A stretch of DNA of 64,000 nucleotides from Ignavibacteria bacterium (GTDB lineage Bacteria; Bacteroidota; Ignavibacteria; Tepidaquicellales; Tepidaquicellaceae). Location of the stretch: assembly GCA_036262055.1 (NCBI GenBank), contig DATAJP010000001.1, positions 310,001 to 374,000 of the forward strand. Reading direction: 5' to 3'. Both the position numbers and the translations under genes were made by a program. Positions 1 through 64,000 of the stretch are shown in pieces. Every line of letters starts with the position of its first letter. The stretch's first letter is position 1. The notes beneath the pieces were generated by a model. It had not been told where the DNA came from. It was given only the letters and a program-made list of their open reading frames with translations, and did not search any database.

Positions 1-441
1 ACCAACAGTCTGCTTGTTGCAGCAAGGTGCACCGAAAACATATTCATATCCGATAGCGCCTGAAATCATATCATAAAATGAATGAGGAGGAGTTGGACTT
101 GTTAAGAAAGGAGCAGCTAAAAAGAATCTGTCCTTGTCGTCATTAATCATTTTAGTATAGCCTGCTCTGACTGTTATTCTATTTCTTTTTGTTTGTCCTA
201 AGCCGTATTTGAAGTTAAGGTCAATACCTCTTCCGGTTTTCATTCCGTAGGTAGTTTGGTCATCAAGTCTGCCGTAAGCATCATTTACTGAAAGAAACAT
301 CCCTGTACTTAATCCGAATACCCATGATGCAGCTCCGACTCTTCCGGATGCAACTTCGCCTTGCTTATTCTGTGAAAAACCTTCTTTCGCAAACATTGCT
401 GTAAAGAGCAACACCAAACCAATTAGTAATGATTTTTTCAT
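1..441 (-). CDS. Outer-membrane protein, partial (C-terminal part outside window)
   Basis: Reading leftwards from an ATG at 441, 147 codons are open to the window edge, so only the N-terminal part is present. It begins with a signal peptide (MKKSLLIGLVLLFTAMF, cleavage likely near FSQ). The mature part alternates short beta-like stretches with GxG and aromatic residues, such as FGLSTGMFLS, GIDLNFKYGLG and ITVRAGYTKM. This is how small outer-membrane beta-barrels of the Bacteroidota look. A CC pair lies near the cut end. The gene is divergent from the acyl-CoA synthetase, with about 100 AT-rich bases between them. No specific family is recognised; beta-barrel is inferred from the pattern only. 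Confidence 0.6.
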   Translation of the reverse strand, partial: MKKSLLIGLVLLFTAMFAKEGFSQNKQGEVASGRVGAASWVFGLSTGMFLSVNDAYGRLDDQTTYGMKTGRGIDLNFKYGLGQTKRNRITVRAGYTKMINDDKDRFFLAAPFLTSPTPPHSFYDMISGAIGYEYVFGAPCCNKQTVG

Positions 442-543
442 AGATTAGCTTAATTTGATTTAATTTGTGATAAATTAATATTAATATTATATAATTTCAA
501 GTGTTTAATAAAAATTAAGGGCTTAAACACATATTAAATTATT

Positions 544-2319
544 ATGAATAAAAAAACACTAACAAGATTTTTTTACGGCTTAACAGACAAGGGCACTCTG
601 AGCGATGAAATACTTTTCTCCAAAACGGGAAGCGCATATATCCCGGTAACTAAACGCAATATAATAAAAGATATTTTATATTTAAACAATAAACTTCGTG
701 AATTAAATATAAAAAAAGGCGATAAAACTGCTATTATTTCAGAAAATAGACCGGAATGGGTAATTACAGACTTTGCGTGTATTTTAGATGGCATAATTAC
801 CGTTCCAATTTATAACTCGTTAAGCACCGAGCAAATTAAATACATTCTTAAAGATTCCGGTTCAAAAGCTTGTTTTGTCTCAAGTTTATTTCTGCTTGAA
901 AAAATTTTGAAGGTCAAAGATGAGCTTCCCGAATTAAAACATATAATATCATATAATCTTTTTGACGAGATGAACAGAATCGAAGGTGTGATTTATTATG
1001 ACGAGCTTATGAAAAGAAACGATAAATTAAGCGATAAAGAAATTATAAATTCAGTCAAAGAAAAGATTGACGTAACAAATGAAGACGATGTTTTTACTAT
1101 TATATATACGTCGGGAACTACAGGCAATCCTAAAGGGGTAATGCTTGCTCATAAAAATGTTTGTTCGGATTTGGATGCATGTAATAATGTCCTTGATATA
1201 ACACCCAAGGACAGATTCTTATCTTTTCTTCCTTACTGCCATGCGTATGAAAGAACAGCAGGATATTATTTAGCGTTTTTAAACGGCGCAAAAATTTATT
1301 ACGCGCAGAACATTGATACCATAAGCACGCAAATGCCCGAAGTGAAGCCGACTATTTTAATTTCCGTCCCGAGACTTCTTGATAAAATGTATAACCGTGT
1401 GATGAAGTCAGGTGATGAGCAAAAAGGTTTCAGAAAAAAAATATTCAATGCCGCAGTAAAGCTTGCTCACAGCGAAAATCCCAAACGTTCTTTCATGTGG
1501 AAGATTTATGATGCTTTAGTTTATAAAAAAATAAAAGCAAAGACCGGTGGTCATATCAGGTTCATTGTTGCCGGAGGCGGAGCATTGAATAAAAAAATAA
1601 ATATGTTTATGAACGGCATCGAGCTGGGAACGCTTGAAGGATACGGAATGACCGAGGCATCGCCTGTTATCGCAGTTAACCTGCCCCAAAAAAACAAGCC
1701 CGGAACTGTTGGTCCGCCGCTGAAAGGAGTTGAAGTAAAAATTGCGGATGACGGTGAGATACTTGTTAAAGGCGACATAGTTATGAGAGGTTATTATAAA
1801 CTACCCGAAGAAACAGCAAGCACGATAATCGATGGCTGGCTTCATACTGGTGACATCGGCGAGATGGATTCGGAAGGTTATATAAAAATTACAGACAGAA
1901 AAAAATCTTTATTCAAAACATCGGGAGGGAAATATATTGCTCCTGCAGTTATCGAAAATCTTTTAATGACTCTGCCGTTTATGGAACAGGTTATTGCTAT
2001 AGGAAATGAAAGAATGTATGTAACCGCATTGATTGTTCCGAACAAAGATGAGATAGCACGTATTGCTCAGTCATTGGGGCTTGATGCAATAAGTTATAAA
2101 GATTTAATAAAAAATGAAAAGCTGATTAAACACGTTGAGAAAAAAATTAATGAAGTTCAGAAGAATCTTTCCACTTATGAAAAAATTCGCAAGATAACTT
2201 TACTTGAAAATCCGTTCACGCTTGAGGCAGGTGAAATGACCCCGACATTAAAATTAAAACGTAAAGAAATCGAGAAAAAATATGCCGATGTTATTGAAAA
2301 AATGTATCTGAATGTTTAA
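544..2319 (+). CDS. Long-chain fatty-acid--CoA ligase (AMP-forming)
   Basis: Activates a fatty acid with ATP to an acyl-adenylate and then transfers it to CoA; cytoplasmic or membrane-associated. Adenylate-forming (ANL) superfamily signatures are complete and in order: the phosphate-binding loop YTSGTTGNPKGVM at about residue 188, YGMTEASP at about 367, HTGDIGEMDSEGYIKITDRK at about 433 and the hinge/catalytic-lysine region GGKYIAPAVIE at about 460. The 591 aa length and the split small C-terminal domain fit the long-chain acyl-CoA synthetase (FadD/FAA1-like) subgroup rather than acetyl-CoA synthetase. It appears monocistronic, with 70 bp to the next gene. Substrate chain length cannot be read from sequence. 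Confidence 0.9.
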   Translation: MNKKTLTRFFYGLTDKGTLSDEILFSKTGSAYIPVTKRNIIKDILYLNNKLRELNIKKGDKTAIISENRPEWVITDFACILDGIITVPIYNSLSTEQIKYILKDSGSKACFVSSLFLLEKILKVKDELPELKHIISYNLFDEMNRIEGVIYYDELMKRNDKLSDKEIINSVKEKIDVTNEDDVFTIIYTSGTTGNPKGVMLAHKNVCSDLDACNNVLDITPKDRFLSFLPYCHAYERTAGYYLAFLNGAKIYYAQNIDTISTQMPEVKPTILISVPRLLDKMYNRVMKSGDEQKGFRKKIFNAAVKLAHSENPKRSFMWKIYDALVYKKIKAKTGGHIRFIVAGGGALNKKINMFMNGIELGTLEGYGMTEASPVIAVNLPQKNKPGTVGPPLKGVEVKIADDGEILVKGDIVMRGYYKLPEETASTIIDGWLHTGDIGEMDSEGYIKITDRKKSLFKTSGGKYIAPAVIENLLMTLPFMEQVIAIGNERMYVTALIVPNKDEIARIAQSLGLDAISYKDLIKNEKLIKHVEKKINEVQKNLSTYEKIRKITLLENPFTLEAGEMTPTLKLKRKEIEKKYADVIEKMYLNV

Positions 2320-2389
2320 AATGTATAAAACTTCCTCTTGCTTGTTTTAAAATTTCATTTTACTTTTTATCAGCGCAAAACAAAGTAGA

Positions 2390-3664
2390 ATGAAAAAACA
2401 AACCGCCAGTGTTGTTTCAGCTTTCTTATTAATCCTTCTTACCTATAATTCTTTATATTCTCAAAATGGATGGCAAGTATTAAATTCATCCTATAATAGT
2501 CATTTAACCTCAATAAGTGTTATAGATTCATTTCTTGTTTATGCTACTGGTAAAGATTTATTGAAAACAACTAATGGAGGTTTAATCTGGATAAAAATTA
2601 ATATTGATACAAATTATACATATTTAGAAGTATCTTTTTCGAATAAAGATACCGGATTTGTTCTTGCAAGAAAGACCTCCAATTATAATTATTTTCTTTT
2701 AAGAACTTTGAATGGAGGGGATGATTGGTCATCAATTCAATTTGTCACAGGTAATTATTTATTTCTTAATCTTCAGGCTAAAAAAAATATTTTATTTATT
2801 ATTTCACAATATTCAGGGTCACCATTTCCCTCCGCTAAATTATCAAAGTCAACAAATTTTGGTTTAAATTGGATAGATGTTTATCATGCAGTAGGACTTG
2901 GAATTTATGGATATTTTAAAAATGATCTTACAGGATTTTTAGTTCCAACATCGCATAATCAGATAAGAACTTCTACAAATGGAGGATTTAGTTGGACAAT
3001 AAGTAATATTATAAATGAATATTCAGCAAGCTTCTATGGCTTAAATTCGAATTCTTCCTCAGCCTATTGTTTTTTAACTAATTATTTAACTGGTCATACT
3101 AAATTAATTAAAACATCGAATTATGGGATTTCTTGGGATTCAATAAATTCAAATATTTATAGTGGCATTGGTTTTTTCACAAGCAATGATACAGGTTATT
3201 GTTATTCAATTAATAGAATTTATAAAACAACAAATGGAGCTGCAAATTGGACTCAGAATTTTTTTGCAGGAAACGTTATCAATAAAATTGAATTTCTAAA
3301 TTCTAAAACAGGGTATGCTGTCGGTAATGACGGTTTAATTATTAAAACCACTACCGGAGGTGAGACAGTTGGCATTCAATCTATCTCAAATGACATTCCA
3401 AATGAATTTTCATTATTACAAAACTATCCAAACCCTTTTAATCCTCAAACTAAAATAAAATTTGAAATTCCAAAAAATGATTTTGTGAGAGTCGTTATTT
3501 ATGATAATTTAGGCAAAGAAGTTAAAACAATTGTAAATGAACAATTGAACGTAGGAACTTATGAAGCTGATTTTAACGGAGAAGAATTGAGTTCAGGAAT
3601 TTATTATTATAGATTAGTAACATCAGGGTTTTCTGAAACCAAGAAAATGCTTTTGTTGAAGTAA
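2390..3664 (+). CDS. Secreted YCF48/BNR-type beta-propeller protein with T9SS sorting domain
   Basis: Begins with a signal peptide (MKKQTASVVSAFLLILLTYN, cleavage near YSQ). Residues about 30-330 are repeats of the form LLKTTNGGxxW...FxNxxTGF, typical of YCF48/BNR-like propellers. From about residue 344 comes the T9SS type A sorting domain: QNYPNPFNPQTKIKFEIP, then VVIYDNLGKEVKTIVNE, then SGIYYYRL, ending ETKKMLLLK. By family knowledge this domain sends the protein across the outer membrane through the type IX system. The first of a set of close relatives in this window (9973, 39247, 58695). It is convergent with the MFS gene. Ligand or function is unknown. Confidence 0.85.
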   Translation: MKKQTASVVSAFLLILLTYNSLYSQNGWQVLNSSYNSHLTSISVIDSFLVYATGKDLLKTTNGGLIWIKINIDTNYTYLEVSFSNKDTGFVLARKTSNYNYFLLRTLNGGDDWSSIQFVTGNYLFLNLQAKKNILFIISQYSGSPFPSAKLSKSTNFGLNWIDVYHAVGLGIYGYFKNDLTGFLVPTSHNQIRTSTNGGFSWTISNIINEYSASFYGLNSNSSSAYCFLTNYLTGHTKLIKTSNYGISWDSINSNIYSGIGFFTSNDTGYCYSINRIYKTTNGAANWTQNFFAGNVINKIEFLNSKTGYAVGNDGLIIKTTTGGETVGIQSISNDIPNEFSLLQNYPNPFNPQTKIKFEIPKNDFVRVVIYDNLGKEVKTIVNEQLNVGTYEADFNGEELSSGIYYYRLVTSGFSETKKMLLLK

Positions 3665-3678
3665 TTTTTTTTGAATGT

Positions 3679-4938
3679 TTAATATTCGAAGTTTTCGAGT
3701 TTGGGGATGAGAGTTTTGTCGGGAAGATTTTCGATTTTAGCTGCTTTGAATGAAGTAATTGTTCTTCTGTAAATGATGATTGATGTTATTGCAATTCCGG
3801 AAGCGAGAACGTAAATAAAAGTATATCCGATAACGGGAGTTAAAAATCCTGCAATGAGTGAATTGATGCCGTGCGAGCTGAATGTCATTACAGCAATCTG
3901 AACAGAAAAATCAGTTCCTGCTTTTCCTTTTTCGCATCTCTGCATAATCAACGTAAATATCAGAGTAACAAACGCGCCGTAGATAAACCTGTTTATTATT
4001 ATAATGGAAGTAATCGACCAAAAATCCAGCTTAGCATAAATCGGAAGAATATAAAGAAGCATAGTCAGTGACAATAACAGACCGAGTTTAATAAGCAAAG
4101 AATTTCTGTTATTATCTTTAATTAGGAATCCGCCGAAAATTGCTCCGGCAAATGAGGCAATAAGACCAATTATGCCGCGCATGAAGCCTATGTCTTCGAG
4201 TGAGTAACCAGCATCAATTAGGAACGGTTTAAAAATAAAATCGGATATTGCGCTGCCAAGCGGAAGAAGAAGTAATATACCGAGCCATTTGAGATTACCT
4301 TTGCGTTTAAAGAAATCAAACACGGATTTTTTTGGTTCATCGTTGTTTACTGCATGAGACTCAACGGGATATTTATTCCAGTTGATTATCAAAATTATGC
4401 AGGGGATTAATACAATTCCGGCTAAGATGAAAATTGAACCTGACCAGCCGATTTGATTTAAAAATAGAAGCATCAATCCGCCGCCGATAAGCGAGCCAAG
4501 AGAATGTGCAGAGTTTTGTATGCTGTTGCCAAACCCCTGTTCGCTTTTTTTAAGAGTCTCAACTGCAAAAGCATCTGTTGCAATGTCCTGAGTTGATGAA
4601 AAAAACGAGAGAAGCGCAATGCAAATTAAAACAGCGTATAACGTTGTGCTTAGATTCACAAATGCAGATGCAACAAGGCAAAGAAATACCAAACCCTGCA
4701 TTATCAAAATCCAATAACGGTAATGTCCGGGTTTTTTGCTGCCGATTTTATCGACCGCAGGAGCCCAAAGAAATTTCACCATCCAGGGAAGCAGAAGCAT
4801 ATGAATCATTCCCACAATCTGCAATGAATATCCGAGACTGCGCAGATATACCGGCAGGGACTCGGTAAAAAATCCGAGCGGTATGAACTGAGAGAAGTAT
4901 AAGCTTCCGAATAATATGTATTTTCTGTTGATGGTCAT
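3679..4938 (-). CDS. MFS permease, AmpG/RhtX-FptX-like (candidate iron-chelate or heme importer)
   Basis: Inner-membrane transporter of the major facilitator superfamily with about 12 predicted helices over 419 aa. The N-terminal half carries LYFSQFIPLGFFTESLPVYL, LLLPWMVKFLWAPAVDKIG and SSTQDIATDAFAVETL. These resemble the AmpG/RhtX-FptX subfamily, whose RhtX and FptX members import siderophores without an ABC transporter. The ORF is open to a further ATG at 4980, but those 14 residues are encoded by an intergenic palindrome, so the start at 4938 (MTINRKY) is preferred. It lies 101 bp downstream of the IsdG-like gene on the same strand as the HmuY/TonB genes, which suggests a role in iron or heme uptake. 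Substrate is inference. Confidence 0.75.
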   Translation of the reverse strand: MTINRKYILFGSLYFSQFIPLGFFTESLPVYLRSLGYSLQIVGMIHMLLLPWMVKFLWAPAVDKIGSKKPGHYRYWILIMQGLVFLCLVASAFVNLSTTLYAVLICIALLSFFSSTQDIATDAFAVETLKKSEQGFGNSIQNSAHSLGSLIGGGLMLLFLNQIGWSGSIFILAGIVLIPCIILIINWNKYPVESHAVNNDEPKKSVFDFFKRKGNLKWLGILLLLPLGSAISDFIFKPFLIDAGYSLEDIGFMRGIIGLIASFAGAIFGGFLIKDNNRNSLLIKLGLLLSLTMLLYILPIYAKLDFWSITSIIIINRFIYGAFVTLIFTLIMQRCEKGKAGTDFSVQIAVMTFSSHGINSLIAGFLTPVIGYTFIYVLASGIAITSIIIYRRTITSFKAAKIENLPDKTLIPKLENFEY

Positions 4939-4950
4939 TAACAACTTGTC

Positions 4951-5015
4951 ACCCTGAACTTGATTCAGGGTCAACAACATGGTTTTGGTATTGGGATTCC
5001 CGCGTTCGCGGGAAT
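4951..5015. repeat. Two adjacent dispersed-type palindromes
   Basis: The first palindrome has 8-bp arms ACCCTGAA / TTCAGGGT (4951-4971) around a 5-nt loop. The second, ATTCCCGCG / CGCGGGAAT (4996-5015), is followed by GACTT. The right half of the second reappears next to the IS element near 43093 (TTCGCGGGAATGAC), so it is not unique here. Neither is followed by a T-run, so they are better read as dispersed intergenic repeats than as terminators. The first falsely lengthens the MFS reading frame. Confidence 0.7.
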
Positions 5016-5039
5016 GACTTCATCCTATAAATTAAAAAA

Positions 5040-5429
5040 TTAATCTGTTAAAATTTCGTATGTTTTGAAATCGGATGACATCGGTGGTTTTTTACCTTCG
5101 TCTTTATATTTTTTCATGTCTTCAAATCCGCGTTTGTGTCCTTCAAGAAACTCAGGAGACTTAGTCCAGTTTTTAAATGCATCCCCGTTTTCCCAATGGC
5201 TCACTATTAAGTAATTATCATTTGAGCTATTTGGTTTCAGAACTTCCATGCTGATGAATCCCGGAATTCTGTCAATTGCTCTTGCTCTTGTGGTGAACAG
5301 ATGCTCGAATCTTTCGACATACTCTTTATCGCAGGTAATGTAATTAATTGCCACAAATTTGTTTTTCTTTTCTGAATTCATTGCAACTGCTTCAGCTCTG
5401 AATTTTACATCTTCTACTAAATTGTCCAT
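5040..5429 (-). CDS. IsdG/HmoA-like antibiotic biosynthesis monooxygenase (ABM) family protein
   Basis: A 129-aa protein with a single ABM ferredoxin-like domain (about residues 24-125). IsdG-type heme-degrading monooxygenases use an Asn/Trp/His triad (N7, W67, H77 in IsdG). Here N29 (VAINYI), W88 (FKNWTK) and H98 (LEGHKR) fall with nearly the same spacing (59 and 10 residues against 60 and 10), which supports heme binding and degradation. The location next to HmuY and TonB-receptor genes agrees. The start could instead be Met17 (MNSEKKNKF), because the first 16 residues precede the domain. Activity is inferred; other ABM proteins act on quinones or are orphans. Confidence 0.75.
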   Translation of the reverse strand: MDNLVEDVKFRAEAVAMNSEKKNKFVAINYITCDKEYVERFEHLFTTRARAIDRIPGFISMEVLKPNSSNDNYLIVSHWENGDAFKNWTKSPEFLEGHKRGFEDMKKYKDEGKKPPMSSDFKTYEILTD

Positions 5430-5460
5430 TATGTTGATTTTAAAATTAAAATTTATTCAG

Positions 5461-5484
5461 AGGACAGCCAAGATTGTCTGTCCT
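5461..5484. repeat. 24-bp palindrome, copy 1 (AGGACAG family)
   Basis: Arms AGGACAGCCA and TGTCTGTCCT around a 4-nt loop (AGAT). The same structure with one arm difference recurs at 13448-13471. It lies between the HmuY-like and IsdG-like genes. No T-run follows on either strand. Confidence 0.75.
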
Positions 5485-5514
5485 GCTATATTTATAATAA
5501 GTTTATATTAAGTT

Positions 5515-6147
5515 TTATTTTATGTTTCTTGAACCGTCAGGCTGATAAACAAATCTGAAAGTATAATACCTGTAATTTTCAGGATTTGGAAACGGCTGAG
5601 GGTCGTTATTATAATAGTAGCTCTGTATTTGCACCTTTGCATATTTTCCATCACCTGTTCTTATAATAAGCACGGTTCCGGGAATCGGGGTAACATAATT
5701 ATTCGCAAAATCATAATTATACCAGCCATTACCTGAGCCTGTTTTTATAGCAAGCTGTGTTGCAGATGTATCGACTCCGTAACCGTTTTCAGGTGCTATG
5801 GACACTGTATCGAAGCTTGAGTTTCTCTGAATAAATACACCACCTGAACCGAATCTGACTGCACCGCCATTTATGATAATCGTTGTATTTCTAAACGCTA
5901 TATCCCACTTATTGGTTGCAGTATCAGCACCCGTTACGACGGTGCTGTCGCTGAATCTGAAATATGTATAACCGCCTGTTAAAGCAGTATCTGCCTGTAA
6001 GTTTGAAACAGTTCTTATTGCCAGAGGACCTGCAGGAGGCGGAGGCGGCTCTATAACAGGATTATTCGAACATGAATAAAGAGCGACGGAAATAAAAAAA
6101 AGATAAACAAGTTTTGAAATAAAAGAAATTGAGTTTGGTCTGTTCAT
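5515..6147 (-). CDS. HmuY-like heme-binding lipoprotein
   Basis: A lipoprotein signal peptide with lipobox (LYSC, Cys at about residue 26) is followed by a Pro-rich linker (EPPPPPAGP). The mature domain has the HmuY-family pattern: a beta-strand series with FSDSTVV, TNKWDIAFRNTTIIINGG near the start and VLIIRTGDGKYAKVQIQSYY plus YTFRFVYQPDG at the end. HmuY of Porphyromonas gingivalis is a surface hemophore that hands heme to a TonB receptor. Here the receptor gene is two genes upstream on the same strand, with one small ORF between. The heme-ligating residues vary in this family and I cannot assign them. Moderately sure of the family; heme binding is inferred. Confidence 0.75.
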   Translation of the reverse strand: MNRPNSISFISKLVYLFFISVALYSCSNNPVIEPPPPPAGPLAIRTVSNLQADTALTGGYTYFRFSDSTVVTGADTATNKWDIAFRNTTIIINGGAVRFGSGGVFIQRNSSFDTVSIAPENGYGVDTSATQLAIKTGSGNGWYNYDFANNYVTPIPGTVLIIRTGDGKYAKVQIQSYYYNNDPQPFPNPENYRYYTFRFVYQPDGSRNIK

Positions 6148-6178
6148 TTATGTATGTGTATTTATATTATATAATGAT

Positions 6179-6502
6179 TTAATTTGAGATTAATTTTTTT
6201 ACTTCAAGCAGTATCAATGATTCTTTCAACAGAATCAAAAGAGTTTTCATTTCTGAATGAGATAAAAATATCCGGGCTTTTTCAAAATTTGAAACCTGAA
6301 CAAGAAATTTTGAGTCCGGAAGTTTCCTATTTTCTTCCCATAAGCTTTTCAAAGTATTGTTGAGCTCCGTGATTTCTTCAAGCGCAAGAGTAAGTATGAC
6401 GTTGTTCAGAACCACAAAAAAAGATTGACATTCCTCGCATTTGTAAATGCTGAAATCTTTTCTGCTGTTTATTAAATTATATTTGTGCTCGATACTAAAC
6501 AT
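6179..6502 (-). CDS. Small conserved-type protein with CxxC motif, unknown function
   Basis: A 107-aa protein without a signal peptide. The N-terminal part has YKCEECQSFFVVLNNVILTL, a possible metal- or redox-active CxxC pair at about residues 22-25. The rest looks helical and Leu/Lys-rich (LNNTLKSLWEENRKLP, LKTLLILLKESLILLEVKKL; coiled-coil-like). It sits between the TonB receptor (48 bp upstream) and the HmuY-like gene (31 bp downstream) on the same strand, so it is probably co-transcribed with them. I do not recognise the family with certainty. The position suggests a cytoplasmic role in heme or iron handling, but nothing in the sequence proves it. Confidence 0.65.
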   Translation of the reverse strand: MFSIEHKYNLINSRKDFSIYKCEECQSFFVVLNNVILTLALEEITELNNTLKSLWEENRKLPDSKFLVQVSNFEKARIFLSHSEMKTLLILLKESLILLEVKKLISN

Positions 6503-6550
6503 TTTTTATGCAAATCCGACTAAGTTAGTCTTATTTATGTTTAAAAATTT

Positions 6551-8653
6551 TTAAAACGTTAAATCTATTGTTGAGTAAATTACTCTTCCCGGGAATTCAG
6601 GGGTAATCTCGGGATTTTTATGGTCAAAAATATTGTCAACACCTACCTGCAGAGAAACATTCTTAAATATTTTTTTGCTTACTGCTGAATTCCACAAAAC
6701 ATATCCCTGCGCATATTCATTGTCGTTATCAAGAATGCCGTTTCCGTTTCTATCAATATATCCGTATTTGCTTCTTCCGATTACACGCAAATTAATGGAG
6801 GCATCATACTTTGCAAGTGTGTAATAAATTTTCACAACTCCGGAATGTTTAGAACGGTTAAACAAACCGCCGTACTCAACCATCTGAACAGGTCTCACAA
6901 CTCCAGTGCTTCCGGTTTTATAAATTTTTTGGTTGTTGATGTCATCGATTACTTGTTTATCTTTTGCATCGAGATATTGATAACCGAGAGTTACATTTAA
7001 ATTATCAAAAGGATTAATGTTGAGATTCGTTTCAATTCCTTGAGTATAAATTCTGCTAAGATTAAAATACGTGAATACACTTTGACCGTTTGTTTTTTTA
7101 GCAATAGGAAGAACTTCGATTAAATCTTTTATGTCATTTCTGAAAAAATTAACATCAGCTTTTATCTGTTCAAACGGATTAACAGTGAAATTAAAATTAA
7201 ACGCCTGTGAGTTCTCAGGCTTAATTTGTGTCACTGTGTTCAGGTCAATATATAATTCCGAAATCTGTCCGCTTTGGATTAACTGCTGCATTGATTCCTG
7301 AAAACCGGTTGTTCCAAAAACAGAATATCCAACCTGGGGGTTTGTGAAATCGAGATATAGCTCCTGAAATGTCGGAGCTTTGAAGCCTGTTCCGAATGAA
7401 CCCTTTAAGGATAACATCTCTATGGGTGTATATAAAACAGCAATCTTGGGACTGAACCTGCTTTGATAATCACTGTGAGCGTCAAAGCGAATTCCGGCTG
7501 TAATATTCATATTTTCAAGAGGAAGGTATTCGTTCTGAAAATAAACAAATTTAGTATTGGCATTTTTGCTGTCGTCATAAAGTCTGTCTGCATTGACCGT
7601 GTTGAGAATTAAACCTCCGCCTAAAACAGTTGTGTTGTTCCTGAAATAATTTCCTTCGAGCATCAGCTCGCCTTTTGAATAAACTTCTTCGTATTTGTCT
7701 TCAAAAAATAAATTTCCTGTTGTTGGGTAAGTTAAAACATCTTTATACTTATAATAAGAATTATAAAGCTTGGTTTTTAATTTTATTCTATCGTTAAAGA
7801 AGTAATTAATAGATAAAGTATTGTTAATGTCGGTAAGGTTAACTTTATCATCTAAATTTATCTCATTGCTTCCGGTCATTGTTTCAGTGATGTTGCTCAT
7901 ATCCTCAAAAAAAACACGTGAATTCAACTCAAGACTTAGATTATTATTTACATCGTACTTAATAACGGGATTAATCGTGTAATCATTATATGCAGGTGAA
8001 GTTTTTGCAATAGTCTCAGGGAATAAATCGTAACCGTTCGAGCGGCTGAAGTTTGCAAATAAAGATAATCCCAAATTGTTTTTTCTGTATTCAACGTTGC
8101 CGTTTAAATCGACAGTATTAAATGAACCATATCGTGCTTTAATGTCTGTTAAAAAATTTCGTGAAGGTTTGTCTGTGATGATATTTATGACACCGGACAA
8201 TGCTTCACTTCCATAAAGTGAAGATGAAGGACCTTTTACAATTTCTATTTGTTTTACGTTGCCGAGTGATACTCTTGATAAATCAATCGTTCCGCCGTTT
8301 CTTCCGATGAGCGGTTCGCCGTCGACAAGAATTAGCGCATAGTCAGGGTCGAGTCCCTGAATCTGCACTCCCGCTCCGAGGAAATATGCAATGTTCAATC
8401 CCGTTTGCTCGGATAAAATTTCAGAAAGCTTATAGCTTCCCGATGCGCTGATTTCTTTTTTATTGACAAGTGAAACAGGGATAGGTGAGTCTTCAACGGT
8501 TTTTTCGGTTTTCGTTGCAGTAATTACAATCGGATTAATTTCATACTGCTTTAATGAGTCGTTTTGAGTTTGTGTATCTGAAGAGTTTTGTGCAAATGAA
8601 AACAAAGGGGAAAGTAGGGCAAAGAAAACAAAAAGAGTAAATTTCTTTAGCAA
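6551..8653 (-). CDS. TonB-dependent outer-membrane receptor, probable heme receptor
   Basis: A 700-aa outer-membrane receptor. It has a signal peptide (MLKKFTLFVFFALLSPLFSF), a TonB-box-like segment and plug domain (about 45-155, with VEIVKGPSSSLYGSEALSG form, here IEIVKGPSSSLYGSEAL) and a 22-strand-type barrel ending in the terminal Phe (STIDLTF) expected by the BAM machinery. Within the barrel, GTGFKAPTFQELYLDF corresponds to the FRAP-box region of heme/vitamin receptors. The start codon is TTG at 8653; no better upstream codon is seen, and AAGG directly precedes it. The downstream HmuY-like and IsdG-like genes argue for heme, though BtuB-type vitamin B12 uptake is the main alternative. No cobalamin riboswitch is visible in the leader. 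Confidence 0.85.
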   Translation of the reverse strand: MLKKFTLFVFFALLSPLFSFAQNSSDTQTQNDSLKQYEINPIVITATKTEKTVEDSPIPVSLVNKKEISASGSYKLSEILSEQTGLNIAYFLGAGVQIQGLDPDYALILVDGEPLIGRNGGTIDLSRVSLGNVKQIEIVKGPSSSLYGSEALSGVINIITDKPSRNFLTDIKARYGSFNTVDLNGNVEYRKNNLGLSLFANFSRSNGYDLFPETIAKTSPAYNDYTINPVIKYDVNNNLSLELNSRVFFEDMSNITETMTGSNEINLDDKVNLTDINNTLSINYFFNDRIKLKTKLYNSYYKYKDVLTYPTTGNLFFEDKYEEVYSKGELMLEGNYFRNNTTVLGGGLILNTVNADRLYDDSKNANTKFVYFQNEYLPLENMNITAGIRFDAHSDYQSRFSPKIAVLYTPIEMLSLKGSFGTGFKAPTFQELYLDFTNPQVGYSVFGTTGFQESMQQLIQSGQISELYIDLNTVTQIKPENSQAFNFNFTVNPFEQIKADVNFFRNDIKDLIEVLPIAKKTNGQSVFTYFNLSRIYTQGIETNLNINPFDNLNVTLGYQYLDAKDKQVIDDINNQKIYKTGSTGVVRPVQMVEYGGLFNRSKHSGVVKIYYTLAKYDASINLRVIGRSKYGYIDRNGNGILDNDNEYAQGYVLWNSAVSKKIFKNVSLQVGVDNIFDHKNPEITPEFPGRVIYSTIDLTF

Positions 8654-8655
8654 CC

Positions 8656-8734
8656 TTATTAAGATTTAGTTTAGATAAACATATAAAGTATTGACAAAAT
8701 AATCAATTCCTTTATTTAGATTGAATCTTAATAA
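8656..8734 (-). promoter_or_regulatory. Candidate promoter with flanking inverted repeats ahead of the TonB receptor
   Basis: Read on the minus strand, ATTG (8704-8707) is followed after 20 nt by TATGTTTA (8676-8683). This is close to the Bacteroidota consensus TTTG-N19-21-TAnnTTTG. The pair is bracketed by two 11-bp arms that are exact inverted copies: TTATTAAGATT at 8656-8666 and AATCTTAATAA at 8724-8734. The arms could be operator half-sites of an iron- or heme-responsive regulator. They do not resemble the classical Fur box, and an AT-rich sequence makes chance matches easy. Confidence 0.35.
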
Positions 8735-8760
8735 TTGGCTTAATCAGTAAAAAACAGTAG

Positions 8761-9405
8761 TTAAAAGGACTTTATTTGTTGAACATTATAAACAGTAGTT
8801 ATTTGCGGAATATTCTTGATTGAGAATAAAATACATTTTAAAATCTGAGGAAGTTTTACAAAATCCAATCTTTGTGCAGTCTGTTTTGTAAATGGTAATA
8901 ACTTAAAAATCCAAAATACAGGCATTATAAGATAAGGCCAGTAATGTCCGGGTCCAATTACATACCACGGACGTATGAAGGATGATTTAATTTTTGATTC
9001 AATCAGAAGCTGCTCACCTTTCATTCTAACATTAATAAAATCTTTCATAACAGGCGCAGGATGCGCAACGCTGAGATAAATAAAATGCTGAACATTTTTT
9101 TCTTTTGCTGCTTTGACTGCTTCCTGAATCGACACTAAATCAATTTTATAAAACTCATCCTTCTTAGCGGGTGAAGGATGTGCAACACCGATAAGGTGAA
9201 TAAATGTGCATCCGTCGGGAATTTTATTTACATAAGATTTGTAATGAAGAGCATCACCCTCAATTTTATGGCATTTTTCAGGAAGCTTTTGAAGTGAATT
9301 GCTTCTTGCAAGAGCATGAACTTCATACCCTGCATCTAATAACATTAAAATCAGACGGCTTCCTATATACCCTGTTCCGCCTGTAATAAAAATTTTTTTG
9401 ACCAT
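8761..9405 (-). CDS. NAD(P)-binding atypical short-chain dehydrogenase (NmrA/epimerase-like)
   Basis: A 214-aa Rossmann-fold protein. The glycine-rich motif ITGGTGYIGSRL (residues 7-18) shows NAD(P) binding. VEGD is represented by KIEGDAL at about 50, followed by FIHLIGVAHPSP. The segment QHFIYLSVAHPAP replaces the usual active-site strand, and the YxxxK dyad appears lost (VRMKGEQLL), as in atypical SDRs of the NmrA/complex-I NDUFA9 type. SFIRPWYVIGPGHYWP matches the RP..v.GPG segment of that group. Role unknown: quinone or complex-I accessory functions and simple redox sensing are both possible. It lies 107 bp upstream of the TonB receptor and is probably a separate unit. Confidence 0.75.
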   Translation of the reverse strand: MVKKIFITGGTGYIGSRLILMLLDAGYEVHALARSNSLQKLPEKCHKIEGDALHYKSYVNKIPDGCTFIHLIGVAHPSPAKKDEFYKIDLVSIQEAVKAAKEKNVQHFIYLSVAHPAPVMKDFINVRMKGEQLLIESKIKSSFIRPWYVIGPGHYWPYLIMPVFWIFKLLPFTKQTAQRLDFVKLPQILKCILFSIKNIPQITTVYNVQQIKSF

Positions 9406-9513
9406 TTATGTATATATTAATGAATATACGATATTTTATGAAATCAAGATTTAATGTAATACTTTTTAAACAAATATAATTTACTTATCTTGAGGCATAA
9501 AATAATAAATACC

Positions 9514-9939
9514 ATGAAAGGTTTTGCAAAAGAATTCAAGGAATTCATTTCAAGAGGCAGCGTTATTGACCTTGCGGTCGGTGTTATAATAGGCGCAGCA
9601 TTTGGCAAGATAGTTTCATCACTTGTAGATGATTTGCTTATGCCGGTCATCGGGTTGCTAATCGGCGGCATAAATTTCCGCGATATTAAATTCACGCTCG
9701 CTGATGCCGTTCTTGACCCCGCAGGAAAAGTAATTAAACAGGCAATTACTCTAAACCTCGGTAATTTCATACAGGTATTCATTGACTTCATCATAATTGC
9801 AGCAGCCATATTTGTAATAATAAAAATAATAAATTCACTCAGAAAAAAAGAGCAGGATACGCCTCCTCCTCCTGCACCACCGACAAAAGAAGAAGAATTA
9901 CTAACGGAAATAAGAGACTTATTGAAAAATAAAAATTAA
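9514..9939 (+). CDS. mscL: Large-conductance mechanosensitive channel MscL
   Basis: Inner-membrane homopentameric channel that opens under membrane tension to release solutes during hypo-osmotic shock. All family landmarks are present: the N-terminal amphipathic helix ([15 protein letters not shown]), pore helix TM1 with [20 protein letters not shown], a periplasmic loop of about 40 residues, TM2 ([19 protein letters not shown]) and a C-terminal bundle after a Pro-rich hinge ([20 protein letters not shown]). The frame is open upstream to a TTG at 9490, but the ATG at 9514 gives the canonical MscL N-terminus and a normal length of 141 aa. Confidence 0.95.
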
Positions 9940-9972
9940 TTTTTTATTTTATAATAAATTAAAACCCCGCTT

Positions 9973-11322
9973 ATGAAAAAATTAATATTAACCGTGATGT
10001 TGGTTTTTTTATCAACATCAACATTATTTTCTCAACAAGGTTGGTTTTTAACCAACGCTCCAAATACAAATTATCAATCAGTATTTTTTGTTAATGCACA
10101 AACCGGATGGGCAACTTCCGCATTAAATGTGTATAAAACAAACGACGGAGGTGCAAGTTGGAATGTAGTTCAATATGACACATCAAATAACGTTTATTCA
10201 AAAATATATTTTCTAAACGAAAATACGGGATGGATACTTTCATATAATGAAAATGGGGCACCTGCCTGCGGACATATCGGTTCAACTTTTTTAACTACAA
10301 ATGGAGGCGCAAACTGGGTAAGAAAAACATATGAATACTGCTCAAGACCTGTGGACATATATTTTATAAATGCTAATACAGGGTTTATTGCTCATGCTGA
10401 TGAAATTTTATTCGGTGGATTTGCAAGTATCGGTTCCATATCAAGAACAACGAACGGCGGTTTACATTGGTCAAATGTTACAGAGTTCCCTAATAATGGT
10501 GGGGAGTTTTATAAAATTAGTTTTAAAAATGACTTAACGGGATATGCTCTGAGTTATATCTGGAATGATTTTCAGCATGATACTCTTGCACTCTTCAAAA
10601 CAACAAATAGCGGTAGTAACTGGTTTAAATTTAAAGATATAACTAAAATTGCAGGAGGCAGAATAAACCCGTATGAAAATGCGATGGACTTAATTGCAAC
10701 AAGTGATAATATCTATATCATCGGCAAAGATTCTGTGTTTTTGCGTTCGACTGATGAAGGTACAAGCTGGGAAAAAATTTACTATGCACCATATAAAAGA
10801 CAAGTTGATTTATACTTTTCTAATTCAAATACCGGCTGGACTATTTTTAAATATGGAACTGATACAACTAATATAATGAAGACCACAAATGGAGGAGCAA
10901 ATTGGTTTAACCTAAGAAATCCATTCTCCAATAATCTTAATTCAATAATGTTTGTGAATGATTTAACGGGTTATGTTGCAGGAAGCGGAGTTATTTTAAA
11001 AACCGTAACCGGCGGAGTTACAAATGTTAAAATAATTTCGGATAAAATTCCTGAATCATTTAAACTTCAGCAAAATTATCCCAATCCTTTTAACGGTATT
11101 TCCGTGATAAGATTTTCAGTGCCGCAGAATAATAATCAGCATATAAAGCTAACGGTTTATAATATTGAAGGGAAGTTGATTGAAACATTGGTTAATGAAT
11201 CGATTCCGGCAGGTGAATATGAAGTTAAATGGGATTCAAAGCAGAATGCCAGCGGAATATATTTTTATAAGCTGGAAGCAAATAATTTTTCTGAAGTCAA
11301 AAGAATGGTATTAATAAAATAA
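9973..11322 (+). CDS. Secreted YCF48/BNR-type beta-propeller protein with T9SS sorting domain
   Basis: A signal peptide (MKKLILTVMLVFLSTSTLF, SQQ) precedes about six propeller-type repeats (for example VYKTNDGGASWNVV, FLTTNGGANWVRK, ISRTTNGGLHWS, MKTTNGGANWF). The C-terminal sorting domain starts at about residue 366 with QNYPNPFNGISVIRFSVP, continues with LTVYNIEGKLIETLVNE and ends FSEVKRMVLIK. Exported by the inner-membrane Sec system and then the type IX system (family knowledge). It lies 34 bp after mscL and 48 bp before nuoA on the same strand, so read-through into nuoAB is possible. Function unknown. Confidence 0.85.
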   Translation: MKKLILTVMLVFLSTSTLFSQQGWFLTNAPNTNYQSVFFVNAQTGWATSALNVYKTNDGGASWNVVQYDTSNNVYSKIYFLNENTGWILSYNENGAPACGHIGSTFLTTNGGANWVRKTYEYCSRPVDIYFINANTGFIAHADEILFGGFASIGSISRTTNGGLHWSNVTEFPNNGGEFYKISFKNDLTGYALSYIWNDFQHDTLALFKTTNSGSNWFKFKDITKIAGGRINPYENAMDLIATSDNIYIIGKDSVFLRSTDEGTSWEKIYYAPYKRQVDLYFSNSNTGWTIFKYGTDTTNIMKTTNGGANWFNLRNPFSNNLNSIMFVNDLTGYVAGSGVILKTVTGGVTNVKIISDKIPESFKLQQNYPNPFNGISVIRFSVPQNNNQHIKLTVYNIEGKLIETLVNESIPAGEYEVKWDSKQNASGIYFYKLEANNFSEVKRMVLIK

Positions 11323-11369
11323 CCGTTTTTCTCAATTTAATTTAATGTAATTTTTAAGTAATTTTGTTT

Positions 11370-11738
11370 ATGATAGAATCCTACATTCCGGTATTTTTAA
11401 TTGTAACAATTTCAATACTTTTTGCCATTACAAACATTAAGTTTTCATCGCTTTTTGGTCCGCAAAGACCAAACCGCGAGAAGCTTTCAACTTATGAAAG
11501 CGGTGTTGAGCCGATTGGAACCGCAAGGGATAGATTCTCGGTTAAATATTATATGGTAGCCGTGAGCTTTATTGTATTCGACATCGAAGTTGTATTTCTT
11601 TATCCTTGGGCGGTTTCGTTTGTAAATATGACTCAGCCGGAAATGGTTTATTCCTTCATTGTCGGGAGCTTTTTTCTCTTAATATTGTTTATCGGCTTGA
11701 TATATGAATATAAAAAAGAGGTATTAAAATGGGATTAG
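11370..11738 (+). CDS. nuoA: NADH-quinone oxidoreductase subunit A
   Basis: A membrane subunit of respiratory complex I (122 aa) with three hydrophobic segments. Diagnostic motifs are [20 protein letters not shown] and [20 protein letters not shown], including the conserved ESG loop and the FDxE segment. The frame is open to a TTG at 11364, but the ATG at 11370 (MIESYIPVF) is the natural start. Its 3' end overlaps nuoB by 10 bp, indicating translational coupling. Confidence 0.95.
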
Positions 11739-12217
11739 AAGAAAAATTAGGAAGCGACGGTTTTTTTACGACTAAATTTGAAACGTTAATTAACTGGTCT
11801 CGCAAAAATGCTCTTTGGCCTATGCCGATGGGTATTTCCTGCTGTGCAATCGAAATGATGGCAGTTGCAGGACCGAGATTTGATATTGCAAGATTCGGAA
11901 GCGAAGCATTCAGGTTTTCTCCGAGACAAGCAGACGTTATGATTGTTGCAGGAACGGTAACATATAAAATGGCACACGTTGTCCGCAAGATTTATGACCA
12001 GATGCCTGACCCTAAATGGGTGATTGCAATGGGTGCGTGCACTTCAAGCGGCGGAATGTACAGAAGCTACTCTGTCGTTCAGGGAATTGACCAGTTTCTT
12101 CCTGTCGATGCATATGTGGCAGGATGTCCACCGAGACCTGATAATTTGCTGAATGCGCTTATGATGATTCAGTCAAAAATCGAAAAAGAAAAAATCGCGA
12201 AGTATTCCAAAAATTAA
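11729..12217 (+). CDS. nuoB: NADH-quinone oxidoreductase subunit B
   Basis: A peripheral-arm subunit carrying the terminal [4Fe-4S] cluster N2, which passes electrons to quinone. The cluster ligands are visible: the tandem CC in [11 protein letters not shown] (about 37-38), C in MGACTSSGG (about 102) and C in VAGCPPRPD (about 132). The length of 162 aa is normal. It overlaps nuoA by 10 bp and is followed 6 bp after the stop by a strong intrinsic terminator. The nuoAB pair is therefore a transcript separate from nuoCDEF, which starts 1.3 kb downstream. Confidence 0.97.
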
Positions 12218-12223
12218 ATCAAT

Positions 12224-12253
12224 GCCGTCCCGATAAATCGGGACGGCTTTTTT
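12224..12253 (+). terminator. Rho-independent terminator after nuoB
   Basis: A perfect 10-bp stem GCCGTCCCGA / TCGGGACGGC with a TAAA loop (12224-12247), followed directly by TTTTTT. It ends the nuoAB transcript before the inserted secreted-protein gene. Confidence 0.9.
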
Positions 12254-12427
12254 GTTTCTAAAACTTTCCCCGCGTTAATTATATTTATTTAACTATTCCA
12301 TAAGTAATCTTAATTAATCATTGTTTTTTATTGAGATTATTACATAATAATAATTTTACATTTGTATTGATATTTTTTAAAAACAAGTTTATTTTCTAAC
12401 ACAAATCACTTATAAAAGGAGACAAAA
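12254..12427 (+). promoter_or_regulatory. Leader of the choice-of-anchor J gene: candidate promoter and strong ribosome-binding site
   Basis: TACATTTG at 12357-12364 matches the Bacteroidota -7 element TAnnTTTG, with ATTG 23 nt upstream as a weak -33 element. AAAGGAG at 12415-12421, six bases before the ATG, is an unusually good Shine-Dalgarno sequence for this window, where most leaders are A/T-rich and lack one. The gene therefore probably has its own promoter and high translation. The promoter call is tentative. Confidence 0.4.
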
Positions 12428-13363
12428 ATGAAAAAAGTGATACTAACTATGCTGTTTTTAATAATGGCATCATCAATGGCTTTTTCCCAAAGAATTGTAA
12501 TTAATCAAAACTTTGATAACATACCATTATCCGGCGACAGTTTGCCGACGGGATGGGCAAGATTTACACAATTAGGTAGCGTAACGCCCGGAACATTATG
12601 GGCTGCGAGAGATACAGGAACAACATATCCCGGAGCAAACCCTAATGCAGTAGTTGCTCAAGCTCACTCAAACCCAAGAGGATTAACAATTCCTTGGACC
12701 TCAGGCGGACCAGCAAATCTTGCCGACCAATGGTGCTATACAGATAGTTTTACCGTTCAGGCAGGCGACAGTTTAATTTTTTGGCTTTTAATCGGAAGCA
12801 CTCCGGGAATTACTGCATATCTTGATTCAATGAGTGTTTATACATCTCTATTCCAGATTCCTGCAGTTGAAACTCGAATTGCAAAAATCGTAAGTAACGA
12901 CAGCGCAGGTGTTCCTGTCGCAACAAATGACTGGACTGAGCATAAATTCAGTTTAAATGCTTTTGTCGGGCAAACAGTTTATATCGCGTTCAGATATTTT
13001 ATGGATGTGAGTCTTGATGGTTTATGGTGTAATATCGATGATGTGTTCGTTGGAAACAGAGCAGCTGTTAACATAAGTCAGATAGGAACAAACATTCCGG
13101 GTAAATTTGACTTATTCCAGAACTATCCTAATCCGTTCAATCCCAAAACAAACATTAAGTTTGACCTTGCGAAAGCAACAAACGTAAAACTTACTGTTTA
13201 TAACGCGCTCGGACAGGAAGTGAAAACTCTTGTTAACGAATATAAACCTGCAGGTTCTTATGTTGCAGATTTCGATGCAACAAACTTAACAAGCGGAACT
13301 TACTTCTATACACTCAGAACAAACGAATTTACTCAAACCAAAAAGATGGTTGTAATTAAGTAA
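12428..13363 (+). CDS. Secreted choice-of-anchor J domain protein with T9SS sorting domain
   Basis: A 311-aa exported protein: signal peptide (MKKVILTMLFLIMASSMAFS), then a jelly-roll choice-of-anchor J / cleaved-adhesin-type domain (about 25-205). Marks of that domain include SLPTGWARF, a central D-rich ligand region, NDWTEHKFSLNAFVGQTVYI and LWCNIDDVFVG. The type IX sorting domain follows (QNYPNPFNPKTNIKFDL at about 235, ending TQTKKMVVIK). Such domains bind glycans or proteins on cell surfaces in known adhesins; here the role is unknown. The gene sits between nuoB and nuoC in its own terminator-bounded unit, and its strong ribosome-binding site suggests an abundant product. Confidence 0.85.
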   Translation: MKKVILTMLFLIMASSMAFSQRIVINQNFDNIPLSGDSLPTGWARFTQLGSVTPGTLWAARDTGTTYPGANPNAVVAQAHSNPRGLTIPWTSGGPANLADQWCYTDSFTVQAGDSLIFWLLIGSTPGITAYLDSMSVYTSLFQIPAVETRIAKIVSNDSAGVPVATNDWTEHKFSLNAFVGQTVYIAFRYFMDVSLDGLWCNIDDVFVGNRAAVNISQIGTNIPGKFDLFQNYPNPFNPKTNIKFDLAKATNVKLTVYNALGQEVKTLVNEYKPAGSYVADFDATNLTSGTYFYTLRTNEFTQTKKMVVIK

Positions 13364-13395
13364 AAAGCAAAAGTAAAAAATAAAATAGTTGTAAT

Positions 13396-13423
13396 AAAAA
13401 AGGGGCTTGCAAGCCCCTTTTTT
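13396..13423 (+). terminator. Rho-independent terminator, perfect palindrome
   Basis: A 28-bp perfect palindrome with arms AAAAAAGGGGCTTG / CAAGCCCCTTTTTT. The A and T tracts make it usable on both strands. It separates the secreted-protein gene from nuoC. Confidence 0.85.
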
Positions 13424-13447
13424 ATTTTTAGTAAATTATTGAAAATA

Positions 13448-13471
13448 AGGACAGACAGGAATGTCTGTCCT
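13448..13471. repeat. 24-bp palindrome, copy 2 (AGGACAG family)
   Basis: Perfect 10-bp arms AGGACAGACA / TGTCTGTCCT with a GGAA loop. Same architecture as 5461-5484, where one arm carries a single change. It lies 57 bp ahead of nuoC. Confidence 0.75.
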
Positions 13472-13528
13472 ACCAAAAGGGTTTAATTTTAGAGTTTAAA
13501 CTCAATAAAATAAGTATTAATTTAGTTT

Positions 13529-14011
13529 ATGCAACTTACTGAAGAAAGATTATCCCTTATCAAATCGAAGCTTTCGAATTTCAATATAACATATGGTGAT
13601 GTGAACGGCACTTTGGGCTTAGTTATTCCCAAAGAACAGTTACTTGACGTATGCAAAATTCTCAGAGATGAGTGCGGCTTTGACTGGCTTGTCGATGCGG
13701 TCAGCGTTGACAGATTCACCAAGCAAAACAGATTTGAGATTATTTATAATCTGCGTTCGCGGGTTCACAGAGATAGGATTTTTTTCAGAGCAATTCTGGA
13801 ATCAAAAAATCCTGAGTCTCCAAGTCTTGCAGGAATTTGGGAATCTGCTAATTGGTATGAACGCGAAGCATATGACATGATGGGAATTAAATTTACGAAT
13901 CACCCCGACCCGAGAAGAATGTACATGCCTGATGAGTTTGAATATTATCCGCTCAGAAAAGATTTTCCGCTTATGGGTGTGCCTGATTCAATACCTTTAC
14001 CGAATAAATAA
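13529..14011 (+). CDS. nuoC: NADH-quinone oxidoreductase subunit C
   Basis: A peripheral-arm subunit of complex I (the 30-kDa homologue), 160 aa. The family signature occurs as WESANWYEREAYDMMGIKFT followed by HPDPRRMYMPDEFEYYPLRK and DFPL. It is a separate gene, not the NuoCD fusion seen in enterobacteria. It starts the nuoCDEF run (29 bp to nuoD) and is separated from nuoAB by the secreted-protein gene and two terminators, so it needs its own promoter in 13424-13528. I see no clear consensus there. Confidence 0.95.
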   Translation: MQLTEERLSLIKSKLSNFNITYGDVNGTLGLVIPKEQLLDVCKILRDECGFDWLVDAVSVDRFTKQNRFEIIYNLRSRVHRDRIFFRAILESKNPESPSLAGIWESANWYEREAYDMMGIKFTNHPDPRRMYMPDEFEYYPLRKDFPLMGVPDSIPLPNK

Positions 14012-14039
14012 AATTTTAAGATTAAGGATTTAAGATTAT

Positions 14040-15305
14040 ATGTCAAATACTATTCTTGAAAGAAACCCCGACCTTAAACGCTCCAAAATTCTTGAAGCGC
14101 TCGAGACAGAAGATTTAAGAGTTGAGTATAACGATGTTCTCGATAACGAGATGGTTCTTAACATGGGTCCACAGCATCCGGCAACTCACGGCGTACTAAG
14201 ATTACTTTTGAGCCTGGATGGTGAAACCGTGAAGGGATGCGTCCCTGAGCTTGGCTATCTTCACAGAGGATATGAAAAACTTGCCGAAGCATCAACATAC
14301 CACGAATTTATTCCGCACACAGACAGATTAGATTACCTCCAACCGATGGCAAACAACGTTGCTTATGCAATGGCTGTTGAAAAGCTAATCGGTCTTCAGG
14401 TTCCTGAAAGAGGGCAGTATATAAGAACAATTGTTTCAGAGCTTGCACGCATACAGTCGCATTTGCTTGCAATGGGAGCACTGCTTATTGATATTGGAGC
14501 GGTTACACCGTTTCTTTGGGTTATCCGTGAACGTGAGAAAATTCTTGATTTATATGACCTTATTTGCGGAGCGAGATTTACAACTTCATATACAAGAATC
14601 GGCGGAGTTGCGCAGGATATTAATGATGACATCGTTACGGCAATAAGAAATTTCATAAAAGAGTTTCCCGCAAATTTGCAGGAATGCAGAGACTTAGTAG
14701 AGAGAAATAAAATTTTCATCATAAGAACAGAGAATGTCGGTTACTTAGCGCCTGAAGAGTGCATTAAGCTTGGCTTAACAGGTCCATTAACACGTGCTGC
14801 AGGATTTGATAACGATTTAAGAAAAGATGACCCGTATTTGATTTACAGCCAGTTGAATTTTGATGTTCCTGTATTTAATGACAGCGATTGTCTTGCAAGA
14901 TATTATGTCCGCGCTGATGAAATGGTGCAGTCAACAAGGATTGTTCAGCAGTGTCTTGACAAGCTTCCCGGTGGTCCGTGCAATGCGCAGGATGCCAAAA
15001 AAGTAATGCCTGAAAAAGGAAAAATTTACACAAAAATGGAAGAACTAATTCACGATTTCATTATCGTGAATTTTGGAGTTAATCCCCCTAAGCTTGAATC
15101 ATATTCGGCAATCGAATCATCAAAAGGCGAATTAGGCTTTTATATTATTAGTGACGGCGGCGGACACCCGTATAGATTGAAAATCAGAAGTCCCAGCTTT
15201 TCTAACTTGCAAGGCTTAGCTCCGATGATGAGAGAATGTCTTGTGTCAGATACTGTTGTTATCATCGGCGGTGTTGACCCTGTGATGGGTGAAGCAGATA
15301 AGTAG
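14040..15305 (+). CDS. nuoD: NADH-quinone oxidoreductase subunit D
   Basis: A 49-kDa-type subunit of complex I (421 aa) that forms the quinone-binding cavity with NuoB. Motifs: NMGPQHPATHGVLRLLLSLD near residue 40, LGYLHRGYEKLAE, HTDRLDYL, LLAMGALLIDIGA, and the C-terminal GELGFYIISDGGGHPYRLKI with R-PSF..L. The C-terminal DPVMGEADK corresponds to the usual DPV.GEVDR ending. Spacing of 29 bp from nuoC and 49 bp to nuoE fits one operon. Confidence 0.97.
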   Translation: MSNTILERNPDLKRSKILEALETEDLRVEYNDVLDNEMVLNMGPQHPATHGVLRLLLSLDGETVKGCVPELGYLHRGYEKLAEASTYHEFIPHTDRLDYLQPMANNVAYAMAVEKLIGLQVPERGQYIRTIVSELARIQSHLLAMGALLIDIGAVTPFLWVIREREKILDLYDLICGARFTTSYTRIGGVAQDINDDIVTAIRNFIKEFPANLQECRDLVERNKIFIIRTENVGYLAPEECIKLGLTGPLTRAAGFDNDLRKDDPYLIYSQLNFDVPVFNDSDCLARYYVRADEMVQSTRIVQQCLDKLPGGPCNAQDAKKVMPEKGKIYTKMEELIHDFIIVNFGVNPPKLESYSAIESSKGELGFYIISDGGGHPYRLKIRSPSFSNLQGLAPMMRECLVSDTVVIIGGVDPVMGEADK

Positions 15306-15354
15306 TTTTTAAGGTTTATAAAGTTTGTAAAGTTATAAAGAAAATTGTAAAATT

Positions 15355-15858
15355 ATGTTTGAACACGTTAAAGAACATTTATTTAACGCAGAAGAATTAA
15401 AAGTTGTAGAAAATCATCTTAAGAAATTCCCGACCAAGATGTCAGCGACTTTGCCTGTGCTCTGGATGATACAGGATAAATTCGGATGGATTTCTGAAGA
15501 GTCGATGAAATATGTTGCAGAGCTTCTTCAGGTGCCTGATGACCATGTTCTTGGCGTAGTTACATTTTATACAATGTATTTTCAGAAGCCGATGGGGAAG
15601 ATTCATCTGCAGGTTTGCACAAATGTTTCGTGCATGCTTCGCGGCGGATATGATATTTATCATTATATCAGCGACAAGCTGAAAATAAAAAATAAAGAGA
15701 TTACTCAGGACGGGATATTTTCGATTGAGGAAGTCGAGTGTCTCGGAAGCTGCGGAACTGCTCCGATGCTTCAGGTGAATAACAGAGAGTTTTATGAAAA
15801 TCTTTCAGTAGATAAGATGGATGGATTGCTTGATGATTTAAAAAATAAATACGCTTAA
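15355..15858 (+). CDS. nuoE: NADH-quinone oxidoreductase subunit E
   Basis: A 24-kDa-type subunit of the NADH dehydrogenase module with [2Fe-2S] cluster N1a. The four ligands are visible as C-x4-C in VCTNVSCMLRGG and C-x3-C in VECLGSCGTAP. The N-terminal helical bundle includes ATLPVLWMIQDKFGWISEES. The length of 167 aa is typical. It is followed 7 bp later by nuoF, and the pair forms the NADH-oxidising unit. Its presence shows a complex I able to use NADH, unlike the 11-subunit form lacking E, F and G found in photosynthetic Chlorobi (family knowledge). Confidence 0.96.
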   Translation: MFEHVKEHLFNAEELKVVENHLKKFPTKMSATLPVLWMIQDKFGWISEESMKYVAELLQVPDDHVLGVVTFYTMYFQKPMGKIHLQVCTNVSCMLRGGYDIYHYISDKLKIKNKEITQDGIFSIEEVECLGSCGTAPMLQVNNREFYENLSVDKMDGLLDDLKNKYA

Positions 15859-15865
15859 TTCTGAA

Positions 15866-17257
15866 ATGGACAACGTAAAAATAATATTAAAAGACATAAC
15901 TGATTTAAATAAGATTGATGTTTATGAAGCAACAGGCGGGTTCGGTGCTTTGAAAAAAGTTCTGAACGGAATGAAGCCGGATGATGTAATTGAAGAAGTT
16001 AAGAAATCGAATCTTCGCGGACGAGGCGGAGCTTGTTTCCCGACCGGCTTGAAATGGTCTTTCATGCCAAAGAACAACGAGAAGCCGAAATATCTTTGCT
16101 GTAACGGTGACGAATCGGAGCCGGGAAGTTTTAAGGACAGAGAAATTTTTGAAAAAAATCCATACCAGTTTATAGAAGGTTCAATCATTGCCGCTTATGC
16201 AATGGGATGTAAAGCAATTTATTGTTATATAAGAGGCGAGTATTGGAAATGGGTGAACATAATGGAAGAGGCAGTTGCGAAAACTTATGAGAAAGGTTAC
16301 TTAGGTCAGAATATATTGGGAAGCGGTTTTTCGACAGATATGTATATTTACAAAGGCGCAGGTGCTTATATATGCGGTGAAGAATCTGCATTGATGAACT
16401 CACTTGAAGGCAAACGCGGATACCCGAGAATTAAACCTCCGTTCCCTGCAGCAGTTGGTGTTTGGGGAATGCCGACAACCATTAACAATATTGAAACTCT
16501 TGCGACTGTTCCTGAAATAATTACTCGTGGAGCGGAATGGTTTGCTGCAATCGGCGAGCCGAAGCATCCCGGAACATTGCTTTATGGAATAAGCGGTCAC
16601 GTTAACAAGCCGGGTGTTTATGAGCTTCCGACAGGAATTCCTTTGATGACTTTGATAAATGATTACGCAGGCGGGGTATTAAACGGCAAAGATATTAAGA
16701 TGGTTATCCCGGGCGGTTCTTCTATGCCTCCATTGACAAAAGAGGAATGTTTGACGATGAAAATGGATAACGAAAGCTTGAAAGCAGTCGGCTCGGCAAT
16801 TGGAACGGCTGGCGTTATGGTAATGGATGAAGATACCGACATTTTAAAAGTCTTAACAAGAATAACAAAGTTTTATTACCACGAATCATGCGGACAATGC
16901 ACTCCCTGCCGCGAGGGCTGCGGATGGCTTTTGAGGGTTCTCAAAAGAATCGAAGCGGGACTCGGAAGACAGGAAGATTTGGATTTGCTGATTTCGGTTT
17001 CAGAAAACATCGAGGGAAATACAATCTGCGCGCTTGGTGATGCTGCTGCTTGGCCTGTGAAATGGACAATCAGAAAATTCAGAGCCGATTTTGAAGCACG
17101 CATTAATAAAGGCGAGGTTGTTCTTGAAAATCCTAATAAAGTTCACGCATTAAGGTACTCCCCTGAATATGGATTAAATACAGATGAAAGTGAATATAAA
17201 GAAGTTGAAGAATTAATGGGTAAAGTTCGTGAAGATGTTGATGAATTGAGGTATTAA
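15866..17257 (+). CDS. nuoF: NADH-quinone oxidoreductase subunit F (NADH/FMN-binding)
   Basis: A 51-kDa-type subunit (463 aa) that binds NADH, FMN and cluster N3. The NADH/FMN loop GRGGACFPTGLKWSFMP is at about 52, NGDESEPGSFKDRE at about 80 and GAGAYICGEESALMNSLEGK at about 165. The N3 ligands are ESCGQCTPCREGC plus the distal Cys in NTICALGDAAAWP. The C-terminal tail after residue 430 is a little longer than in minimal homologues. nuoG and the membrane subunits H-N do not follow; the next gene is an unrelated small exported protein, so the remaining complex I genes must be elsewhere. Confidence 0.97.
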   Translation: MDNVKIILKDITDLNKIDVYEATGGFGALKKVLNGMKPDDVIEEVKKSNLRGRGGACFPTGLKWSFMPKNNEKPKYLCCNGDESEPGSFKDREIFEKNPYQFIEGSIIAAYAMGCKAIYCYIRGEYWKWVNIMEEAVAKTYEKGYLGQNILGSGFSTDMYIYKGAGAYICGEESALMNSLEGKRGYPRIKPPFPAAVGVWGMPTTINNIETLATVPEIITRGAEWFAAIGEPKHPGTLLYGISGHVNKPGVYELPTGIPLMTLINDYAGGVLNGKDIKMVIPGGSSMPPLTKEECLTMKMDNESLKAVGSAIGTAGVMVMDEDTDILKVLTRITKFYYHESCGQCTPCREGCGWLLRVLKRIEAGLGRQEDLDLLISVSENIEGNTICALGDAAAWPVKWTIRKFRADFEARINKGEVVLENPNKVHALRYSPEYGLNTDESEYKEVEELMGKVREDVDELRY

Positions 17258-17351
17258 TTTGGTTTCAAATCTCATTTTACTTCACAGCAAATAGGACTTG
17301 ACTTAAAAATATTTCCTATATATCTTTATACCATAATAATTTGAGGTATAT

Positions 17352-17717
17352 ATGAAAAAGTCAATTTTCATCTTTTTAGCATCGTTCACATTCCTCTTCA
17401 GCACATCAAATCTCTATAGTTCTAACTCAAGTAATCTGAATAACAAAAAAATATACGTTACCGGTGGCGGGGATACGCTTTTATCAACTCTTGATAAGAT
17501 AAAATTAGGTATTGAACAGGTGCGGCTTATGTTTGATAAAAATAAAACATCGAAGGGATGGAATATATTAAGATTTATTGTTGATATTGTTGGCTTATTT
17601 GTTGATGATAAAAAACATATAATAAATAAAAACGGAGAACGGATATATCTCCATTCTCCGCAAAAAAATCAGTATCAAACAAGTAAGGCAAGTGCCTATC
17701 CGGATAGAAATTATTAA
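17352..17717 (+). CDS. Small exported protein, unknown function
   Basis: A 121-aa ORF with a signal peptide (MKKSIFIFLASFTFLFSTS, cleavage near LYS) and a Shine-Dalgarno-like GAGG ahead of the ATG. The mature part is basic, with one hydrophobic stretch (ILRFIVDIVGLFVDD). No family is recognised. The last third overlaps a strong intrinsic terminator that works for the convergent peptidase gene, and the two stop codons overlap (17714-17717). The coding status is supported by the good signal peptide and leader but not by similarity. Confidence 0.6.
   Translation: MKKSIFIFLASFTFLFSTSNLYSSNSSNLNNKKIYVTGGGDTLLSTLDKIKLGIEQVRLMFDKNKTSKGWNILRFIVDIVGLFVDDKKHIINKNGERIYLHSPQKNQYQTSKASAYPDRNY
17633..17660 (-). 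terminator. Minus-strand intrinsic terminator inside the convergent small gene
   Basis: On the minus strand an 11-bp stem (CGGAGAATGGA / TCCGTTCTCCG, one G-T pair) with a 6-nt loop is followed by TTTTTATT. It lies about 55 bp beyond the stop of the M28 peptidase gene and within the coding sequence of the small exported protein. On the plus strand the hairpin is followed by C and A residues, so it should act one way only. Confidence 0.8.
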
Positions 17718-19528
17718 TTTCTCTTTTCCAATTTCACATGCAGAGTTAATTCCTGCTCACCGCGTTTAACAATAATATCCACTTCGTCATCAGGATTGTA
17801 TTTGCCCAAAACATTCGTATAGTCATAAATATTTTTAATGGAAGTCTCGCCAAATTTTATAATTACATCACCTGCAAGTAATCCGGCTTTTGCACCCGGA
17901 CTTCCTTCTCTTACGCCGGTTATTTTTAACCCTTCACCCGTAAAACCATAGTCAGGAATTGTTCCGACTGTAACCTTCATCTGACCCGTTGTCTGTGTTT
18001 GCTGCTGCTCTTTCTTAACAACCGTGAACTCAGGTTTTTTAGGAGCATTAATCAATTCAATTGCAACATCATAAACCATTCTTGCAATGTTTTGCTGGGC
18101 ATCGTAATTGATTTTATCAAAAGTATCCGACGGTCTGTGGTAATCTTCGTGTGTGCCTGTGAAGAAATGCAGAACGGGAATGTTCTTTGCATAAAAACTT
18201 GAATGGTCGGAGGGTCCATAACCGTCAGGAACAAATCCGATGTCAAATTTATATGTTGTATTGTTTATATTAGTCAACATTGTTTCCCAGATTGGAGAGG
18301 TTCCTATGCCATAAATTGTTAATTTATCTTTATATCTCCCGATCATATCCATATTCAGCATTGCAACAATGTTATATTGCTTAAATAAATCCGAGTTAGT
18401 AAAATAAGCCGAACCAATAATGCCTGCTTCTTCTGCACCAAAGAGCATAAGCAATACGCTTCTCTTTAAGTCTTTTCGATTAGCTGCAAGTTTTTCAGCA
18501 ATTTCCAGAGTTGCTGTTGTTCCCGATGCATTGTCGTCTGCGCCGTAATGAATTTGTTCCTCTTTATTTGCAGCAAGTGAGCCGTATAAGCCAAGTCCGA
18601 CATGGTCATAATGCGCACCTATAACTACAACTTCATTTTTTAAAACAGGGTCATTACCTTCAAGAAAACCAAGTATGTTGCCTGTTTTTGCAAGTGTAGG
18701 AGTTACCATTGTTTCAAAAGAAGCAGAGCCTTTTGCAAGCTCAAATGAATATGATTTATTTGCATCATTAATTTTTTTCTGAAGCTCTTTAATATCATAT
18801 CCATTAGCTTTTAGAACTGCATTTATTATATCACGTTTAACATTAATAATCGGAATTCCTTGATTTGCAAGCATATTGTCATATCGCACTCTCATAAGCC
18901 GGTCGTTTTCGTCAAACTCTGGACCGTTGATAACTATAATTCCTGCGGCACCTTCATCACGCGGAATTAAAGTTTTATATCTTGTATCTTCATATTTCTC
19001 GAACGGATTGCCATGCGGATTAAGATGGTCAGGACCAAACCTCATCATTATCAAAATTTTCCCCTGAAGATTTAAATTATTTCCAAGAGTATCTTTAAAA
19101 TCGTCATAGTTCTGTTCCGGTGCATCGATTCCGTATCCGACAAAAACTAAATTACCACTTGCGCTGCCATTGCCTGTGAAACCCAATGGAGTATAATTAT
19201 CTTTTGGCGTTAAATTATAAGTAGTATCACCTGTGGAAATCGTTGCAGAATTGTTATCACCAAGCTTCATTTGAGTTGCCATTTTAAATTCCTGAATGTA
19301 TGTTCCATTCATTCCTGCAGGTTTTAACCCGCTTTTTTGAAATTCTTTTATAATATATTCTTGCGCAAGCCGGTCGCCTTCGGTTCCGGGAAACCTGCCT
19401 GCAAGAGAAGAATCTGCAAGATACATTAAATGTTCTTTAAGCTCTTCTTTTGTGATTTCGGGTCCGTCATTTTGAATTCCGAATCCGCAAAGCACAAGTA
19501 TAAATAATATTAAAATATATTTTCTCAT
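17714..19528 (-). CDS. Exported M28-family zinc aminopeptidase with PA and PDZ domains
   Basis: A 604-aa exported peptidase. It has a short signal peptide, a PA (protease-associated) insert at about 120-240, the M28 catalytic domain at about 280-490 and a C-terminal PDZ domain at about 520-600 (ITGVREGSPGAKAGLLAGDV). The co-catalytic di-zinc site is complete: H in GAHYDHVG (about 306), bridging D in GADDNASGT (about 329), catalytic E and ligand E in GAEEAGI (about 363), D in NMDMIGR (about 394) and H in HEDYHRPSD (about 462). Expected to cut N-terminal residues from peptides in the periplasm. It has its own terminator inside the convergent gene. Confidence 0.92.
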   Translation of the reverse strand: MRKYILILFILVLCGFGIQNDGPEITKEELKEHLMYLADSSLAGRFPGTEGDRLAQEYIIKEFQKSGLKPAGMNGTYIQEFKMATQMKLGDNNSATISTGDTTYNLTPKDNYTPLGFTGNGSASGNLVFVGYGIDAPEQNYDDFKDTLGNNLNLQGKILIMMRFGPDHLNPHGNPFEKYEDTRYKTLIPRDEGAAGIIVINGPEFDENDRLMRVRYDNMLANQGIPIINVKRDIINAVLKANGYDIKELQKKINDANKSYSFELAKGSASFETMVTPTLAKTGNILGFLEGNDPVLKNEVVVIGAHYDHVGLGLYGSLAANKEEQIHYGADDNASGTTATLEIAEKLAANRKDLKRSVLLMLFGAEEAGIIGSAYFTNSDLFKQYNIVAMLNMDMIGRYKDKLTIYGIGTSPIWETMLTNINNTTYKFDIGFVPDGYGPSDHSSFYAKNIPVLHFFTGTHEDYHRPSDTFDKINYDAQQNIARMVYDVAIELINAPKKPEFTVVKKEQQQTQTTGQMKVTVGTIPDYGFTGEGLKITGVREGSPGAKAGLLAGDVIIKFGETSIKNIYDYTNVLGKYNPDDEVDIIVKRGEQELTLHVKLEKRN

Positions 19529-19585
19529 TGTATGGTTATAAATTGTGTGGTTGTAAATTAAAAAAATGTTTGTATTAGAATAAAA

Positions 19586-19960
19586 TTATACTTCAGGCAT
19601 ATCCGCATAAAGCGGAGTATTGTCAATGTAGATGAAATAATCTTTTATCTTATCGCCCGACATATTAAATATATTTACAAAATTAATTGTTAGCTGTTTT
19701 CCATCTAAACGAGTATATAAAACTTCTCCCTGCCAGACAATTGAATTATCATCCTGCCAGTATTTTATTATGCTATGTTTCGATGATTTTATTGTTTTAA
19801 AAAAATCATCAACTGCTTTTATGATATTTTCCCTACCTTGAGCAGCCGGATAATTTGCAAAACGGAACTGACCGTCTGCAGTAATGAAATCTGCAAAACC
19901 AACCGTATCTTTTGCATCAATTGTTTTTCCAATTTGTTCAAGTAATGCTTTCGTATTCAT
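19586..19960 (-). CDS. SnoaL/NTF2-like protein
   Basis: A 124-aa cone-shaped alpha+beta NTF2-like protein. The order of an N-terminal helical part (LLEQIGKTIDAKDTVGFADF), then FITADGQFRF and GRENIIKAVDDFF, then long beta strands (IVWQGEVLYTRLDGKQLTIN, FNMSGDKIKDYFIYIDNTPL) matches SnoaL-like polyketide-cyclase/ketosteroid-isomerase folds. No signal peptide. Members bind varied small hydrophobic ligands or have no known activity, so no substrate is proposed. It lies 57 bp upstream of the M28 peptidase gene on the same strand and may be co-transcribed with it. Confidence 0.7.
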   Translation of the reverse strand: MNTKALLEQIGKTIDAKDTVGFADFITADGQFRFANYPAAQGRENIIKAVDDFFKTIKSSKHSIIKYWQDDNSIVWQGEVLYTRLDGKQLTINFVNIFNMSGDKIKDYFIYIDNTPLYADMPEV

Positions 19961-20138
19961 ATAAGTTTATTTGTATAAAATACGCAATTTAATGCTATTT
20001 TTATATGTAATTGTGCAGCATATAGGAACCTATTTTTATCATAAAAAATTTATTGAATAAGTAGGAGATTAACGTGAGAACTTTTTAAACTAAATCCGTC
20101 TAAACACGTATAAAAATAAAATTTAAGATAATATTATT

Positions 20139-21557
20139 ATGAAGAATTTACTCTATATTTTCATTTTACTTATAAGTTTTATATATAGCTCAGTTTCACA
20201 AGCCCAGCTTGGGCATAACAACATGTATTTGTTAAAAAATATTGACACAAGAAGAGTTCCTTCTCCGCATACACCTCCATGGCATTATTCTGCATGCTGG
20301 GGTTATGTTGCTCCTAACGGGAGAGAATATGCAATTATGGGATGCGGAATTGGAACGCAGATTGTTGACATAACAGATTCTGCAAACATACGTGAAGTTT
20401 ATTTTAGTCCGGCTACAATTAATTTTTCAAATCCTGACCAGGGAAATATTTGGCGTGAATTGAAAGTTTATAGTAATTATCTCTATGTGGTTTCGGAAGC
20501 GGATACAAGCGGAATAGAAATTTTTGATTTATCGGGACTGCCTGACACGGTTGTTTATCGCGGAAAATATTTCCTTCCTAACCATAGTTCGTCTCATACA
20601 ATTTCACAATCAGGAGCTTATTTATACATTAACGGTTGCAACGTTGAGTTTGGGCATGGAACTACCATACTCGATTTGACAAACCCGCTCGCGCCGCTCA
20701 AAAGAGGAAGATACAATACGGAATATGTTCATGATTGCAGAGTTGTTAATGATACTTTATATGCCTCAAATATTTATACGGGAAAGCTTGTGATGTTTGA
20801 TGTATCAAATAAAGATACACTCAGGCAAATTGCGTCATTCGGAACAATACCGAATGCTTTCACACACAACAGCGCAGTCACAAAAGACGGGAAATATATT
20901 TTTACAACAGATGAAACCAATAATCCTCCGGGGAAATTAAAAATCTGGAACAAACAAAACCTGTCTAACATAACCTTTATAAGAAATTGGCAGCCGACCG
21001 GAATTACAAACACGATTGTTCATAATGTCGAAATAATAGGAGACACTGCATATATTGCTCACTACAATGCGGGTGTAAGAGTCTTGAACATTGCAGACCC
21101 CACAAACCCTGTGGAAATTGCATGGTATGATACTTATCCTTCTGCGAATTCAAACACTTTTGCCGGCGCATGGGGCGTTTATAAATTTCCTTCAGGAAAA
21201 ATTATTGTTTCGGATATGAATACAGGTTTATATGTTTTGAAAATCGGCAATACTGTGAACGTTCAGAACATAAACAGTCACGCAGAAAATTTTTCTCTTG
21301 CGCAGAATTATCCGAATCCGTTTAATCCCGAAACAACGATTGAGTTTTCAATACCGGCTCAGGGCGCAAACTCAAATGTTAATTTACAAGTTTTTGATTT
21401 ATCGGGAAGAATGCTGACAACGTTGGTTAATGAGAAATTAAATTCAGGAACATATAAAGTAAAATTTGATGGAAAAGATTATTCTTCAGGAATTTATTTT
21501 TATAAGCTGACTTATGGAAATCATTCTCAAACAAAGAGAATGATACTGGTGAAGTAA
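20139..21557 (+). CDS. Secreted choice-of-anchor B family protein with T9SS sorting domain
   Basis: A 472-aa secreted protein: signal peptide (MKNLLYIFILLISFIYSSVS), then a propeller-like domain of the choice-of-anchor B family with WGYVAPNGREYAIMGCGIG, TQIVDITDSANIREV, WRELKVYSNYLYVVSEAD, GIEIFDLSGLP and HSSSHTISQSGAYLYINGC. These match the WRD..vy..yaYvVsE..g.qvfDL pattern of that family. The sorting domain begins at about 388 (QNYPNPFNPETTIEFSIP) and ends QTKRMILVK. The biochemical role of the family is not known. It is convergent with the 822-aa propeller gene, with a shared bidirectional terminator. Confidence 0.85.
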   Translation: MKNLLYIFILLISFIYSSVSQAQLGHNNMYLLKNIDTRRVPSPHTPPWHYSACWGYVAPNGREYAIMGCGIGTQIVDITDSANIREVYFSPATINFSNPDQGNIWRELKVYSNYLYVVSEADTSGIEIFDLSGLPDTVVYRGKYFLPNHSSSHTISQSGAYLYINGCNVEFGHGTTILDLTNPLAPLKRGRYNTEYVHDCRVVNDTLYASNIYTGKLVMFDVSNKDTLRQIASFGTIPNAFTHNSAVTKDGKYIFTTDETNNPPGKLKIWNKQNLSNITFIRNWQPTGITNTIVHNVEIIGDTAYIAHYNAGVRVLNIADPTNPVEIAWYDTYPSANSNTFAGAWGVYKFPSGKIIVSDMNTGLYVLKIGNTVNVQNINSHAENFSLAQNYPNPFNPETTIEFSIPAQGANSNVNLQVFDLSGRMLTTLVNEKLNSGTYKVKFDGKDYSSGIYFYKLTYGNHSQTKRMILVK

Positions 21558-21561
21558 TCCC

Positions 21562-21640
21562 GAGATTCTTCGCTTCGCTCAGAATGACACAGGTTTTATC
21601 CTTAAACAAGAAAGCCCGCTTTTCGCGGGCTTTCTTGTTT
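21562..21640. terminator. Dispersed-type repeat followed by a bidirectional terminator
   Basis: 21604-21640 is a perfect 16-bp stem (AAACAAGAAAGCCCGC / GCGGGCTTTCTTGTTT) with a 5-nt loop and A/T tracts on both sides, well placed to stop both convergent transcripts. Just before it, 21562-21588 (GATTCTTCGCTTCGCTCAG then AATGAC) has the look of a dispersed intergenic repeat with ATTCT / AGAAT ends. Confidence 0.85.
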
Positions 21641-21675
21641 ATGCTTTATAACTTTATAAACTTTACAACCTTAAA

Positions 21676-24144
21676 CTATTTAAGCACCATCATCTTTTTT
21701 GTTTCCGCGTAGTTTCCTGTTTCGATTTTATAGAAATAAATTCCGCTCGTTAGGTTCGATGCATCGAAAATCGCTTCATAAGTTCCGGGAGATTGATTTT
21801 GATTTACTATAGTTGAAACGTTTCTTCCAAGCGCATCATAAACTTTTAATGTAACCATTCCCGATTGTTTAATCGCATATTTAATCTTTGTAACAGGATT
21901 AAACGGATTAGGATAATTTTGAGATAAATTATAATTGTCGGGAATAGTTGAACTTATGTTGCTGACATTAACAAGCGGAGCTGTTAATCTGTATGTCCCT
22001 CTTCCGTGTGTTCCTATTGTTAATCTGTTTGACATTGCGTTATAATCAAGATGCATTGCAACAGTGTTAGGCAATCCGTTCGCAAGCTCAATCCAGCTTC
22101 CGCCGAGATTGTTGCTCATAAATACTCCGACATCAGTTGCGCAAATAAATACATTTGTTGACATATTCGGATAATAATGCATTACATCGTTAACGGGGGT
22201 TGTTGGTAAATTGCTCGATACATTGACCCAATTTACACCGCCATTAGTAGTTCGCGCCACACCATAGCTTCCGGTTGATGCAAAGCTGAGAAGAACATCA
22301 TCAGGGTTATCGGGTTTTATGGAAATACTTGTGATGACCGAACCGGGCATGTTGTTTGTTACGCTTGCAAAAGTATAACCGCGGTCAGTTGATTTGAAAA
22401 TTGAACCTGATACGCTTCCATAAATTATTGAAGGGTTTGATTTGCTGATTGCAAGTTCTCTTATAGTGCCGCTTATGCCTGATGAGATTGCTACCCAGTT
22501 TCCTCCCCAGGTAGTAGATTTGAAAACTCTTTGTCTTGCTGTATAAAAAATTGTAGCTGAATCAGGATGAGCAATAATAGGACCTACCCATGCGCCTGAA
22601 CCGGTCAGACCGCTTGTAGCGCCGCTGAATGACATTCCGCCATTTGTGGATTTCTGAACTCCATTATTTTGAGTTTCACCTAAAATGTATTGAGAATTAA
22701 CAGGATGGAAACAAACTTCACCTCCATCTCCTCCAAATGCAGCCGCCCATGTAATAGTGCCTAATGTTTGCTGAGTTCCGTTATCCTGGGTTCCGCCAAG
22801 AAGCTGCTGAGGATTTGTAGGATTCGAAGTCATCCTGTAAAACTGCGTTAAAGTCAAATCCGCATTTAGATTTGTAAATGTATTGCCCTGGTCGGTTGAT
22901 TTATTTAAACCCCCGTCATTCACTATGTATATAATATTAGGGTCGGTCGGATGAAAATCCATATTTTGCTGGTCAGGATGGACACCGCCGCCTGAATAAG
23001 CATTCGTAATATTAGTAAATGAAGTTCCTCCGTTTGTTGAGCGCCAGGTGTCTATGCTTCCGACATATACCAAGTTCTCATTAAAAGGACTAGCATAAAT
23101 ATAAAAATCATACCATGCCTGTGAACCGGCAAAGTTCGTTCCGACGGAAACCTGAGCCCAATTTAATCCGGCATCGGTTGATTTGTATACTCTTATTGAG
23201 CCATCGCCTGAAAAATATCCTGAAGCATATAAAATATTAGGATTGGTTTTAGCAATCGTAATTTGATTTCTTGCACCCGGAGCATATCCTGTTACTGTTT
23301 GAGTAAATGAGGCACCACCGTCAGTAGATATAATGACACCGCTGCTGCCGTTAATGTATGCTTTAGTTCCTGTCGGATCAAAAACAACATCATCACATCT
23401 GCCTGCTCTAACCTGAACCCAACTTACTCCGGCATCGGTACTTCTATATACACCGCCTGTTGTTCCCAGTGCTGCAAGCAATTCATTAGGAGCGCCTGGA
23501 CGGATTGCAATTCTTGCAAATAGTGTTTGCGAAGGGAGACCGGTTGTATAATTAGTCCACGTATCTCCGCCGTCAGTTGACTTTAATAATCCTCTTCCTG
23601 TATAAGAAACAATACTATAGGTTGCTTCACCTGTTCCATAATAAATTATGTTTGTATTTGTGGGGTCAATTGCAATGGAACCGGTCGATAAAGACACCTG
23701 ATTATCCGATTTCGGCATCCAGTTCAAACCACCATTGGTTGTTTTCCATATACCGCCACATGCACCGCCAATATAAATTATATTCGGGTCAGTCGGATGG
23801 ACTTTAATAGAACCCATTCTTGAAGAAATCTTTCCCCAAGAAGTTAAGCTTCCGCTTGTTGGTCCTATGCTTTCCCATGTATTTTCAGTATTATAATAAA
23901 ATCCTTGAGTTCTTCTCAATTCATCTCTCATATCCTGTGCTTTTTTATATGCACCGTCAGGAATATAGTTGTTTGGAAACATTCTCTGCTCATAAAACCA
24001 GCGTTCACGATTGAATGCTTTTCTTTTTTTCACTTCCTCAGGAGCTTCGTCATAAGGATTGTTAGGAATATATAAATCCTGAGCAAAGGAATTTACTGCA
24101 ATGAGTAAAAATAAAAAAACTGATAAAATATTTTTCATTTTCAT
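21676..24144 (-). CDS. Large secreted sortilin/BNR-type beta-propeller protein with T9SS sorting domain
   Basis: An 822-aa protein with signal peptide (MKMKNILSVFLFLLIAVNSF). Two propeller halves cover about residues 70-730: repeats of IxVHPTDPNIIYIGGACGGIW, KSTDGGDTWTNYT, YRSTDAGVSWVQV and KTNPNILYASGYF type. This is the VPS10/sortilin and GH74 xyloglucanase architecture, but I see no clear catalytic Asp pair, so it is called a binding/propeller protein rather than a hydrolase. The sorting domain starts at about 745 (QNYPNPFNPVTKIKYAI) and ends ETKKMMVLK. Function unknown; cell-surface or secreted location is inferred from the sorting domain. Confidence 0.85.
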   Translation of the reverse strand: MKMKNILSVFLFLLIAVNSFAQDLYIPNNPYDEAPEEVKKRKAFNRERWFYEQRMFPNNYIPDGAYKKAQDMRDELRRTQGFYYNTENTWESIGPTSGSLTSWGKISSRMGSIKVHPTDPNIIYIGGACGGIWKTTNGGLNWMPKSDNQVSLSTGSIAIDPTNTNIIYYGTGEATYSIVSYTGRGLLKSTDGGDTWTNYTTGLPSQTLFARIAIRPGAPNELLAALGTTGGVYRSTDAGVSWVQVRAGRCDDVVFDPTGTKAYINGSSGVIISTDGGASFTQTVTGYAPGARNQITIAKTNPNILYASGYFSGDGSIRVYKSTDAGLNWAQVSVGTNFAGSQAWYDFYIYASPFNENLVYVGSIDTWRSTNGGTSFTNITNAYSGGGVHPDQQNMDFHPTDPNIIYIVNDGGLNKSTDQGNTFTNLNADLTLTQFYRMTSNPTNPQQLLGGTQDNGTQQTLGTITWAAAFGGDGGEVCFHPVNSQYILGETQNNGVQKSTNGGMSFSGATSGLTGSGAWVGPIIAHPDSATIFYTARQRVFKSTTWGGNWVAISSGISGTIRELAISKSNPSIIYGSVSGSIFKSTDRGYTFASVTNNMPGSVITSISIKPDNPDDVLLSFASTGSYGVARTTNGGVNWVNVSSNLPTTPVNDVMHYYPNMSTNVFICATDVGVFMSNNLGGSWIELANGLPNTVAMHLDYNAMSNRLTIGTHGRGTYRLTAPLVNVSNISSTIPDNYNLSQNYPNPFNPVTKIKYAIKQSGMVTLKVYDALGRNVSTIVNQNQSPGTYEAIFDASNLTSGIYFYKIETGNYAETKKMMVLK

Positions 24145-24267
24145 AAAAGGGTTAGGTTAAAACAGTGCAATGAATGCACTTAAATTTCAATTGAAATTTA
24201 TATTAAATTAAACAAATATTCTATAAATTTAAACTCTTTTCATATCAAGAGTGTTTATAATATTGCC

Positions 24268-26052
24268 ATGAAAAAAATCTACATTAGCGTTTTTTTTATA
24301 TTGATATTTGTTTTGTTTTCGGGTTTTAATAAGCAAATTTCTAACCCGAAGCTTTCTATGAATCTCAACAAAGTATTGAACAATATTCCCGGGAATAATT
24401 CATATTTAGTCTGGATTTTTTTTACTGACAAAGGCGGAAATACTATTGACGATGCCATACGCAACCTTACTAAAGAAAATTTTGAACGACGCTCGAAATC
24501 AGGCGAATTAAATATAGATTATACCGACATACCTGTAAATAAAAATTATATTGATGCCATCAAGAATGAAAAAATTAATGTTAAGCAGATATCAAAATGG
24601 TTCAATGCTGTTTCATGCTATGCCACACAGGAGCAAATTGAATCTCTTTTAGAATATGATTTTATCAGAAAAATCGATTTTGTGAATACTTTCCCGCTGC
24701 CTGAAAAACAAAAGAATAAAAAAACTCTCATAGATAATGCTATTGAAGAAATCACAGCCGATAATCCGCCTTCTCAGCATTCATTAAACTATGGAAGTTC
24801 TTTTCAGCAGAGCGAATTGATAAATGTTCCGATTTGTCATGACAGCGGATACAAAGGACAGGGAATATTGATTGCATCGTTTGATACAGGTGTTGATAAC
24901 CTGACGCATCCTTGTTTTGACAGTATGAGAGTCCGAGGAATAAGAACTTATGATTTTGTAAATCATGACACAATTATTTCAAATCAAGGCGGTCAAATGG
25001 GTGACGGCGGTCACGGAACAAGAACCCTCTCACTGGTTGCAGGCTATGCCCCGGGATTTTTAATATCACCTGCATTTCAATCACGATATATAATTGCAAA
25101 AACCGAAAACACCGATAGCGAAACTCCTCAGGAAGAAGATAACTGGATAGCTGCAGCCGAATGGGCTGATTCGCTTGGTGCAGATATAATTACCAGTTCA
25201 CTCGGATATCTTGATATGGATCCGGGTTCGGCATATACTTATAACTGGACGTGGATGAACGGTGACAGCTGCAGGATTACAATTGCTGCAGACCTTGCGG
25301 TTCATAAAGGAATAATTGTTGTGAATTCGGCAGGTAATAACGGATTTGATGCAAATCATAATACCTTAAATGCTCCTGCAGACGGTGACAGTGTATTAAC
25401 AATAGGTTCAATAAATTTTAACGGACAGCGTTCAGCTTTTTCCTCAATCGGACCGACTACGGATGGAAGAATTAAACCTGATGTTATGGCTGTTGGCAGC
25501 GGGAATCTGACCGCAACAACAGGCGCAGGAACAACAGGGTATACGTCAAGCGGAAGCGGAACGTCATTTTCATGCCCTATGGTCGCAGGTGCTTGCGCAA
25601 TTATTTTATCAGCTAATAATGATTTAATGCCGATGCAGGTAATGGGTTTTTTGAAAACCACCGCAAATAATACTTCAACGCCTAATAATCTGATCGGATG
25701 GGGAACAATTGATACGTGGGAAGCACTTAAGCTTGCACGTGAAGTTTCAAACATCGACCCTGAAACACCTATTCCGCATGATTATATTTTAAATCAGAAT
25801 TATCCTAACCCGTTTAATCCCGTTACGACAATTCCGTTCTCTTTAAGAACAGGCGGAAATGTTACTATAAAAGTTTATGACATTAAAGGCGCATTTGTCG
25901 GGTATGTTCTGAATAATAAGTCTTATCCCGACGGAGGATTTACGGTCGAGTTAAATACAAACGATTTTGCTCTATCAAGCGGAGTATTTTTCTATACTAT
26001 GAGCGTTAATGATAAATTTGTATCAACAAGAAAAATGGTATTGGTAAAATAG
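24268..26052 (+). CDS. Secreted subtilisin-like serine protease (S8) with T9SS sorting domain
   Basis: A 594-aa secreted protease: hydrophobic N-terminus, an inhibitor-like prodomain (about 30-180, with YLVWIFFTDKG), the S8 catalytic domain (about 185-490) and the type IX sorting domain (QNYPNPFNPVTTIPFSL from about 510, ending STRKMVLVK). The catalytic triad is visible: Asp in IASFDTGVDN, His in GDGGHGTRT and Ser in GTSFSCPMVAG. The oxyanion Asn is in VNSAGNNGF. Expected to be exported as a zymogen and to degrade proteins outside the cell. The 26052 end is 10 bp from the convergent beta-barrel gene. Confidence 0.93.
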   Translation: MKKIYISVFFILIFVLFSGFNKQISNPKLSMNLNKVLNNIPGNNSYLVWIFFTDKGGNTIDDAIRNLTKENFERRSKSGELNIDYTDIPVNKNYIDAIKNEKINVKQISKWFNAVSCYATQEQIESLLEYDFIRKIDFVNTFPLPEKQKNKKTLIDNAIEEITADNPPSQHSLNYGSSFQQSELINVPICHDSGYKGQGILIASFDTGVDNLTHPCFDSMRVRGIRTYDFVNHDTIISNQGGQMGDGGHGTRTLSLVAGYAPGFLISPAFQSRYIIAKTENTDSETPQEEDNWIAAAEWADSLGADIITSSLGYLDMDPGSAYTYNWTWMNGDSCRITIAADLAVHKGIIVVNSAGNNGFDANHNTLNAPADGDSVLTIGSINFNGQRSAFSSIGPTTDGRIKPDVMAVGSGNLTATTGAGTTGYTSSGSGTSFSCPMVAGACAIILSANNDLMPMQVMGFLKTTANNTSTPNNLIGWGTIDTWEALKLAREVSNIDPETPIPHDYILNQNYPNPFNPVTTIPFSLRTGGNVTIKVYDIKGAFVGYVLNNKSYPDGGFTVELNTNDFALSSGVFFYTMSVNDKFVSTRKMVLVK

Positions 26053-26061
26053 TAAAGGTAC

Positions 26062-26790
26062 TTATTGTAAATCTCCGAGCCAGTCGAATCCATACCAATT
26101 AATCCCAAGTGATATATTCTTGCGGGGAGAAATAGTTTCACTAACCATTGCACCGATTCCGCCGTAAATTACAAAACTATCTCCGATCTGTTTTTTTGCT
26201 CCTATATGATAGGAATATTCCAAATTTGAAAAATTATGAGCAACAATTTCACCTACTAAAAGAAGTTTTTGATTTGGAAAATTATAATCTATTGCTCCTC
26301 CGGCATCAAATGTTCTTTCATTCCAACCCTCATTGAAGTAGTTACTTAAATTTAGGTGTGTCCTTACATTACCGAAAGATTTTGTCGCAATTGCTTTAAG
26401 TAAAATTTTATCTGTGCCGAAGAATTCCGGCATGTACTTAGCAGAAAATGATATTAAAGGAAATATTTTTGAGCCGGGATTTATATTATATTTAAGACCT
26501 GCGTCTATCCTGTCAATGAAATTATCTGATGAACGGCTATAACCGCTATAGGTTCCTATATTTACAAATGCCTCAAGATTGGATAATATTCCGTAATTTA
26601 CCTGACCAAACCCCGTGGTGTGAGATCTGCGACTTGAACCACCCAGTCCCCACTGAAACTCATTTTGTTCTAAAGTCAGAGCGCTTTCGGTTAAAACCGG
26701 CATGCCTTGATTTAAAAGTAAATATTGATTTTGCGCAAAAGAAATGCCTGAAAAAACGGTAAAAAACAAAAACAGTATGGCGGTTTTCAT
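26062..26790 (-). CDS. Outer-membrane beta-barrel protein, unknown function
   Basis: A 242-aa exported protein with signal peptide (MKTAILFLFFTVFSGISFAQ). The mature part is a succession of amphipathic strands with frequent GxG and aromatic girdle residues (FQWGLGGSSRR, GFGQVNYGILSNLEAFVNIG, FDAGGAIDYNF, FVIYGGIGAMV, ISLGINWYGFDWL). This fits a 10-12-stranded outer-membrane barrel. No named family is recognised. Convergent with the subtilisin gene and divergent from the HEPN-type gene. Confidence 0.65.
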   Translation of the reverse strand: MKTAILFLFFTVFSGISFAQNQYLLLNQGMPVLTESALTLEQNEFQWGLGGSSRRSHTTGFGQVNYGILSNLEAFVNIGTYSGYSRSSDNFIDRIDAGLKYNINPGSKIFPLISFSAKYMPEFFGTDKILLKAIATKSFGNVRTHLNLSNYFNEGWNERTFDAGGAIDYNFPNQKLLLVGEIVAHNFSNLEYSYHIGAKKQIGDSFVIYGGIGAMVSETISPRKNISLGINWYGFDWLGDLQ

Positions 26791-26921
26791 AATATTGTTT
26801 TTATTTTGTTAGAATTTTGTATTGGAACTCTCACCTTTTAATTAGGTTCCCGTGATTTGAAAAAATAAAATATATTTTTTAAAAAAGAAATGAGGTAAAT
26901 TGATTAAATTTATTTAAAATA

Positions 26922-27707
26922 ATGGGCAAAGTAGATTATAAAGAACTACCTGATAAAAGAGTGGAAATTTTTACAACAGGGGATAAATATTATAAACAAG
27001 GTTTTGACATATATAAACACTCGCAAGGAGCCATAAAATCTTCATTTATTATTAGCAGACCTAATTTTCCTTCGTTATTTCTTAATATATCAGATAATTC
27101 TATACGAGAAGCTGAACAAATTTATAAAAAAGAAATTTGCCCTTTTATACTTTACAATAGAGAAAAAGATTATTTTGAAATGAAAGATATATCAAAAGAA
27201 TTTTTGTTATATGATTGTTTGGAAAAAGTATTTGTAGGTATAGTATTTTCGTATACTTTTGTAGAATCCATAATTAATAATTTAATACCCAATGATATTA
27301 AATTTGAATGGGAAAAGAATGGGGAAAAATTCAGTTATGGTAAAATTGATATTGAACGAAAAATGTCTACAACTGATAAAATAAAAAAAGTTATCACTAA
27401 ATGTTTTAATATTAATATAAATTTTGCAAAACTAGAATGTTGGCAAGATTTTAAATATTTAGAATATTTAAGAAATGAAATTATACATTTTAAAGCTGAA
27501 GAATATATAGAAAATAAAATTGTAGTAGCGCCTAGAGTTTCTGAAATGTTTGTATGTTGCTTAATGAACAATCTATTGGATTCTTCAAGAAATTTGATTA
27601 AATATTTATCAGGAAAAATTGAAAAGAATATGGGGCTACCTCATGAATTTTATCCTCAACATATTAACTTCAAAGAGCATTTGGAACATTTTAAAAAGAA
27701 AGGGTAA
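26922..27707 (+). CDS. HEPN-domain protein (candidate RNase), isolated AT-rich gene
   Basis: A 261-aa soluble protein. The C-terminal half has two helices typical of HEPN domains: FSYTFVESIINNLIPND (about 109-125) and YLRNEIIHFKAEEY (about 182-195), containing R184-N-x3-H189, the Rx4-6H ribonuclease motif. The overall layout is like Cthe_2314/Apea-type HEPN proteins that occur in defence and toxin systems. The gene is visibly more A/T-rich than its neighbours, and its stop is followed within 5 bases by a membrane-protein frame lacking a normal start, both signs of acquisition. No MNT or other antitoxin-like gene is adjacent. HEPN assignment is moderate; RNase activity is inferred. Confidence 0.55.
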   Translation: MGKVDYKELPDKRVEIFTTGDKYYKQGFDIYKHSQGAIKSSFIISRPNFPSLFLNISDNSIREAEQIYKKEICPFILYNREKDYFEMKDISKEFLLYDCLEKVFVGIVFSYTFVESIINNLIPNDIKFEWEKNGEKFSYGKIDIERKMSTTDKIKKVITKCFNININFAKLECWQDFKYLEYLRNEIIHFKAEEYIENKIVVAPRVSEMFVCCLMNNLLDSSRNLIKYLSGKIEKNMGLPHEFYPQHINFKEHLEHFKKKG

Positions 27708-27712
27708 GTTAC

Positions 27713-29020
27713 ATTAATTTACCAAACAAAAATCTCCCTTTTCTCATTTTTTTCATCACTCTCATTGCGTATCTGGTTTCGTATAATGTCACTTCGTTTG
27801 ATTCGAGGTGGACTGTGCATAGCGCTTACAGCTTCATAAAAGAAGGCAACCTGAATCTCGATGAGTTTGAAGATAAGATAATTGAGAATGAATATTACGG
27901 AATAGAGCAGGTGAACGGACATTATTATAATTATTTTCCGCCCGGCACAACGTTCATGACAGTGCCGTTTGTGTTTGCAGCAAATGTTTTTCTCAGTCCG
28001 GGAATAGAAAAAATTCCTTTCATAAAAAATTATGTTCAGGTGCGCTCGCGTAAAGCGGTTTATACATACGATGTTATCGGTTTATATCACGGCGTCGAGC
28101 TTTTCACTGCATCGTTTCTGATGGCTCTTGCATGTGTTTTTGTTTTCAAAATCTCGAAGTTGTATCTCGATAATATTTATTCGCTGTTCACAACGTTTGT
28201 GTTTGCATTCTGCACTTCGGTTTATTCCGTTGCAAGCAGGGGACTGTGGTCGCACGGTCCTGTGATTTTAATTCTTGTGATTGTTTTATATATGCTCCTG
28301 AAAGCAAAAGAAAAAAATTCTCTCATAAGTTATGTAAGCATTCCGCTTTTTTATTCATTCTTAGTTCGTCCGAGCAGTATCGTTACGATTATCGTCATCT
28401 CAATTTATGTATTTATTTATTACAGAAAATATTTTTCGAAATATTTTTTATACGGAAGCATAGTCGTAATTTTATTTTTTGTTTACAATCTTTCGATATA
28501 CGGAACGGTTCTGCCGTCATATTACGGCACGGAACGGCTGGGAATTGGGCTCACATCTCTTCAGGCAATATTTGCAAACCTCATAAGCCCGAGCAGGGGG
28601 ATATTCATTTTTTCACCCGTCTTGATTTTATCCATAGCGGGAGTTTTTTATAAGCTGAAACATAACAAAGACCCGCTCGATAAATTTTTAATTGCGATAA
28701 TTATTCTGCATTTATTAGTTGTCTCGAGTTTTTCGACATGGTGGGCAGGATTGTCCTATGGGCCAAGGTTTATGTCGGATATGCTTCCGCTATTCATTTA
28801 TTTTTTCATCTTCGGACTGAAATGGATTTTACAAATGCAGGCGAGCATGAAAAAAGCTTGTTTAGCTTTGTTAATTATTCTTACTCTTACAAGTTTTTTA
28901 ATTCATTTCAAAGGAGCGACAAGCAGGGAAGCATGGACGGTGTGGTCTGAATTTCCGGTTCCGATTCACGAACAGCCGATGCGTGTATGGGATTGGCGTG
29001 ATATGCAGTTCATGAGATGA
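27713..29020 (+). CDS. GT-C-type (PMT/GT39-like) polytopic membrane glycosyltransferase, start unusual or missing
   Basis: A multi-spanning membrane protein of about 435 aa. The N-terminal region reads LPFLIFFITLIAYLVSYNVT (first helix), then SFDSRWTVHSAYSFIKEG, whose acidic loop after TM1 is where GT-C enzymes carry the catalytic Asp. Next comes YYNYFPPGTTFMTVPFVF, like the GT39/PMT loop. Many further helices follow. Such enzymes move sugars from polyprenyl phosphates to lipids or proteins. The first ordinary start (GTG 27815) would delete TM1 and the acidic loop. Upstream in frame only ATT (27713) is available before a stop at 27692. Either ATT is used or the 5' end was lost when the HEPN gene arrived. 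Confidence 0.6.
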   Translation: MNLPNKNLPFLIFFITLIAYLVSYNVTSFDSRWTVHSAYSFIKEGNLNLDEFEDKIIENEYYGIEQVNGHYYNYFPPGTTFMTVPFVFAANVFLSPGIEKIPFIKNYVQVRSRKAVYTYDVIGLYHGVELFTASFLMALACVFVFKISKLYLDNIYSLFTTFVFAFCTSVYSVASRGLWSHGPVILILVIVLYMLLKAKEKNSLISYVSIPLFYSFLVRPSSIVTIIVISIYVFIYYRKYFSKYFLYGSIVVILFFVYNLSIYGTVLPSYYGTERLGIGLTSLQAIFANLISPSRGIFIFSPVLILSIAGVFYKLKHNKDPLDKFLIAIIILHLLVVSSFSTWWAGLSYGPRFMSDMLPLFIYFFIFGLKWILQMQASMKKACLALLIILTLTSFLIHFKGATSREAWTVWSEFPVPIHEQPMRVWDWRDMQFMR

Positions 29021-29027
29021 AATTTTT

Positions 29028-29240
29028 CAACGCTGATGACTTCAACGCTGATGACTTCAACGCTGATTTTGTATGAGAGTTATGATTTACGAAAATATTT
29101 TTAAAAGGTAGATATGTTTAGCAGGAATTTGACAACAATCATTTAATATTTTTTAACACAAAATCACTAAAACACAAAACTCAAAATAAATTTGTGAATA
29201 ATAAATAAGAATAGTTTTTGTAATTTTGTGCCTTTGTGCT
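29028..29240. repeat. Intergenic stretch with 15-bp tandem repeat and a CACAAA/TTTGTG inverted repeat
   Basis: 29028-29067 holds CAACGCTGATGACTT twice and a third partial copy (CAACGCTGAT). At about 29156-29240, CACAAAATCACTAAAACAC is mirrored by TTTTGTGCCTTTGTGCTATT, an imperfect inverted repeat with a loop of about 40 nt. Similar CACAAAG words occur at 39075-39105. No gene is seen in this stretch. Confidence 0.6.
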
Positions 29241-29271
29241 ATTCTTTTTGTTATTCGGAAGTTAAATGAAA

Positions 29272-29664
29272 TTACGCAATTACTTTTTTAATGATTTCGG
29301 GTGTGATGGGTTTGGAGATAAACTCTTTTACGATGTAATAATTCTTCGAGCGCTCCTTATCGTCATCGCGAATTGACGAAGTTAGAATGTATATGTCGGA
29401 TTTTGAGGTCATATCTTCCGGCAGAAGAATAAATTCTTCAAGAAAATCCCATCCGTTGAATACGGGCATATTTATATCGAGAAGGATGGTATCTGGCAGT
29501 GAAGTTTTTTTGCGGATGCAGTTGTGAATGAGCTCAATGCCTTCCTTTCCGTTTCCGCAGGTATCAACATTGCAGTGCGGGGCAAATTTTGAAAATAATT
29601 TTTTGCTCAGGAAAATAAATACACTGTCGTCATCAACAATCAATATATTTTTTTTGCAGGACAT
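29272..29664 (-). CDS. Single-domain response regulator (CheY-like receiver)
   Basis: A 130-aa receiver domain without an output domain. The acidic pocket is in ILIVDDDSVF (residues 7-16), the phospho-acceptor Asp in TILLDINMPVFNGWDFLEEF (about 63), the Ser/Thr in YILTSSIRDDD and the Lys in FISKPITPEII. It begins one base after the stop of the PAS histidine kinase gene, so the two are co-transcribed and the kinase is the obvious partner. It may relay phosphate to another kinase or bind a target protein. Confidence 0.92.
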   Translation of the reverse strand: MSCKKNILIVDDDSVFIFLSKKLFSKFAPHCNVDTCGNGKEGIELIHNCIRKKTSLPDTILLDINMPVFNGWDFLEEFILLPEDMTSKSDIYILTSSIRDDDKERSKNYYIVKEFISKPITPEIIKKVIA

Positions 29665-29665
29665 T

Positions 29666-31651
29666 CTATTCTTTTAAGAAAATGTCGAATCTGGTCCCTT
29701 CATTTTCCTTGCTCCAGATATTGAGCTTGCCGTCCATCTCGCGCAAAATGGAATTTATCAGATACAAGCCAAGCCCTTTCCCTTCTTTGCCTTCATGGAA
29801 TCGCTGGTAAAGCCCGAACACGCGGTCTTTGTATTTTTCATAATTAAATCCGATGCCGTTATCTGAATATTTCAGATTAATGTAACCGTTAACTTTTTCA
29901 GTTGAAACTGAAATTTTCAGAGGACGGAACGGGGAACGGAATTTTATGGAGTTTGTAATCAAGTTGATAACTATGTTATGCAAGTGTGAATAAGGGTAGT
30001 TTATGGCAGGTGCGCTTTCAAAATCAATTCTCACGTCTGCGTTAGCTTCCTTAAGCTGTGTGTATAAAGAACTTTTAATGTCATTGAGAAGTTTTTCAAA
30101 CTGAATTTTTTCACGCTTGAAAGTTTTGTCAGAGTTAATGGAAACTACCTGAATCAAATCTTCAAGTGTTTCCTTTAATTGTTTTATGCAGTATTCAAAA
30201 TTATCAAGAATTTCATGGTTGTCATCGGCATCCGGATTCTGTTTGTCATACAGGGAAACGAGCGCTTCAAGATTAACAACAGGAGCTCGAAGATTATGAG
30301 AAATGATGTATGCAAATTCCTGCAGCTCTTTGTTTCTCGTAATCAAATCATTTGTAAGCTTTTCTCTAATCTGCTCATCTTTTTTCTTTTTTGTTACATC
30401 CCTGTAAACGCATACAGCGCCGGTTATCCTTCCTCCGTTCTCAATCAAAGGATGCATGAAAATTTTAAAAAATTTTTTATCTCTTTCATGTTCAAATATC
30501 ACTGATTCGCCATTGAAGCACTTGTCATACCGCTCAACCCACTGTTTAATTACATCATCTCCGAATTCAGGGTATAAAATGCAGTCGCTTATCTGGATAT
30601 CACGGTTAATAAGATATTTTAATAAATTTTTGAAATGCGAGTTGAATTTTAAAAGCTTATAGTTAGTATCAACTGACCATATTGATTCCTTTGAGTTCTC
30701 AATTATGGAAGAAAGGTTTGCCTCGCTTTCAATAATTTTTTCTTCCATTTCTTTCCTTGAAGTGATTCCGATTGCACGGACAACGACACCGATTACTTCA
30801 TCATTAATCTTTACGGGTGCATATCGGAATTCAGTCCAGATTGAAGTGCCGTTTTTTAAAGTCAGCTTCTCTTCATAAGAAAATGACTGTCCATTCAAAG
30901 CCTTATCATACATAAAAAGAGTAAGGTCTTTATCCGAACCGGGATGAATAAGCTCTCTGGCATCTGCTCCGATTTTTATTTTAATGCCGAAAAAATCTTT
31001 TAAAGATTTTGCATGATACTCATTAAAGAATAAAATTTTATAATTTTTATCAATAGCCCATAACCCGATGTCACTGCTTCGCATCAGGGCTTTCAGGTAA
31101 GCCTCAGATTCGCGCAGCTTGTCTTCAGTTTCTTTTAGCTCCGTTATATCGAGGGAGCTTATTGATATATTATTATATTTTTTGCCGTCATAGTTTACGG
31201 GGGTAAAGCTGAAAATAAAAGTAAAAGGAGTGCCGTCAACTCCGACAAATGCCCGTGTTACAACAATCGGATTACCCTTAAAACATTTCGCGAGAATTTT
31301 TGCAAACTCGGGAAGAAGCTTAGGCGGAACGTATTCAGAAATATGAATTCCTTTCTGCAGTTTTTTTCCGGCAACTTTCTTTTTTGAACTGAAAGCAGTT
31401 TTATTAAATTCAACTACATTAAACTTACGGTCAATAAGAATAAATGATTGCAGGGTATTTTCCAGGAGCGCTTTGATGTTTGTATCATTCTGACGAAGAA
31501 TTTTTTCCTGTTCTAAGAGCTGGTTGTTTGCTTTTTTTAATTTTGCAATCAGGGTAGTAAGCGCCTGTGCAGAAGGGAATTTTTTCTGCGTTAATCGCCG
31601 TGAAGGTTTTTTAAAAATACTTTTTTTATTTTTTTGTATCGAACTCGGCAC
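29666..31651 (-). CDS. Multi-PAS sensor histidine kinase (soluble)
   Basis: A 661-aa kinase without transmembrane segments. A short coiled coil (about 30-55) leads into three PAS domains (about 55-175, 185-305 and 310-425; SFILIDRKFNVVEFNKTAF, LWAIDKNYKILFFNEY and IWSVDTNYKLLKFNSHF). Then come a HisKA-type dimerisation domain with phospho-acceptor His in FAYIISHNLRAPVVNLEALV (about 451) and an ATPase domain with INLITNSIKFR (N box), YSDNGIGFNYE (G1) and GKGLGLYLI (G2). The SHNLRAPV form is common in cytosolic Bacteroidota hybrid or relay kinases. The start is GTG at 31651. Ligand or signal unknown; cytosolic PAS domains suggest redox or small-molecule sensing. Confidence 0.93.
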   Translation of the reverse strand: MPSSIQKNKKSIFKKPSRRLTQKKFPSAQALTTLIAKLKKANNQLLEQEKILRQNDTNIKALLENTLQSFILIDRKFNVVEFNKTAFSSKKKVAGKKLQKGIHISEYVPPKLLPEFAKILAKCFKGNPIVVTRAFVGVDGTPFTFIFSFTPVNYDGKKYNNISISSLDITELKETEDKLRESEAYLKALMRSSDIGLWAIDKNYKILFFNEYHAKSLKDFFGIKIKIGADARELIHPGSDKDLTLFMYDKALNGQSFSYEEKLTLKNGTSIWTEFRYAPVKINDEVIGVVVRAIGITSRKEMEEKIIESEANLSSIIENSKESIWSVDTNYKLLKFNSHFKNLLKYLINRDIQISDCILYPEFGDDVIKQWVERYDKCFNGESVIFEHERDKKFFKIFMHPLIENGGRITGAVCVYRDVTKKKKDEQIREKLTNDLITRNKELQEFAYIISHNLRAPVVNLEALVSLYDKQNPDADDNHEILDNFEYCIKQLKETLEDLIQVVSINSDKTFKREKIQFEKLLNDIKSSLYTQLKEANADVRIDFESAPAINYPYSHLHNIVINLITNSIKFRSPFRPLKISVSTEKVNGYINLKYSDNGIGFNYEKYKDRVFGLYQRFHEGKEGKGLGLYLINSILREMDGKLNIWSKENEGTRFDIFLKE

Positions 31652-31728
31652 CAGTAAATTTGATTATTCTGAAACCTAAAGTTTTATTTCCAAATAAAAA
31701 ACACTAAAAATTAATCAATATCAATAAT

Positions 31729-32577
31729 TTAAAAACCGTTTATAAGCTGAATCATATATTCTTCTTTTACGTCAAAGTACCCGATTACCTGATTATTGGA
31801 ATTATATACTTCAATATTTTTAATAATATAATCGCGTTTAATAATTCCTTTTTCCGAAAGAAAATCATTTAAAACAAAATTAGTATCGGGGGTTGAAGAA
31901 TTTTTAAAAATTCTCTGAACCTGCATGCAATTGAAAACTCCAAGCGGAGTACTAACATCAACTATGTCTGCATACTTTTTGTAAAGGTTCAAGCCGCCTC
32001 CGAGCGAGCGAAAATGCCATTCGGTTCCCGCAATTACGGGATATTTTATGCAGTTAACTGATGCTGTATCTACAAATCCTGTATCAGGATTTATATCGTA
32101 TGCATAATATGAAAGAATGTCTTTGACGTTATAAAATTCTTTATTGCCAAAAATAAATTTTATACCACTGTTAGGTAAGTACGGACCGAAACTTCTCCCG
32201 TTTTTCCCACCGAAGTTTGAAATCAATCCCGTATCTGTCTGAATAAAAGATTCCAAAGTAATATGTGCGTGCGACGGAGAAACGTGTTCACTTCTGAGCA
32301 ATTTTGATGAAACCCCGTTAATGATAGTATCACCAGTGTAAATTGAAAACCCCGAACCACTGACGGTATCATCCGAAACATAAATGCCGATTGAATCCGG
32401 TCGGACGTTATAAAAAAATGTTCTGTTATTATAAAACCAGCTTATCCCGTTTTGATATGGATAACGGAAATTCTCAAAAGGATTATCCGGCGCAGTCGGA
32501 TTGTTGCTACAGCTTGATAAAACAAGTATGAAACAAATTAGTGTAACTGATAAAATATAAAATGCTTTTAAAATCAT
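31729..32577 (-). CDS. Lipoprotein, unknown function
   Basis: A 282-aa protein with a lipoprotein signal peptide and lipobox (LVLSSC, Cys at about 23), followed by SNNPTAPDNPFENF. The mature part is beta-rich, including YQNGISWFYNNRTFFYNV and a C-terminal EEYMIQLINGF. No known family is recognised. Its start overlaps the stop of the fumarylacetoacetase gene by 4 bp (ATGA-type), so it is translated from the same transcript. This close coupling of a lipoprotein with a tyrosine-catabolism enzyme has no obvious functional explanation. Confidence 0.65.
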   Translation of the reverse strand: MILKAFYILSVTLICFILVLSSCSNNPTAPDNPFENFRYPYQNGISWFYNNRTFFYNVRPDSIGIYVSDDTVSGSGFSIYTGDTIINGVSSKLLRSEHVSPSHAHITLESFIQTDTGLISNFGGKNGRSFGPYLPNSGIKFIFGNKEFYNVKDILSYYAYDINPDTGFVDTASVNCIKYPVIAGTEWHFRSLGGGLNLYKKYADIVDVSTPLGVFNCMQVQRIFKNSSTPDTNFVLNDFLSEKGIIKRDYIIKNIEVYNSNNQVIGYFDVKEEYMIQLINGF

Positions 32578-33833
32578 TTTAAAGCAGGTAAAATTTTTCC
32601 TGTTACTTCTCCGAAACCGATTTTATACCCGTCACCCTGACAGTATGCGGTCATAATAATTGTATCACCATCCTGAATAAATTTTCTTTCTTCACCGTTT
32701 GGAAGCTTGAGCGGGTTTTCACCGCGCCAGGTAAGCTCAAGCATGCTTCCGCGTGAATTTTCCGCTTCTCCGCTTATCGTTCCCGATGCAAGCAAATCGC
32801 CTGTCTGCAAATTGCATCCCGTGATTGTATGATGAGCAAGCTGCTGCTGCATACTCCAGTATAAATAACTAAAATTTGATTTGGAAATTATAAATGGCTT
32901 ATCGAGCTTTTCAGTTTGTATAGCAACTTCAAGAGTAATATCATAAGTAAAATTTCTTTTCGGTTTTAAATAAGGCAGCGGTTCAGGTTCTTGCTTAACG
33001 TTATCGGTTTTGAATGGTTCAAGAGCTTCAAGAGTTACAATCCAAGGTGAAATAGAAGTTGCAAAGTTTTTTGCAAGGAACGGTCCAAGCGGAACGTATT
33101 CCCATTTCTGAATGTCTCTTGCGCTCCAGTCGTTAACAATCACAAGCCCGAAAATTTTTTGCAATGCATCATTTACATTAACAGGATGTCCAAGTTCATT
33201 AGACTGTGAAATAAAAAATCCCATCTCAAGCTCGAAGTCAAGAAGTTTTGATGGTCCGAATTTCGGCATCTCTTCATTGTCAGCTTTTGTCTGTCCGCTT
33301 GGTCTGTGAATTTCAGTTCCGCTGATTATAACTGAACTTGCTCTTCCGTGATAGCCCACAGGCAAATGAAGCCAGTTAGGCATTAAAGCATTTTCTTTCC
33401 CTCGAAACATTATTCCTACATTTGTCGCATGTTCTTTTGAAGAATAAAAATCCGTGTAGTCCCCGATTTTCACTGGCATAACCAGTTCACATTTGCTCAG
33501 CTGGTAAATACATTTTTCTCTTAACTCCACATCATCGCGAATAATTTTGTTATTTTCATCGAGAAGCGACTGAAGTTTTTTTCTGAAATCTTTTCTTATA
33601 TCTGAATCCAGTGCCATGAACTTATTCAAGCTGCCATCACTGAAAATATGTTTGTCTTTTAAAATTACTGAAAAGAAATTTTTTTCTGCGAGATAGGTTA
33701 AATCAACAACAAACTCACCGATTGCTGTGCAGATATGAACATTCTTAAAATTTCTATGCTTGAATGCTCCAAAGGGAAGATTTTGAATAGGAAAATGTGA
33801 GTCGGGTGAAACAGGAATAAAAGATTTTATCAT
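32574..33833 (-). CDS. fahA: Fumarylacetoacetase
   Basis: Hydrolyses fumarylacetoacetate to fumarate and acetoacetate, the last step of tyrosine/homogentisate breakdown; cytoplasmic. Metal and active-site residues of the FAH family are present in order: Asp and His in DYTDFYSSKEHATNVG, the two Glu in LLDFELEMGFFIS, Asp in VNDWSARDIQKWEYVPLGP and Lys in FLAKNFATS. The N-terminal SH3-like domain (PFGAFKH) is retained, and the length of 419 aa is typical of the true enzyme rather than the short FAH-domain hydrolases. Genes for homogentisate dioxygenase or isomerase are not adjacent. Confidence 0.95.
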   Translation of the reverse strand: MIKSFIPVSPDSHFPIQNLPFGAFKHRNFKNVHICTAIGEFVVDLTYLAEKNFFSVILKDKHIFSDGSLNKFMALDSDIRKDFRKKLQSLLDENNKIIRDDVELREKCIYQLSKCELVMPVKIGDYTDFYSSKEHATNVGIMFRGKENALMPNWLHLPVGYHGRASSVIISGTEIHRPSGQTKADNEEMPKFGPSKLLDFELEMGFFISQSNELGHPVNVNDALQKIFGLVIVNDWSARDIQKWEYVPLGPFLAKNFATSISPWIVTLEALEPFKTDNVKQEPEPLPYLKPKRNFTYDITLEVAIQTEKLDKPFIISKSNFSYLYWSMQQQLAHHTITGCNLQTGDLLASGTISGEAENSRGSMLELTWRGENPLKLPNGEERKFIQDGDTIIMTAYCQGDGYKIGFGEVTGKILPALK

Positions 33834-33871
33834 TTCTATGATATTAGATATTTTTGCTACGTCTTATTTAA

Positions 33872-33898
33872 AATAAAAAAGGGGCTTAATGCCCCTCA
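33872..33898 (-). terminator. Minus-strand intrinsic terminator before fahA
   Basis: Read on the minus strand, AGGGGC and GCCCCT form a 6-bp stem around ATTAA, followed by TTTTTTATTTT. It ends the transcript of the 331-aa gene and so separates it from fahA. Confidence 0.8.
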
Positions 33899-33939
33899 TT
33901 TAAAATACTTAAAAATAACAATTATTTCATTTCAAAAAC

Positions 33940-34935
33940 TTAAATCAAATTTAGTTTTTGCAAGTCTTCGATAGGTTCCTCAACTGAGCAGGTTCCAAAT
34001 GAATTCATGAAATCTTCTCTTCCGTATTTTATCCAATCTACATCAACTTCAAATCCTTTCCATGAAAGTCCTTCATCAGTGAATACAAAATTCTCACGGT
34101 TTTCATCTTCAAGAATTTTAATAACAACATCACCCTCAAGATTATGCCTGTTAGCAAGAATTCCCGCAACAAAAAGATTTATGAATCCGTGCATCTTTCC
34201 GTGAATTTCTTCGCTGTAATGCCTGAACGGATGATGAAGTCCCTGCGTTGCTTTCATTGGCAGTGAACGGTCGAGGCAGTTTAACAAAACAACTGCAACT
34301 TGTCTGCAGGAGGGAACATCGATTCCTGAAAATGCGCCGAGACGAACTTTATACCCGACGTTTTTATCAATTGCTTTGAGATTTGAAAGAACATCAGTTA
34401 CCATATCAACGCTGTGGTCCCAGTCAGCTTTATAAATTCCTTCGAAATAAATTCTTATGTTGCTGCCGACTTTTTCTTCAATCTCATCAACCGTGAACTT
34501 GATTGCTTCTTCTAAAGCCCGTTCATCCTTTGTAAAAAGAATTTCTTCGGGAAGCTTTATTTCATAAGCATCAGCTTCAAAGTTGGTTGTGAATCTCGAG
34601 CGGAAAGCTTTGAAAGCATTAATATCATTAAGCACTTCATTTCTGAAATCCTTAATGTTATCACCGCCTTTGCCAAGAACCGAAATGCTAATCGGATAAT
34701 TAACATATTCGAAATTCTCTTTAATAATCTCTGCTAAATTCAATAACTGATTTGCCGGACAGATAAATCTGGATAAAAGCCAGTTATACTGGTCGCCTGC
34801 ATAACGAATATAGTTAGCAAACGCCTGGTTTAACGGCAATTTAGCAGGTGGAAACATACCCGCAAAATCTATGAATTTTTCGGCAAGACCAATAATTGAG
34901 CGAGTATTGGTCTGGTTAGTTACAGTTTCAAACAT
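33940..34935 (-). CDS. Conserved-type hypothetical protein, TIM-barrel-like pattern
   Basis: A 331-aa soluble protein. I cannot name its family. It shows a run of alternating strands and helices, with YKVRLGAFSGIDVPSCRQVA (about 200-225) and the compact block SLPMKATQGLHHPFRHY (about 245-262), which reads like an active-site segment (Lys, two His and Arg within 15 residues). ARIYFEG-type strands (RIYFEGIYKADWDHS) precede it. The pattern suggests a metal- or phosphate-binding barrel enzyme, but this is inference. A terminator lies between it and fahA. It is divergent from proS, with 193 AT-rich bases between them that show no clear signal. Confidence 0.6.
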   Translation of the reverse strand: MFETVTNQTNTRSIIGLAEKFIDFAGMFPPAKLPLNQAFANYIRYAGDQYNWLLSRFICPANQLLNLAEIIKENFEYVNYPISISVLGKGGDNIKDFRNEVLNDINAFKAFRSRFTTNFEADAYEIKLPEEILFTKDERALEEAIKFTVDEIEEKVGSNIRIYFEGIYKADWDHSVDMVTDVLSNLKAIDKNVGYKVRLGAFSGIDVPSCRQVAVVLLNCLDRSLPMKATQGLHHPFRHYSEEIHGKMHGFINLFVAGILANRHNLEGDVVIKILEDENRENFVFTDEGLSWKGFEVDVDWIKYGREDFMNSFGTCSVEEPIEDLQKLNLI

Positions 34936-35128
34936 AATAATGTTAAGACCCCCTAATTTGAAAGGTTAATATAAGAAGATTAATAAAATAATGCAAATAT
35001 TTTATTGAGTTATAAAACTTATTTATTAAATTCCATAAAATTATACAATAATTTCATACATTGTTATACTCTCATTATATAAGTATCTTTATAACTTAAC
35101 AAAAATTTTAGATAATAATTACCAATTA

Positions 35129-36901
35129 ATGAGATTATCGCAGTATTTCATACCGACTGTTAAGGAAGTTCCTAACGATGCAGTAACAAAATCGCATATT
35201 TTAATGATTAGGGCAGGGATGATTTCCCAGCTTACGGCTGGGGTTTATTCTTATTTGCCGTTCGGGTTCAGGGTATTTAATAAAATAATAAACATTATTC
35301 GTGATGAGATGAATAAAATCGGGGGGCTTGAGTTTCAGCTTCCGGGTTTGTCGCCGAACGAACTCTGGGTTGAGTCAGGCAGATTTGAGATTTACGGCGA
35401 TGATATTTTCAAAGTGAAAAACCGCGAGATGGTTCTGGCGCCGACACACGAAGAAGTATTCACTACGATTGCCAAGAATAGTCTTAATTCATATAAAGCG
35501 TTGCCGCAGATTTGGTATCAGATACATACGAAGTTCAGAAACGAAGCGCGTCCGCGAGGGGGAGTTTTGAGAACGCGTGAGTTCACTATGAAAGATGCTT
35601 ATTCGTTTGATGCTGATTGGGAAGGACTTGATGTTTCTTATGACAAGCATGCGCAGGCATATAGAAATATTTTTACAAGATTGGGATTGAAATTCTTTTC
35701 AGTGAAAGCACACTCAGGGGCGATGGGCGGAAAAGATTCCGAAGAGTTTATGGTTGAGTCTGACGCAGGTGAAGATAATGTTGCGGTAACTGAAGACTTG
35801 AAGTATGCATCGAACATGGAAGTTGCGGTTTCATATAGAGAACCGGTTGCAAGAAAAGATTCAAATTTGTCATTTGAGAAATTTCATACCCCAAACATAA
35901 AAACAATTGATGAGCTTGCAGACTTTGTTGGCACACAAGATAAATCGCGTCTTGCAAAGTCAAGAGTGTTTGTGAATGTCATAGAGAAAAAAGGTAAAAA
36001 GATAAACGAGTACATCCTTGCGCTTGTATGCGGTGATGATGAAGTGAATGAGAGCAAGCTGTCTGCTATATTCGGCGCGGGTTTGCGTCCTGCAAACAAT
36101 GATGAACTTCCGGGAATTAGCGGAGCGAATGCGGGTTCTATTGGTCCAATTAATTTAAAAACAAAAGACATAAAAATTATTGCCGACTTAACTTTGAAAG
36201 ATGCTGATGAGCTAATTTCAGGTGCAAACGAAGACGATTATCATATAAGAAATATAGATTTCAAACGTGACGTTCCATCGATTGAATATCAGGATATAAG
36301 AACAGCGAAGAGCGGTGAAGAAACTGCGGACAGAAAACAAAAAATAAAAGTTACGAAGGCAATTGAAGTCGGGCATATATTCAAGCTTGGATTAAGATTT
36401 TCAGAAAAGCTTGGCGCATATTTTCTCGATAAGAACGGAAAGCAGCAGCCGATTGTGATGGGAAGCTATGGCATAGGTGTTCAAAGAAGCTGTGCGGCAT
36501 ACATCGAACAGAATCACGATGAAAAGGGAATTATATGGCAAGGAGAGATTGCTCCGTTCCAGATTCATTTGATTTGTGTTAATCCGAAAATCGAAGAGAC
36601 AAAAGTTTTTGCGGATGATTTATACGCAGACCTGCAAAATAAACGTTATGAAGTTTTATATGATGACAGATTAAATGTCGGAGCAGGATTTAAATTTAAT
36701 GATGCCGATTTACTTGGAATGCCCGTGCAGGTAATTATCGGTGATAAAAATATGAAAGAAGGAAAGCTCGAAGTTAAGCTTCGCAGAAGCGGCGAGAGAT
36801 TCGTTGTCCCGTTTGCAGAGCTTACAGTACTTTTGAATACTTATAAGTATTTGTTCGAAAGCCATAAAGTTGTGAAAGACCCATACATTCATCAAACATA
36901 A
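35129..36901 (+). CDS. proS: Prolyl-tRNA synthetase, bacterial type
   Basis: A class II aminoacyl-tRNA synthetase that charges tRNA-Pro. Motif 1 region: IRAGMISQLTAGVYSYLPFG. Motif 2: RNEARPRGGVLRTREFTMKD, preceded by LAPTHEEVFT. Motif 3: MGSYGIGVQRSCAAYIEQ. Between motifs 2 and 3, residues about 230-400 form the YbaK-like INS editing domain that removes mischarged alanine. The C-terminal anticodon-binding domain follows (QIHLICVNPKI, then EVLYDDR and NVGAGFKFNDADLLGMPVQV). The 590 aa length fits the bacterial (prokaryotic-type) enzyme rather than the archaeal type. The small membrane protein and maf follow closely on the same strand. Confidence 0.97.
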   Translation: MRLSQYFIPTVKEVPNDAVTKSHILMIRAGMISQLTAGVYSYLPFGFRVFNKIINIIRDEMNKIGGLEFQLPGLSPNELWVESGRFEIYGDDIFKVKNREMVLAPTHEEVFTTIAKNSLNSYKALPQIWYQIHTKFRNEARPRGGVLRTREFTMKDAYSFDADWEGLDVSYDKHAQAYRNIFTRLGLKFFSVKAHSGAMGGKDSEEFMVESDAGEDNVAVTEDLKYASNMEVAVSYREPVARKDSNLSFEKFHTPNIKTIDELADFVGTQDKSRLAKSRVFVNVIEKKGKKINEYILALVCGDDEVNESKLSAIFGAGLRPANNDELPGISGANAGSIGPINLKTKDIKIIADLTLKDADELISGANEDDYHIRNIDFKRDVPSIEYQDIRTAKSGEETADRKQKIKVTKAIEVGHIFKLGLRFSEKLGAYFLDKNGKQQPIVMGSYGIGVQRSCAAYIEQNHDEKGIIWQGEIAPFQIHLICVNPKIEETKVFADDLYADLQNKRYEVLYDDRLNVGAGFKFNDADLLGMPVQVIIGDKNMKEGKLEVKLRRSGERFVVPFAELTVLLNTYKYLFESHKVVKDPYIHQT

Positions 36902-36913
36902 ATTAAAAATCTT

Positions 36914-37180
36914 ATGCCTATAGAAATAAGTTGGTCTGAAATTCTAACCGGAGGATTACTCGGATTGATTGCATCTTTTTTTGTAAGCACAAAAGCAATT
37001 CCGAATTTATTTTTAAGAATCATAGTTTATATCTTTGCCGGTATTACAGGTGCTACATTAGCAAGCTCACTTCTTTACAGTGATAGCAAATTCATATCAT
37101 TTTTAATTGACCTTACGGGAACGATTGTTGTCCTGCTTGTAATAAGCTTTCTTTTCCGTGCGATGCGGGGTAACAGATAA
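36914..37180 (+). CDS. Small membrane protein (GlsB/YeaQ-like topology)
   Basis: An 88-aa protein with three hydrophobic segments (ILTGGLLGLIASFFV, IIVYIFAGITGATLASSLL and FLIDLTGTIVVLLVISFLF) and a basic tail (RAMRGNR). The Gly-rich helices and size are like the GlsB/YeaQ/YmgE transglycosylase-associated family, though the match is not strict. It lies 12 bp after proS and 7 bp before maf, hence likely co-transcribed. No function is known for this family beyond links with stress responses. Confidence 0.55.
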   Translation: MPIEISWSEILTGGLLGLIASFFVSTKAIPNLFLRIIVYIFAGITGATLASSLLYSDSKFISFLIDLTGTIVVLLVISFLFRAMRGNR

Positions 37181-37187
37181 ATCCGCA

Positions 37188-37772
37188 ATGACTTTTAAGG
37201 AAATATTTTCCCGCAAATATGTTCTCGCGTCGAAGTCGCAAAGGCGGAACAATTTATTGAAACAAATCGGTCTCGATTTTATTGCGGTTGACAGCAAGGC
37301 TGAAGAAATTAATTCAGGAAATTACTCGCCTCTTGACGTCATCAGATTCAATTCCATTAATAAATCAAAATCAGTTTCTCAGAATTATAAAAATGAAATT
37401 GTAATTTCCGCCGATACGATTGTTGTTCTCGATGAAAAAATTTTGAACAAGCCGGAAGACGAACAGCAGGCGGCGGACTATCTAAAACAGTTAAGCAATA
37501 AAACACATCTTGTGTTTACGGGATTTAATCTTGTCGATACTCAAAGTAAAAAAGAAATTTTTGATTACGAAATCACTAAAGTGCATTTCAGAAATCTGCA
37601 CAAGGATGAAATTAATTTTTATGTCGAAACGTACAAGCCACTTGACAAAGCCGGTGCATACGGCATTCAGGATGACTTCGGATGTTTGTTCATAGATAAA
37701 ATCGAAGGTGATTATTACAACGTCGTCGGACTTCCGCTTGTGAAGATGTATGAGAATTTAAAGAAAATGTAA
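37188..37772 (+). CDS. maf: Maf-family nucleoside triphosphate pyrophosphatase
   Basis: Hydrolyses non-canonical or modified nucleoside triphosphates (dTTP/UTP or m7GTP types) to monophosphates as a house-cleaning enzyme. Family marks are the N-terminal YVLASKSQRRNNLLKQIGLD (usually S-P-R-R; here S-Q-R-R), EIVISADTIVVLD, ILNKPEDEQQAADYLKQLS and the DKAGAYGIQDDFGCLFIDKI block with GDYYNVVGLPL. The ORF is open to 37158, but the ATG at 37188, just beyond the preceding stop, gives the usual Maf N-terminus (194 aa). The S-P to S-Q change in the first motif is worth noting. Confidence 0.92.
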   Translation: MTFKEIFSRKYVLASKSQRRNNLLKQIGLDFIAVDSKAEEINSGNYSPLDVIRFNSINKSKSVSQNYKNEIVISADTIVVLDEKILNKPEDEQQAADYLKQLSNKTHLVFTGFNLVDTQSKKEIFDYEITKVHFRNLHKDEINFYVETYKPLDKAGAYGIQDDFGCLFIDKIEGDYYNVVGLPLVKMYENLKKM

Positions 37773-37847
37773 CCCACGAATTTCACAAATGAACACTAAT
37801 CTTTTAAAAAATAATTCGCGTAAATTTGTGTAATTAGTGGGCAGCTA
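37773..37847. repeat. Imperfect intergenic inverted repeat (CCACGAATT family)
   Basis: The left part CCCACGAATTTCACAAATGA is mirrored by TAATTCGCG...TTTGTGTAATTAGTGGGC, giving arms of about 30 nt with several mismatches that fill the whole gap between maf and the next gene. A related word, CCACGAATTATCACGAATT, occurs at 39117-39135. Probably a dispersed repeat rather than a terminator. Confidence 0.6.
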
Positions 37848-37850
37848 GAT

Positions 37851-38831
37851 ATGCCTCAGAAAAATTTATTTAAAAAATACAAACGAAAAATTTTAATCTC
37901 CTGCGCGGCGGGAGCGTTGGTTTTTCTTGCATTCAGCATATATGCGGACTTTGATAAACTGCTCGTTGCTTTTGCTGAGTTTAACTGGTGGTGGTATCCT
38001 GTAATTCTTGCTCTGTCATTCGTCAATTATATTTTCAGATTTTTTAAATGGGAATACTACAGAAAGCTTCTTAAGATTGAAATTAAGACAAGCATAAGCT
38101 TTTTAATTTTTCTTTCGGCGTTTGTGATGAGCGTTACTCCCGGAAAAATGGGAGAAGTTTTGAAATCGTATCTGCTCAAAGAAGAAAACGGAACACCTAT
38201 TTCCAAGTCAGCTCCGATAATTCTCGCAGAGAGATTAACGGATTTTATTTCAATCGTGATGTTATGCATAGTCGGTGCTTATGTGTTTGATTACGGACAG
38301 ACGATTATTATAATTGTCGGGGTTGTTTTCATTGCGTTTGCGCTGATGCTAAGCTCAAAAAAACTTTCACTCGGGTTTATAGGACTTCTTGAAAAAATAA
38401 ATTTTCTTTCAAAGCACATTCATAAATTTCATACTGCATACGACAGCATTTATCAACTCGTTAAAATAAAGCCGCTAATTATTGCAATTCTCATCAGCAT
38501 TGCGTCGTGGTTTTTCGAGTGCCTCGGATTTTATATAGTGCTGAATGTTTTCTCGGTTACGACGGGAATCGAGGTGAGCTTGCTGATTGCAACTTTCATT
38601 TACGGCTTCTCGACTTTAATCGGCGCGATTGCATTTTTGCCGGGAGGGCTCGGCTTGACGGATGCATCGCTTACGGGGCTTATGCAGGTGCTGAAAATTC
38701 CTGCGAACGTTTCGGTTGCATCAACAATAATAATCCGCACAGCAACGCTCTGGTTCGGAGTGCTTGTCGGCATCGTTGCCGTTTCTATTTATCAGAAGCA
38801 CTCGCACAGAAGTCTTGAGAGTCTGGAGTAA
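37851..38831 (+). CDS. Flippase-like membrane protein (UPF0104 / LPG synthase TM-domain family)
   Basis: A 326-aa inner-membrane protein with about eight helices, lacking the C-terminal synthetase domain of MprF. The family marks are visible: the loop VTPGKMGEVLKSYLLKEENG (about 95-115), then ILAERLTDFISIVMLCIVGA, and AFLPGGLGLTDASLTGLMQV near residue 265. In MprF the equivalent domain flips lysyl-phosphatidylglycerol; stand-alone members are thought to move lipids or lipid-linked sugars. Basic N-terminus (NLFKKYKRKI) faces the cytoplasm. A complex repeat separates it from maf. Substrate unknown. Confidence 0.85.
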   Translation: MPQKNLFKKYKRKILISCAAGALVFLAFSIYADFDKLLVAFAEFNWWWYPVILALSFVNYIFRFFKWEYYRKLLKIEIKTSISFLIFLSAFVMSVTPGKMGEVLKSYLLKEENGTPISKSAPIILAERLTDFISIVMLCIVGAYVFDYGQTIIIIVGVVFIAFALMLSSKKLSLGFIGLLEKINFLSKHIHKFHTAYDSIYQLVKIKPLIIAILISIASWFFECLGFYIVLNVFSVTTGIEVSLLIATFIYGFSTLIGAIAFLPGGLGLTDASLTGLMQVLKIPANVSVASTIIIRTATLWFGVLVGIVAVSIYQKHSHRSLESLE

Positions 38832-39246
38832 ATTTCCTCCCCCTCAATCCCCCTCCAAAGGGGGAATTATTCCATTCCATTTTCATTCTATTTTGTATTC
38901 TATTTCTCATTCTATCGTTTATTCTAACTATTCTATTTTTCCACAAAAGTTTGAGTTATGGTTTAGGTTTGCAGGATTTTCTGAAATTCATTCTATTATA
39001 GAATGGATGTTTTGATTTTAATTTAGTTTTGAAGAATTTTCATTCTATTTAATTTTACAACAGAGAAAAATTATATCCACAAAGAACACAAAGAAGCACA
39101 AAGGGAAAACTGAAAGCCACGAATTATCACGAATTGCCGAAAAAGACTTAATAAAATTTATTTATAAAAGATTTTTTATGAGAGGAAAATCGGGTTGGGA
39201 TGGGGAGAGTGACACGAATTAATAAGGTGTAATTAATAACGAGTAG
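38832..39246. repeat. 415-bp gene-free stretch made of several repeat motifs
   Basis: No credible gene. 38848-38865 is a 7-bp-stem palindrome TCCCCCT / AGGGGGA with loop CCAA. 38870-39050 is T/C-rich with ATTCTATT-type words repeated about ten times and a TCTATTATAGA palindrome at 38992-39002. 39070-39105 carries CACAAAGAACACAAAGAAGC, and 39117-39135 the CCACGAATT family word. The region may hold the end of the flippase transcript, but no terminator with a T-run is clear. Confidence 0.55.
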
Positions 39247-40506
39247 TTATTTAAGCAATAACATCTTTTTTGTTTCTTTAAAATTGTCTGTTATGAGTGT
39301 GTAGTAATATATTCCACTTGATAAATTGTTCGCAGTAAATTGGACTTCATATGTTCCTGCCAATAAATTCCCATTAAATAATTCTGAGATAAATTCTCCA
39401 ATAGAATTGTAAATTAATAGTTTCACGTTTGACGTCTGACGTTTGACCGAAAATCTGATTTTTGTAGAAGGATTAAAAGGATTAGGATAGTTCTGGAATA
39501 ATTCATATTCAATTGGCATTTCGTTTCCTATTTGCTCAAGTGCTGAAAGGCTACCGCCGTCGGTAGTGTGAATAATACCAGCACCTCCTGCCCAAACTTT
39601 CAAACTATCATATGCGCTGACACTAGGGTTACTTATAGGCGTAGACTGATAAAACCAAGATTGACCCATATTAGTTGTTTTAGTTATTCTCTGAAAGTTT
39701 GAACCCGCCCATCCAATTGAATCTGTTGCAAAACTTATCTTAATTCCTCCAACTGACGTTGTTGTCTGAATCCAATTAAAACCACCATTAGTTGTTCTAT
39801 ACATTTCTATGCTTGAAACTATTCCGGTTAACGCATTTAAAAAATAGACGTCATTTATTTGAGTGGAAAAATTATATTGCAAATTCCAGTTTATTCCTGA
39901 ATTAGTTGTTCTGTATAAACTGCCTGATGAAGCACTATTTACAAACCATCCCGTATCATTACTCAAGAAAAACATTCTTTGCGGTCTCGCAGAACTGCCT
40001 ATCTGTAACTGCCAACTCATTCCACCATTTGTTGTTTTATATAAACCTCCAAATAAGCCATCACCATCACAAATCCATCCTGTATCACTGTTATAGAAAA
40101 ATATATCACTTATATAAACTCCATCAGGAACTGTTAATCTCTGCCAGTTTAGTCCCGTATTTGTAGTTTTTAAAAAAGTTAGCATTGCACCTCCATTCGA
40201 TCCTCCGCCAACATATCCAGTATTTTCATTAACAAATTGAATAACGTTTAATTTTTCGACACTAGAAAAATTAATAAGCCAGTTATCTCCTCCGTTTGTT
40301 GTTTTAAAAATATAAGCCGTATCGTTTGTATTAAACGAACCGTTAGTAACTGCCCATCCGTTTAAGCTGTCTAAAAAGAAAATATCATTGATAACATCAT
40401 TAACAGGTCTAATCTGTTGAAACCATCCCGGCGGAATGCTTTGAAATGTGAAAGCAAAGAAGAGAAGTATGCTTGCGGAGTATAAAATATTCTTGAGTTT
40501 GTTCAC
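39247..40506 (-). CDS. Secreted YCF48/BNR-type beta-propeller protein with T9SS sorting domain
   Basis: A 419-aa protein with an N-terminal signal peptide (MNKLKNILYSASILLFFAFT). Repeats of IFKTTNGGDNWLINF, FLKTTNTGLNWQRL, LYKTTNGGMSWQLQ and MYRTTNGGFNWIQT, alternating with FFLSNDTGWF-type strands, form the propeller (about 30-325). The sorting domain begins at about 338 (QNYPNPFNPSTKIRFSV) and ends ETKKMLLLK. Same family as the proteins at 2390 and 9973. The right neighbour is the IS1595-like element, inserted 108 bp upstream of its start, so its promoter region may be affected by the insertion. Confidence 0.85.
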   Translation of the reverse strand: MNKLKNILYSASILLFFAFTFQSIPPGWFQQIRPVNDVINDIFFLDSLNGWAVTNGSFNTNDTAYIFKTTNGGDNWLINFSSVEKLNVIQFVNENTGYVGGGSNGGAMLTFLKTTNTGLNWQRLTVPDGVYISDIFFYNSDTGWICDGDGLFGGLYKTTNGGMSWQLQIGSSARPQRMFFLSNDTGWFVNSASSGSLYRTTNSGINWNLQYNFSTQINDVYFLNALTGIVSSIEMYRTTNGGFNWIQTTTSVGGIKISFATDSIGWAGSNFQRITKTTNMGQSWFYQSTPISNPSVSAYDSLKVWAGGAGIIHTTDGGSLSALEQIGNEMPIEYELFQNYPNPFNPSTKIRFSVKRQTSNVKLLIYNSIGEFISELFNGNLLAGTYEVQFTANNLSSGIYYYTLITDNFKETKKMLLLK

Positions 40507-40661
40507 CTTAATCGTACTTGAAATAAAATTAGGGAATGTGGAAGTATTTGCAAAGGCAAATTTTATTTACACACCCCGTCTTTGACTTTCGTCGAATCCA
40601 CCCCTCTCAAGAGGGCAACTACTTACTTGACAAACCTAAAAAATAAGAAAGGGGAATAACA

Positions 40662-40844
40662 GTGAAAAAATTAACACTTAAAAATCAGATTAAACAGTCG
40701 GAAAAACGATTGGAAGACGTAAAAAAATTACGTAAAGGTAGGAAGTTTCAGACAATAGATAGCTTCGGATTAGGATTGCTATCCTTAAATAATCAAATTG
40801 CAATAATGAATGAAGTTATTAAAATTTACTCTTTACTGAAATAA
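40662..40844 (+). CDS. 60-aa basic protein, IS passenger, unknown
   Basis: A short ORF starting with GTG at 40662, preceded by AAAGGGG (40649-40655) as a plausible ribosome-binding site. The product is Lys-rich and helical (LKNQIKQSEKRLEDVKKLRK), with a more hydrophobic C-terminal half (LGLLSLNNQIAIMNEVIKIY). It begins just inside the left terminal repeat, and its 3' end overlaps the convergent 64-aa gene by 26 bp. No family recognised. Existence is supported by the leader and by composition only. Confidence 0.45.
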   Translation: MKKLTLKNQIKQSEKRLEDVKKLRKGRKFQTIDSFGLGLLSLNNQIAIMNEVIKIYSLLK

Positions 40845-41013
40845 TTGCATTTTTAATACCCGATAACTCATTATTGATGCTTTTTAATTCAGGTCTAATA
40901 TAAGCCGTTAAACCTTTGTTAACATCGGCGATTGAAGAGTTAATGGATTTTAAAACGGTAACAATTTCCTGTAACAATTCATTTTCGGATTTATCTTGTT
41001 TGTAGATAGCCAT
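40819..41013 (-). CDS. 64-aa coiled-coil-like protein, IS passenger, unknown
   Basis: A small acidic/basic protein with regular heptad-like spacing (LLQEIVTVLKSINSSIADVN, IRPELKSINNELSGIKNAII), predicted as one or two long helices. It is on the same strand as the toxin-antitoxin pair and 63 bp downstream of the toxin stop, so it may be a third gene of that operon. No family recognised. Convergent overlap with the 60-aa gene. Confidence 0.5.
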   Translation of the reverse strand: MAIYKQDKSENELLQEIVTVLKSINSSIADVNKGLTAYIRPELKSINNELSGIKNAIISVKSKF

Positions 41014-41076
41014 TTTGATTGGATTTAATTTTCGGTTAAGAAAAATGCGGAATGCAACTGATAAAATCCAGTCGTT

Positions 41077-41358
41077 TTATACTTCTTTTATGTTAATTAA
41101 AACGATTGTTTGTGTGGATTGGTTTACGTAAAAGGTTATTAGTAGTTGAGGAAACTTTTTATCTGTAAATTCATCTGTTTTTAAAAAATATTGATTATTA
41201 CCAATACTTGAAAATTCTTCTTCTTTAAACCTACACAAAGCCCAGTCAATTGATTCGTCTAATTCGTTCATTCGGGAGTAACTACCACAAATTTTTAATA
41301 CCTCCTCATCAAACTCATTTTCTCTTATAATTTGGTATAATTCGCTCTGTTCTGCCAA
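41077..41358 (-). CDS. Putative RelE/ParE-fold toxin paired with a Panacea-type antitoxin
   Basis: A 93-aa protein. The pattern is that of a RelE-fold toxin: an N-terminal strand and helix (ELYQIIRENEFDEEVLKICG), a helical middle (MNELDESIDWALCRFKEEEF), then three strands (GNNQYFLKTDEF, KFPQLLITFYVNQS, QTIVLINIKEV). Its start overlaps the preceding antitoxin-like gene by 34 bp in another frame, typical of translational coupling in toxin-antitoxin pairs. RelE toxins cut mRNA on the ribosome; here the catalytic residues cannot be assigned with confidence. Partner and fold are inferred. Confidence 0.55.
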   Translation of the reverse strand: MAEQSELYQIIRENEFDEEVLKICGSYSRMNELDESIDWALCRFKEEEFSSIGNNQYFLKTDEFTDKKFPQLLITFYVNQSTQTIVLINIKEV

Positions 41359-41879
41359 TTTTTGAAACTATTATTTATCCACTCCAAATCCTCATCTGTA
41401 ATCTCATCTGATTTGGTTAATAATAACGCATTGAAAGGAATATTCTCAAAACCTTTTGTTAATCGCCAAGCTAAACCCCTATGGTGATTATCGGTCATTT
41501 CTGACGCATTTTTGTCTCTAATGTAATTAATGCCTTCTAAAATAGTCTTAGCCTCTGTCTCGCTAAATTGTGGATATTCAATCATTCCCTCGGGAACTAA
41601 TTTTTTTGCGTCTTTGGTGCCTATTTTTTTTACTTCCCTTTTGATTTTTTTCTCAGCAATTAATTCATTAATTATCGGTTGTAGTTGATTAAATTTAGGA
41701 GTTATTCCATATTGTTGATGGATATACTCAAAAGAGGTTAATGGCTTACCAGTGTTATAATAATGCAAGAAATCAATATATAAAAGTGTCTTGTTTAAAA
41801 GTGTAGCTCCAAAATCCTCTTTATCTTTTAATTCATTTACAAGATAAAGAATTAAATCTTTTGTTTTTTGGTCTATCAT
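41325..41879 (-). CDS. Panacea/SocA-like (DUF4065) antitoxin
   Basis: A 184-aa protein. Residues about 10-75 have the Panacea-domain pattern: LVNELKDKEDFGATLLNKTL (helix with conserved Lys), LLYIDFLHYYNTGKPLTSFE and a following YIHQQYGITPKFNQLQPIIN segment. These match the K-LL-Y-aD-lh...G.plt...y....YGP order of SocA/Panacea antitoxins, which neutralise many different toxins. A C-terminal part of about 80 residues (HHRGLAWRLTKGFENIPFNA) is separate and may contact the toxin. It is the first gene of the pair, with an inverted repeat 6 bp before its ATG. Confidence 0.7.
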   Translation of the reverse strand: MIDQKTKDLILYLVNELKDKEDFGATLLNKTLLYIDFLHYYNTGKPLTSFEYIHQQYGITPKFNQLQPIINELIAEKKIKREVKKIGTKDAKKLVPEGMIEYPQFSETEAKTILEGINYIRDKNASEMTDNHHRGLAWRLTKGFENIPFNALLLTKSDEITDEDLEWINNSFKNWQNRANYTKL

Positions 41880-41885
41880 ATAATT

Positions 41886-41908
41886 TTGAAGTTTAATTTA
41901 TACTTCAA
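41886..41908 (-). promoter_or_regulatory. Candidate operator of the toxin-antitoxin pair
   Basis: 7-bp arms TTGAAGT / ACTTCAA with a 9-nt spacer, 6 bp upstream of the antitoxin start. The position suits autoregulation by the antitoxin. The remaining 41909-42093 gap up to the transposase 3' end shows no gene and no clear terminator. Confidence 0.45.
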
Positions 41909-42093
41909 TACTTATACTAAGGTAACCGAAATAAAGATTCAAAAAAAGTCATTTAGCTTTCAAGGGTGGTTTTACTCTCACTATCCTCGTTATAAATTCA
42001 AGGAAATTCAAGTTGGATTGAAGTTTCGGCTCTCTTTTTTGTTTCGGTTTCTTTATTTTTTGTTCTGTATCTTTTTTTGTTTTTTTCAACACT

Positions 42094-43005
42094 TCAATTA
42101 TTAATTAACGTCTTATATTGCAATTTACCGTTAATTTGACTGAATGTATATGCAAATCTATTAACGTCGGAACTCTCTTTTGTGTTAAATCTATAAGCAA
42201 ACTCATTGCAATATCTGTGTAAATGCTTCGGTGAAACTTGATGGTAAATTCCGATAATTCCACGCTTTAATAAACTCCAAAAATTATCTATACATTGTGT
42301 ATGAACTTCACCTCTTACATACATTTTTGATTGGTGATTTATTACACCGTGTTCTTTATAGATTTTTCCTAAATGATAATATCCGCCAAACTCATCTGTC
42401 ATTATCGTTGCGTTTCTATCTACGTTGTCTAAGATAATAGGAACTAAGGTAACGGCATCGGCTTTTACTACAGGCAAAGCAATAACATTTCCTTTCCTTT
42501 CAATCATTCCAAATACTGCCTGTTTATCTTGAAATCCCGTTCCCTCTGATTTTTTATTCCAATGTTTAAATTTGTTTTTACCACCGACATACGTTTCGTC
42601 GCATTCTACGGTATTGCTTAACGGTTTATTAAATTCTTTTGTTGTCATTGCGTAGCGTAATCTATGAAGCATATGCCAAGCTGATTTTTGCGTAATTCCT
42701 ATGTCTTTGCTTAACTGTAATGAACTGATACCCTTTTTGTGTGCTGTTAATAAATACATTGCCATAAACCATTTAATTAATGGCAAAGCACTATCTTCAA
42801 ATATCGTTCCGACTTTTACGGTGAATTGCTTACGGCATTTTTTACACTTCCATAACTTGCCGTCTTTGAATTTATATACTTCGTTATGTTTGCAGTGAGG
42901 ACATTCAGGTTTGCCGTTCCATCTTAATTTCTCTACAAAGTCTCTGCAACTTTGCTCATCTGGGAACGCTTTTAACAAATCAACCAAACTTTTAAATTCT
43001 TTCAT
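42094..43005 (-). CDS. IS1595-family transposase (ISXO2-like)
   Basis: A 303-aa transposase. It has an N-terminal zinc ribbon with two CxxC knuckles (CPHCKHNEVY and CKKCRKQF), a helix-turn-helix-like part (ISSLQLSKDIGITQKSAWHM), then an RNase-H-fold domain with Asp in VECDETYVGG (about 140) and in IMTDEFGGYY (about 200). The third acidic position, normally IExFW in this family, reads CIDNFWSLLKRG, so Asp replaces Glu. Lys/Arg of the ending KHLHRYCNEFAYRFN is conserved. The ORF is intact, so activity is plausible. Confidence 0.92.
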   Translation of the reverse strand: MKEFKSLVDLLKAFPDEQSCRDFVEKLRWNGKPECPHCKHNEVYKFKDGKLWKCKKCRKQFTVKVGTIFEDSALPLIKWFMAMYLLTAHKKGISSLQLSKDIGITQKSAWHMLHRLRYAMTTKEFNKPLSNTVECDETYVGGKNKFKHWNKKSEGTGFQDKQAVFGMIERKGNVIALPVVKADAVTLVPIILDNVDRNATIMTDEFGGYYHLGKIYKEHGVINHQSKMYVRGEVHTQCIDNFWSLLKRGIIGIYHQVSPKHLHRYCNEFAYRFNTKESSDVNRFAYTFSQINGKLQYKTLINN

Positions 43006-43072
43006 ATTCTTTGTTTTATTAACTTATACAAAGATATGTAAAATATTTGGGTTTGTCAAGTATATAATTGCC

Positions 43073-43222
43073 CTCAAGAGGGGATTTTGTAACTTCGCGG
43101 GAATGACATTAATATTTATCTAATTATAAATATCTATCGGATACAAGTATCTATCGGATAGCAATATCATTTATGATAGAATTTATCCTAAAAAGTTAGA
43201 GAAAAAATGTTTAAATTAATGA
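43073..43222. repeat. Right target duplication and dispersed-type repeat remnants
   Basis: 43073-43080 is the right target duplication. 43093-43107 (CTTCGCGGGAATGAC) matches the right half of the palindrome at 4996-5015. 43132-43158 contains two direct copies of ATCTATCGGATA. No gene is seen before 43223. Confidence 0.6.
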
Positions 43223-43651
43223 ATGCCTGAAAATAAGGTTAATGACCGAAAAATACGAATTTTAATAGGAAAAGTAGGACTTGATGGTCACGACAGGGGC
43301 GCAAAAGTCATTGCAGCTGCGTTCAGAGATGCCGGAATTGAAGTGATTTATGCAGGTTTGCGTCAGACACCGGAATCAATGGTAGAAGCTGCATTGCAGG
43401 AAGACGTTGATGCAATAGGCATCAGCATTCTCAGTGGCGCACATATGACGATTTTTCCTAAAGTAAAGAAGTTAATGGACGATAAAGGTCTTACGGATGT
43501 TCTGCTTTTTGGCGGAGGCATCATACCCGAAACCGACATAGAAGAATTAAAAAAGCTTGGAGTAGGCGAGCTTTTCACACCCGGTACACCCACATACGAA
43601 ACAGTCAATTATGTAAAAGACTGGGTCGGCTCCCATAGGAGGTCTCAATAG
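43223..43651 (+). CDS. Cobalamin-binding subunit of methylmalonyl-CoA-mutase type
   Basis: A 142-aa stand-alone B12-binding (Rossmann-like) domain. The base-off/His-on signature is present as [20 protein letters not shown] (DxHxxG with His at about 22). [15 protein letters not shown] and [14 protein letters not shown] follow, with the C-terminal [20 protein letters not shown]. This is the small subunit or C-terminal domain of methylmalonyl-CoA or isobutyryl-CoA mutase. No large catalytic subunit is beside it, so its partner is encoded elsewhere. The upstream gene is the IS element, so operon context may have been altered by insertion. Confidence 0.9.
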
Positions 43652-43762
43652 CGCGTTTTATACCTTTTTGTTGAAAAAACTTTTAAATTTGTCATATTTT
43701 TTTAAAATTATAATTAGTAAAATTATAGCTTATATAATTTTGCCTAAAAGCTATTTATTTAA

Positions 43763-45172
43763 ATGAATATAGAACCTGTTAAATTCGGAACAGATGGCTG
43801 GCGAGCTGTAATCGCTGAAAATTACACTTTTGCGAATGTTTGCAGAGTTGCGCTTGCAACGGCAAGGACTTTTAAAAATCATCCAAAAATCAAAAACGGC
43901 ATCATAATCGGTTATGATACGAGATTTTTATCAAAGGAATTTGCTCATGCAGCGGCAGAAATGTTCTGTGGAGAGGGAATTAAGACTTACCTGACTTCGA
44001 CATTTGTAACAACTCCGACGATTTCACTTCTTGCAAGAGACAAAAATCATGCTTATGGTGTGATGATAACTGCGTCACATAATCCTGCAATATACAATGG
44101 GTTTAAACTTAAAGATGAGTTTGGGGGTTCGATGAATCCCGATGAGATTGTGAAAGTCGAAGTAGAGTTGAAAAATATTGGAACGGTTCATCCGAAGAAA
44201 TCTGCTGAAGCATATCTGCAAGAAGGGATTTTAGAGTATTATGACGGAAGAAAATATTTTCATGATTATTTAGGAAAGAAAATTGATTTTGGAAAGATAA
44301 AATCAGCGAATATTAACTTAGTTCACGATTCAATGTATGGTGCAGGACAGAACACGGTGAACGCATTTTTGCCGATTACACAACTTCATGCCGAAATAAA
44401 TCCATCATTCGGGAAAAGCGCTCCCGAACCTGTTGAGAAAAATCTTAGCGAAATAATGGAATTAATTAAAAACGGAAAGTATGCTATGGGAATGGTTACC
44501 GATGGTGATGCAGATAGAATTGCAATCATAGATGAGAACGGAAATTTTTTAGATGCGCAGAAAACTTTTGCTTTGCTTCTGAAATATTTGCACGAAACTA
44601 AGAAGCTAACAGGAAAAGTTGTGAGAGGATTTTCGACATCGGATTTAATAGAAAAATATTGCCAGAAGAATGGAATTGAACTGATAACTGTTCCGATTGG
44701 GTTTAAGCATATTTCCAAATTAATGATTGAAGATGATGTATTGATTGGCGCAGAAGAAAGCGGAGGCATCGGGATTAAAGGACATTTACCTGAACGTGAC
44801 GGTGTTTATAACGGATTGCTTTATGCTGAGTTGATTGCAAATACAGGCAAGAGCATCAGCGAGCTTAAAAAAGAAATTGAAAATGAATTTGGAAAATATT
44901 TCTATCAAAGGATAGATGTTCATACTACAAATGAATTGGTGAAAGCAACTCTTGAAAAATGTAAATCATTTAAACCGGGTGATGAGCTTGCGGGAAATAA
45001 GATTATAAACATAAACCCGATGGATGGGTTTAAATTCCAGTTCGAAAACGGCTGGCTGATTGTCAGAGCATCAGGAACCGAACCGCTTTTAAGATTTTAT
45101 TGTGAAACAAAAAACACTGACAAGACATTAGATATATTAAACAGTGCAATTAGTTATTTTAATTTAAAATAA
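43763..45172 (+). CDS. Alpha-D-phosphohexomutase (phosphoglucomutase/phosphomannomutase)
   Basis: Interconverts hexose 1- and 6-phosphates for nucleotide-sugar synthesis. Catalytic phosphoserine loop: MITASHNPAIYNGFKLK (about 98). Metal loop: MVTDGDADRIAIID (about 247). Sugar-binding loop: GAEESGGIGIKGHLPERDG (about 330). Phosphate-binding loop: VRASGTEPLLRFY (about 436). All four domains are present at a standard length of 469 aa. It lies one base from the next gene of the polysaccharide locus, so it probably provides glucose-1-P or mannose-1-P for that pathway. Sugar specificity cannot be settled by reading. Confidence 0.95.
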   Translation: MNIEPVKFGTDGWRAVIAENYTFANVCRVALATARTFKNHPKIKNGIIIGYDTRFLSKEFAHAAAEMFCGEGIKTYLTSTFVTTPTISLLARDKNHAYGVMITASHNPAIYNGFKLKDEFGGSMNPDEIVKVEVELKNIGTVHPKKSAEAYLQEGILEYYDGRKYFHDYLGKKIDFGKIKSANINLVHDSMYGAGQNTVNAFLPITQLHAEINPSFGKSAPEPVEKNLSEIMELIKNGKYAMGMVTDGDADRIAIIDENGNFLDAQKTFALLLKYLHETKKLTGKVVRGFSTSDLIEKYCQKNGIELITVPIGFKHISKLMIEDDVLIGAEESGGIGIKGHLPERDGVYNGLLYAELIANTGKSISELKKEIENEFGKYFYQRIDVHTTNELVKATLEKCKSFKPGDELAGNKIININPMDGFKFQFENGWLIVRASGTEPLLRFYCETKNTDKTLDILNSAISYFNLK

Positions 45173-45173
45173 A

Positions 45174-46886
45174 ATGAAGTCAAATTTTATTAAAACAGTT
45201 TTAATTTTAGTATTAAGTTTATATTCATGTATAGCTTTAGCCCAGAAGGATAATGACCCTTTTGAGAAATTGAAAACTCAGTCTTCTTCAACACCAAGCA
45301 GTAATATGAAAATAAATGCGGATGCTCCGGAATTGTTTGGTTCAATAAGCGATGGCAACGTTCATGATAAGACTGTTCCATTGGAAGGCGCAATAAATCC
45401 ACAGACATATATTGTGGGACCAAATGATTTGTTTAATCTCGGACTGTATGGATTTGTAAATCAACAGGTGCCGATATATGTATCTCCTGAAGGTTCTCTT
45501 ATAATCCCAACTGTGGGAGAAGTTAATGTAAATGGCGTAACGCTTGCCGAGGCAAAATCAAGAGTAGTTGCGGCAGTCAAGAAAAGATATTATTCAAGCG
45601 ATGTTAGTCTTACGCTTACAATGCCCAGGACTTTTCTAGTTAAAGTTACAGGAAGAGTTCAGGGAACATTTGAAGTGCTCCCGACAATGCGGGTTTCCGA
45701 AATTCTTAAAAGATTATATTTTGATACTACTAATGTTTCAAGAGTTTATACTGATAAGATTAATGAGAAAAACAGAGAACAATTTTTAACTCAAATGTCA
45801 TTGAGGAACATTGAGCTTGTAAGAAAGAACGGCACAATTAAAAAAGTTGATATATATAAATTTTTTGTTACAAATAACGATGAGTATAATCCGTTTTTTC
45901 TGGAGGGTGATTTATTAAAAATCCCGAATACCTTGCTTCAGAAAAACTATGTTACGGTTGACGGTGCGGTGCAATTAGCGGGGACGTATGAATATTCTGA
46001 AAATGATGATTTGGAAACAATAATTTCATTAGGCAGAGGATTTGACATAAATGCGGAACCTGACAGCATTTTATTATTCAGACCATATGGCGAAACAAAA
46101 GGTTTTGAAATTATTAATTTATCATATGATGAGGATAAAAATTATAAAATAAATAATTTTGACCGCGTGTTTGTGAAATATAAAACTGATTATCAGAAAA
46201 AAGTTACAGTTCTGGTTCTGGGTGAAGTTGAAAGACCGGGTTATTATCCTATATCATTTAAAAATACTCATTTGAAAGATGTAATTGACATGGCCGGTGG
46301 ATTCACAGAAAATGCATATTTGCCTTTAAGCATTATTTTCAGAAGTTTTGATAAAGAATATACAGAGACCAAGGATACGATGGAGATAAGAATTAATGAA
46401 AGAGCCAATGATGTTATTGTGTCAGAGAAAGATAAAGCTAATTTTTGGAGTGACGTTTTGGCACGAAGAGGCAGAGTAGTGGTTGATTTTGAAAAACTTT
46501 ATGAGCAGAATGATAAATCTCAAAATATAATTTTAGAAGATGGTGATATTGTTTATGTGAATGATAACAAAAACATTGTATATGTATATGGACAGGTACA
46601 GAACGAAGGTTATGTTCCGTTTAAAATAGGTCAGGATGCTGAGTATTATATTAACCGAGCGGGAGGTTTTTCATTAGCCGCTGATGAAGGAAATACAAGA
46701 ATTATAAAATTTAATTCACGCGGTTGGTATAAACCCGGAGATATTGAGATTCAATCGGGTGATTTTATATATGTTCCAAAAGTAAGCCAGACAGAATTTA
46801 AAGATATGGTAAGCATTGTTGCTCAGATAACCGGGGCAGTTGTTGGAATTGTTACAGCATTATTGATTTATTTAAATAACAGGTAA
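45174..46886 (+). CDS. Polysaccharide export protein with repeated SLBB domains (Wza/GfcE-like)
   Basis: An outer-membrane/periplasmic export protein of a capsule or exopolysaccharide pathway, 570 aa. The N-terminus may be a lipoprotein signal (SLYSC, Cys at about 18). The Poly_export domain follows (about 80-160, YIVGPNDLFNLGLYGFVNQ), then several SLBB domains, e.g. YVTVDGAVQLAGTYEYSEND, VLVLGEVERPGYYPISF and VYVYGQVQNEGYVPFKIGQD. It ends with a hydrophobic helix (AQITGAVVGIVTALLIYLNN). Operon position between the phosphohexomutase and Wzz agrees. Confidence 0.9.
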   Translation: MKSNFIKTVLILVLSLYSCIALAQKDNDPFEKLKTQSSSTPSSNMKINADAPELFGSISDGNVHDKTVPLEGAINPQTYIVGPNDLFNLGLYGFVNQQVPIYVSPEGSLIIPTVGEVNVNGVTLAEAKSRVVAAVKKRYYSSDVSLTLTMPRTFLVKVTGRVQGTFEVLPTMRVSEILKRLYFDTTNVSRVYTDKINEKNREQFLTQMSLRNIELVRKNGTIKKVDIYKFFVTNNDEYNPFFLEGDLLKIPNTLLQKNYVTVDGAVQLAGTYEYSENDDLETIISLGRGFDINAEPDSILLFRPYGETKGFEIINLSYDEDKNYKINNFDRVFVKYKTDYQKKVTVLVLGEVERPGYYPISFKNTHLKDVIDMAGGFTENAYLPLSIIFRSFDKEYTETKDTMEIRINERANDVIVSEKDKANFWSDVLARRGRVVVDFEKLYEQNDKSQNIILEDGDIVYVNDNKNIVYVYGQVQNEGYVPFKIGQDAEYYINRAGGFSLAADEGNTRIIKFNSRGWYKPGDIEIQSGDFIYVPKVSQTEFKDMVSIVAQITGAVVGIVTALLIYLNNR

Positions 46887-46903
46887 GTGGCATAGTAAAA
46901 AAG

Positions 46904-48046
46904 ATGGATAAATTAGAAAATAAGTCATTATCATTATTTGAATTAGTAAGAATAATTCGTTTCAATATTAAAAAGATTTTAATAGCTACATTGATTGTGG
47001 GAGTTCTATCTGCTTTTATAGCCTTTTTTGTGCTTATACCCGTATTTTTTTCATCTTCAACTGTTAAATCGACTTCAAAAGGCGGGGGGTTAGGGGCATT
47101 ATTAGGAGGATTGGATGTTGGAAGCGGGTTAGGAGATTTTGTAGAGGGGGGGACGACATCTGCGTCGAAAGAATTAGCACTTTATGAAGATATTTTAACC
47201 AGTAGAAAATGTATTGAAGAAACAATTGTAAAATTTAATTTGAATAGTGAATGGGAATATAAATATATGCAGGACGCTGTGAAAAATTTCAGAGATAATA
47301 TAATGGAACTTGCATCCAATAAGCAATCAGGTGTTATGTTTATAGGTGTTTATGATAAAAAACCTGAACGAGCAAAAGAGATTGTAGATTTTTTAATATA
47401 CCAGCTTAATAAGATGAATGTTGAGCTAAATGTACAAAATGCTAGAAATAACAGGGTATTCATAGAGGAGAGATATTTGCTTAGTAAAAAGGAACTTGAA
47501 CAGGCGGAAGATAGTCTTGAATCCTTTCAAAATATATATGGTGTCGCACCAGATTTAACTATAAGAGCTGCTGTTCAAGGACAAATCCAAATAGAAACAG
47601 AGATTAAATCAGAAGAAGTTAAACTTGATATATTAAAAAAAATCTTGACTCATGATCAACCGGAAATTAAAGCTCAGGAAGAAAAGATAAAAGCGTTATA
47701 TAAACAATTAGAAATTATTAAAAATAGTGAAACAGGGAATAATAATTTAAGTTTAAAAGGCAGCCCAAATGTTGCAATGGATTTCCTTAGGTTGCAAAGA
47801 AATGTTGAGATCCAAACCAAAATTCTCACGTTTATTTTGCCATTGTTTGAACAAGCAAAGATAGAAGAAAACAAAGAAACCCCTTCTGTAATAATAATGG
47901 ATCCTTCATTTCTACCGGAAAAAAAAGCAAAACCTAAGAGAATGACAATTGTACTAGTTTGTATGTTCTTAACTTTTGCATTAATGAGCACTTTTTATAT
48001 AATAAAATATAAATATATTGAGGCAACTAGCGATTCAAAAATATAA
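46904..48046 (+). CDS. Chain-length determinant protein (Wzz-family, GNVR domain)
   Basis: An inner-membrane polysaccharide co-polymerase of 380 aa without a kinase domain. TM1 is at about 22-48 (ILIATLIVGVLSAFIAFFVL), then a Gly-rich insertion (GGGLGALLGGLDVGSGLGD), a long periplasmic coiled coil (about 150-310) and the typical Pro-rich segment before TM2 (PSFLPEKKAKPKR, then MTIVLVCMFLTFALMSTFYI). It controls chain length in the Wzy pathway. The missing BY-kinase domain suggests that any tyrosine kinase is separate or absent. Its 3' end overlaps the next gene by 29 bp. Confidence 0.9.
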   Translation: MDKLENKSLSLFELVRIIRFNIKKILIATLIVGVLSAFIAFFVLIPVFFSSSTVKSTSKGGGLGALLGGLDVGSGLGDFVEGGTTSASKELALYEDILTSRKCIEETIVKFNLNSEWEYKYMQDAVKNFRDNIMELASNKQSGVMFIGVYDKKPERAKEIVDFLIYQLNKMNVELNVQNARNNRVFIEERYLLSKKELEQAEDSLESFQNIYGVAPDLTIRAAVQGQIQIETEIKSEEVKLDILKKILTHDQPEIKAQEEKIKALYKQLEIIKNSETGNNNLSLKGSPNVAMDFLRLQRNVEIQTKILTFILPLFEQAKIEENKETPSVIIMDPSFLPEKKAKPKRMTIVLVCMFLTFALMSTFYIIKYKYIEATSDSKI

Positions 48047-49229
48047 AGACTTGTTTAGTTTTTTAATTTCAAAAATTGAAATAAGTTTTTTTATAGTTTA
48101 TTTCCCAATATTATTTATTGTTGATTCAATTACTTTACATGTAATATATTTTCTTTTTGTCACTATCCTTTTTTTATTAACCAGGTCCACGCAATCTATA
48201 AAATTTAATTTATTCGATTCTTCTCTTTGGTTTTTTTTACTTTTTTGGGGGGTATTTATTTTTACTAAATCAGATTTTGATTATGGATGGAAAAATTATA
48301 CTTATGTAATTTTAGCACCGTTTCTAATCTTTTTTTTAATACAAAATCTTAATTTAAATGAAAAATCTTATTTAAAATTATTTAACTGTATTTTAATTTC
48401 GGGTGCAGTTTTGTCTTTGTTTTCTATTTACGTTTTTTTTGTTTTTGGATTTAATTTGAGACTAAGATATTCCTCTTTGTGGAATCATGTGAATATGGTA
48501 TCCGGTTATTTATTGTTATGTTTTATGATAGGTCTGTCATTTACATTTTATTTGAAAAATAATAAATATAAAATTTTACATATAATATTGTCATTAAGTT
48601 GTTTATTTGGAATTATTTTAACGCAATCACGCGGAGTTTGGCTTTCACTTATAGTTGCCATAATATTAATGTTTATCAACAAGCCCAAGAAATTTATAGT
48701 CTTAAGCGTTTTCTTAGTTCTTATCTTTTTCGCATTCTCAACAATAATTCTGGATAGAGTAAATTCTGTTTTACTGTTTGCTAATGACGTATCTTCTCTC
48801 GGGAGATTACAGGCATGGCTTGCAACTATTATCTTGTTAAAGGAAAATTATTTAACAGGGTATGGTTTCTATACTTTTTCTATATATAAAGATTATGTGT
48901 TTGATTATTATTTCGTTCCAGTGACAAACTCTCATAATACTTTTCTAAATTTATTTTTTGAAATGGGTGTACCTGCTTCTATAATATACTTATCGTTTTA
49001 TTTTAGAAGCATTTATTATTGCATTAGGAATATGTCTAAGAGAATGAAAAAAGATGAAAATATACATATTCTACTGAAAACAATATTGTTATCAATATTG
49101 CCTTTTATAATTGCATTTATGTTTGAGCCATATTTTGGTTTTTATGGACCAATAAATTTAGCATTATGGTTGATGATAGCAATCGCCTTTAAGATCAATA
49201 CTGATATAAAATTAACTAATCAAATTTAA
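48018..49229 (+). CDS. O-antigen ligase/polymerase-like membrane protein (Wzy/WaaL type)
   Basis: A polytopic membrane protein of 403 aa with about 11 hydrophobic segments and one large periplasmic loop near residues 270-320. Typical marks are ILTQSRGVWLSLIVAIILM (the SRG segment with essential Arg) and SHNTFLNLFFEMGVPASII (conserved H-N in the loop). Polymerase and ligase cannot be told apart by sequence; in a locus with Wzx and Wzz, polymerase is likely. The start is TTG at 48018 and overlaps the Wzz gene by 29 bp. No ATG occurs in a suitable place. The region is very A/T-rich. Confidence 0.8.
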   Translation: MRQLAIQKYKDLFSFLISKIEISFFIVYFPILFIVDSITLHVIYFLFVTILFLLTRSTQSIKFNLFDSSLWFFLLFWGVFIFTKSDFDYGWKNYTYVILAPFLIFFLIQNLNLNEKSYLKLFNCILISGAVLSLFSIYVFFVFGFNLRLRYSSLWNHVNMVSGYLLLCFMIGLSFTFYLKNNKYKILHIILSLSCLFGIILTQSRGVWLSLIVAIILMFINKPKKFIVLSVFLVLIFFAFSTIILDRVNSVLLFANDVSSLGRLQAWLATIILLKENYLTGYGFYTFSIYKDYVFDYYFVPVTNSHNTFLNLFFEMGVPASIIYLSFYFRSIYYCIRNMSKRMKKDENIHILLKTILLSILPFIIAFMFEPYFGFYGPINLALWLMIAIAFKINTDIKLTNQI

Positions 49230-49231
49230 GA

Positions 49232-50704
49232 ATTACGTCTTTTCTAAAAGCCACAAGCAAGTTTACATTTGTAACAATTGCAAATAGTATAAATTCCTTT
49301 ATCAGGACAAAACTAATAGCAGTATTTCTGAATGTTGCAGGTGTGGGAATTTATGCTCAATTCCAAACTTTTTATTCATTATTAACATTTGCAACTCCAT
49401 TAGGTTTGCAAAATGGGATAATTAAATGTACATCGGAGATCACCTCTGAAAATGATTCTGAAAAATTAAAATTATTATATTATGATTCCATAAAATTATT
49501 GCTTATTTCCTCCGTATTTTTTTCCATATTTATTTTCTTAATCTCCAGCCAAGTATCAAGTCTTTTATTAAATGATAGTAGCTACTCTCATTACATAATG
49601 TTAATGGCATTTGGAATAATATTTATAAATTTTTATTATTTTTTTGATTCTTTCATTAAGGGTTTAAAGATAATTGATTTATATGTAAAAATTTCAATAA
49701 TTTCTATTTTAGTAACAATTATTTTAAGTATTCCGCTCATAATTTATTATGGATTAATGGGGGCAGTTGCTGCACTATTTTTAACTCCTATTAGCTTTAG
49801 TACCTTTTCAGTGTTTTTTTTAAATCGCCACAAATTAATTCCAAGCCCACATAATCTTTTTTCGCTAAAATTTCAGAATTTTTCTTTAATCAAGCATCTA
49901 TTGTCAATAGGATTTGCATTTATATTAGTAGGTGTAATTAATCAATCATCACTCTTAATAGTTAGAAAATTAACTATAGACAATCTGGGAATTTATTCAA
50001 ACGGATTATTGCAATGTGCTTTTGCTTTTTCAATAAATTATTTTGGGATTATTTTTTCATCTATTTCGGCTTATTTATTTCCTCGTTTTTCAGCATTAAA
50101 TTCAAAAGAATCATGCAATGAATTTATCAATATTAATTATAGAAATGTAATAATTTTGATAACAATTCTATTTTCGATTATATATGTTTTTAAAAATCTT
50201 TTTATAATTATTTTATATTCTAATGATTTTCTGCCTGCGGCTTATCTGTTTAAATTTCAATTTGTTGGAGATTATTTTAAGGCTATAAGCTGGATTTTTG
50301 GGTTATGGCTTATTCCTAGGTTTAAATTGAAATTATATATTATAGCTGAGTTTATTTTTTCAACAATTTTTGTTTTATCTTGTTATGCTTTTTTGGAATT
50401 TTTTTCGAAAGACTTATCGTTAGTATCGGCATCTTACCTCATATCACAAGTAGCATTATGTTCAATTTATTATTTTTTTTATAAAACCGAGAATAAATTT
50501 AAATTTAACAAAGGAAGTTTAATACTGACAATTACTTCGTTATTTTTGATAATATCAGTGATTATTATTACTGATACTTTCAACAATGTAATTTCATATA
50601 TATTTTGTTTTATTCTTTTGTTTGCCTGGATGGTTATTATTTTGAATAAGGAAGAAAAAAACAAAATATATCATTTATTAAAATTAAATAGAAATAAGAA
50701 TTGA
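49232..50704 (+). CDS. Wzx-type polysaccharide flippase, start codon probably ATT
   Basis: An oligosaccharide-lipid flippase of the MATE-like/PST family with 12-14 helices. The first ordinary start (GTG 49343) would cut the conserved N-terminus. In the same frame upstream the sequence reads TSFLKATSKFTFVTIANSIN and SFIRTKLIAVFLNVAGVGIY, the expected first helix of a Wzx protein. The frame is open to 49220, and between there and 49343 the only plausible start is ATT at 49232, 3 bp after the upstream stop. The length from that point is 490 aa, normal for the family. Its stop (TGA) overlaps the TTG of the next gene. Confidence 0.75.
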   Translation: MTSFLKATSKFTFVTIANSINSFIRTKLIAVFLNVAGVGIYAQFQTFYSLLTFATPLGLQNGIIKCTSEITSENDSEKLKLLYYDSIKLLLISSVFFSIFIFLISSQVSSLLLNDSSYSHYIMLMAFGIIFINFYYFFDSFIKGLKIIDLYVKISIISILVTIILSIPLIIYYGLMGAVAALFLTPISFSTFSVFFLNRHKLIPSPHNLFSLKFQNFSLIKHLLSIGFAFILVGVINQSSLLIVRKLTIDNLGIYSNGLLQCAFAFSINYFGIIFSSISAYLFPRFSALNSKESCNEFININYRNVIILITILFSIIYVFKNLFIIILYSNDFLPAAYLFKFQFVGDYFKAISWIFGLWLIPRFKLKLYIIAEFIFSTIFVLSCYAFLEFFSKDLSLVSASYLISQVALCSIYYFFYKTENKFKFNKGSLILTITSLFLIISVIIITDTFNNVISYIFCFILLFAWMVIILNKEEKNKIYHLLKLNRNKN

Positions 50705-51594
50705 TCAGCATAATTCTGACTTCGTTTAATAGAAAAAATTTACTAAAAAAATCTCTTGAAAGTATATTAAATCAATCATATAGAGATATAGAAGTAATCA
50801 TAATTGATAATAATTCCACTGATGGAACAGAAGAAGAGCTTTCAACTTACCGGGACCCCAGAATTAATTTTTTTAATGTAGGAAGTGTAAACAATTTAGG
50901 AAAATCAAGGAATATAGGAATTAGTAAAGCAAAAGGAGATTTAATTGCTTTTTGTGATGATGATGATATTTGGTATCCGGATAAATTAGAGTTTCAATTG
51001 AAATACGTGCATATTACAGGAGTAGTATGCACCGACGTAGATTATGTGGATAAAGATAATGTAATAATAAAAAAATCAATTTTTCCTGATAAAATATCAG
51101 ATTTGATATTTAGTAAAGCTACGTTACTATACCAAAACTTAATAATGGTAACTAGTGTGCTAATAGACAAAGAAATATTATTAAAAGCAGGACAATTTGA
51201 TTCTTTAAGATATTGTGAAGATTATGACTTATGGATGAGAGTTACCGATTTTACAAAAATTATTTTTTTAAATAAAATATCCATGGCAGTTATGGTTCAT
51301 GCTAATAGTTTATCAAGAATTAATCAAAATGCTATCGATATGCGTTATATAATTATTAAGCATCAATTAAAATATATTAAAAGTCCAGATAAAGAATTAA
51401 AAATAGCATCAAAAGCTGGATTAGTAAAAAGCAGATATCAATTATTTAGATTATTAATATCTAATAAAAGGTATTTTGATTCTTTAAAAGAACTTTTTAG
51501 ATTAATTCCGTTTATATCGGATATAAATGTTGCAAAATTTTTTATTAAGGTTCTTTTTTTTAAAGAAAATTTTTTGTTAAAAAAATTGAATTGA
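50701..51594 (+). CDS. Glycosyltransferase family 2
   Basis: A 297-aa GT-A glycosyltransferase: ISIILTSFNRKNLLKKSLES at the N-terminus, VIIIDNNSTDGTEEEL with the UDP-binding Asp, then AFCDDDDIWYPDKLEFQLKY holding the metal-binding DxD-type run, and CEDYDLWMRVTDFTK with the likely base. It adds a sugar to the lipid-linked repeat unit; donor and linkage are unknown. The start is TTG at 50701, overlapping the flippase stop (TTGA). No ATG is nearby that would keep the first strand. The next gene starts 4 bp after its stop. Confidence 0.92.
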   Translation: MISIILTSFNRKNLLKKSLESILNQSYRDIEVIIIDNNSTDGTEEELSTYRDPRINFFNVGSVNNLGKSRNIGISKAKGDLIAFCDDDDIWYPDKLEFQLKYVHITGVVCTDVDYVDKDNVIIKKSIFPDKISDLIFSKATLLYQNLIMVTSVLIDKEILLKAGQFDSLRYCEDYDLWMRVTDFTKIIFLNKISMAVMVHANSLSRINQNAIDMRYIIIKHQLKYIKSPDKELKIASKAGLVKSRYQLFRLLISNKRYFDSLKELFRLIPFISDINVAKFFIKVLFFKENFLLKKLN

Positions 51595-51598
51595 CGTA

Positions 51599-52708
51599 AT
51601 GTTCAAAATTTTATTTGTTGTTGCATCCAGCGATATAAATGGTACGGAAAAAATTGCATTAGAAATTGCTAAAAATCTGAATTCTCAAAAATTTGAAGTG
51701 TATTTTGCAATACCAAGAGAAGGTAGTATTTCCAATGAATTGTACAATACTAATATTAAAGAAATTATTTTTAATGATGATGGAATTAATGTAATAACCT
51801 TTAAAGGCGCACGGAATTTATTTTCTATTATCAAAAAAAATAAATTTGATATTGTGCATTCACATTCAAGTTCAATTCCGGGCTTAGTTTCTAAAATCGC
51901 TAATGTTAATCTTAAAATTGAAACTCGCCACGGTCTTTTTTATTCCGATAATGAACTTGAACATCTTTCAATAAAAAGATTTTTTTTTGAATACACCAAA
52001 AAGTTCTATTTTGATTTAATCACTACTGTATCAGAAAATGATAAAAAAAGATTATCTAAATATTTTAAATATGATGAAGATAAAATGGAAACAATTTATA
52101 ATGGTTTAAATCTAGATGTATTTGAAAGTTACAAAAAGCATTATAATTCAAATGCTTCAGAAGATCTTTTGATAGGGAATGTAGGAAGATTGTCATATCA
52201 AAAAAATCATAAATTGCTTCTAAATGTGTTTTCAAAATTAATAAGTAAATTCCCGAATTTAAGATTGCAAATTATTGGAGACGGAGAATTAAAAAATGAT
52301 TTATTAAAACAAATTGAAGAATTAAACTTAAAGGGTAAGGTTGAACTTATCCCATATCAAAAAAATATTTATGAATATATTTCAAAATTTGATTTAATGG
52401 TAATGACTTCAAGATATGAGGGTGTTCCGCTAGTGATACTTGAGGCAATGGCTATTGGTGTCACTGTAGTTTCATCGGATGTTGGAGGGGTCAATGAAAT
52501 TATTAAAGACGGTAGAACAGGCATTTTAATAAATTCTTTTTATGATGATGATTTTGTAAAAAAGATTTCTGAATTAATTAATAGTTTTGAAAAAATTAAA
52601 GAAATCTCATTTAATGCATCAAAGGAAATTCAAAACTTTTCAGTTGAAAACATGGTTAAGAATTATGAAGACTTGTATTTGAGGCATTTAAATAAATTAT
52701 TTTATTAA
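51599..52708 (+). CDS. Glycosyltransferase family 4
   Basis: A retaining GT-B glycosyltransferase of 369 aa. N-terminal domain: ILFVVASSDINGTEKIALEI and HSHSSSIPGLVSKIA. C-terminal domain: LIGNVGRLSYQKNHKLLLNV (about 191), LRLQIIGDGELKNDL and the nucleotide-sugar motif MTSRYEGVPLVILEAMAIGV (about 270) with the conserved E-x7-E. TVVSSDVGGVNEIIKDGRTG follows. Last gene of the polysaccharide run, with an ordinary ATG. It is followed by a gap that contains the tRNA remnant. Confidence 0.93.
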   Translation: MFKILFVVASSDINGTEKIALEIAKNLNSQKFEVYFAIPREGSISNELYNTNIKEIIFNDDGINVITFKGARNLFSIIKKNKFDIVHSHSSSIPGLVSKIANVNLKIETRHGLFYSDNELEHLSIKRFFFEYTKKFYFDLITTVSENDKKRLSKYFKYDEDKMETIYNGLNLDVFESYKKHYNSNASEDLLIGNVGRLSYQKNHKLLLNVFSKLISKFPNLRLQIIGDGELKNDLLKQIEELNLKGKVELIPYQKNIYEYISKFDLMVMTSRYEGVPLVILEAMAIGVTVVSSDVGGVNEIIKDGRTGILINSFYDDDFVKKISELINSFEKIKEISFNASKEIQNFSVENMVKNYEDLYLRHLNKLFY

Positions 52709-52755
52709 TTTTCCATTTAAAAGAATCCTCAAAATTTAGTAAATAATACATTCTG

Positions 52756-52794
52756 CCGGAGTAGCTCAGCTTGTCAGAGCTTCGGAATCATAAA
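52756..52794 (+). pseudogene. 5' half of a tRNA-Met(CAT) gene
   Basis: The sequence folds as the first 38 positions of a tRNA: acceptor strand GCCGGAG, T8-A9 (TA), D stem GCTC / GAGC with loop AGCTTGTCA, position 26 T, anticodon-stem strand TCGGA and loop ATCATAA with anticodon CAT. The matching TCCGA strand, variable loop, T arm and CTCCGGC acceptor strand are missing. The break is at the end of the anticodon loop (AACTACC follows). I searched to 53305 and found no 3' half, so this is a remnant and not an intron-split gene. Confidence 0.75.
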
Positions 52795-52893
52795 ACTACC
52801 AACAAAAGTTCTTCCTATAACCACCATAAAATACTATAGGTTATATCTTTAAGTTTCATATTAATTCCCCACATTATTAAATGGGTTAAAGAT
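52795..52893. other. Short gap between tRNA remnant and integrase-like fragment
   Basis: A/T-rich with no convincing ORF or hairpin. The frame of the following fragment is open back to about 52858 without an ATG, which agrees with decay of a longer gene. Confidence 0.5.
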
Positions 52894-53154
52894 TTGTTCG
52901 GGATTTTTATAGAACAATTTAAAAGTAAAACGAGAAACCCTTTTTTGTTTAGAAATGAAGATGGTTATTGGGTAATTTTTACTCCTTTTAGAAAAGAAAA
53001 TGGTAAATGGGGAAGAAAATGTCAATCGACTAGGCCTAAGAAAGAAAAAGAAGCTCAGAGAATCTTCTATGAATTTATTAATGGGAATTATAAAAATTTG
53101 GAATATTTTTATAAAGAATGGGAAAAAGAAAATAAAGGAATAATGTATCGTTAA
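52894..53154 (+). pseudogene. Integrase-like N-terminal fragment
   Basis: An 86-aa ORF starting at TTG, with no preceding ATG in frame. The segment FRNEDGYWVIFTPFRKENGK plus GRKCQSTRPKKEKEAQRIFY resembles the N-terminal arm-binding and start of the SAM-like core-binding domain of phage-type tyrosine integrases (W-V-x-F.....G-K....T-x-x-K-K-E-A). The C-terminal catalytic R-H-R-Y part is missing. Position directly behind a half tRNA gene is a typical integrase-att arrangement. Assignment is by pattern only. Confidence 0.45.
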
Positions 53155-53305
53155 TTATTTGTCTTCTAGTCATATTTTTTACTATTAGTGAGTTCTCATA
53201 ACTTAATTATAATTAACTTTAGACATCATACCCTTTATCCCTATATATTTTCCCACTTTTTTTTCCTACCTTATATTCACATAAACAACTATTTATGGAA
53301 GAATA
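53155..53305. other. Leader of the sensor kinase gene
   Basis: About 150 A/T-rich bases with no gene. ATTTTTTACTATTAGTGAG and TTATATTCACATAAACAAC are visible, but no consensus promoter or hairpin is convincing. One overlapping ORF (53188) is a frame shadow of the kinase N-terminus. Confidence 0.4.
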
Positions 53306-56300
53306 ATGCTCAGAATAACATTATATTTTCTTCCTTTATTCATAATACAATTTGCTTCTGCACCGGCTTACTCACAATACAAAAACCAGCATGTAAGCCT
53401 TGAGCAAGGTTTACCTGCAGGAACTGCAGTCGAAGCCATAGTTCAGGATAACTTAGGATTTATGTGGTTTCCAGTACTTGGTGGAGTTGCCAAATATGAT
53501 GGATATTCTCTTTCATTGCATCAAAAATTTTTCACAGCGACAGACACTGTTTATTTGCCTGAAGTTCATGCAATTTTTATTGATAAGGAAAATAATATCT
53601 GGCTTGGTTCAGCTAATATGGTCGCTTTATATGACCGGAAGAAAGATATTTTTAATGCATTTTATTTGACTGTTGAGAAATCGGTTAATTCAATTGCAGT
53701 AATCTATGATATTCATGAGGGCAAAGACGGATTATTATGGATTTCAACGGAAGACAAAGGATTATTTTCATATGATAAAAAATCCAAGGTAACACAGCAT
53801 TATTTCCACGATGAAAATAATTCTAACTCATTAAACAGTAATGAAATTTCATCATTTACAATTGACAATGAAGGAAACCTTTGGGTTGGCTTTTATAGTG
53901 ACGGGTTATGCAAATATGAGCCTTCAAAAAACTTATATACCCGTTTTCATCGCAGTTCAAGCAGTAATTCAATTCCTTCCGATTCAATTCATAAATTATA
54001 TAAAGATTCTTCAGGCACAATCTGGATTGCATCCCGACAGGGTTATATAACCGAATTAAATCCACAGACAAATAAGTTTATTAATTATTCTATTCAAGGC
54101 GAAGGCGTAAACTCATCTGCAGTTATCTATTCACTGTTTGAGGATACAAGTGGATTAATTTGGATAGGAACATTTCGAGAAGGTGTTATATTATTCGATA
54201 AAAATAAAAATTTGTTTTATCCACTTCAAAAAAATATAAATGGAAAAGAAAAAGAAATAAATTATGTTTACAGCATTGCACAGGATAGAACAGGATTAAT
54301 ATGGATTGGAGGAATGGAAGGATTGCATATTATATCAAAGAATTTACAAAGCTTTGATTATTCATATGATAATCCATTTTTCATGAAAAATATTAAAAAT
54401 GCGGCAATTACATCTATCTTACCTGATAATGCTGGTAATTTATGGATAGGAACTTCAAACGGATTATATAAACACATTTATAATTCAAATGATTATCAGC
54501 ATTTTTTTTCTGATAATAATCCAAAAAGAGATTCTAAATTATTTGGCAATAATTCAATTCTTAATTTATGTTTCGATGATTCCGGTTCAATTTGGGTTAC
54601 TCTGTATTCAGGTTTATACAATTTGAATCCTTTAAATGGAAATGTTAAAAGTTATATACATAGCCAATCCGATACAAACAGCATTTCAGAATCACTGGAA
54701 ACCGGTTTATTAAAAGATAAAAAAGGAAATTTATGGATTTCTTCTCCAAAGAGTGTAGATAGGTTCATTACATCCAATGAAACATTTAAACATTACCCTT
54801 TACCTACTGTCCGTTCATTTTACGAAGATAATGATGGAGTAATATGGGCTTCGTCCGGGTCAAGGGGATTATATAAATATGATTCTTCAACCGATTCATT
54901 CATAGAATATTTTAATGAATCAGATTTCATTGGATTTTCAATTTCTCTTGAAGATAGTAAAAAAAGATTTTGGGCGGCAAGTTTTTATTCCGGATTGAAT
55001 TTATTTGATATAAAATCAGGAAAATCAGAAGTATTCGATACAAAATATGGATTGCAGTCGAATTTTGTAAATAACTTAATAATGGATAATATTGGAATGT
55101 TATGGCTTAGTACGAGAACAGGAATATCAAGATTTAATCCTGACACGAAATTCTTTAAAAACTTTACTGAAGAAGATGGGTTGAATATTCAGGATTTTCA
55201 GACAACCTCTGCTAACAAAAGTTCTGACGGTAAATTATATTTTGGAACAAGAAACGGCATGGTTAGTTTTTATCCTGCACCAATAAATACATTAGTTCCT
55301 GAAATTGTTTTAACGGGTTTAAAGCTGCATAATTTACCGGTAATTCCTTCTGATACATCTGCTATTAAGGAGAACATTAATATTACAAGTGAAATAAATT
55401 TAAATTATTACGATAATTCATTCATCATTTCATTTTCATCTCTTGATTATAATGATTCAAAGAAGAATTTATACTCATATAAATTAGAAGGATTTGATGA
55501 AGATTGGTCTTTTCCAGGGACGAACACTTCGGCATCTTATACTAATCTCAATGCTGGTGAGTATACTTTTTTGGTTAAGGGCTCAAACAGCGATGGTATC
55601 TGGAATGAAAACGGCGCAAAAATTAAAGTAATAGTTAATCCTCCGTGGTGGAAAACATGGTGGTTCACAGTGAGCTGGATATTTTTTGCAGCAATTGTTT
55701 TTGGAAGCACAATAAGGTTAATTTCAGTCCAGAAGCTAAAGAAAAAACTCAGAGAGCTTAAACAGCAACAGGTACTTGAAGCTGAAAGGACAAGAATTTC
55801 AAAAGACATGCATGATGAATTAGGCTCCAGTTTAACTAAAATTACACTGTTAAGTGAAATTGCCATGAAAAAAATCGGTAATCTTGAAGAAATAAATAAG
55901 ATTTCTGATGCTTCACGTGAAGTTGTTAATAGCATGGATGAAATTGTATGGGCTGTAAATCCTAAAAATGACTCGCTGGAAAACCTGGCGGCTTATACCT
56001 TACAGTATTCACAGAATTTTTTATCTGAAGCAGGCTTGAATTGCCGGTTTGAGTATCCCGATAGCATTCCTTCAAGCATGCTTTCATCGGATATTCGGCA
56101 TAATATTTTTCTTGTATTCAAGGAAGCACTGAATAATGTGGTAAAACATTCCGAAGCATCTGAAGTGAACATAAAGTTAATATTAAACAAAACCTTTTTC
56201 GAATTTTTAATTTCAGATAATGGAAAAGGATTTAATATGGAAGACTGTGATCGTTTTTCAAATGGATTAAGCAATATGGAAAAACGCATTGCCGACATTA

Positions 56301-56371
56301 ATGGTGAATTCAAAATAAGAACTCAATCAGATTTAGGAACCTTAATAAGCATAAAAATTTGTCATAACTAA
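53306..56371 (+). CDS. Beta-propeller sensor histidine kinase (two-component, Y_Y_Y and HisKA_3 type)
   Basis: A 1021-aa inner-membrane sensor: signal peptide (MLRITLYFLPLFIIQFASAP), 12-14 Reg_prop repeats forming two seven-bladed periplasmic propellers (about 30-690; repeats such as DNLGFMWFPVLGGVAKYDG and DTSGLIWIGTFREGVILFD), a Y_Y_Y domain (about 700-775, YSYKLEGFDEDWSF), one TM helix (about 785-808), a HisKA_3 dimerisation domain with His in RISKDMHDELGSSLTKI (about 834) and an ATPase domain (NNVVKHSEASEV, ISDNGKGFNME). The kinase type is NarX/DesK-like. The response regulator is 68 bp downstream. Ligand unknown, probably a glycan or peptide sensed in the periplasm. Confidence 0.93.
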   Translation: MLRITLYFLPLFIIQFASAPAYSQYKNQHVSLEQGLPAGTAVEAIVQDNLGFMWFPVLGGVAKYDGYSLSLHQKFFTATDTVYLPEVHAIFIDKENNIWLGSANMVALYDRKKDIFNAFYLTVEKSVNSIAVIYDIHEGKDGLLWISTEDKGLFSYDKKSKVTQHYFHDENNSNSLNSNEISSFTIDNEGNLWVGFYSDGLCKYEPSKNLYTRFHRSSSSNSIPSDSIHKLYKDSSGTIWIASRQGYITELNPQTNKFINYSIQGEGVNSSAVIYSLFEDTSGLIWIGTFREGVILFDKNKNLFYPLQKNINGKEKEINYVYSIAQDRTGLIWIGGMEGLHIISKNLQSFDYSYDNPFFMKNIKNAAITSILPDNAGNLWIGTSNGLYKHIYNSNDYQHFFSDNNPKRDSKLFGNNSILNLCFDDSGSIWVTLYSGLYNLNPLNGNVKSYIHSQSDTNSISESLETGLLKDKKGNLWISSPKSVDRFITSNETFKHYPLPTVRSFYEDNDGVIWASSGSRGLYKYDSSTDSFIEYFNESDFIGFSISLEDSKKRFWAASFYSGLNLFDIKSGKSEVFDTKYGLQSNFVNNLIMDNIGMLWLSTRTGISRFNPDTKFFKNFTEEDGLNIQDFQTTSANKSSDGKLYFGTRNGMVSFYPAPINTLVPEIVLTGLKLHNLPVIPSDTSAIKENINITSEINLNYYDNSFIISFSSLDYNDSKKNLYSYKLEGFDEDWSFPGTNTSASYTNLNAGEYTFLVKGSNSDGIWNENGAKIKVIVNPPWWKTWWFTVSWIFFAAIVFGSTIRLISVQKLKKKLRELKQQQVLEAERTRISKDMHDELGSSLTKITLLSEIAMKKIGNLEEINKISDASREVVNSMDEIVWAVNPKNDSLENLAAYTLQYSQNFLSEAGLNCRFEYPDSIPSSMLSSDIRHNIFLVFKEALNNVVKHSEASEVNIKLILNKTFFEFLISDNGKGFNMEDCDRFSNGLSNMEKRIADINGEFKIRTQSDLGTLISIKICHN

Positions 56372-56439
56372 ATTAACACTTATGTGTTATTGTGTTCATT
56401 TCACAAAAGCCGTATTTTGTTATAAAAAAAATAGAGTTA

Positions 56440-57066
56440 ATGCCTATAAAAGTATCAATTGTTGAGGACAATAGCGGAATAAGAGAGAGTCTTGAAATTC
56501 TTATAAATGGTTCTGAAGGATTTACCTGTCTTAGTACATATAAAAATGCAGAGTCCGCCTTGATAAACATTCCGCATGAAAAACCCGATGTCATTTTAAT
56601 GGATATTAATCTTCCCGGTGAAACGGGAATTCAATGCGTAAGTAAGTTGAAATCCAAATTCCCTGAATTAAATATATTAATGCTTACGGTTTATGATGAC
56701 AGCACAAGAATTTTCGAAGCATTATCTGCGGGTGCAAACGGATATTTGCTTAAAAGAACCCCGCCATTGAAACTGCTTGAAGCAATTAAAGAAGTTAACC
56801 AGGGGGGCTCACCGATGTCGAGCCAGATTGCAAGAATGGTGGTTGATTCATTTAAGGGTATGGGAATTTCGTCAGAGGAAAAAAAGAACTTAACTAAGCG
56901 TGAGGAGGAAATTCTGTCACTTCTTGCCAAAGGTTTCAAATATAAAGAAATTGCTGAAAAATTATTTATCGGAACTGAAACAGTAAGAAGTCATCTAAGA
57001 AATATTTATGAAAAGCTCCAAGTGCGCTCCCGCACTGAAGCAGTTGTTAAGTATTTAAAAGGATAA
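56440..57066 (+). CDS. NarL/LuxR-type response regulator
   Basis: A 208-aa regulator with a receiver domain (about 1-120: acidic pocket VSIVEDNSGIRESL, phospho-acceptor Asp in VILMDINLPGETG, Lys in YLLKRTPPLKLLE) and a LuxR-type helix-turn-helix (about 145-205: LTKREEEILSLLAKGFKYKE, then IGTETVRSHLRNIYEKLQVR). The frame is open to a GTG at 56392, but the ATG at 56440 (MPIKVSIVEDN) gives a clean receiver start. Partner of the propeller kinase just upstream. It is followed by secreted-protein genes on the same strand, which are likely targets. Confidence 0.93.
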   Translation: MPIKVSIVEDNSGIRESLEILINGSEGFTCLSTYKNAESALINIPHEKPDVILMDINLPGETGIQCVSKLKSKFPELNILMLTVYDDSTRIFEALSAGANGYLLKRTPPLKLLEAIKEVNQGGSPMSSQIARMVVDSFKGMGISSEEKKNLTKREEEILSLLAKGFKYKEIAEKLFIGTETVRSHLRNIYEKLQVRSRTEAVVKYLKG

Positions 57067-57093
57067 TTAAGTATAAAATTTTAATTATTTAAA

Positions 57094-58698
57094 ATGAAAA
57101 AATATTGTTTATTAATTACTTATAACATATTCCTTTCAACCCTTTATGCAACAGCTTTTGCACAAAACCTATTTCAAGTAGCTGTAGGAGGTTCTGGAAG
57201 TGATATTGCATATACTATAATACAAACTGATGATGGCGGGTATGTCGCTGCTGGTTCGACTAATTCTTTTGGGGCAGGTCTCAATGATATTTACATTGTA
57301 AAGATAAATTCTAATGGTTTACTTCTTTGGACGAAGACATTTGGAGGTTCTGGAGCGGATAATGCAAATTGTATCATTCAAACCTCAGATGGGGGGTATA
57401 TAGTAGCCGGTTCTACAAATTCTTTTGGTGCGGGACTACTTGATGTTATGGTCTTGAAAATTAACTTTACCGGAAATCTTGAATGGTTCAAAGTTTTTGG
57501 AGGAGAAGATATTGACTTTGCTAACTCAATTATACAAACTTCAGATAATAGTTATATTATTGCAGGAGAAACGTATTCTTTCGGATCTGGAGGTGAAGAC
57601 ATGTATATTATTAAATTAGATTCAGGAGGGAATTTTGTGTGGAACAAAGCAATCGGGGGTTTCGGAGATGATAGAGCTTCCTGTATTGTGCCAACTTTTG
57701 ACGGAGGCTATGCTGTAGCAGGCAGAACAACTTCTTATGGGGCTGGATTTAACGATGTTTTCATAATGAAGCTTAATGAAAGTGGGTTAGTGATGTGGAG
57801 TAAAACAGTCGGTACGAGTACCGGTGATGCAGCCTTTTCCATAATACAGACAAATGATAGTGGATTTGTCTTGGGGGGGCATACTGAACCGAGCCAATCA
57901 CAACATTATTTATTGAAATTTAATGCCATTGGAACGTTAGAATGGACTAGATATATTGCTTCCAGTTCAGGATTTATAACCAAAGTTCCTGTTATCCAAA
58001 CTCCGGATGGAGGCTATGCTTTGGCTGGTTTTACGACTATTGGGTCAAGTGGTAATGATATAATAATTTTAAAATTTCTTGAAAACGGAACTCCCCAGTG
58101 GTTTAAAAAAATTGGAGGTACAGGCAGCGATATTGGTTGCTCATTAATACCCATTACATCTGGAGGTTTTGCTTTAGCTGGTTATACTTCTTCATATGGA
58201 TCAGGTGGGAATGATATTTTTATAACAAAACTGGATTATAATTTGAACACTTGTGGAAATATAACTTTCTTATCAATTTCATCTGGTTCATGGGGATCTG
58301 TTTCATCACCAACTCCAATAGTTACTATACCAACACTAACAATAACATCCCATACTCCAATAATAGGTTCGGGAGGGACTTTAACATCTATTTGCAATAT
58401 CGTTAATATTTCTTCTCAGGAAATTAAAGCACCAAATGAATTCACTCTTTTACAAAACTACCCAAATCCATTTAATCCTTCTACAGTTATTAAATTTCAG
58501 ATTCCAAATAATGAATTTGTATCTTTGAAAATTTATGATATGTTAGGTCATGAAGTAGAAACACTAATTAATGAGCATTTAACTTCAGGAACTTATGAAG
58601 TTGAATGGAATGCAGAAGATTATTCGAGCGGAATATATTTTTGTAAGCTTCAAGCAGAAGAATATGTAGAAATTAAAAAAATGATATTGATGAAATGA
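57094..58698 (+). CDS. Secreted repeat protein (GGYVAAG-type propeller) with T9SS sorting domain
   Basis: A 534-aa protein with signal peptide (MKKYCLLITYNIFLSTLYAT). Seven repeats of about 50 residues, each with D-G-G-Y-x-x-A-G and an N/D-I-x-x-x-K-L/I-x-x-x-G-x-x-x-W strand (for example TDDGGYVAAGSTNSFGAG and IYIVKINSNGLLLWTKTFGG), are consistent with a seven-bladed propeller (about 28-390). Then come a short G/S/T-rich linker and the sorting domain (QNYPNPFNPSTVIKFQI at about 453, ending EIKKMILMK). Its stop overlaps the next gene by 4 bp (ATGA), so the two are coupled. It lies 28 bp after the regulator gene. Confidence 0.85.
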   Translation: MKKYCLLITYNIFLSTLYATAFAQNLFQVAVGGSGSDIAYTIIQTDDGGYVAAGSTNSFGAGLNDIYIVKINSNGLLLWTKTFGGSGADNANCIIQTSDGGYIVAGSTNSFGAGLLDVMVLKINFTGNLEWFKVFGGEDIDFANSIIQTSDNSYIIAGETYSFGSGGEDMYIIKLDSGGNFVWNKAIGGFGDDRASCIVPTFDGGYAVAGRTTSYGAGFNDVFIMKLNESGLVMWSKTVGTSTGDAAFSIIQTNDSGFVLGGHTEPSQSQHYLLKFNAIGTLEWTRYIASSSGFITKVPVIQTPDGGYALAGFTTIGSSGNDIIILKFLENGTPQWFKKIGGTGSDIGCSLIPITSGGFALAGYTSSYGSGGNDIFITKLDYNLNTCGNITFLSISSGSWGSVSSPTPIVTIPTLTITSHTPIIGSGGTLTSICNIVNISSQEIKAPNEFTLLQNYPNPFNPSTVIKFQIPNNEFVSLKIYDMLGHEVETLINEHLTSGTYEVEWNAEDYSSGIYFCKLQAEEYVEIKKMILMK

Positions 58699-60044
58699 TA
58701 AAGATAATTATTATAAACTTTGTATTTGTATTCCTAGCTGCCGGAAATGTTTCAGGTCAATGGACGCTGGTGAACGTTCTTTCGGACCTTGGTCAATTTC
58801 CTTGTCTCTCGGTTTATGGTCCTAATGAGCTAGTAATTGCAGGTGGAGGGATAAATACACCTAAAGTTTATAAATCAACCAACGGCGGAATTAGTTTTAT
58901 AAATATTTCCGGTAATCTGACAGGACCTAAGATATTTTCAATATATGCAGTAAATGAGAATTTAATTTTTGCAGGAGATGGCGGTTCATTTAGCGGAGCC
59001 GGTGGAAATGCAAAATTATGGAAAACAACAAACGGTGGATTAAACTGGTCAGTTGTTCTTTCAACGGGTGGAATATATGGATTTTTCAATGGAATTATTT
59101 TTTCTAAAACAAATCCTTCCTTCGGAATTGCAGTGAGTGATGCACCGACCGACGCTGAATTTTTTGTAGCAAAAACTACTAATGGAGGAAATAATTGGAT
59201 TATTCAGAGTAATACTCCATCAGGTTTTGGTCTCAATGGAGTGCTTGGTTCAGTTTTTTGTATTGATGAGTTTTTTTATGGCTGGGGAATGGGGCCTTTT
59301 CCAATTCAGATTACATTTACTTCAAACGGCGGAAGTTCATGGTTAGTGCATCAAAATATTGGTTTAGCATCTTCAAGATATGCTACCGGTCTTGCATTTA
59401 GTGATGATAAATTAACAGGATTAATTGTCGGAGATGAATCGCTGCCAATAATATCACGTTCAACTGATGGGGGGAATACCTGGAATGATATTAATACAGG
59501 TTTGACAATGTCCGAATCGGAATATTCAAGAATTAAATGGGTTCATGGAACCAATGTATGTTTTATCACGTCAACTTATGGAATGAAAGGATGTATAGGT
59601 AAAAGCACAAACGGTGGTTTGAGCTGGATAGAGATGAATACTGCCGGGATAAGTGCATTAAAATCAATTGATGCATTAGTTTCAGGTGAAAATATCTACG
59701 GTTATTCTGTATCAGCATTTGGCGAAATAATTAGACTGCAACAAACTGTAGGAATTAAAAATCTGAATAGTGATATAGTATTTCAGTATAAACTCGAGCA
59801 AAACTTTCCTAATCCATTTAATCCTGAAACAAAAATAAGATTTCACGTTAAAAGCAATGATTTAATACAAATAAAAATTTATAATGTTTCGGGAAAAGAA
59901 ATAGAAACTCTCTTGAAGGAGAACTTACCGTACGGAGTCTATGAAGTAAAATTGGATGCATCAAGTTTGCCAAGCGGAGTTTATTATTATACTCTGATTG
60001 CACAAAATTTTAAAGAAACAAAAAAAATGGTTTTATTAAAATAA
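58695..60044 (+). CDS. Secreted YCF48/BNR-type beta-propeller protein with T9SS sorting domain
   Basis: A 449-aa protein with signal peptide (MIKIIIINFVFVFLAAGNVS). Propeller repeats include VYKSTNGGISFINIS, LWKTTNGGLNWSVV, VAKTTNGGNNWIIQ and ISRSTDGGNTWND. The sorting domain starts at about 370 as QNFPNPFNPETKIRFHV (F in place of Y) and ends ETKKMVLLK. It overlaps the previous gene by 4 bp and is 15 bp from the next, so it belongs to the same operon as the repeat protein and the S41-like protein. Confidence 0.85.
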   Translation: MIKIIIINFVFVFLAAGNVSGQWTLVNVLSDLGQFPCLSVYGPNELVIAGGGINTPKVYKSTNGGISFINISGNLTGPKIFSIYAVNENLIFAGDGGSFSGAGGNAKLWKTTNGGLNWSVVLSTGGIYGFFNGIIFSKTNPSFGIAVSDAPTDAEFFVAKTTNGGNNWIIQSNTPSGFGLNGVLGSVFCIDEFFYGWGMGPFPIQITFTSNGGSSWLVHQNIGLASSRYATGLAFSDDKLTGLIVGDESLPIISRSTDGGNTWNDINTGLTMSESEYSRIKWVHGTNVCFITSTYGMKGCIGKSTNGGLSWIEMNTAGISALKSIDALVSGENIYGYSVSAFGEIIRLQQTVGIKNLNSDIVFQYKLEQNFPNPFNPETKIRFHVKSNDLIQIKIYNVSGKEIETLLKENLPYGVYEVKLDASSLPSGVYYYTLIAQNFKETKKMVLLK

Positions 60045-60059
60045 ACTTATCTTAAAAGA

Positions 60060-61874
60060 ATGAAAATTTTAATGATTACCATCCTTACGTTTATATTTTG
60101 TAATATAAATGCACAAAGTATAGATAATAATTTTAATAATTTTAAAAAAAATCAATTTAATAATTCCCTGAATGAAAATATTTACGTAACAAAGGAACCG
60201 GGACATTTTACATGTGAACAATGGAGGCATAAAATAGATTCTGTGTGGGGAACAGGAGCATCAACAACAACAAAGCTGCAAGTTTTTGACAGGTTCTGGA
60301 ATTTAATCGATACTGTGTTTGCTTGTTTCCATAATCACCCTGTTAGTTGGGATTCATTAAAAAAAGTTTACAGACCTGAAATTGCAGGGGGTGTAAGCAG
60401 AGGAAGGTTTATTGCAATCATGAATCACATTGTTTTAGCGCTTAAAGAATCACATACACATGTTTTAGATTTTGGTCTTAATACAACGCTTCGCGCAGGT
60501 GTGCCGCTTCTTGTACTCGGAGGATGGTACGATAATGGACATTTCGGCGCAGGTCTCACTCCTTTACCGGATAGTTCACTGCTTGTTTATAGTGTAGTTC
60601 CATTGCACCCTTTAGGGTTGCAAAAAGGTGACATCGTTTTAGGATATGATGGAGTTCCCTGGCGGATTCTTGTAAGAGAATTGATTGAATGTGAACTACC
60701 CATTAAATTGATTTCTTGGATTGGTTCTTCTCCAAGTGCTTACAATCACTCTTTATTAATGAGTGCCGGAATGAACTGGCATCTATTTGATACCATCGAT
60801 ATAGTCAAAGGAGCCACGGGTGATACTCTCCATTTTTCAACAGCGGCATTAAGAAATCAAAATATGCAAATTTTCTGTACTGAACAGATGGATATACCCG
60901 GGATATCAAAACCTAATTACAATGCTGAGCAAATGTGCACTTATGGTATTTTACCCGGAACAAACATAGGGTATATTTATGTTTGGGGCTGGTGGGGACC
61001 AAATGTTGAAATGGAATTTTACAATGCTGTCCAGGCATTAATGCAAACTCAAGGAATGATTATTGATTTCCGGTTTAATGATGGCGGAAATATGAACTTG
61101 AGTGATGCAGGTTTAAGTTTACTGTTCGATACTACAGTTACTACAATAGATATGGGAAAACGATGCTCCCCCAATCATCAACAAATGTGTCCCTTAAATA
61201 TTCCGTTTGCTTATTATATACCGGGGGCTTCTCCAGGATATAATAAACCAATCGCTATACTTACAGGTCCGGGAGCAGTAAGTTCAGGTGACCAGGTTGC
61301 ACTAAGAATGAAGTATCATCCTCACTCACGATTTTTTGGTAAATCAACTGCTGCTGCGTTTAATGCACCATTTGAATATGGATATTCAGGATATGGTTTG
61401 TTGCTTGCAGAAGCTGATGCTTATAAATTGAGTAATCCCGGTACATATCTGACTCATACAGAATTTGAAGTTGATGAAAATGTATGGTTGTCACAAAATT
61501 TAGTTAGACAGGGTCGGGATGATGTTTATGAAGCAGCCAAACATTGGATCGATAGTGTATCAGTCGGAATATCAGTGCAAAATTCTGAAATGCCTCTTAA
61601 ATTCAGCTTAAAACAAAACTATCCTAACCCGTTTAATCCTACAACAAAAATAAAATTTGAAATTCCTTCACTTAACATTGGAGCAAACCTAAATATAAAA
61701 CTGGCTATTTATGATTTGCTTGGAAGAGAAGTCTCAGTTCTGGTGAATGAAAAATTAGAAGCAGGAATATATGAATATTCATGGGACGGAGGTAGCTTTT
61801 CCTCAGGGTTATATTTTTATAAATTAGAATCTGATAATTTTACTGAAACAAAAAAAATGCTTCTTTTAAAATAA
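60060..61874 (+). CDS. Secreted S41-like (C-terminal-processing-type) peptidase with T9SS sorting domain
   Basis: A 604-aa protein with signal peptide. An S41/tail-specific-protease-like core is at about 55-490: the helical N-lobe (GVSRGRFIAIMNHIVLALKE), a PDZ-like part (GLQKGDIVLGYDGVPWRIL), IIDFRFNDGGNMNLSDAGLS and ILTGPGAVSSGDQVALRMKY, whose Ser-Ser-Gly-Asp corresponds to the SAgE catalytic-Ser site. GKSTAAAFN is the following loop. The catalytic Lys is not certain, so activity is unproven. The sorting domain begins at about 510 (QNYPNPFNPTTKIKFEI) and ends ETKKMLLLK. A close paralogue follows 243 bp downstream. Confidence 0.8.
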   Translation: MKILMITILTFIFCNINAQSIDNNFNNFKKNQFNNSLNENIYVTKEPGHFTCEQWRHKIDSVWGTGASTTTKLQVFDRFWNLIDTVFACFHNHPVSWDSLKKVYRPEIAGGVSRGRFIAIMNHIVLALKESHTHVLDFGLNTTLRAGVPLLVLGGWYDNGHFGAGLTPLPDSSLLVYSVVPLHPLGLQKGDIVLGYDGVPWRILVRELIECELPIKLISWIGSSPSAYNHSLLMSAGMNWHLFDTIDIVKGATGDTLHFSTAALRNQNMQIFCTEQMDIPGISKPNYNAEQMCTYGILPGTNIGYIYVWGWWGPNVEMEFYNAVQALMQTQGMIIDFRFNDGGNMNLSDAGLSLLFDTTVTTIDMGKRCSPNHQQMCPLNIPFAYYIPGASPGYNKPIAILTGPGAVSSGDQVALRMKYHPHSRFFGKSTAAAFNAPFEYGYSGYGLLLAEADAYKLSNPGTYLTHTEFEVDENVWLSQNLVRQGRDDVYEAAKHWIDSVSVGISVQNSEMPLKFSLKQNYPNPFNPTTKIKFEIPSLNIGANLNIKLAIYDLLGREVSVLVNEKLEAGIYEYSWDGGSFSSGLYFYKLESDNFTETKKMLLLK

Positions 61875-62117
61875 CTTACTTTCTTTAATGAATCCGGTCT
61901 CTCAACAACCCATATATTCCTTTAATATTTAATAAGTAAATCCAAATCCTCTAACACGAAAGTGTTAGAAACCAACCTCAATATATAATACTTATATAAT
62001 AATTCACACTCTTGTGCTATGTATAAAAAACATAAGTGTAATTAAATTATACCAAACTTGAAAAATAAATTTTAGTCTTAAGAAAATAAAATTTAAAACT
62101 ATAATTAAAAAAACCAT
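61875..62117. promoter_or_regulatory. 243-bp gap between S41-like paralogues with a hairpin
   Basis: 61951-61968 forms CTAACAC / GTGTTAG with a GAAA loop. A looser CACTCTTGTG...ACATAAGTGT pairing follows (62007-62040). There is no T-run, so it is not a clear terminator; mRNA stabilisation or a regulator site are both possible. A similar short palindrome TAACACTTATGTGTTA occurs at 56374-56389, just after the sensor kinase. Confidence 0.45.
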
Positions 62118-64000
62118 ATGAAAAATTTCAAAAGACTTATTTTAGGAATAATTTTATTTTTTACATTTGTTATAAACTCATTTTCACAATGGGATACAAA
62201 GAATAACAATTTACCGGGTAATATTGATGTGATTTCAGATATTTTTATTAAACCGGAATTAGAAAACCAAATTTCCATTTCAACTCATAGTTTTCCCGTT
62301 CAAAATAGAACTGCAGCGGATTGGAGACGCGCCATTGATTCGGTTTGGGGAGCAGGTTTACCAACTGCCACAAAACTTCAAATTTTTGATAAGTTTTGGA
62401 ATAAAATTGATTCTTCTTTTGCATGCTTCCATGACATAACTGATAACTGGAGCGCATTGAAGCTACAATACCGTTCTGAAGTTGCAAACGGAGTAAGCCG
62501 GGGAAGATTTGCTGCAATTATGTGTTACCTTTCTCTCGCTTTGCGTGAAGGTCATACAAAAGCAACAGATAATATTTTAATGAATACAAATATTTCACAG
62601 GGTACCCCGCTTTTATTAATAGGTGCATGGAGTGACAGCCGCAGGTTTGGTGCCGGACTTACACCGCTTCCCGACAGTTCTCTGCTTGTTTATAGTGTTG
62701 TTCCGAATCATCCTATAGAACTTCAGCGCGGAGACATAGTATTGGGATATGATGGAATCCCCTGGAAAGTTTTAGTATATCAACTTCTTAGTTATGAATT
62801 GCCATTCATCGGATGGTGGGGATGTTCTCCGACTTCATTTACTCACAGTTTATTGATGTCTGCAGGAAGGAACTGGCATTTATTTGATACTATTGATGTC
62901 GTTAAATATGGAACTAATGATACGGTTCACTATCCCACATCACTTCTTGCGGGACAAACTCAATCTATACTAACTACAGAGCAAATGGATATTTCAGGTG
63001 TTCCTAAACCCGATTATTTCGGAGGGACATATGTATCTCACGGTAAAATTCAGGGAACAAATATAGGATATATTTATTGCTGGGGTTGGTCAGGCAATGC
63101 CGGAACTTTGTTTTACAATGCAGTCCAAGCGCTTAAACAAACTGATGCACTTATTATAGATTTCAGGATGAATTTTGGCGGGAATATGTTCTTAAGCGAC
63201 TCAGCAATGAAAGTATTATTTAATTCAACCTTCCCAACAATCGATTGGGGAAAAAGAACCAGTCCTACAAATCACTTACAATTAACTGCATTAAATGTTT
63301 CTGCAAATTATAAAATTAAGGGAGTTCCTCCGGGATATTTAAATCCTATTGCAGTATTAACCGGACCGGGTGCCCTAAGCTCAGGTGATCAGGTTGCACT
63401 AAGAATGAAGTATCATCCGAGGGTAAGGATTTTTGGAAAATCAACAAGTACAGCATTCAATAGTCCGGTAACATTAAATCTTCATGCTGATTGGACCTGC
63501 GCATATGCAAATAGTGATGCATATGAAACTCATACCCCCGGCAGGTATCTAACTCATCTTGAATTTCCAGTCGATGAAAATGTGTGGCTTACACGCTCAG
63601 GAGTTGCACAAGGACGTGATGACGTTATTGAATCTGCACTAAATTGGATTAATATTTTTTCGGGTAACTCATCAACTTTACTCTTCGATAACGCAGAAAG
63701 TGGATTTGGAAAATGGGAAACAAATGAAGGATGGTCAGTAATAAAAAGTAATGCGTATTCACCGGTTAATTCATTTACCGAGAGCTCCAAAGGCAATTAT
63801 AAAAATAATGCAAATAATTCACTGACTTTAAAAAATTCCATTAACGTTTCCAATACAAGTGCTTTAGTTTTAAGTTTTTATCACAAATATGCAACACAGC
63901 TTGACAAAGATTTTTGTAGAGTAGAAATATCCAGCAACAATGGGGCTACATGGCAGCAGGCAGTAAGCTATTCGGGTACCGTCAGTACGATTCATCAAAT
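62118..64000 (+). CDS. S41-like secreted peptidase paralogue, partial (3' end outside window)
   Basis: An ATG at 62118 opens a frame that runs to the window edge (627 codons). Signal peptide: MKNFKRLILGIILFFTFVIN. The core matches the preceding protein closely in order and motif: RRAIDSVWGAGLPTATKLQI, GVSRGRFAAIMCYLSLALRE, LQRGDIVLGYDGIPWKVL, IIDFRMNFGGNMFLSD and LTGPGALSSGDQVALRMKYH. After about residue 515 it continues with a jelly-roll domain (DNAESGFGKWETNEGWSVIK, NNGATWQQAV) like the MAM-type domain of InhA/M6 peptidases, absent from the first copy. A sorting domain is expected beyond the edge. Confidence 0.8.
   Translation, partial: MKNFKRLILGIILFFTFVINSFSQWDTKNNNLPGNIDVISDIFIKPELENQISISTHSFPVQNRTAADWRRAIDSVWGAGLPTATKLQIFDKFWNKIDSSFACFHDITDNWSALKLQYRSEVANGVSRGRFAAIMCYLSLALREGHTKATDNILMNTNISQGTPLLLIGAWSDSRRFGAGLTPLPDSSLLVYSVVPNHPIELQRGDIVLGYDGIPWKVLVYQLLSYELPFIGWWGCSPTSFTHSLLMSAGRNWHLFDTIDVVKYGTNDTVHYPTSLLAGQTQSILTTEQMDISGVPKPDYFGGTYVSHGKIQGTNIGYIYCWGWSGNAGTLFYNAVQALKQTDALIIDFRMNFGGNMFLSDSAMKVLFNSTFPTIDWGKRTSPTNHLQLTALNVSANYKIKGVPPGYLNPIAVLTGPGALSSGDQVALRMKYHPRVRIFGKSTSTAFNSPVTLNLHADWTCAYANSDAYETHTPGRYLTHLEFPVDENVWLTRSGVAQGRDDVIESALNWINIFSGNSSTLLFDNAESGFGKWETNEGWSVIKSNAYSPVNSFTESSKGNYKNNANNSLTLKNSINVSNTSALVLSFYHKYATQLDKDFCRVEISSNNGATWQQAVSYSGTVSTIHQ

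Follow-up and report, generated by a model that had tools for sequence, protein, structure and literature searches.

The 64,000-nucleotide stretch of DNA analyzed here (the window) carries the 5′ half of a tRNA-Met gene beside a short ORF, and this feature is probably the integrase-proximal (attL-like) junction of a decayed integrative element that split tRNA-Met. The initial annotation had proposed the scar of an element that integrates at a tRNA anticodon loop, a proposal supported by the half tRNA, the match of the adjacent ORF to an arm-type domain and the layout around the integrases of relatives. The features are listed in Table 1.

Table 1. Features at and around the tRNA-Met scar, with coordinates in the window.
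Feature	Position	Strand	Basis or remark
Glycosyltransferase gene at the end of the polysaccharide locus; chromosomal side under the best reading	51599..52708	+	
tRNA-Met(CAT) 5′ half, positions 1-38, decayed	52755..52792	+	35/38 identities to the intact copy at C4:143790-143864
Stretch from the presumed crossover (anticodon loop) to the ORF; presumed element-side attachment arm	52793..52893	+	Without tRNA 3′ half; spacing as in relatives
86-aa ORF, probable truncated N-terminal remnant of a tyrosine integrase	52894..53154	+	Profile matches; predicted helix, then strand-strand-strand-helix
Arm-type domain profile alignment, residues 35-82 of the frame from 52840	52942..53085	+	Profile search
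Junction, remainder of integrase missing	53155..53305	.	No significant further piece found
ORF side of the scar, candidate island interior	53306..64000	+	Five proteins scanned

The initial annotation proposed a search for an intact tRNA-Met elsewhere in the genome as a check on its reading, and one was found on the minus strand of contig C4 (tRNA-Met(CAT), 143790-143864). The half in the window matches this gene over 43 nt (E 3.2e-11), with 35/38 identities over positions 1-38, which had been described as perfect. The description of the remainder as missing, with the break in the anticodon loop, was correct: the next 37 bases share 11/37 identities with the absent 3′ half, which is chance level, and the best score of 52793-52900 against the 3′ halves of 90 reference tRNAs was reached by 193/200 shuffles. 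Homology to the tRNA ends at position 38, the 3′ edge of the anticodon loop. The fragment reaches the 5′ end of the gene and breaks at the presumed crossover site in the anticodon loop, as is characteristic of a 5′-fragment-type tRNA-gene genomic island. A full tRNA with a decayed 3′ half is ruled out by the uneven decay between the two halves, and a chance tRNA-like sequence by the E value of the match to the intact gene.

Three changes separate the half from the intact copy. One falls on the first G of the D-loop GG pair, which is conserved across all intact copies listed, another on position 26, which is G in all intact copies listed except L025 (A), and the third is also present in two intact genes (L023 and L025). 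From these differences it looks like a decaying half. Partial tRNA matches are rare in this genome, with 4 at E up to 0.01 per 939,946 bases scanned, the window half included. ARAGORN and Rfam at its gathering cut-off made no call anywhere in the window, and Rfam at a loose threshold gave no tRNA. A promoter comparison upstream of the half found only about TTCT in common with the sequence upstream of the intact gene.

The ORF beside the half is a probable truncated N-terminal arm-domain remnant of a tyrosine integrase. It is called from a TTG start, and the open frame itself spans 52840-53151. The 86 aa had no match in Pfam, PHROGs or PDB sequences, chance matches only in NCBIfam and in phage and plasmid records, and none confirmed among viral contigs; across 44 genomes of the order, only its own genome matched (1/44). 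The silence of Pfam on the fragment is not counter-evidence, because six complete integrases scanned in the same way have their first ~56 residues uncovered, with no match before residue 57.

Three arm-domain profiles were built. The first holds the N-termini of 13 relatives, the second 19 sequences (17 of 20 fetched same-order mobile-type integrase loci and the genome's own L010 and L011), and the third adds 22 N-termini, some repeating earlier ones. No member was picked for likeness to the fragment, and the first two profiles omit L147 (start mis-called), L155, L157, L012 and the second integrases of L148 and L158. Over 5506 ORFs, the fragment ranked 20th with the 13-sequence profile (E 0.0071) and 23rd with both the 19-sequence profile (E 0.0038) and the third profile (E 0.0017). 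The higher-ranking entries (19, 22 and 22, respectively) are all integrases, many of which had served to train the profiles; with the 13-sequence profile, L010 and L011 do not outrank the fragment. Shuffled versions of the fragment reached its score in 0/5000 cases with the 13- or 19-sequence profile. The support remains modest because an unrelated piece of a prolyl oligopeptidase (L156:3011-3499) scores almost as well with the 19-sequence profile (E 0.0051 vs 0.0038 for the fragment); with the other two profiles this false positive reached E 0.2 and 0.02, behind the fragment by 4.6 and 3.5 bits.

Arm-type domains are expected to show a strand-strand-strand-helix order. A single-sequence AlphaFold model of the fragment (pLDDT 64) has a first helix and then this same order, so both the profile match, with its modest sequence support, and the order of elements agree with the arm-type N-terminal domain of the Ignavibacteria integrases. 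In a viral fold library an integrase was the top hit (E 0.057, prob 0.99), tied in E with an uncharacterised protein, and a PDB fold search of the model returned nothing significant. The catalytic motif of tyrosine integrases is R..H-x-x-R..Y. The PF00589 catalytic domain is absent from the ORF and no second piece was found, so the ORF is at most a remnant; no significant further integrase piece turned up in the window or in the examined stretches near contig ends. The initial annotation's view of a decayed, integrase-like ORF has modest support. The profile search that it proposed gave nothing significant in Pfam, PHROGs or phage records, and the other curated libraries are silent as well, whereas the arm-domain profiles made from the order's own integrases rank only integrases above the fragment. 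The profile result lends modest support to an integrase origin, which the position of the ORF beside the tRNA half strengthens.

The arrangement in the window recurs around the integrases of relatives. We examined 66 integrase ORFs (45 and 21 further) for tRNAs or pieces of them, using 61 to 90 reference tRNAs. The first 45 comprise three of the genome's own integrases and 42 from 38 relative loci, picked by length among the matches listed and with Xer-like integrases excluded. The second batch covered 30 of 80 kept loci, nine of them repeats of earlier ones and 21 new. Layouts were assigned by reading the search output. A tRNA or piece stands ≤300 bp upstream of the integrase in 34/66 ORFs. 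These are seven 5′ pieces codirectional with the integrase (L145, L146, L152, L156, L159, L227 and L231), seven 3′ pieces antiparallel to it (L148, L153, L160, L161, L162, L204 and L233), and full tRNA genes, 17 codirectional and three antiparallel. The 5′-displaced layout is thereby assigned to 10/34 integrases, three of them inferred from the full antiparallel tRNA, and the 3′ layout to 24/34, with 17 inferred from the full codirectional tRNA.

Of the 14 truncated pieces upstream, 13 clearly have their cut end towards the integrase, and the cut lies mostly in the anticodon arm. The 5′ pieces end at positions 35-48 (L159 at 44, or at 56 against another reference), and the 3′ pieces begin at positions 25-31, except for L162 (13); the L233 piece, positions 29-49, is cut on both sides. 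A tRNA or piece lies within about 300 bp downstream of ten further ORFs among the first 45. L207 breaks the facing rule, with its tRNA piece downstream of the integrase and the other end facing. At L203, a 3′ half between two integrases overlaps the called start of the second; it was counted with the first integrase and would break the facing rule if it belonged to the second.

In the window, the Met 5′ half points in the same direction as the fragment and precedes it by 100-146 bp, depending on the start chosen, a layout that fits the codirectional 5′-piece group. In the comparison with relatives, which the initial annotation had suggested, a 5′ half in the same direction, about 100-146 bp before a complete arm-domain integrase, is found repeatedly. 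L156 was dropped as a tRNA-Met case, as the fuller tRNA set gives tRNA-Asn 1-39 at 100%. At this locus three successive tRNA-Asn 5′ pieces (100%, 81% and 83%) stand upstream of one integrase, as if elements had repeatedly arrived and been lost at one site.

Three cases, at tRNA-Lys, tRNA-Leu and tRNA-Met, show what would be a displaced 5′ half and a rebuilt tRNA marking the two ends of an element. The first is in the same genome, where C2:1021388-1079063 (L174, L011) looks like a whole 5′-type island at tRNA-Lys(ctt), with an integrase present and ends 57.7 kb apart. Its intact end is at C2:1021388-1021460, and at its integrase end (L011) a 155-bp upstream region and the 5′ half are repeated on the same strand with 93% identity. 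Like the window, it has a 5′ half, there repeated with the upstream region, and an intact codirectional tRNA at the other end; it differs in having a complete integrase with another N-terminus and in the half lying beyond the integrase 3′ end. The second case, in the relative G032 (L194, L195), resembles the window more closely in layout, with a tRNA-Leu(gag) 5′ half 116 bp before the integrase and in the same direction. There the integrase is complete, an intact tRNA-Leu follows 26.4 kb on in the same direction, and matches to DrmA, DrmB, DrmMII and Vsr indicate a DISARM defence system aboard. The intact tRNA at the far end was thus reached in one integrase-bearing relative followed across (G032) and in the genome's own tRNA-Lys island.

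The third case is a 3.5-kb element in G035 (L032:3110-6613) bounded by a repeat of about 110 bp that comprises, by eye, an upstream region and the tRNA-Met 5′ half. It has no visible integrase and shares an ORF, at 66% identity, with the G032 island. A HicA/HicB-like pair, recognized by eye and without a PADLOC match, lies between the 5′ half and the intact tRNA-Met.

Other tRNA duplications were seen in passing. At C2:403471-414168 of the same genome (L086:3472-14169), an intact tRNA-Leu(taa) is followed closely by an inverted 5′ piece and, 10.6 kb on, by a perfect 61-bp 3′ repeat. This region looks like a 3′-type island, and none of the five PF00589 matches falls there. Short extra copies of the first ~15 tRNA-Met bases, followed by a GCCTGCCTGA-like palindrome, precede the intact gene in G032 (L017, L036) and G031 (L022); in G032 they stand in tandem.

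We propose that the element's tyrosine integrase made its crossover within the tRNA-Met anticodon loop. The element would have brought its own promoter and tRNA-Met 5′ half, and its integration would have displaced the chromosomal 5′ half, which is the piece now in the window. An intact tRNA-Met would have been rebuilt at the other end of the element, and the C4 gene may be this rebuilt copy. The island would then extend rightwards from the scar. Later, the integrase would have been truncated behind its arm domain, and mutations would have accumulated in the unused half.

Where the far end lies depends on how the contigs join. Near-identical copies of one gene stand at four of the eight contig ends. 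The right end of C1 (385653) and the left end of C2 hold its N-terminal part, the right ends of C3 and C4 hold its C-terminal part, and both parts are found in one ORF in two relatives (887 aa in G017 and 886 aa in G002). By eye, the similarity of the C4 copy to the C3 copy ends inside an apparent terminator. Because this gene seems to be present twice in the genome, the right end of C1 joins that of either C4 or C3, and each join can form a single circle. If C1 joins C4, the half and the intact tRNA-Met are codirectional and about 26 kb apart, in agreement with the proposed reading. GC skew, which was noisy over 44 sampled stretches, places the origin near C2:540 kb and the terminus near C3:380 kb by eye, and the replichores derived from it by hand measure 1535/1332 kb for the C4 join vs 1803/1064 kb for the C3 join. 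The more even split with C4 favours an island of ~26 kb, short of proof. Given this join, the far end of the element is possibly the C4 tRNA-Met gene about 26 kb on.

Relatives, none of them of the same genus, were compared around tRNA-Met. The genes after it (TetR-TolC-RND) adjoin it in two of three g8 genomes (G019 and G027, not G007) and lie within 20 kb of it in G025 and G015, and the genes before it are variable among the relatives compared. The left flank of the window was not found near tRNA-Met in eight relatives, over ≤40 kb on the upstream side, nor were any window genes found near it in the eight, repetitive sorting-domain or propeller matches aside. In the window itself, the polysaccharide locus left of the scar (48001-53000) has 24-26% GC vs 30-38% right of the scar, and an IS1595/ISXO2-like transposase is encoded before this locus (42094-43005, minus strand).

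A possible alternative is that the element was almost wholly deleted, so that some 400 bp remain (52755 to about 53155) and the region to the right is ordinary chromosome. An integrase cut after its first domain, with no other significant piece of it found, agrees with such a loss, as does the gene content right of the scar, which includes a Reg_prop/Y_Y_Y sensor kinase, a LuxR-type response regulator, proteins with secretion-sorting tails and an S41 peptidase. No mobile-element protein was found among the five proteins scanned there, which are regulators, sorted proteins and a peptidase. However, the G032 island likewise carries mixed cargo, and if C1 joins C4, a near-total deletion turns the position of the intact tRNA-Met, past the right contig end and in the orientation expected, into a coincidence.

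It is unlikely that the ORF has nothing to do with integrases and that the half tRNA is a stray duplication, for example a pseudogene formed by illegitimate recombination. Such an origin would explain why curated libraries do not recognize the ORF and why an unrelated protein scores almost equally with one of the three profiles, but it conflicts with the ranking of the fragment in all three and with the shuffle test. It would also place one of the genome's few partial tRNAs (4 in 939,946 bases) by accident ~100 bp before the best arm-profile match outside the integrases.

We consider it quite improbable that the 5′ half is the element's own (attP side) and that the whole element arrived by another route, which would make both flanks foreign. 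The AT-rich polysaccharide locus (24-26% GC, 48-52.7 kb) that directly adjoins the half could be read in this way, although polysaccharide loci are often AT-rich. In the two complete integrase-bearing cases, moreover, it is the displaced half that lies beside the integrase, with the rebuilt gene at the far end.

That the half is a retro-copy, a tRNA 5′ half cut in the anticodon loop, reverse-transcribed and inserted, would suit the position of the break, as the anticodon loop is where tRNA halves are cut, but is scarcely credible: inspection by eye of the window ORFs of ≥150 aa revealed no reverse transcriptase, and the same halves beside complete integrases in relatives need integrase action only.

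Read as an integrase-proximal junction, the scar most likely belongs to an element type that is already known and rare. Under this reading it would share with the Islander class with a displaced 5′ fragment the split tRNA gene, the fragment and rebuilt gene as end marks, a tyrosine integrase aboard and, among the site types reported there, an anticodon-centred crossover (PMC4383910). Unlike the islands of that class, the window has a probable stump of an integrase, a decayed half and a far end that is only inferred. In the Islander account, 3760 of 3919 islands have 3′ fragments and 159 have 5′ fragments, and 2083 sites are anticodon-centred (PMC4383910). Archaeal pTN3-like elements also use the tRNA 5′ half and supply the promoter from which the rebuilt tRNA is expressed, as described in a review according to which such expression from the element's side is rarely encountered in bacteria (PMC8371274); the window case differs from them in being bacterial. 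Another known group, of phages, does not restore the tRNA and arrives with a complete one (PMC10865867). We found no description of the present integrase class in Ignavibacteria in the open-licence literature. Its 5′ layout in 10/34 integrases, three of them assigned from a full antiparallel tRNA, compares with about 4% 5′ fragments in the Islander account (PMC4383910), and the frequency with which this class appears to use the 5′ half is possibly the new part.

Taken alone, the scar is ordinary, the trace of an integration at tRNA-Met long ago and possibly the edge of an island. It is quite possible, and tentatively suggested by the relatives' loci, that an integrase class of Ignavibacteria and related Bacteroidota recognizes the symmetric anticodon stem-loop, with no preference for the tRNA half that the element restores; the window would then be the fossil of a promoter swap at tRNA-Met. 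If this is true, integration of a 5′-type element puts an essential tRNA gene of the host under a different promoter. Should 5′-half elements be common in the lineage, searches designed around 3′ fragments may have counted too few of its islands, and some of its tRNA genes may be driven by mobile-element promoters. For fragmented metagenome-derived genomes, we suggest the rule that the cut end of an upstream tRNA piece faces the integrase, which could serve to locate the ends of such elements.
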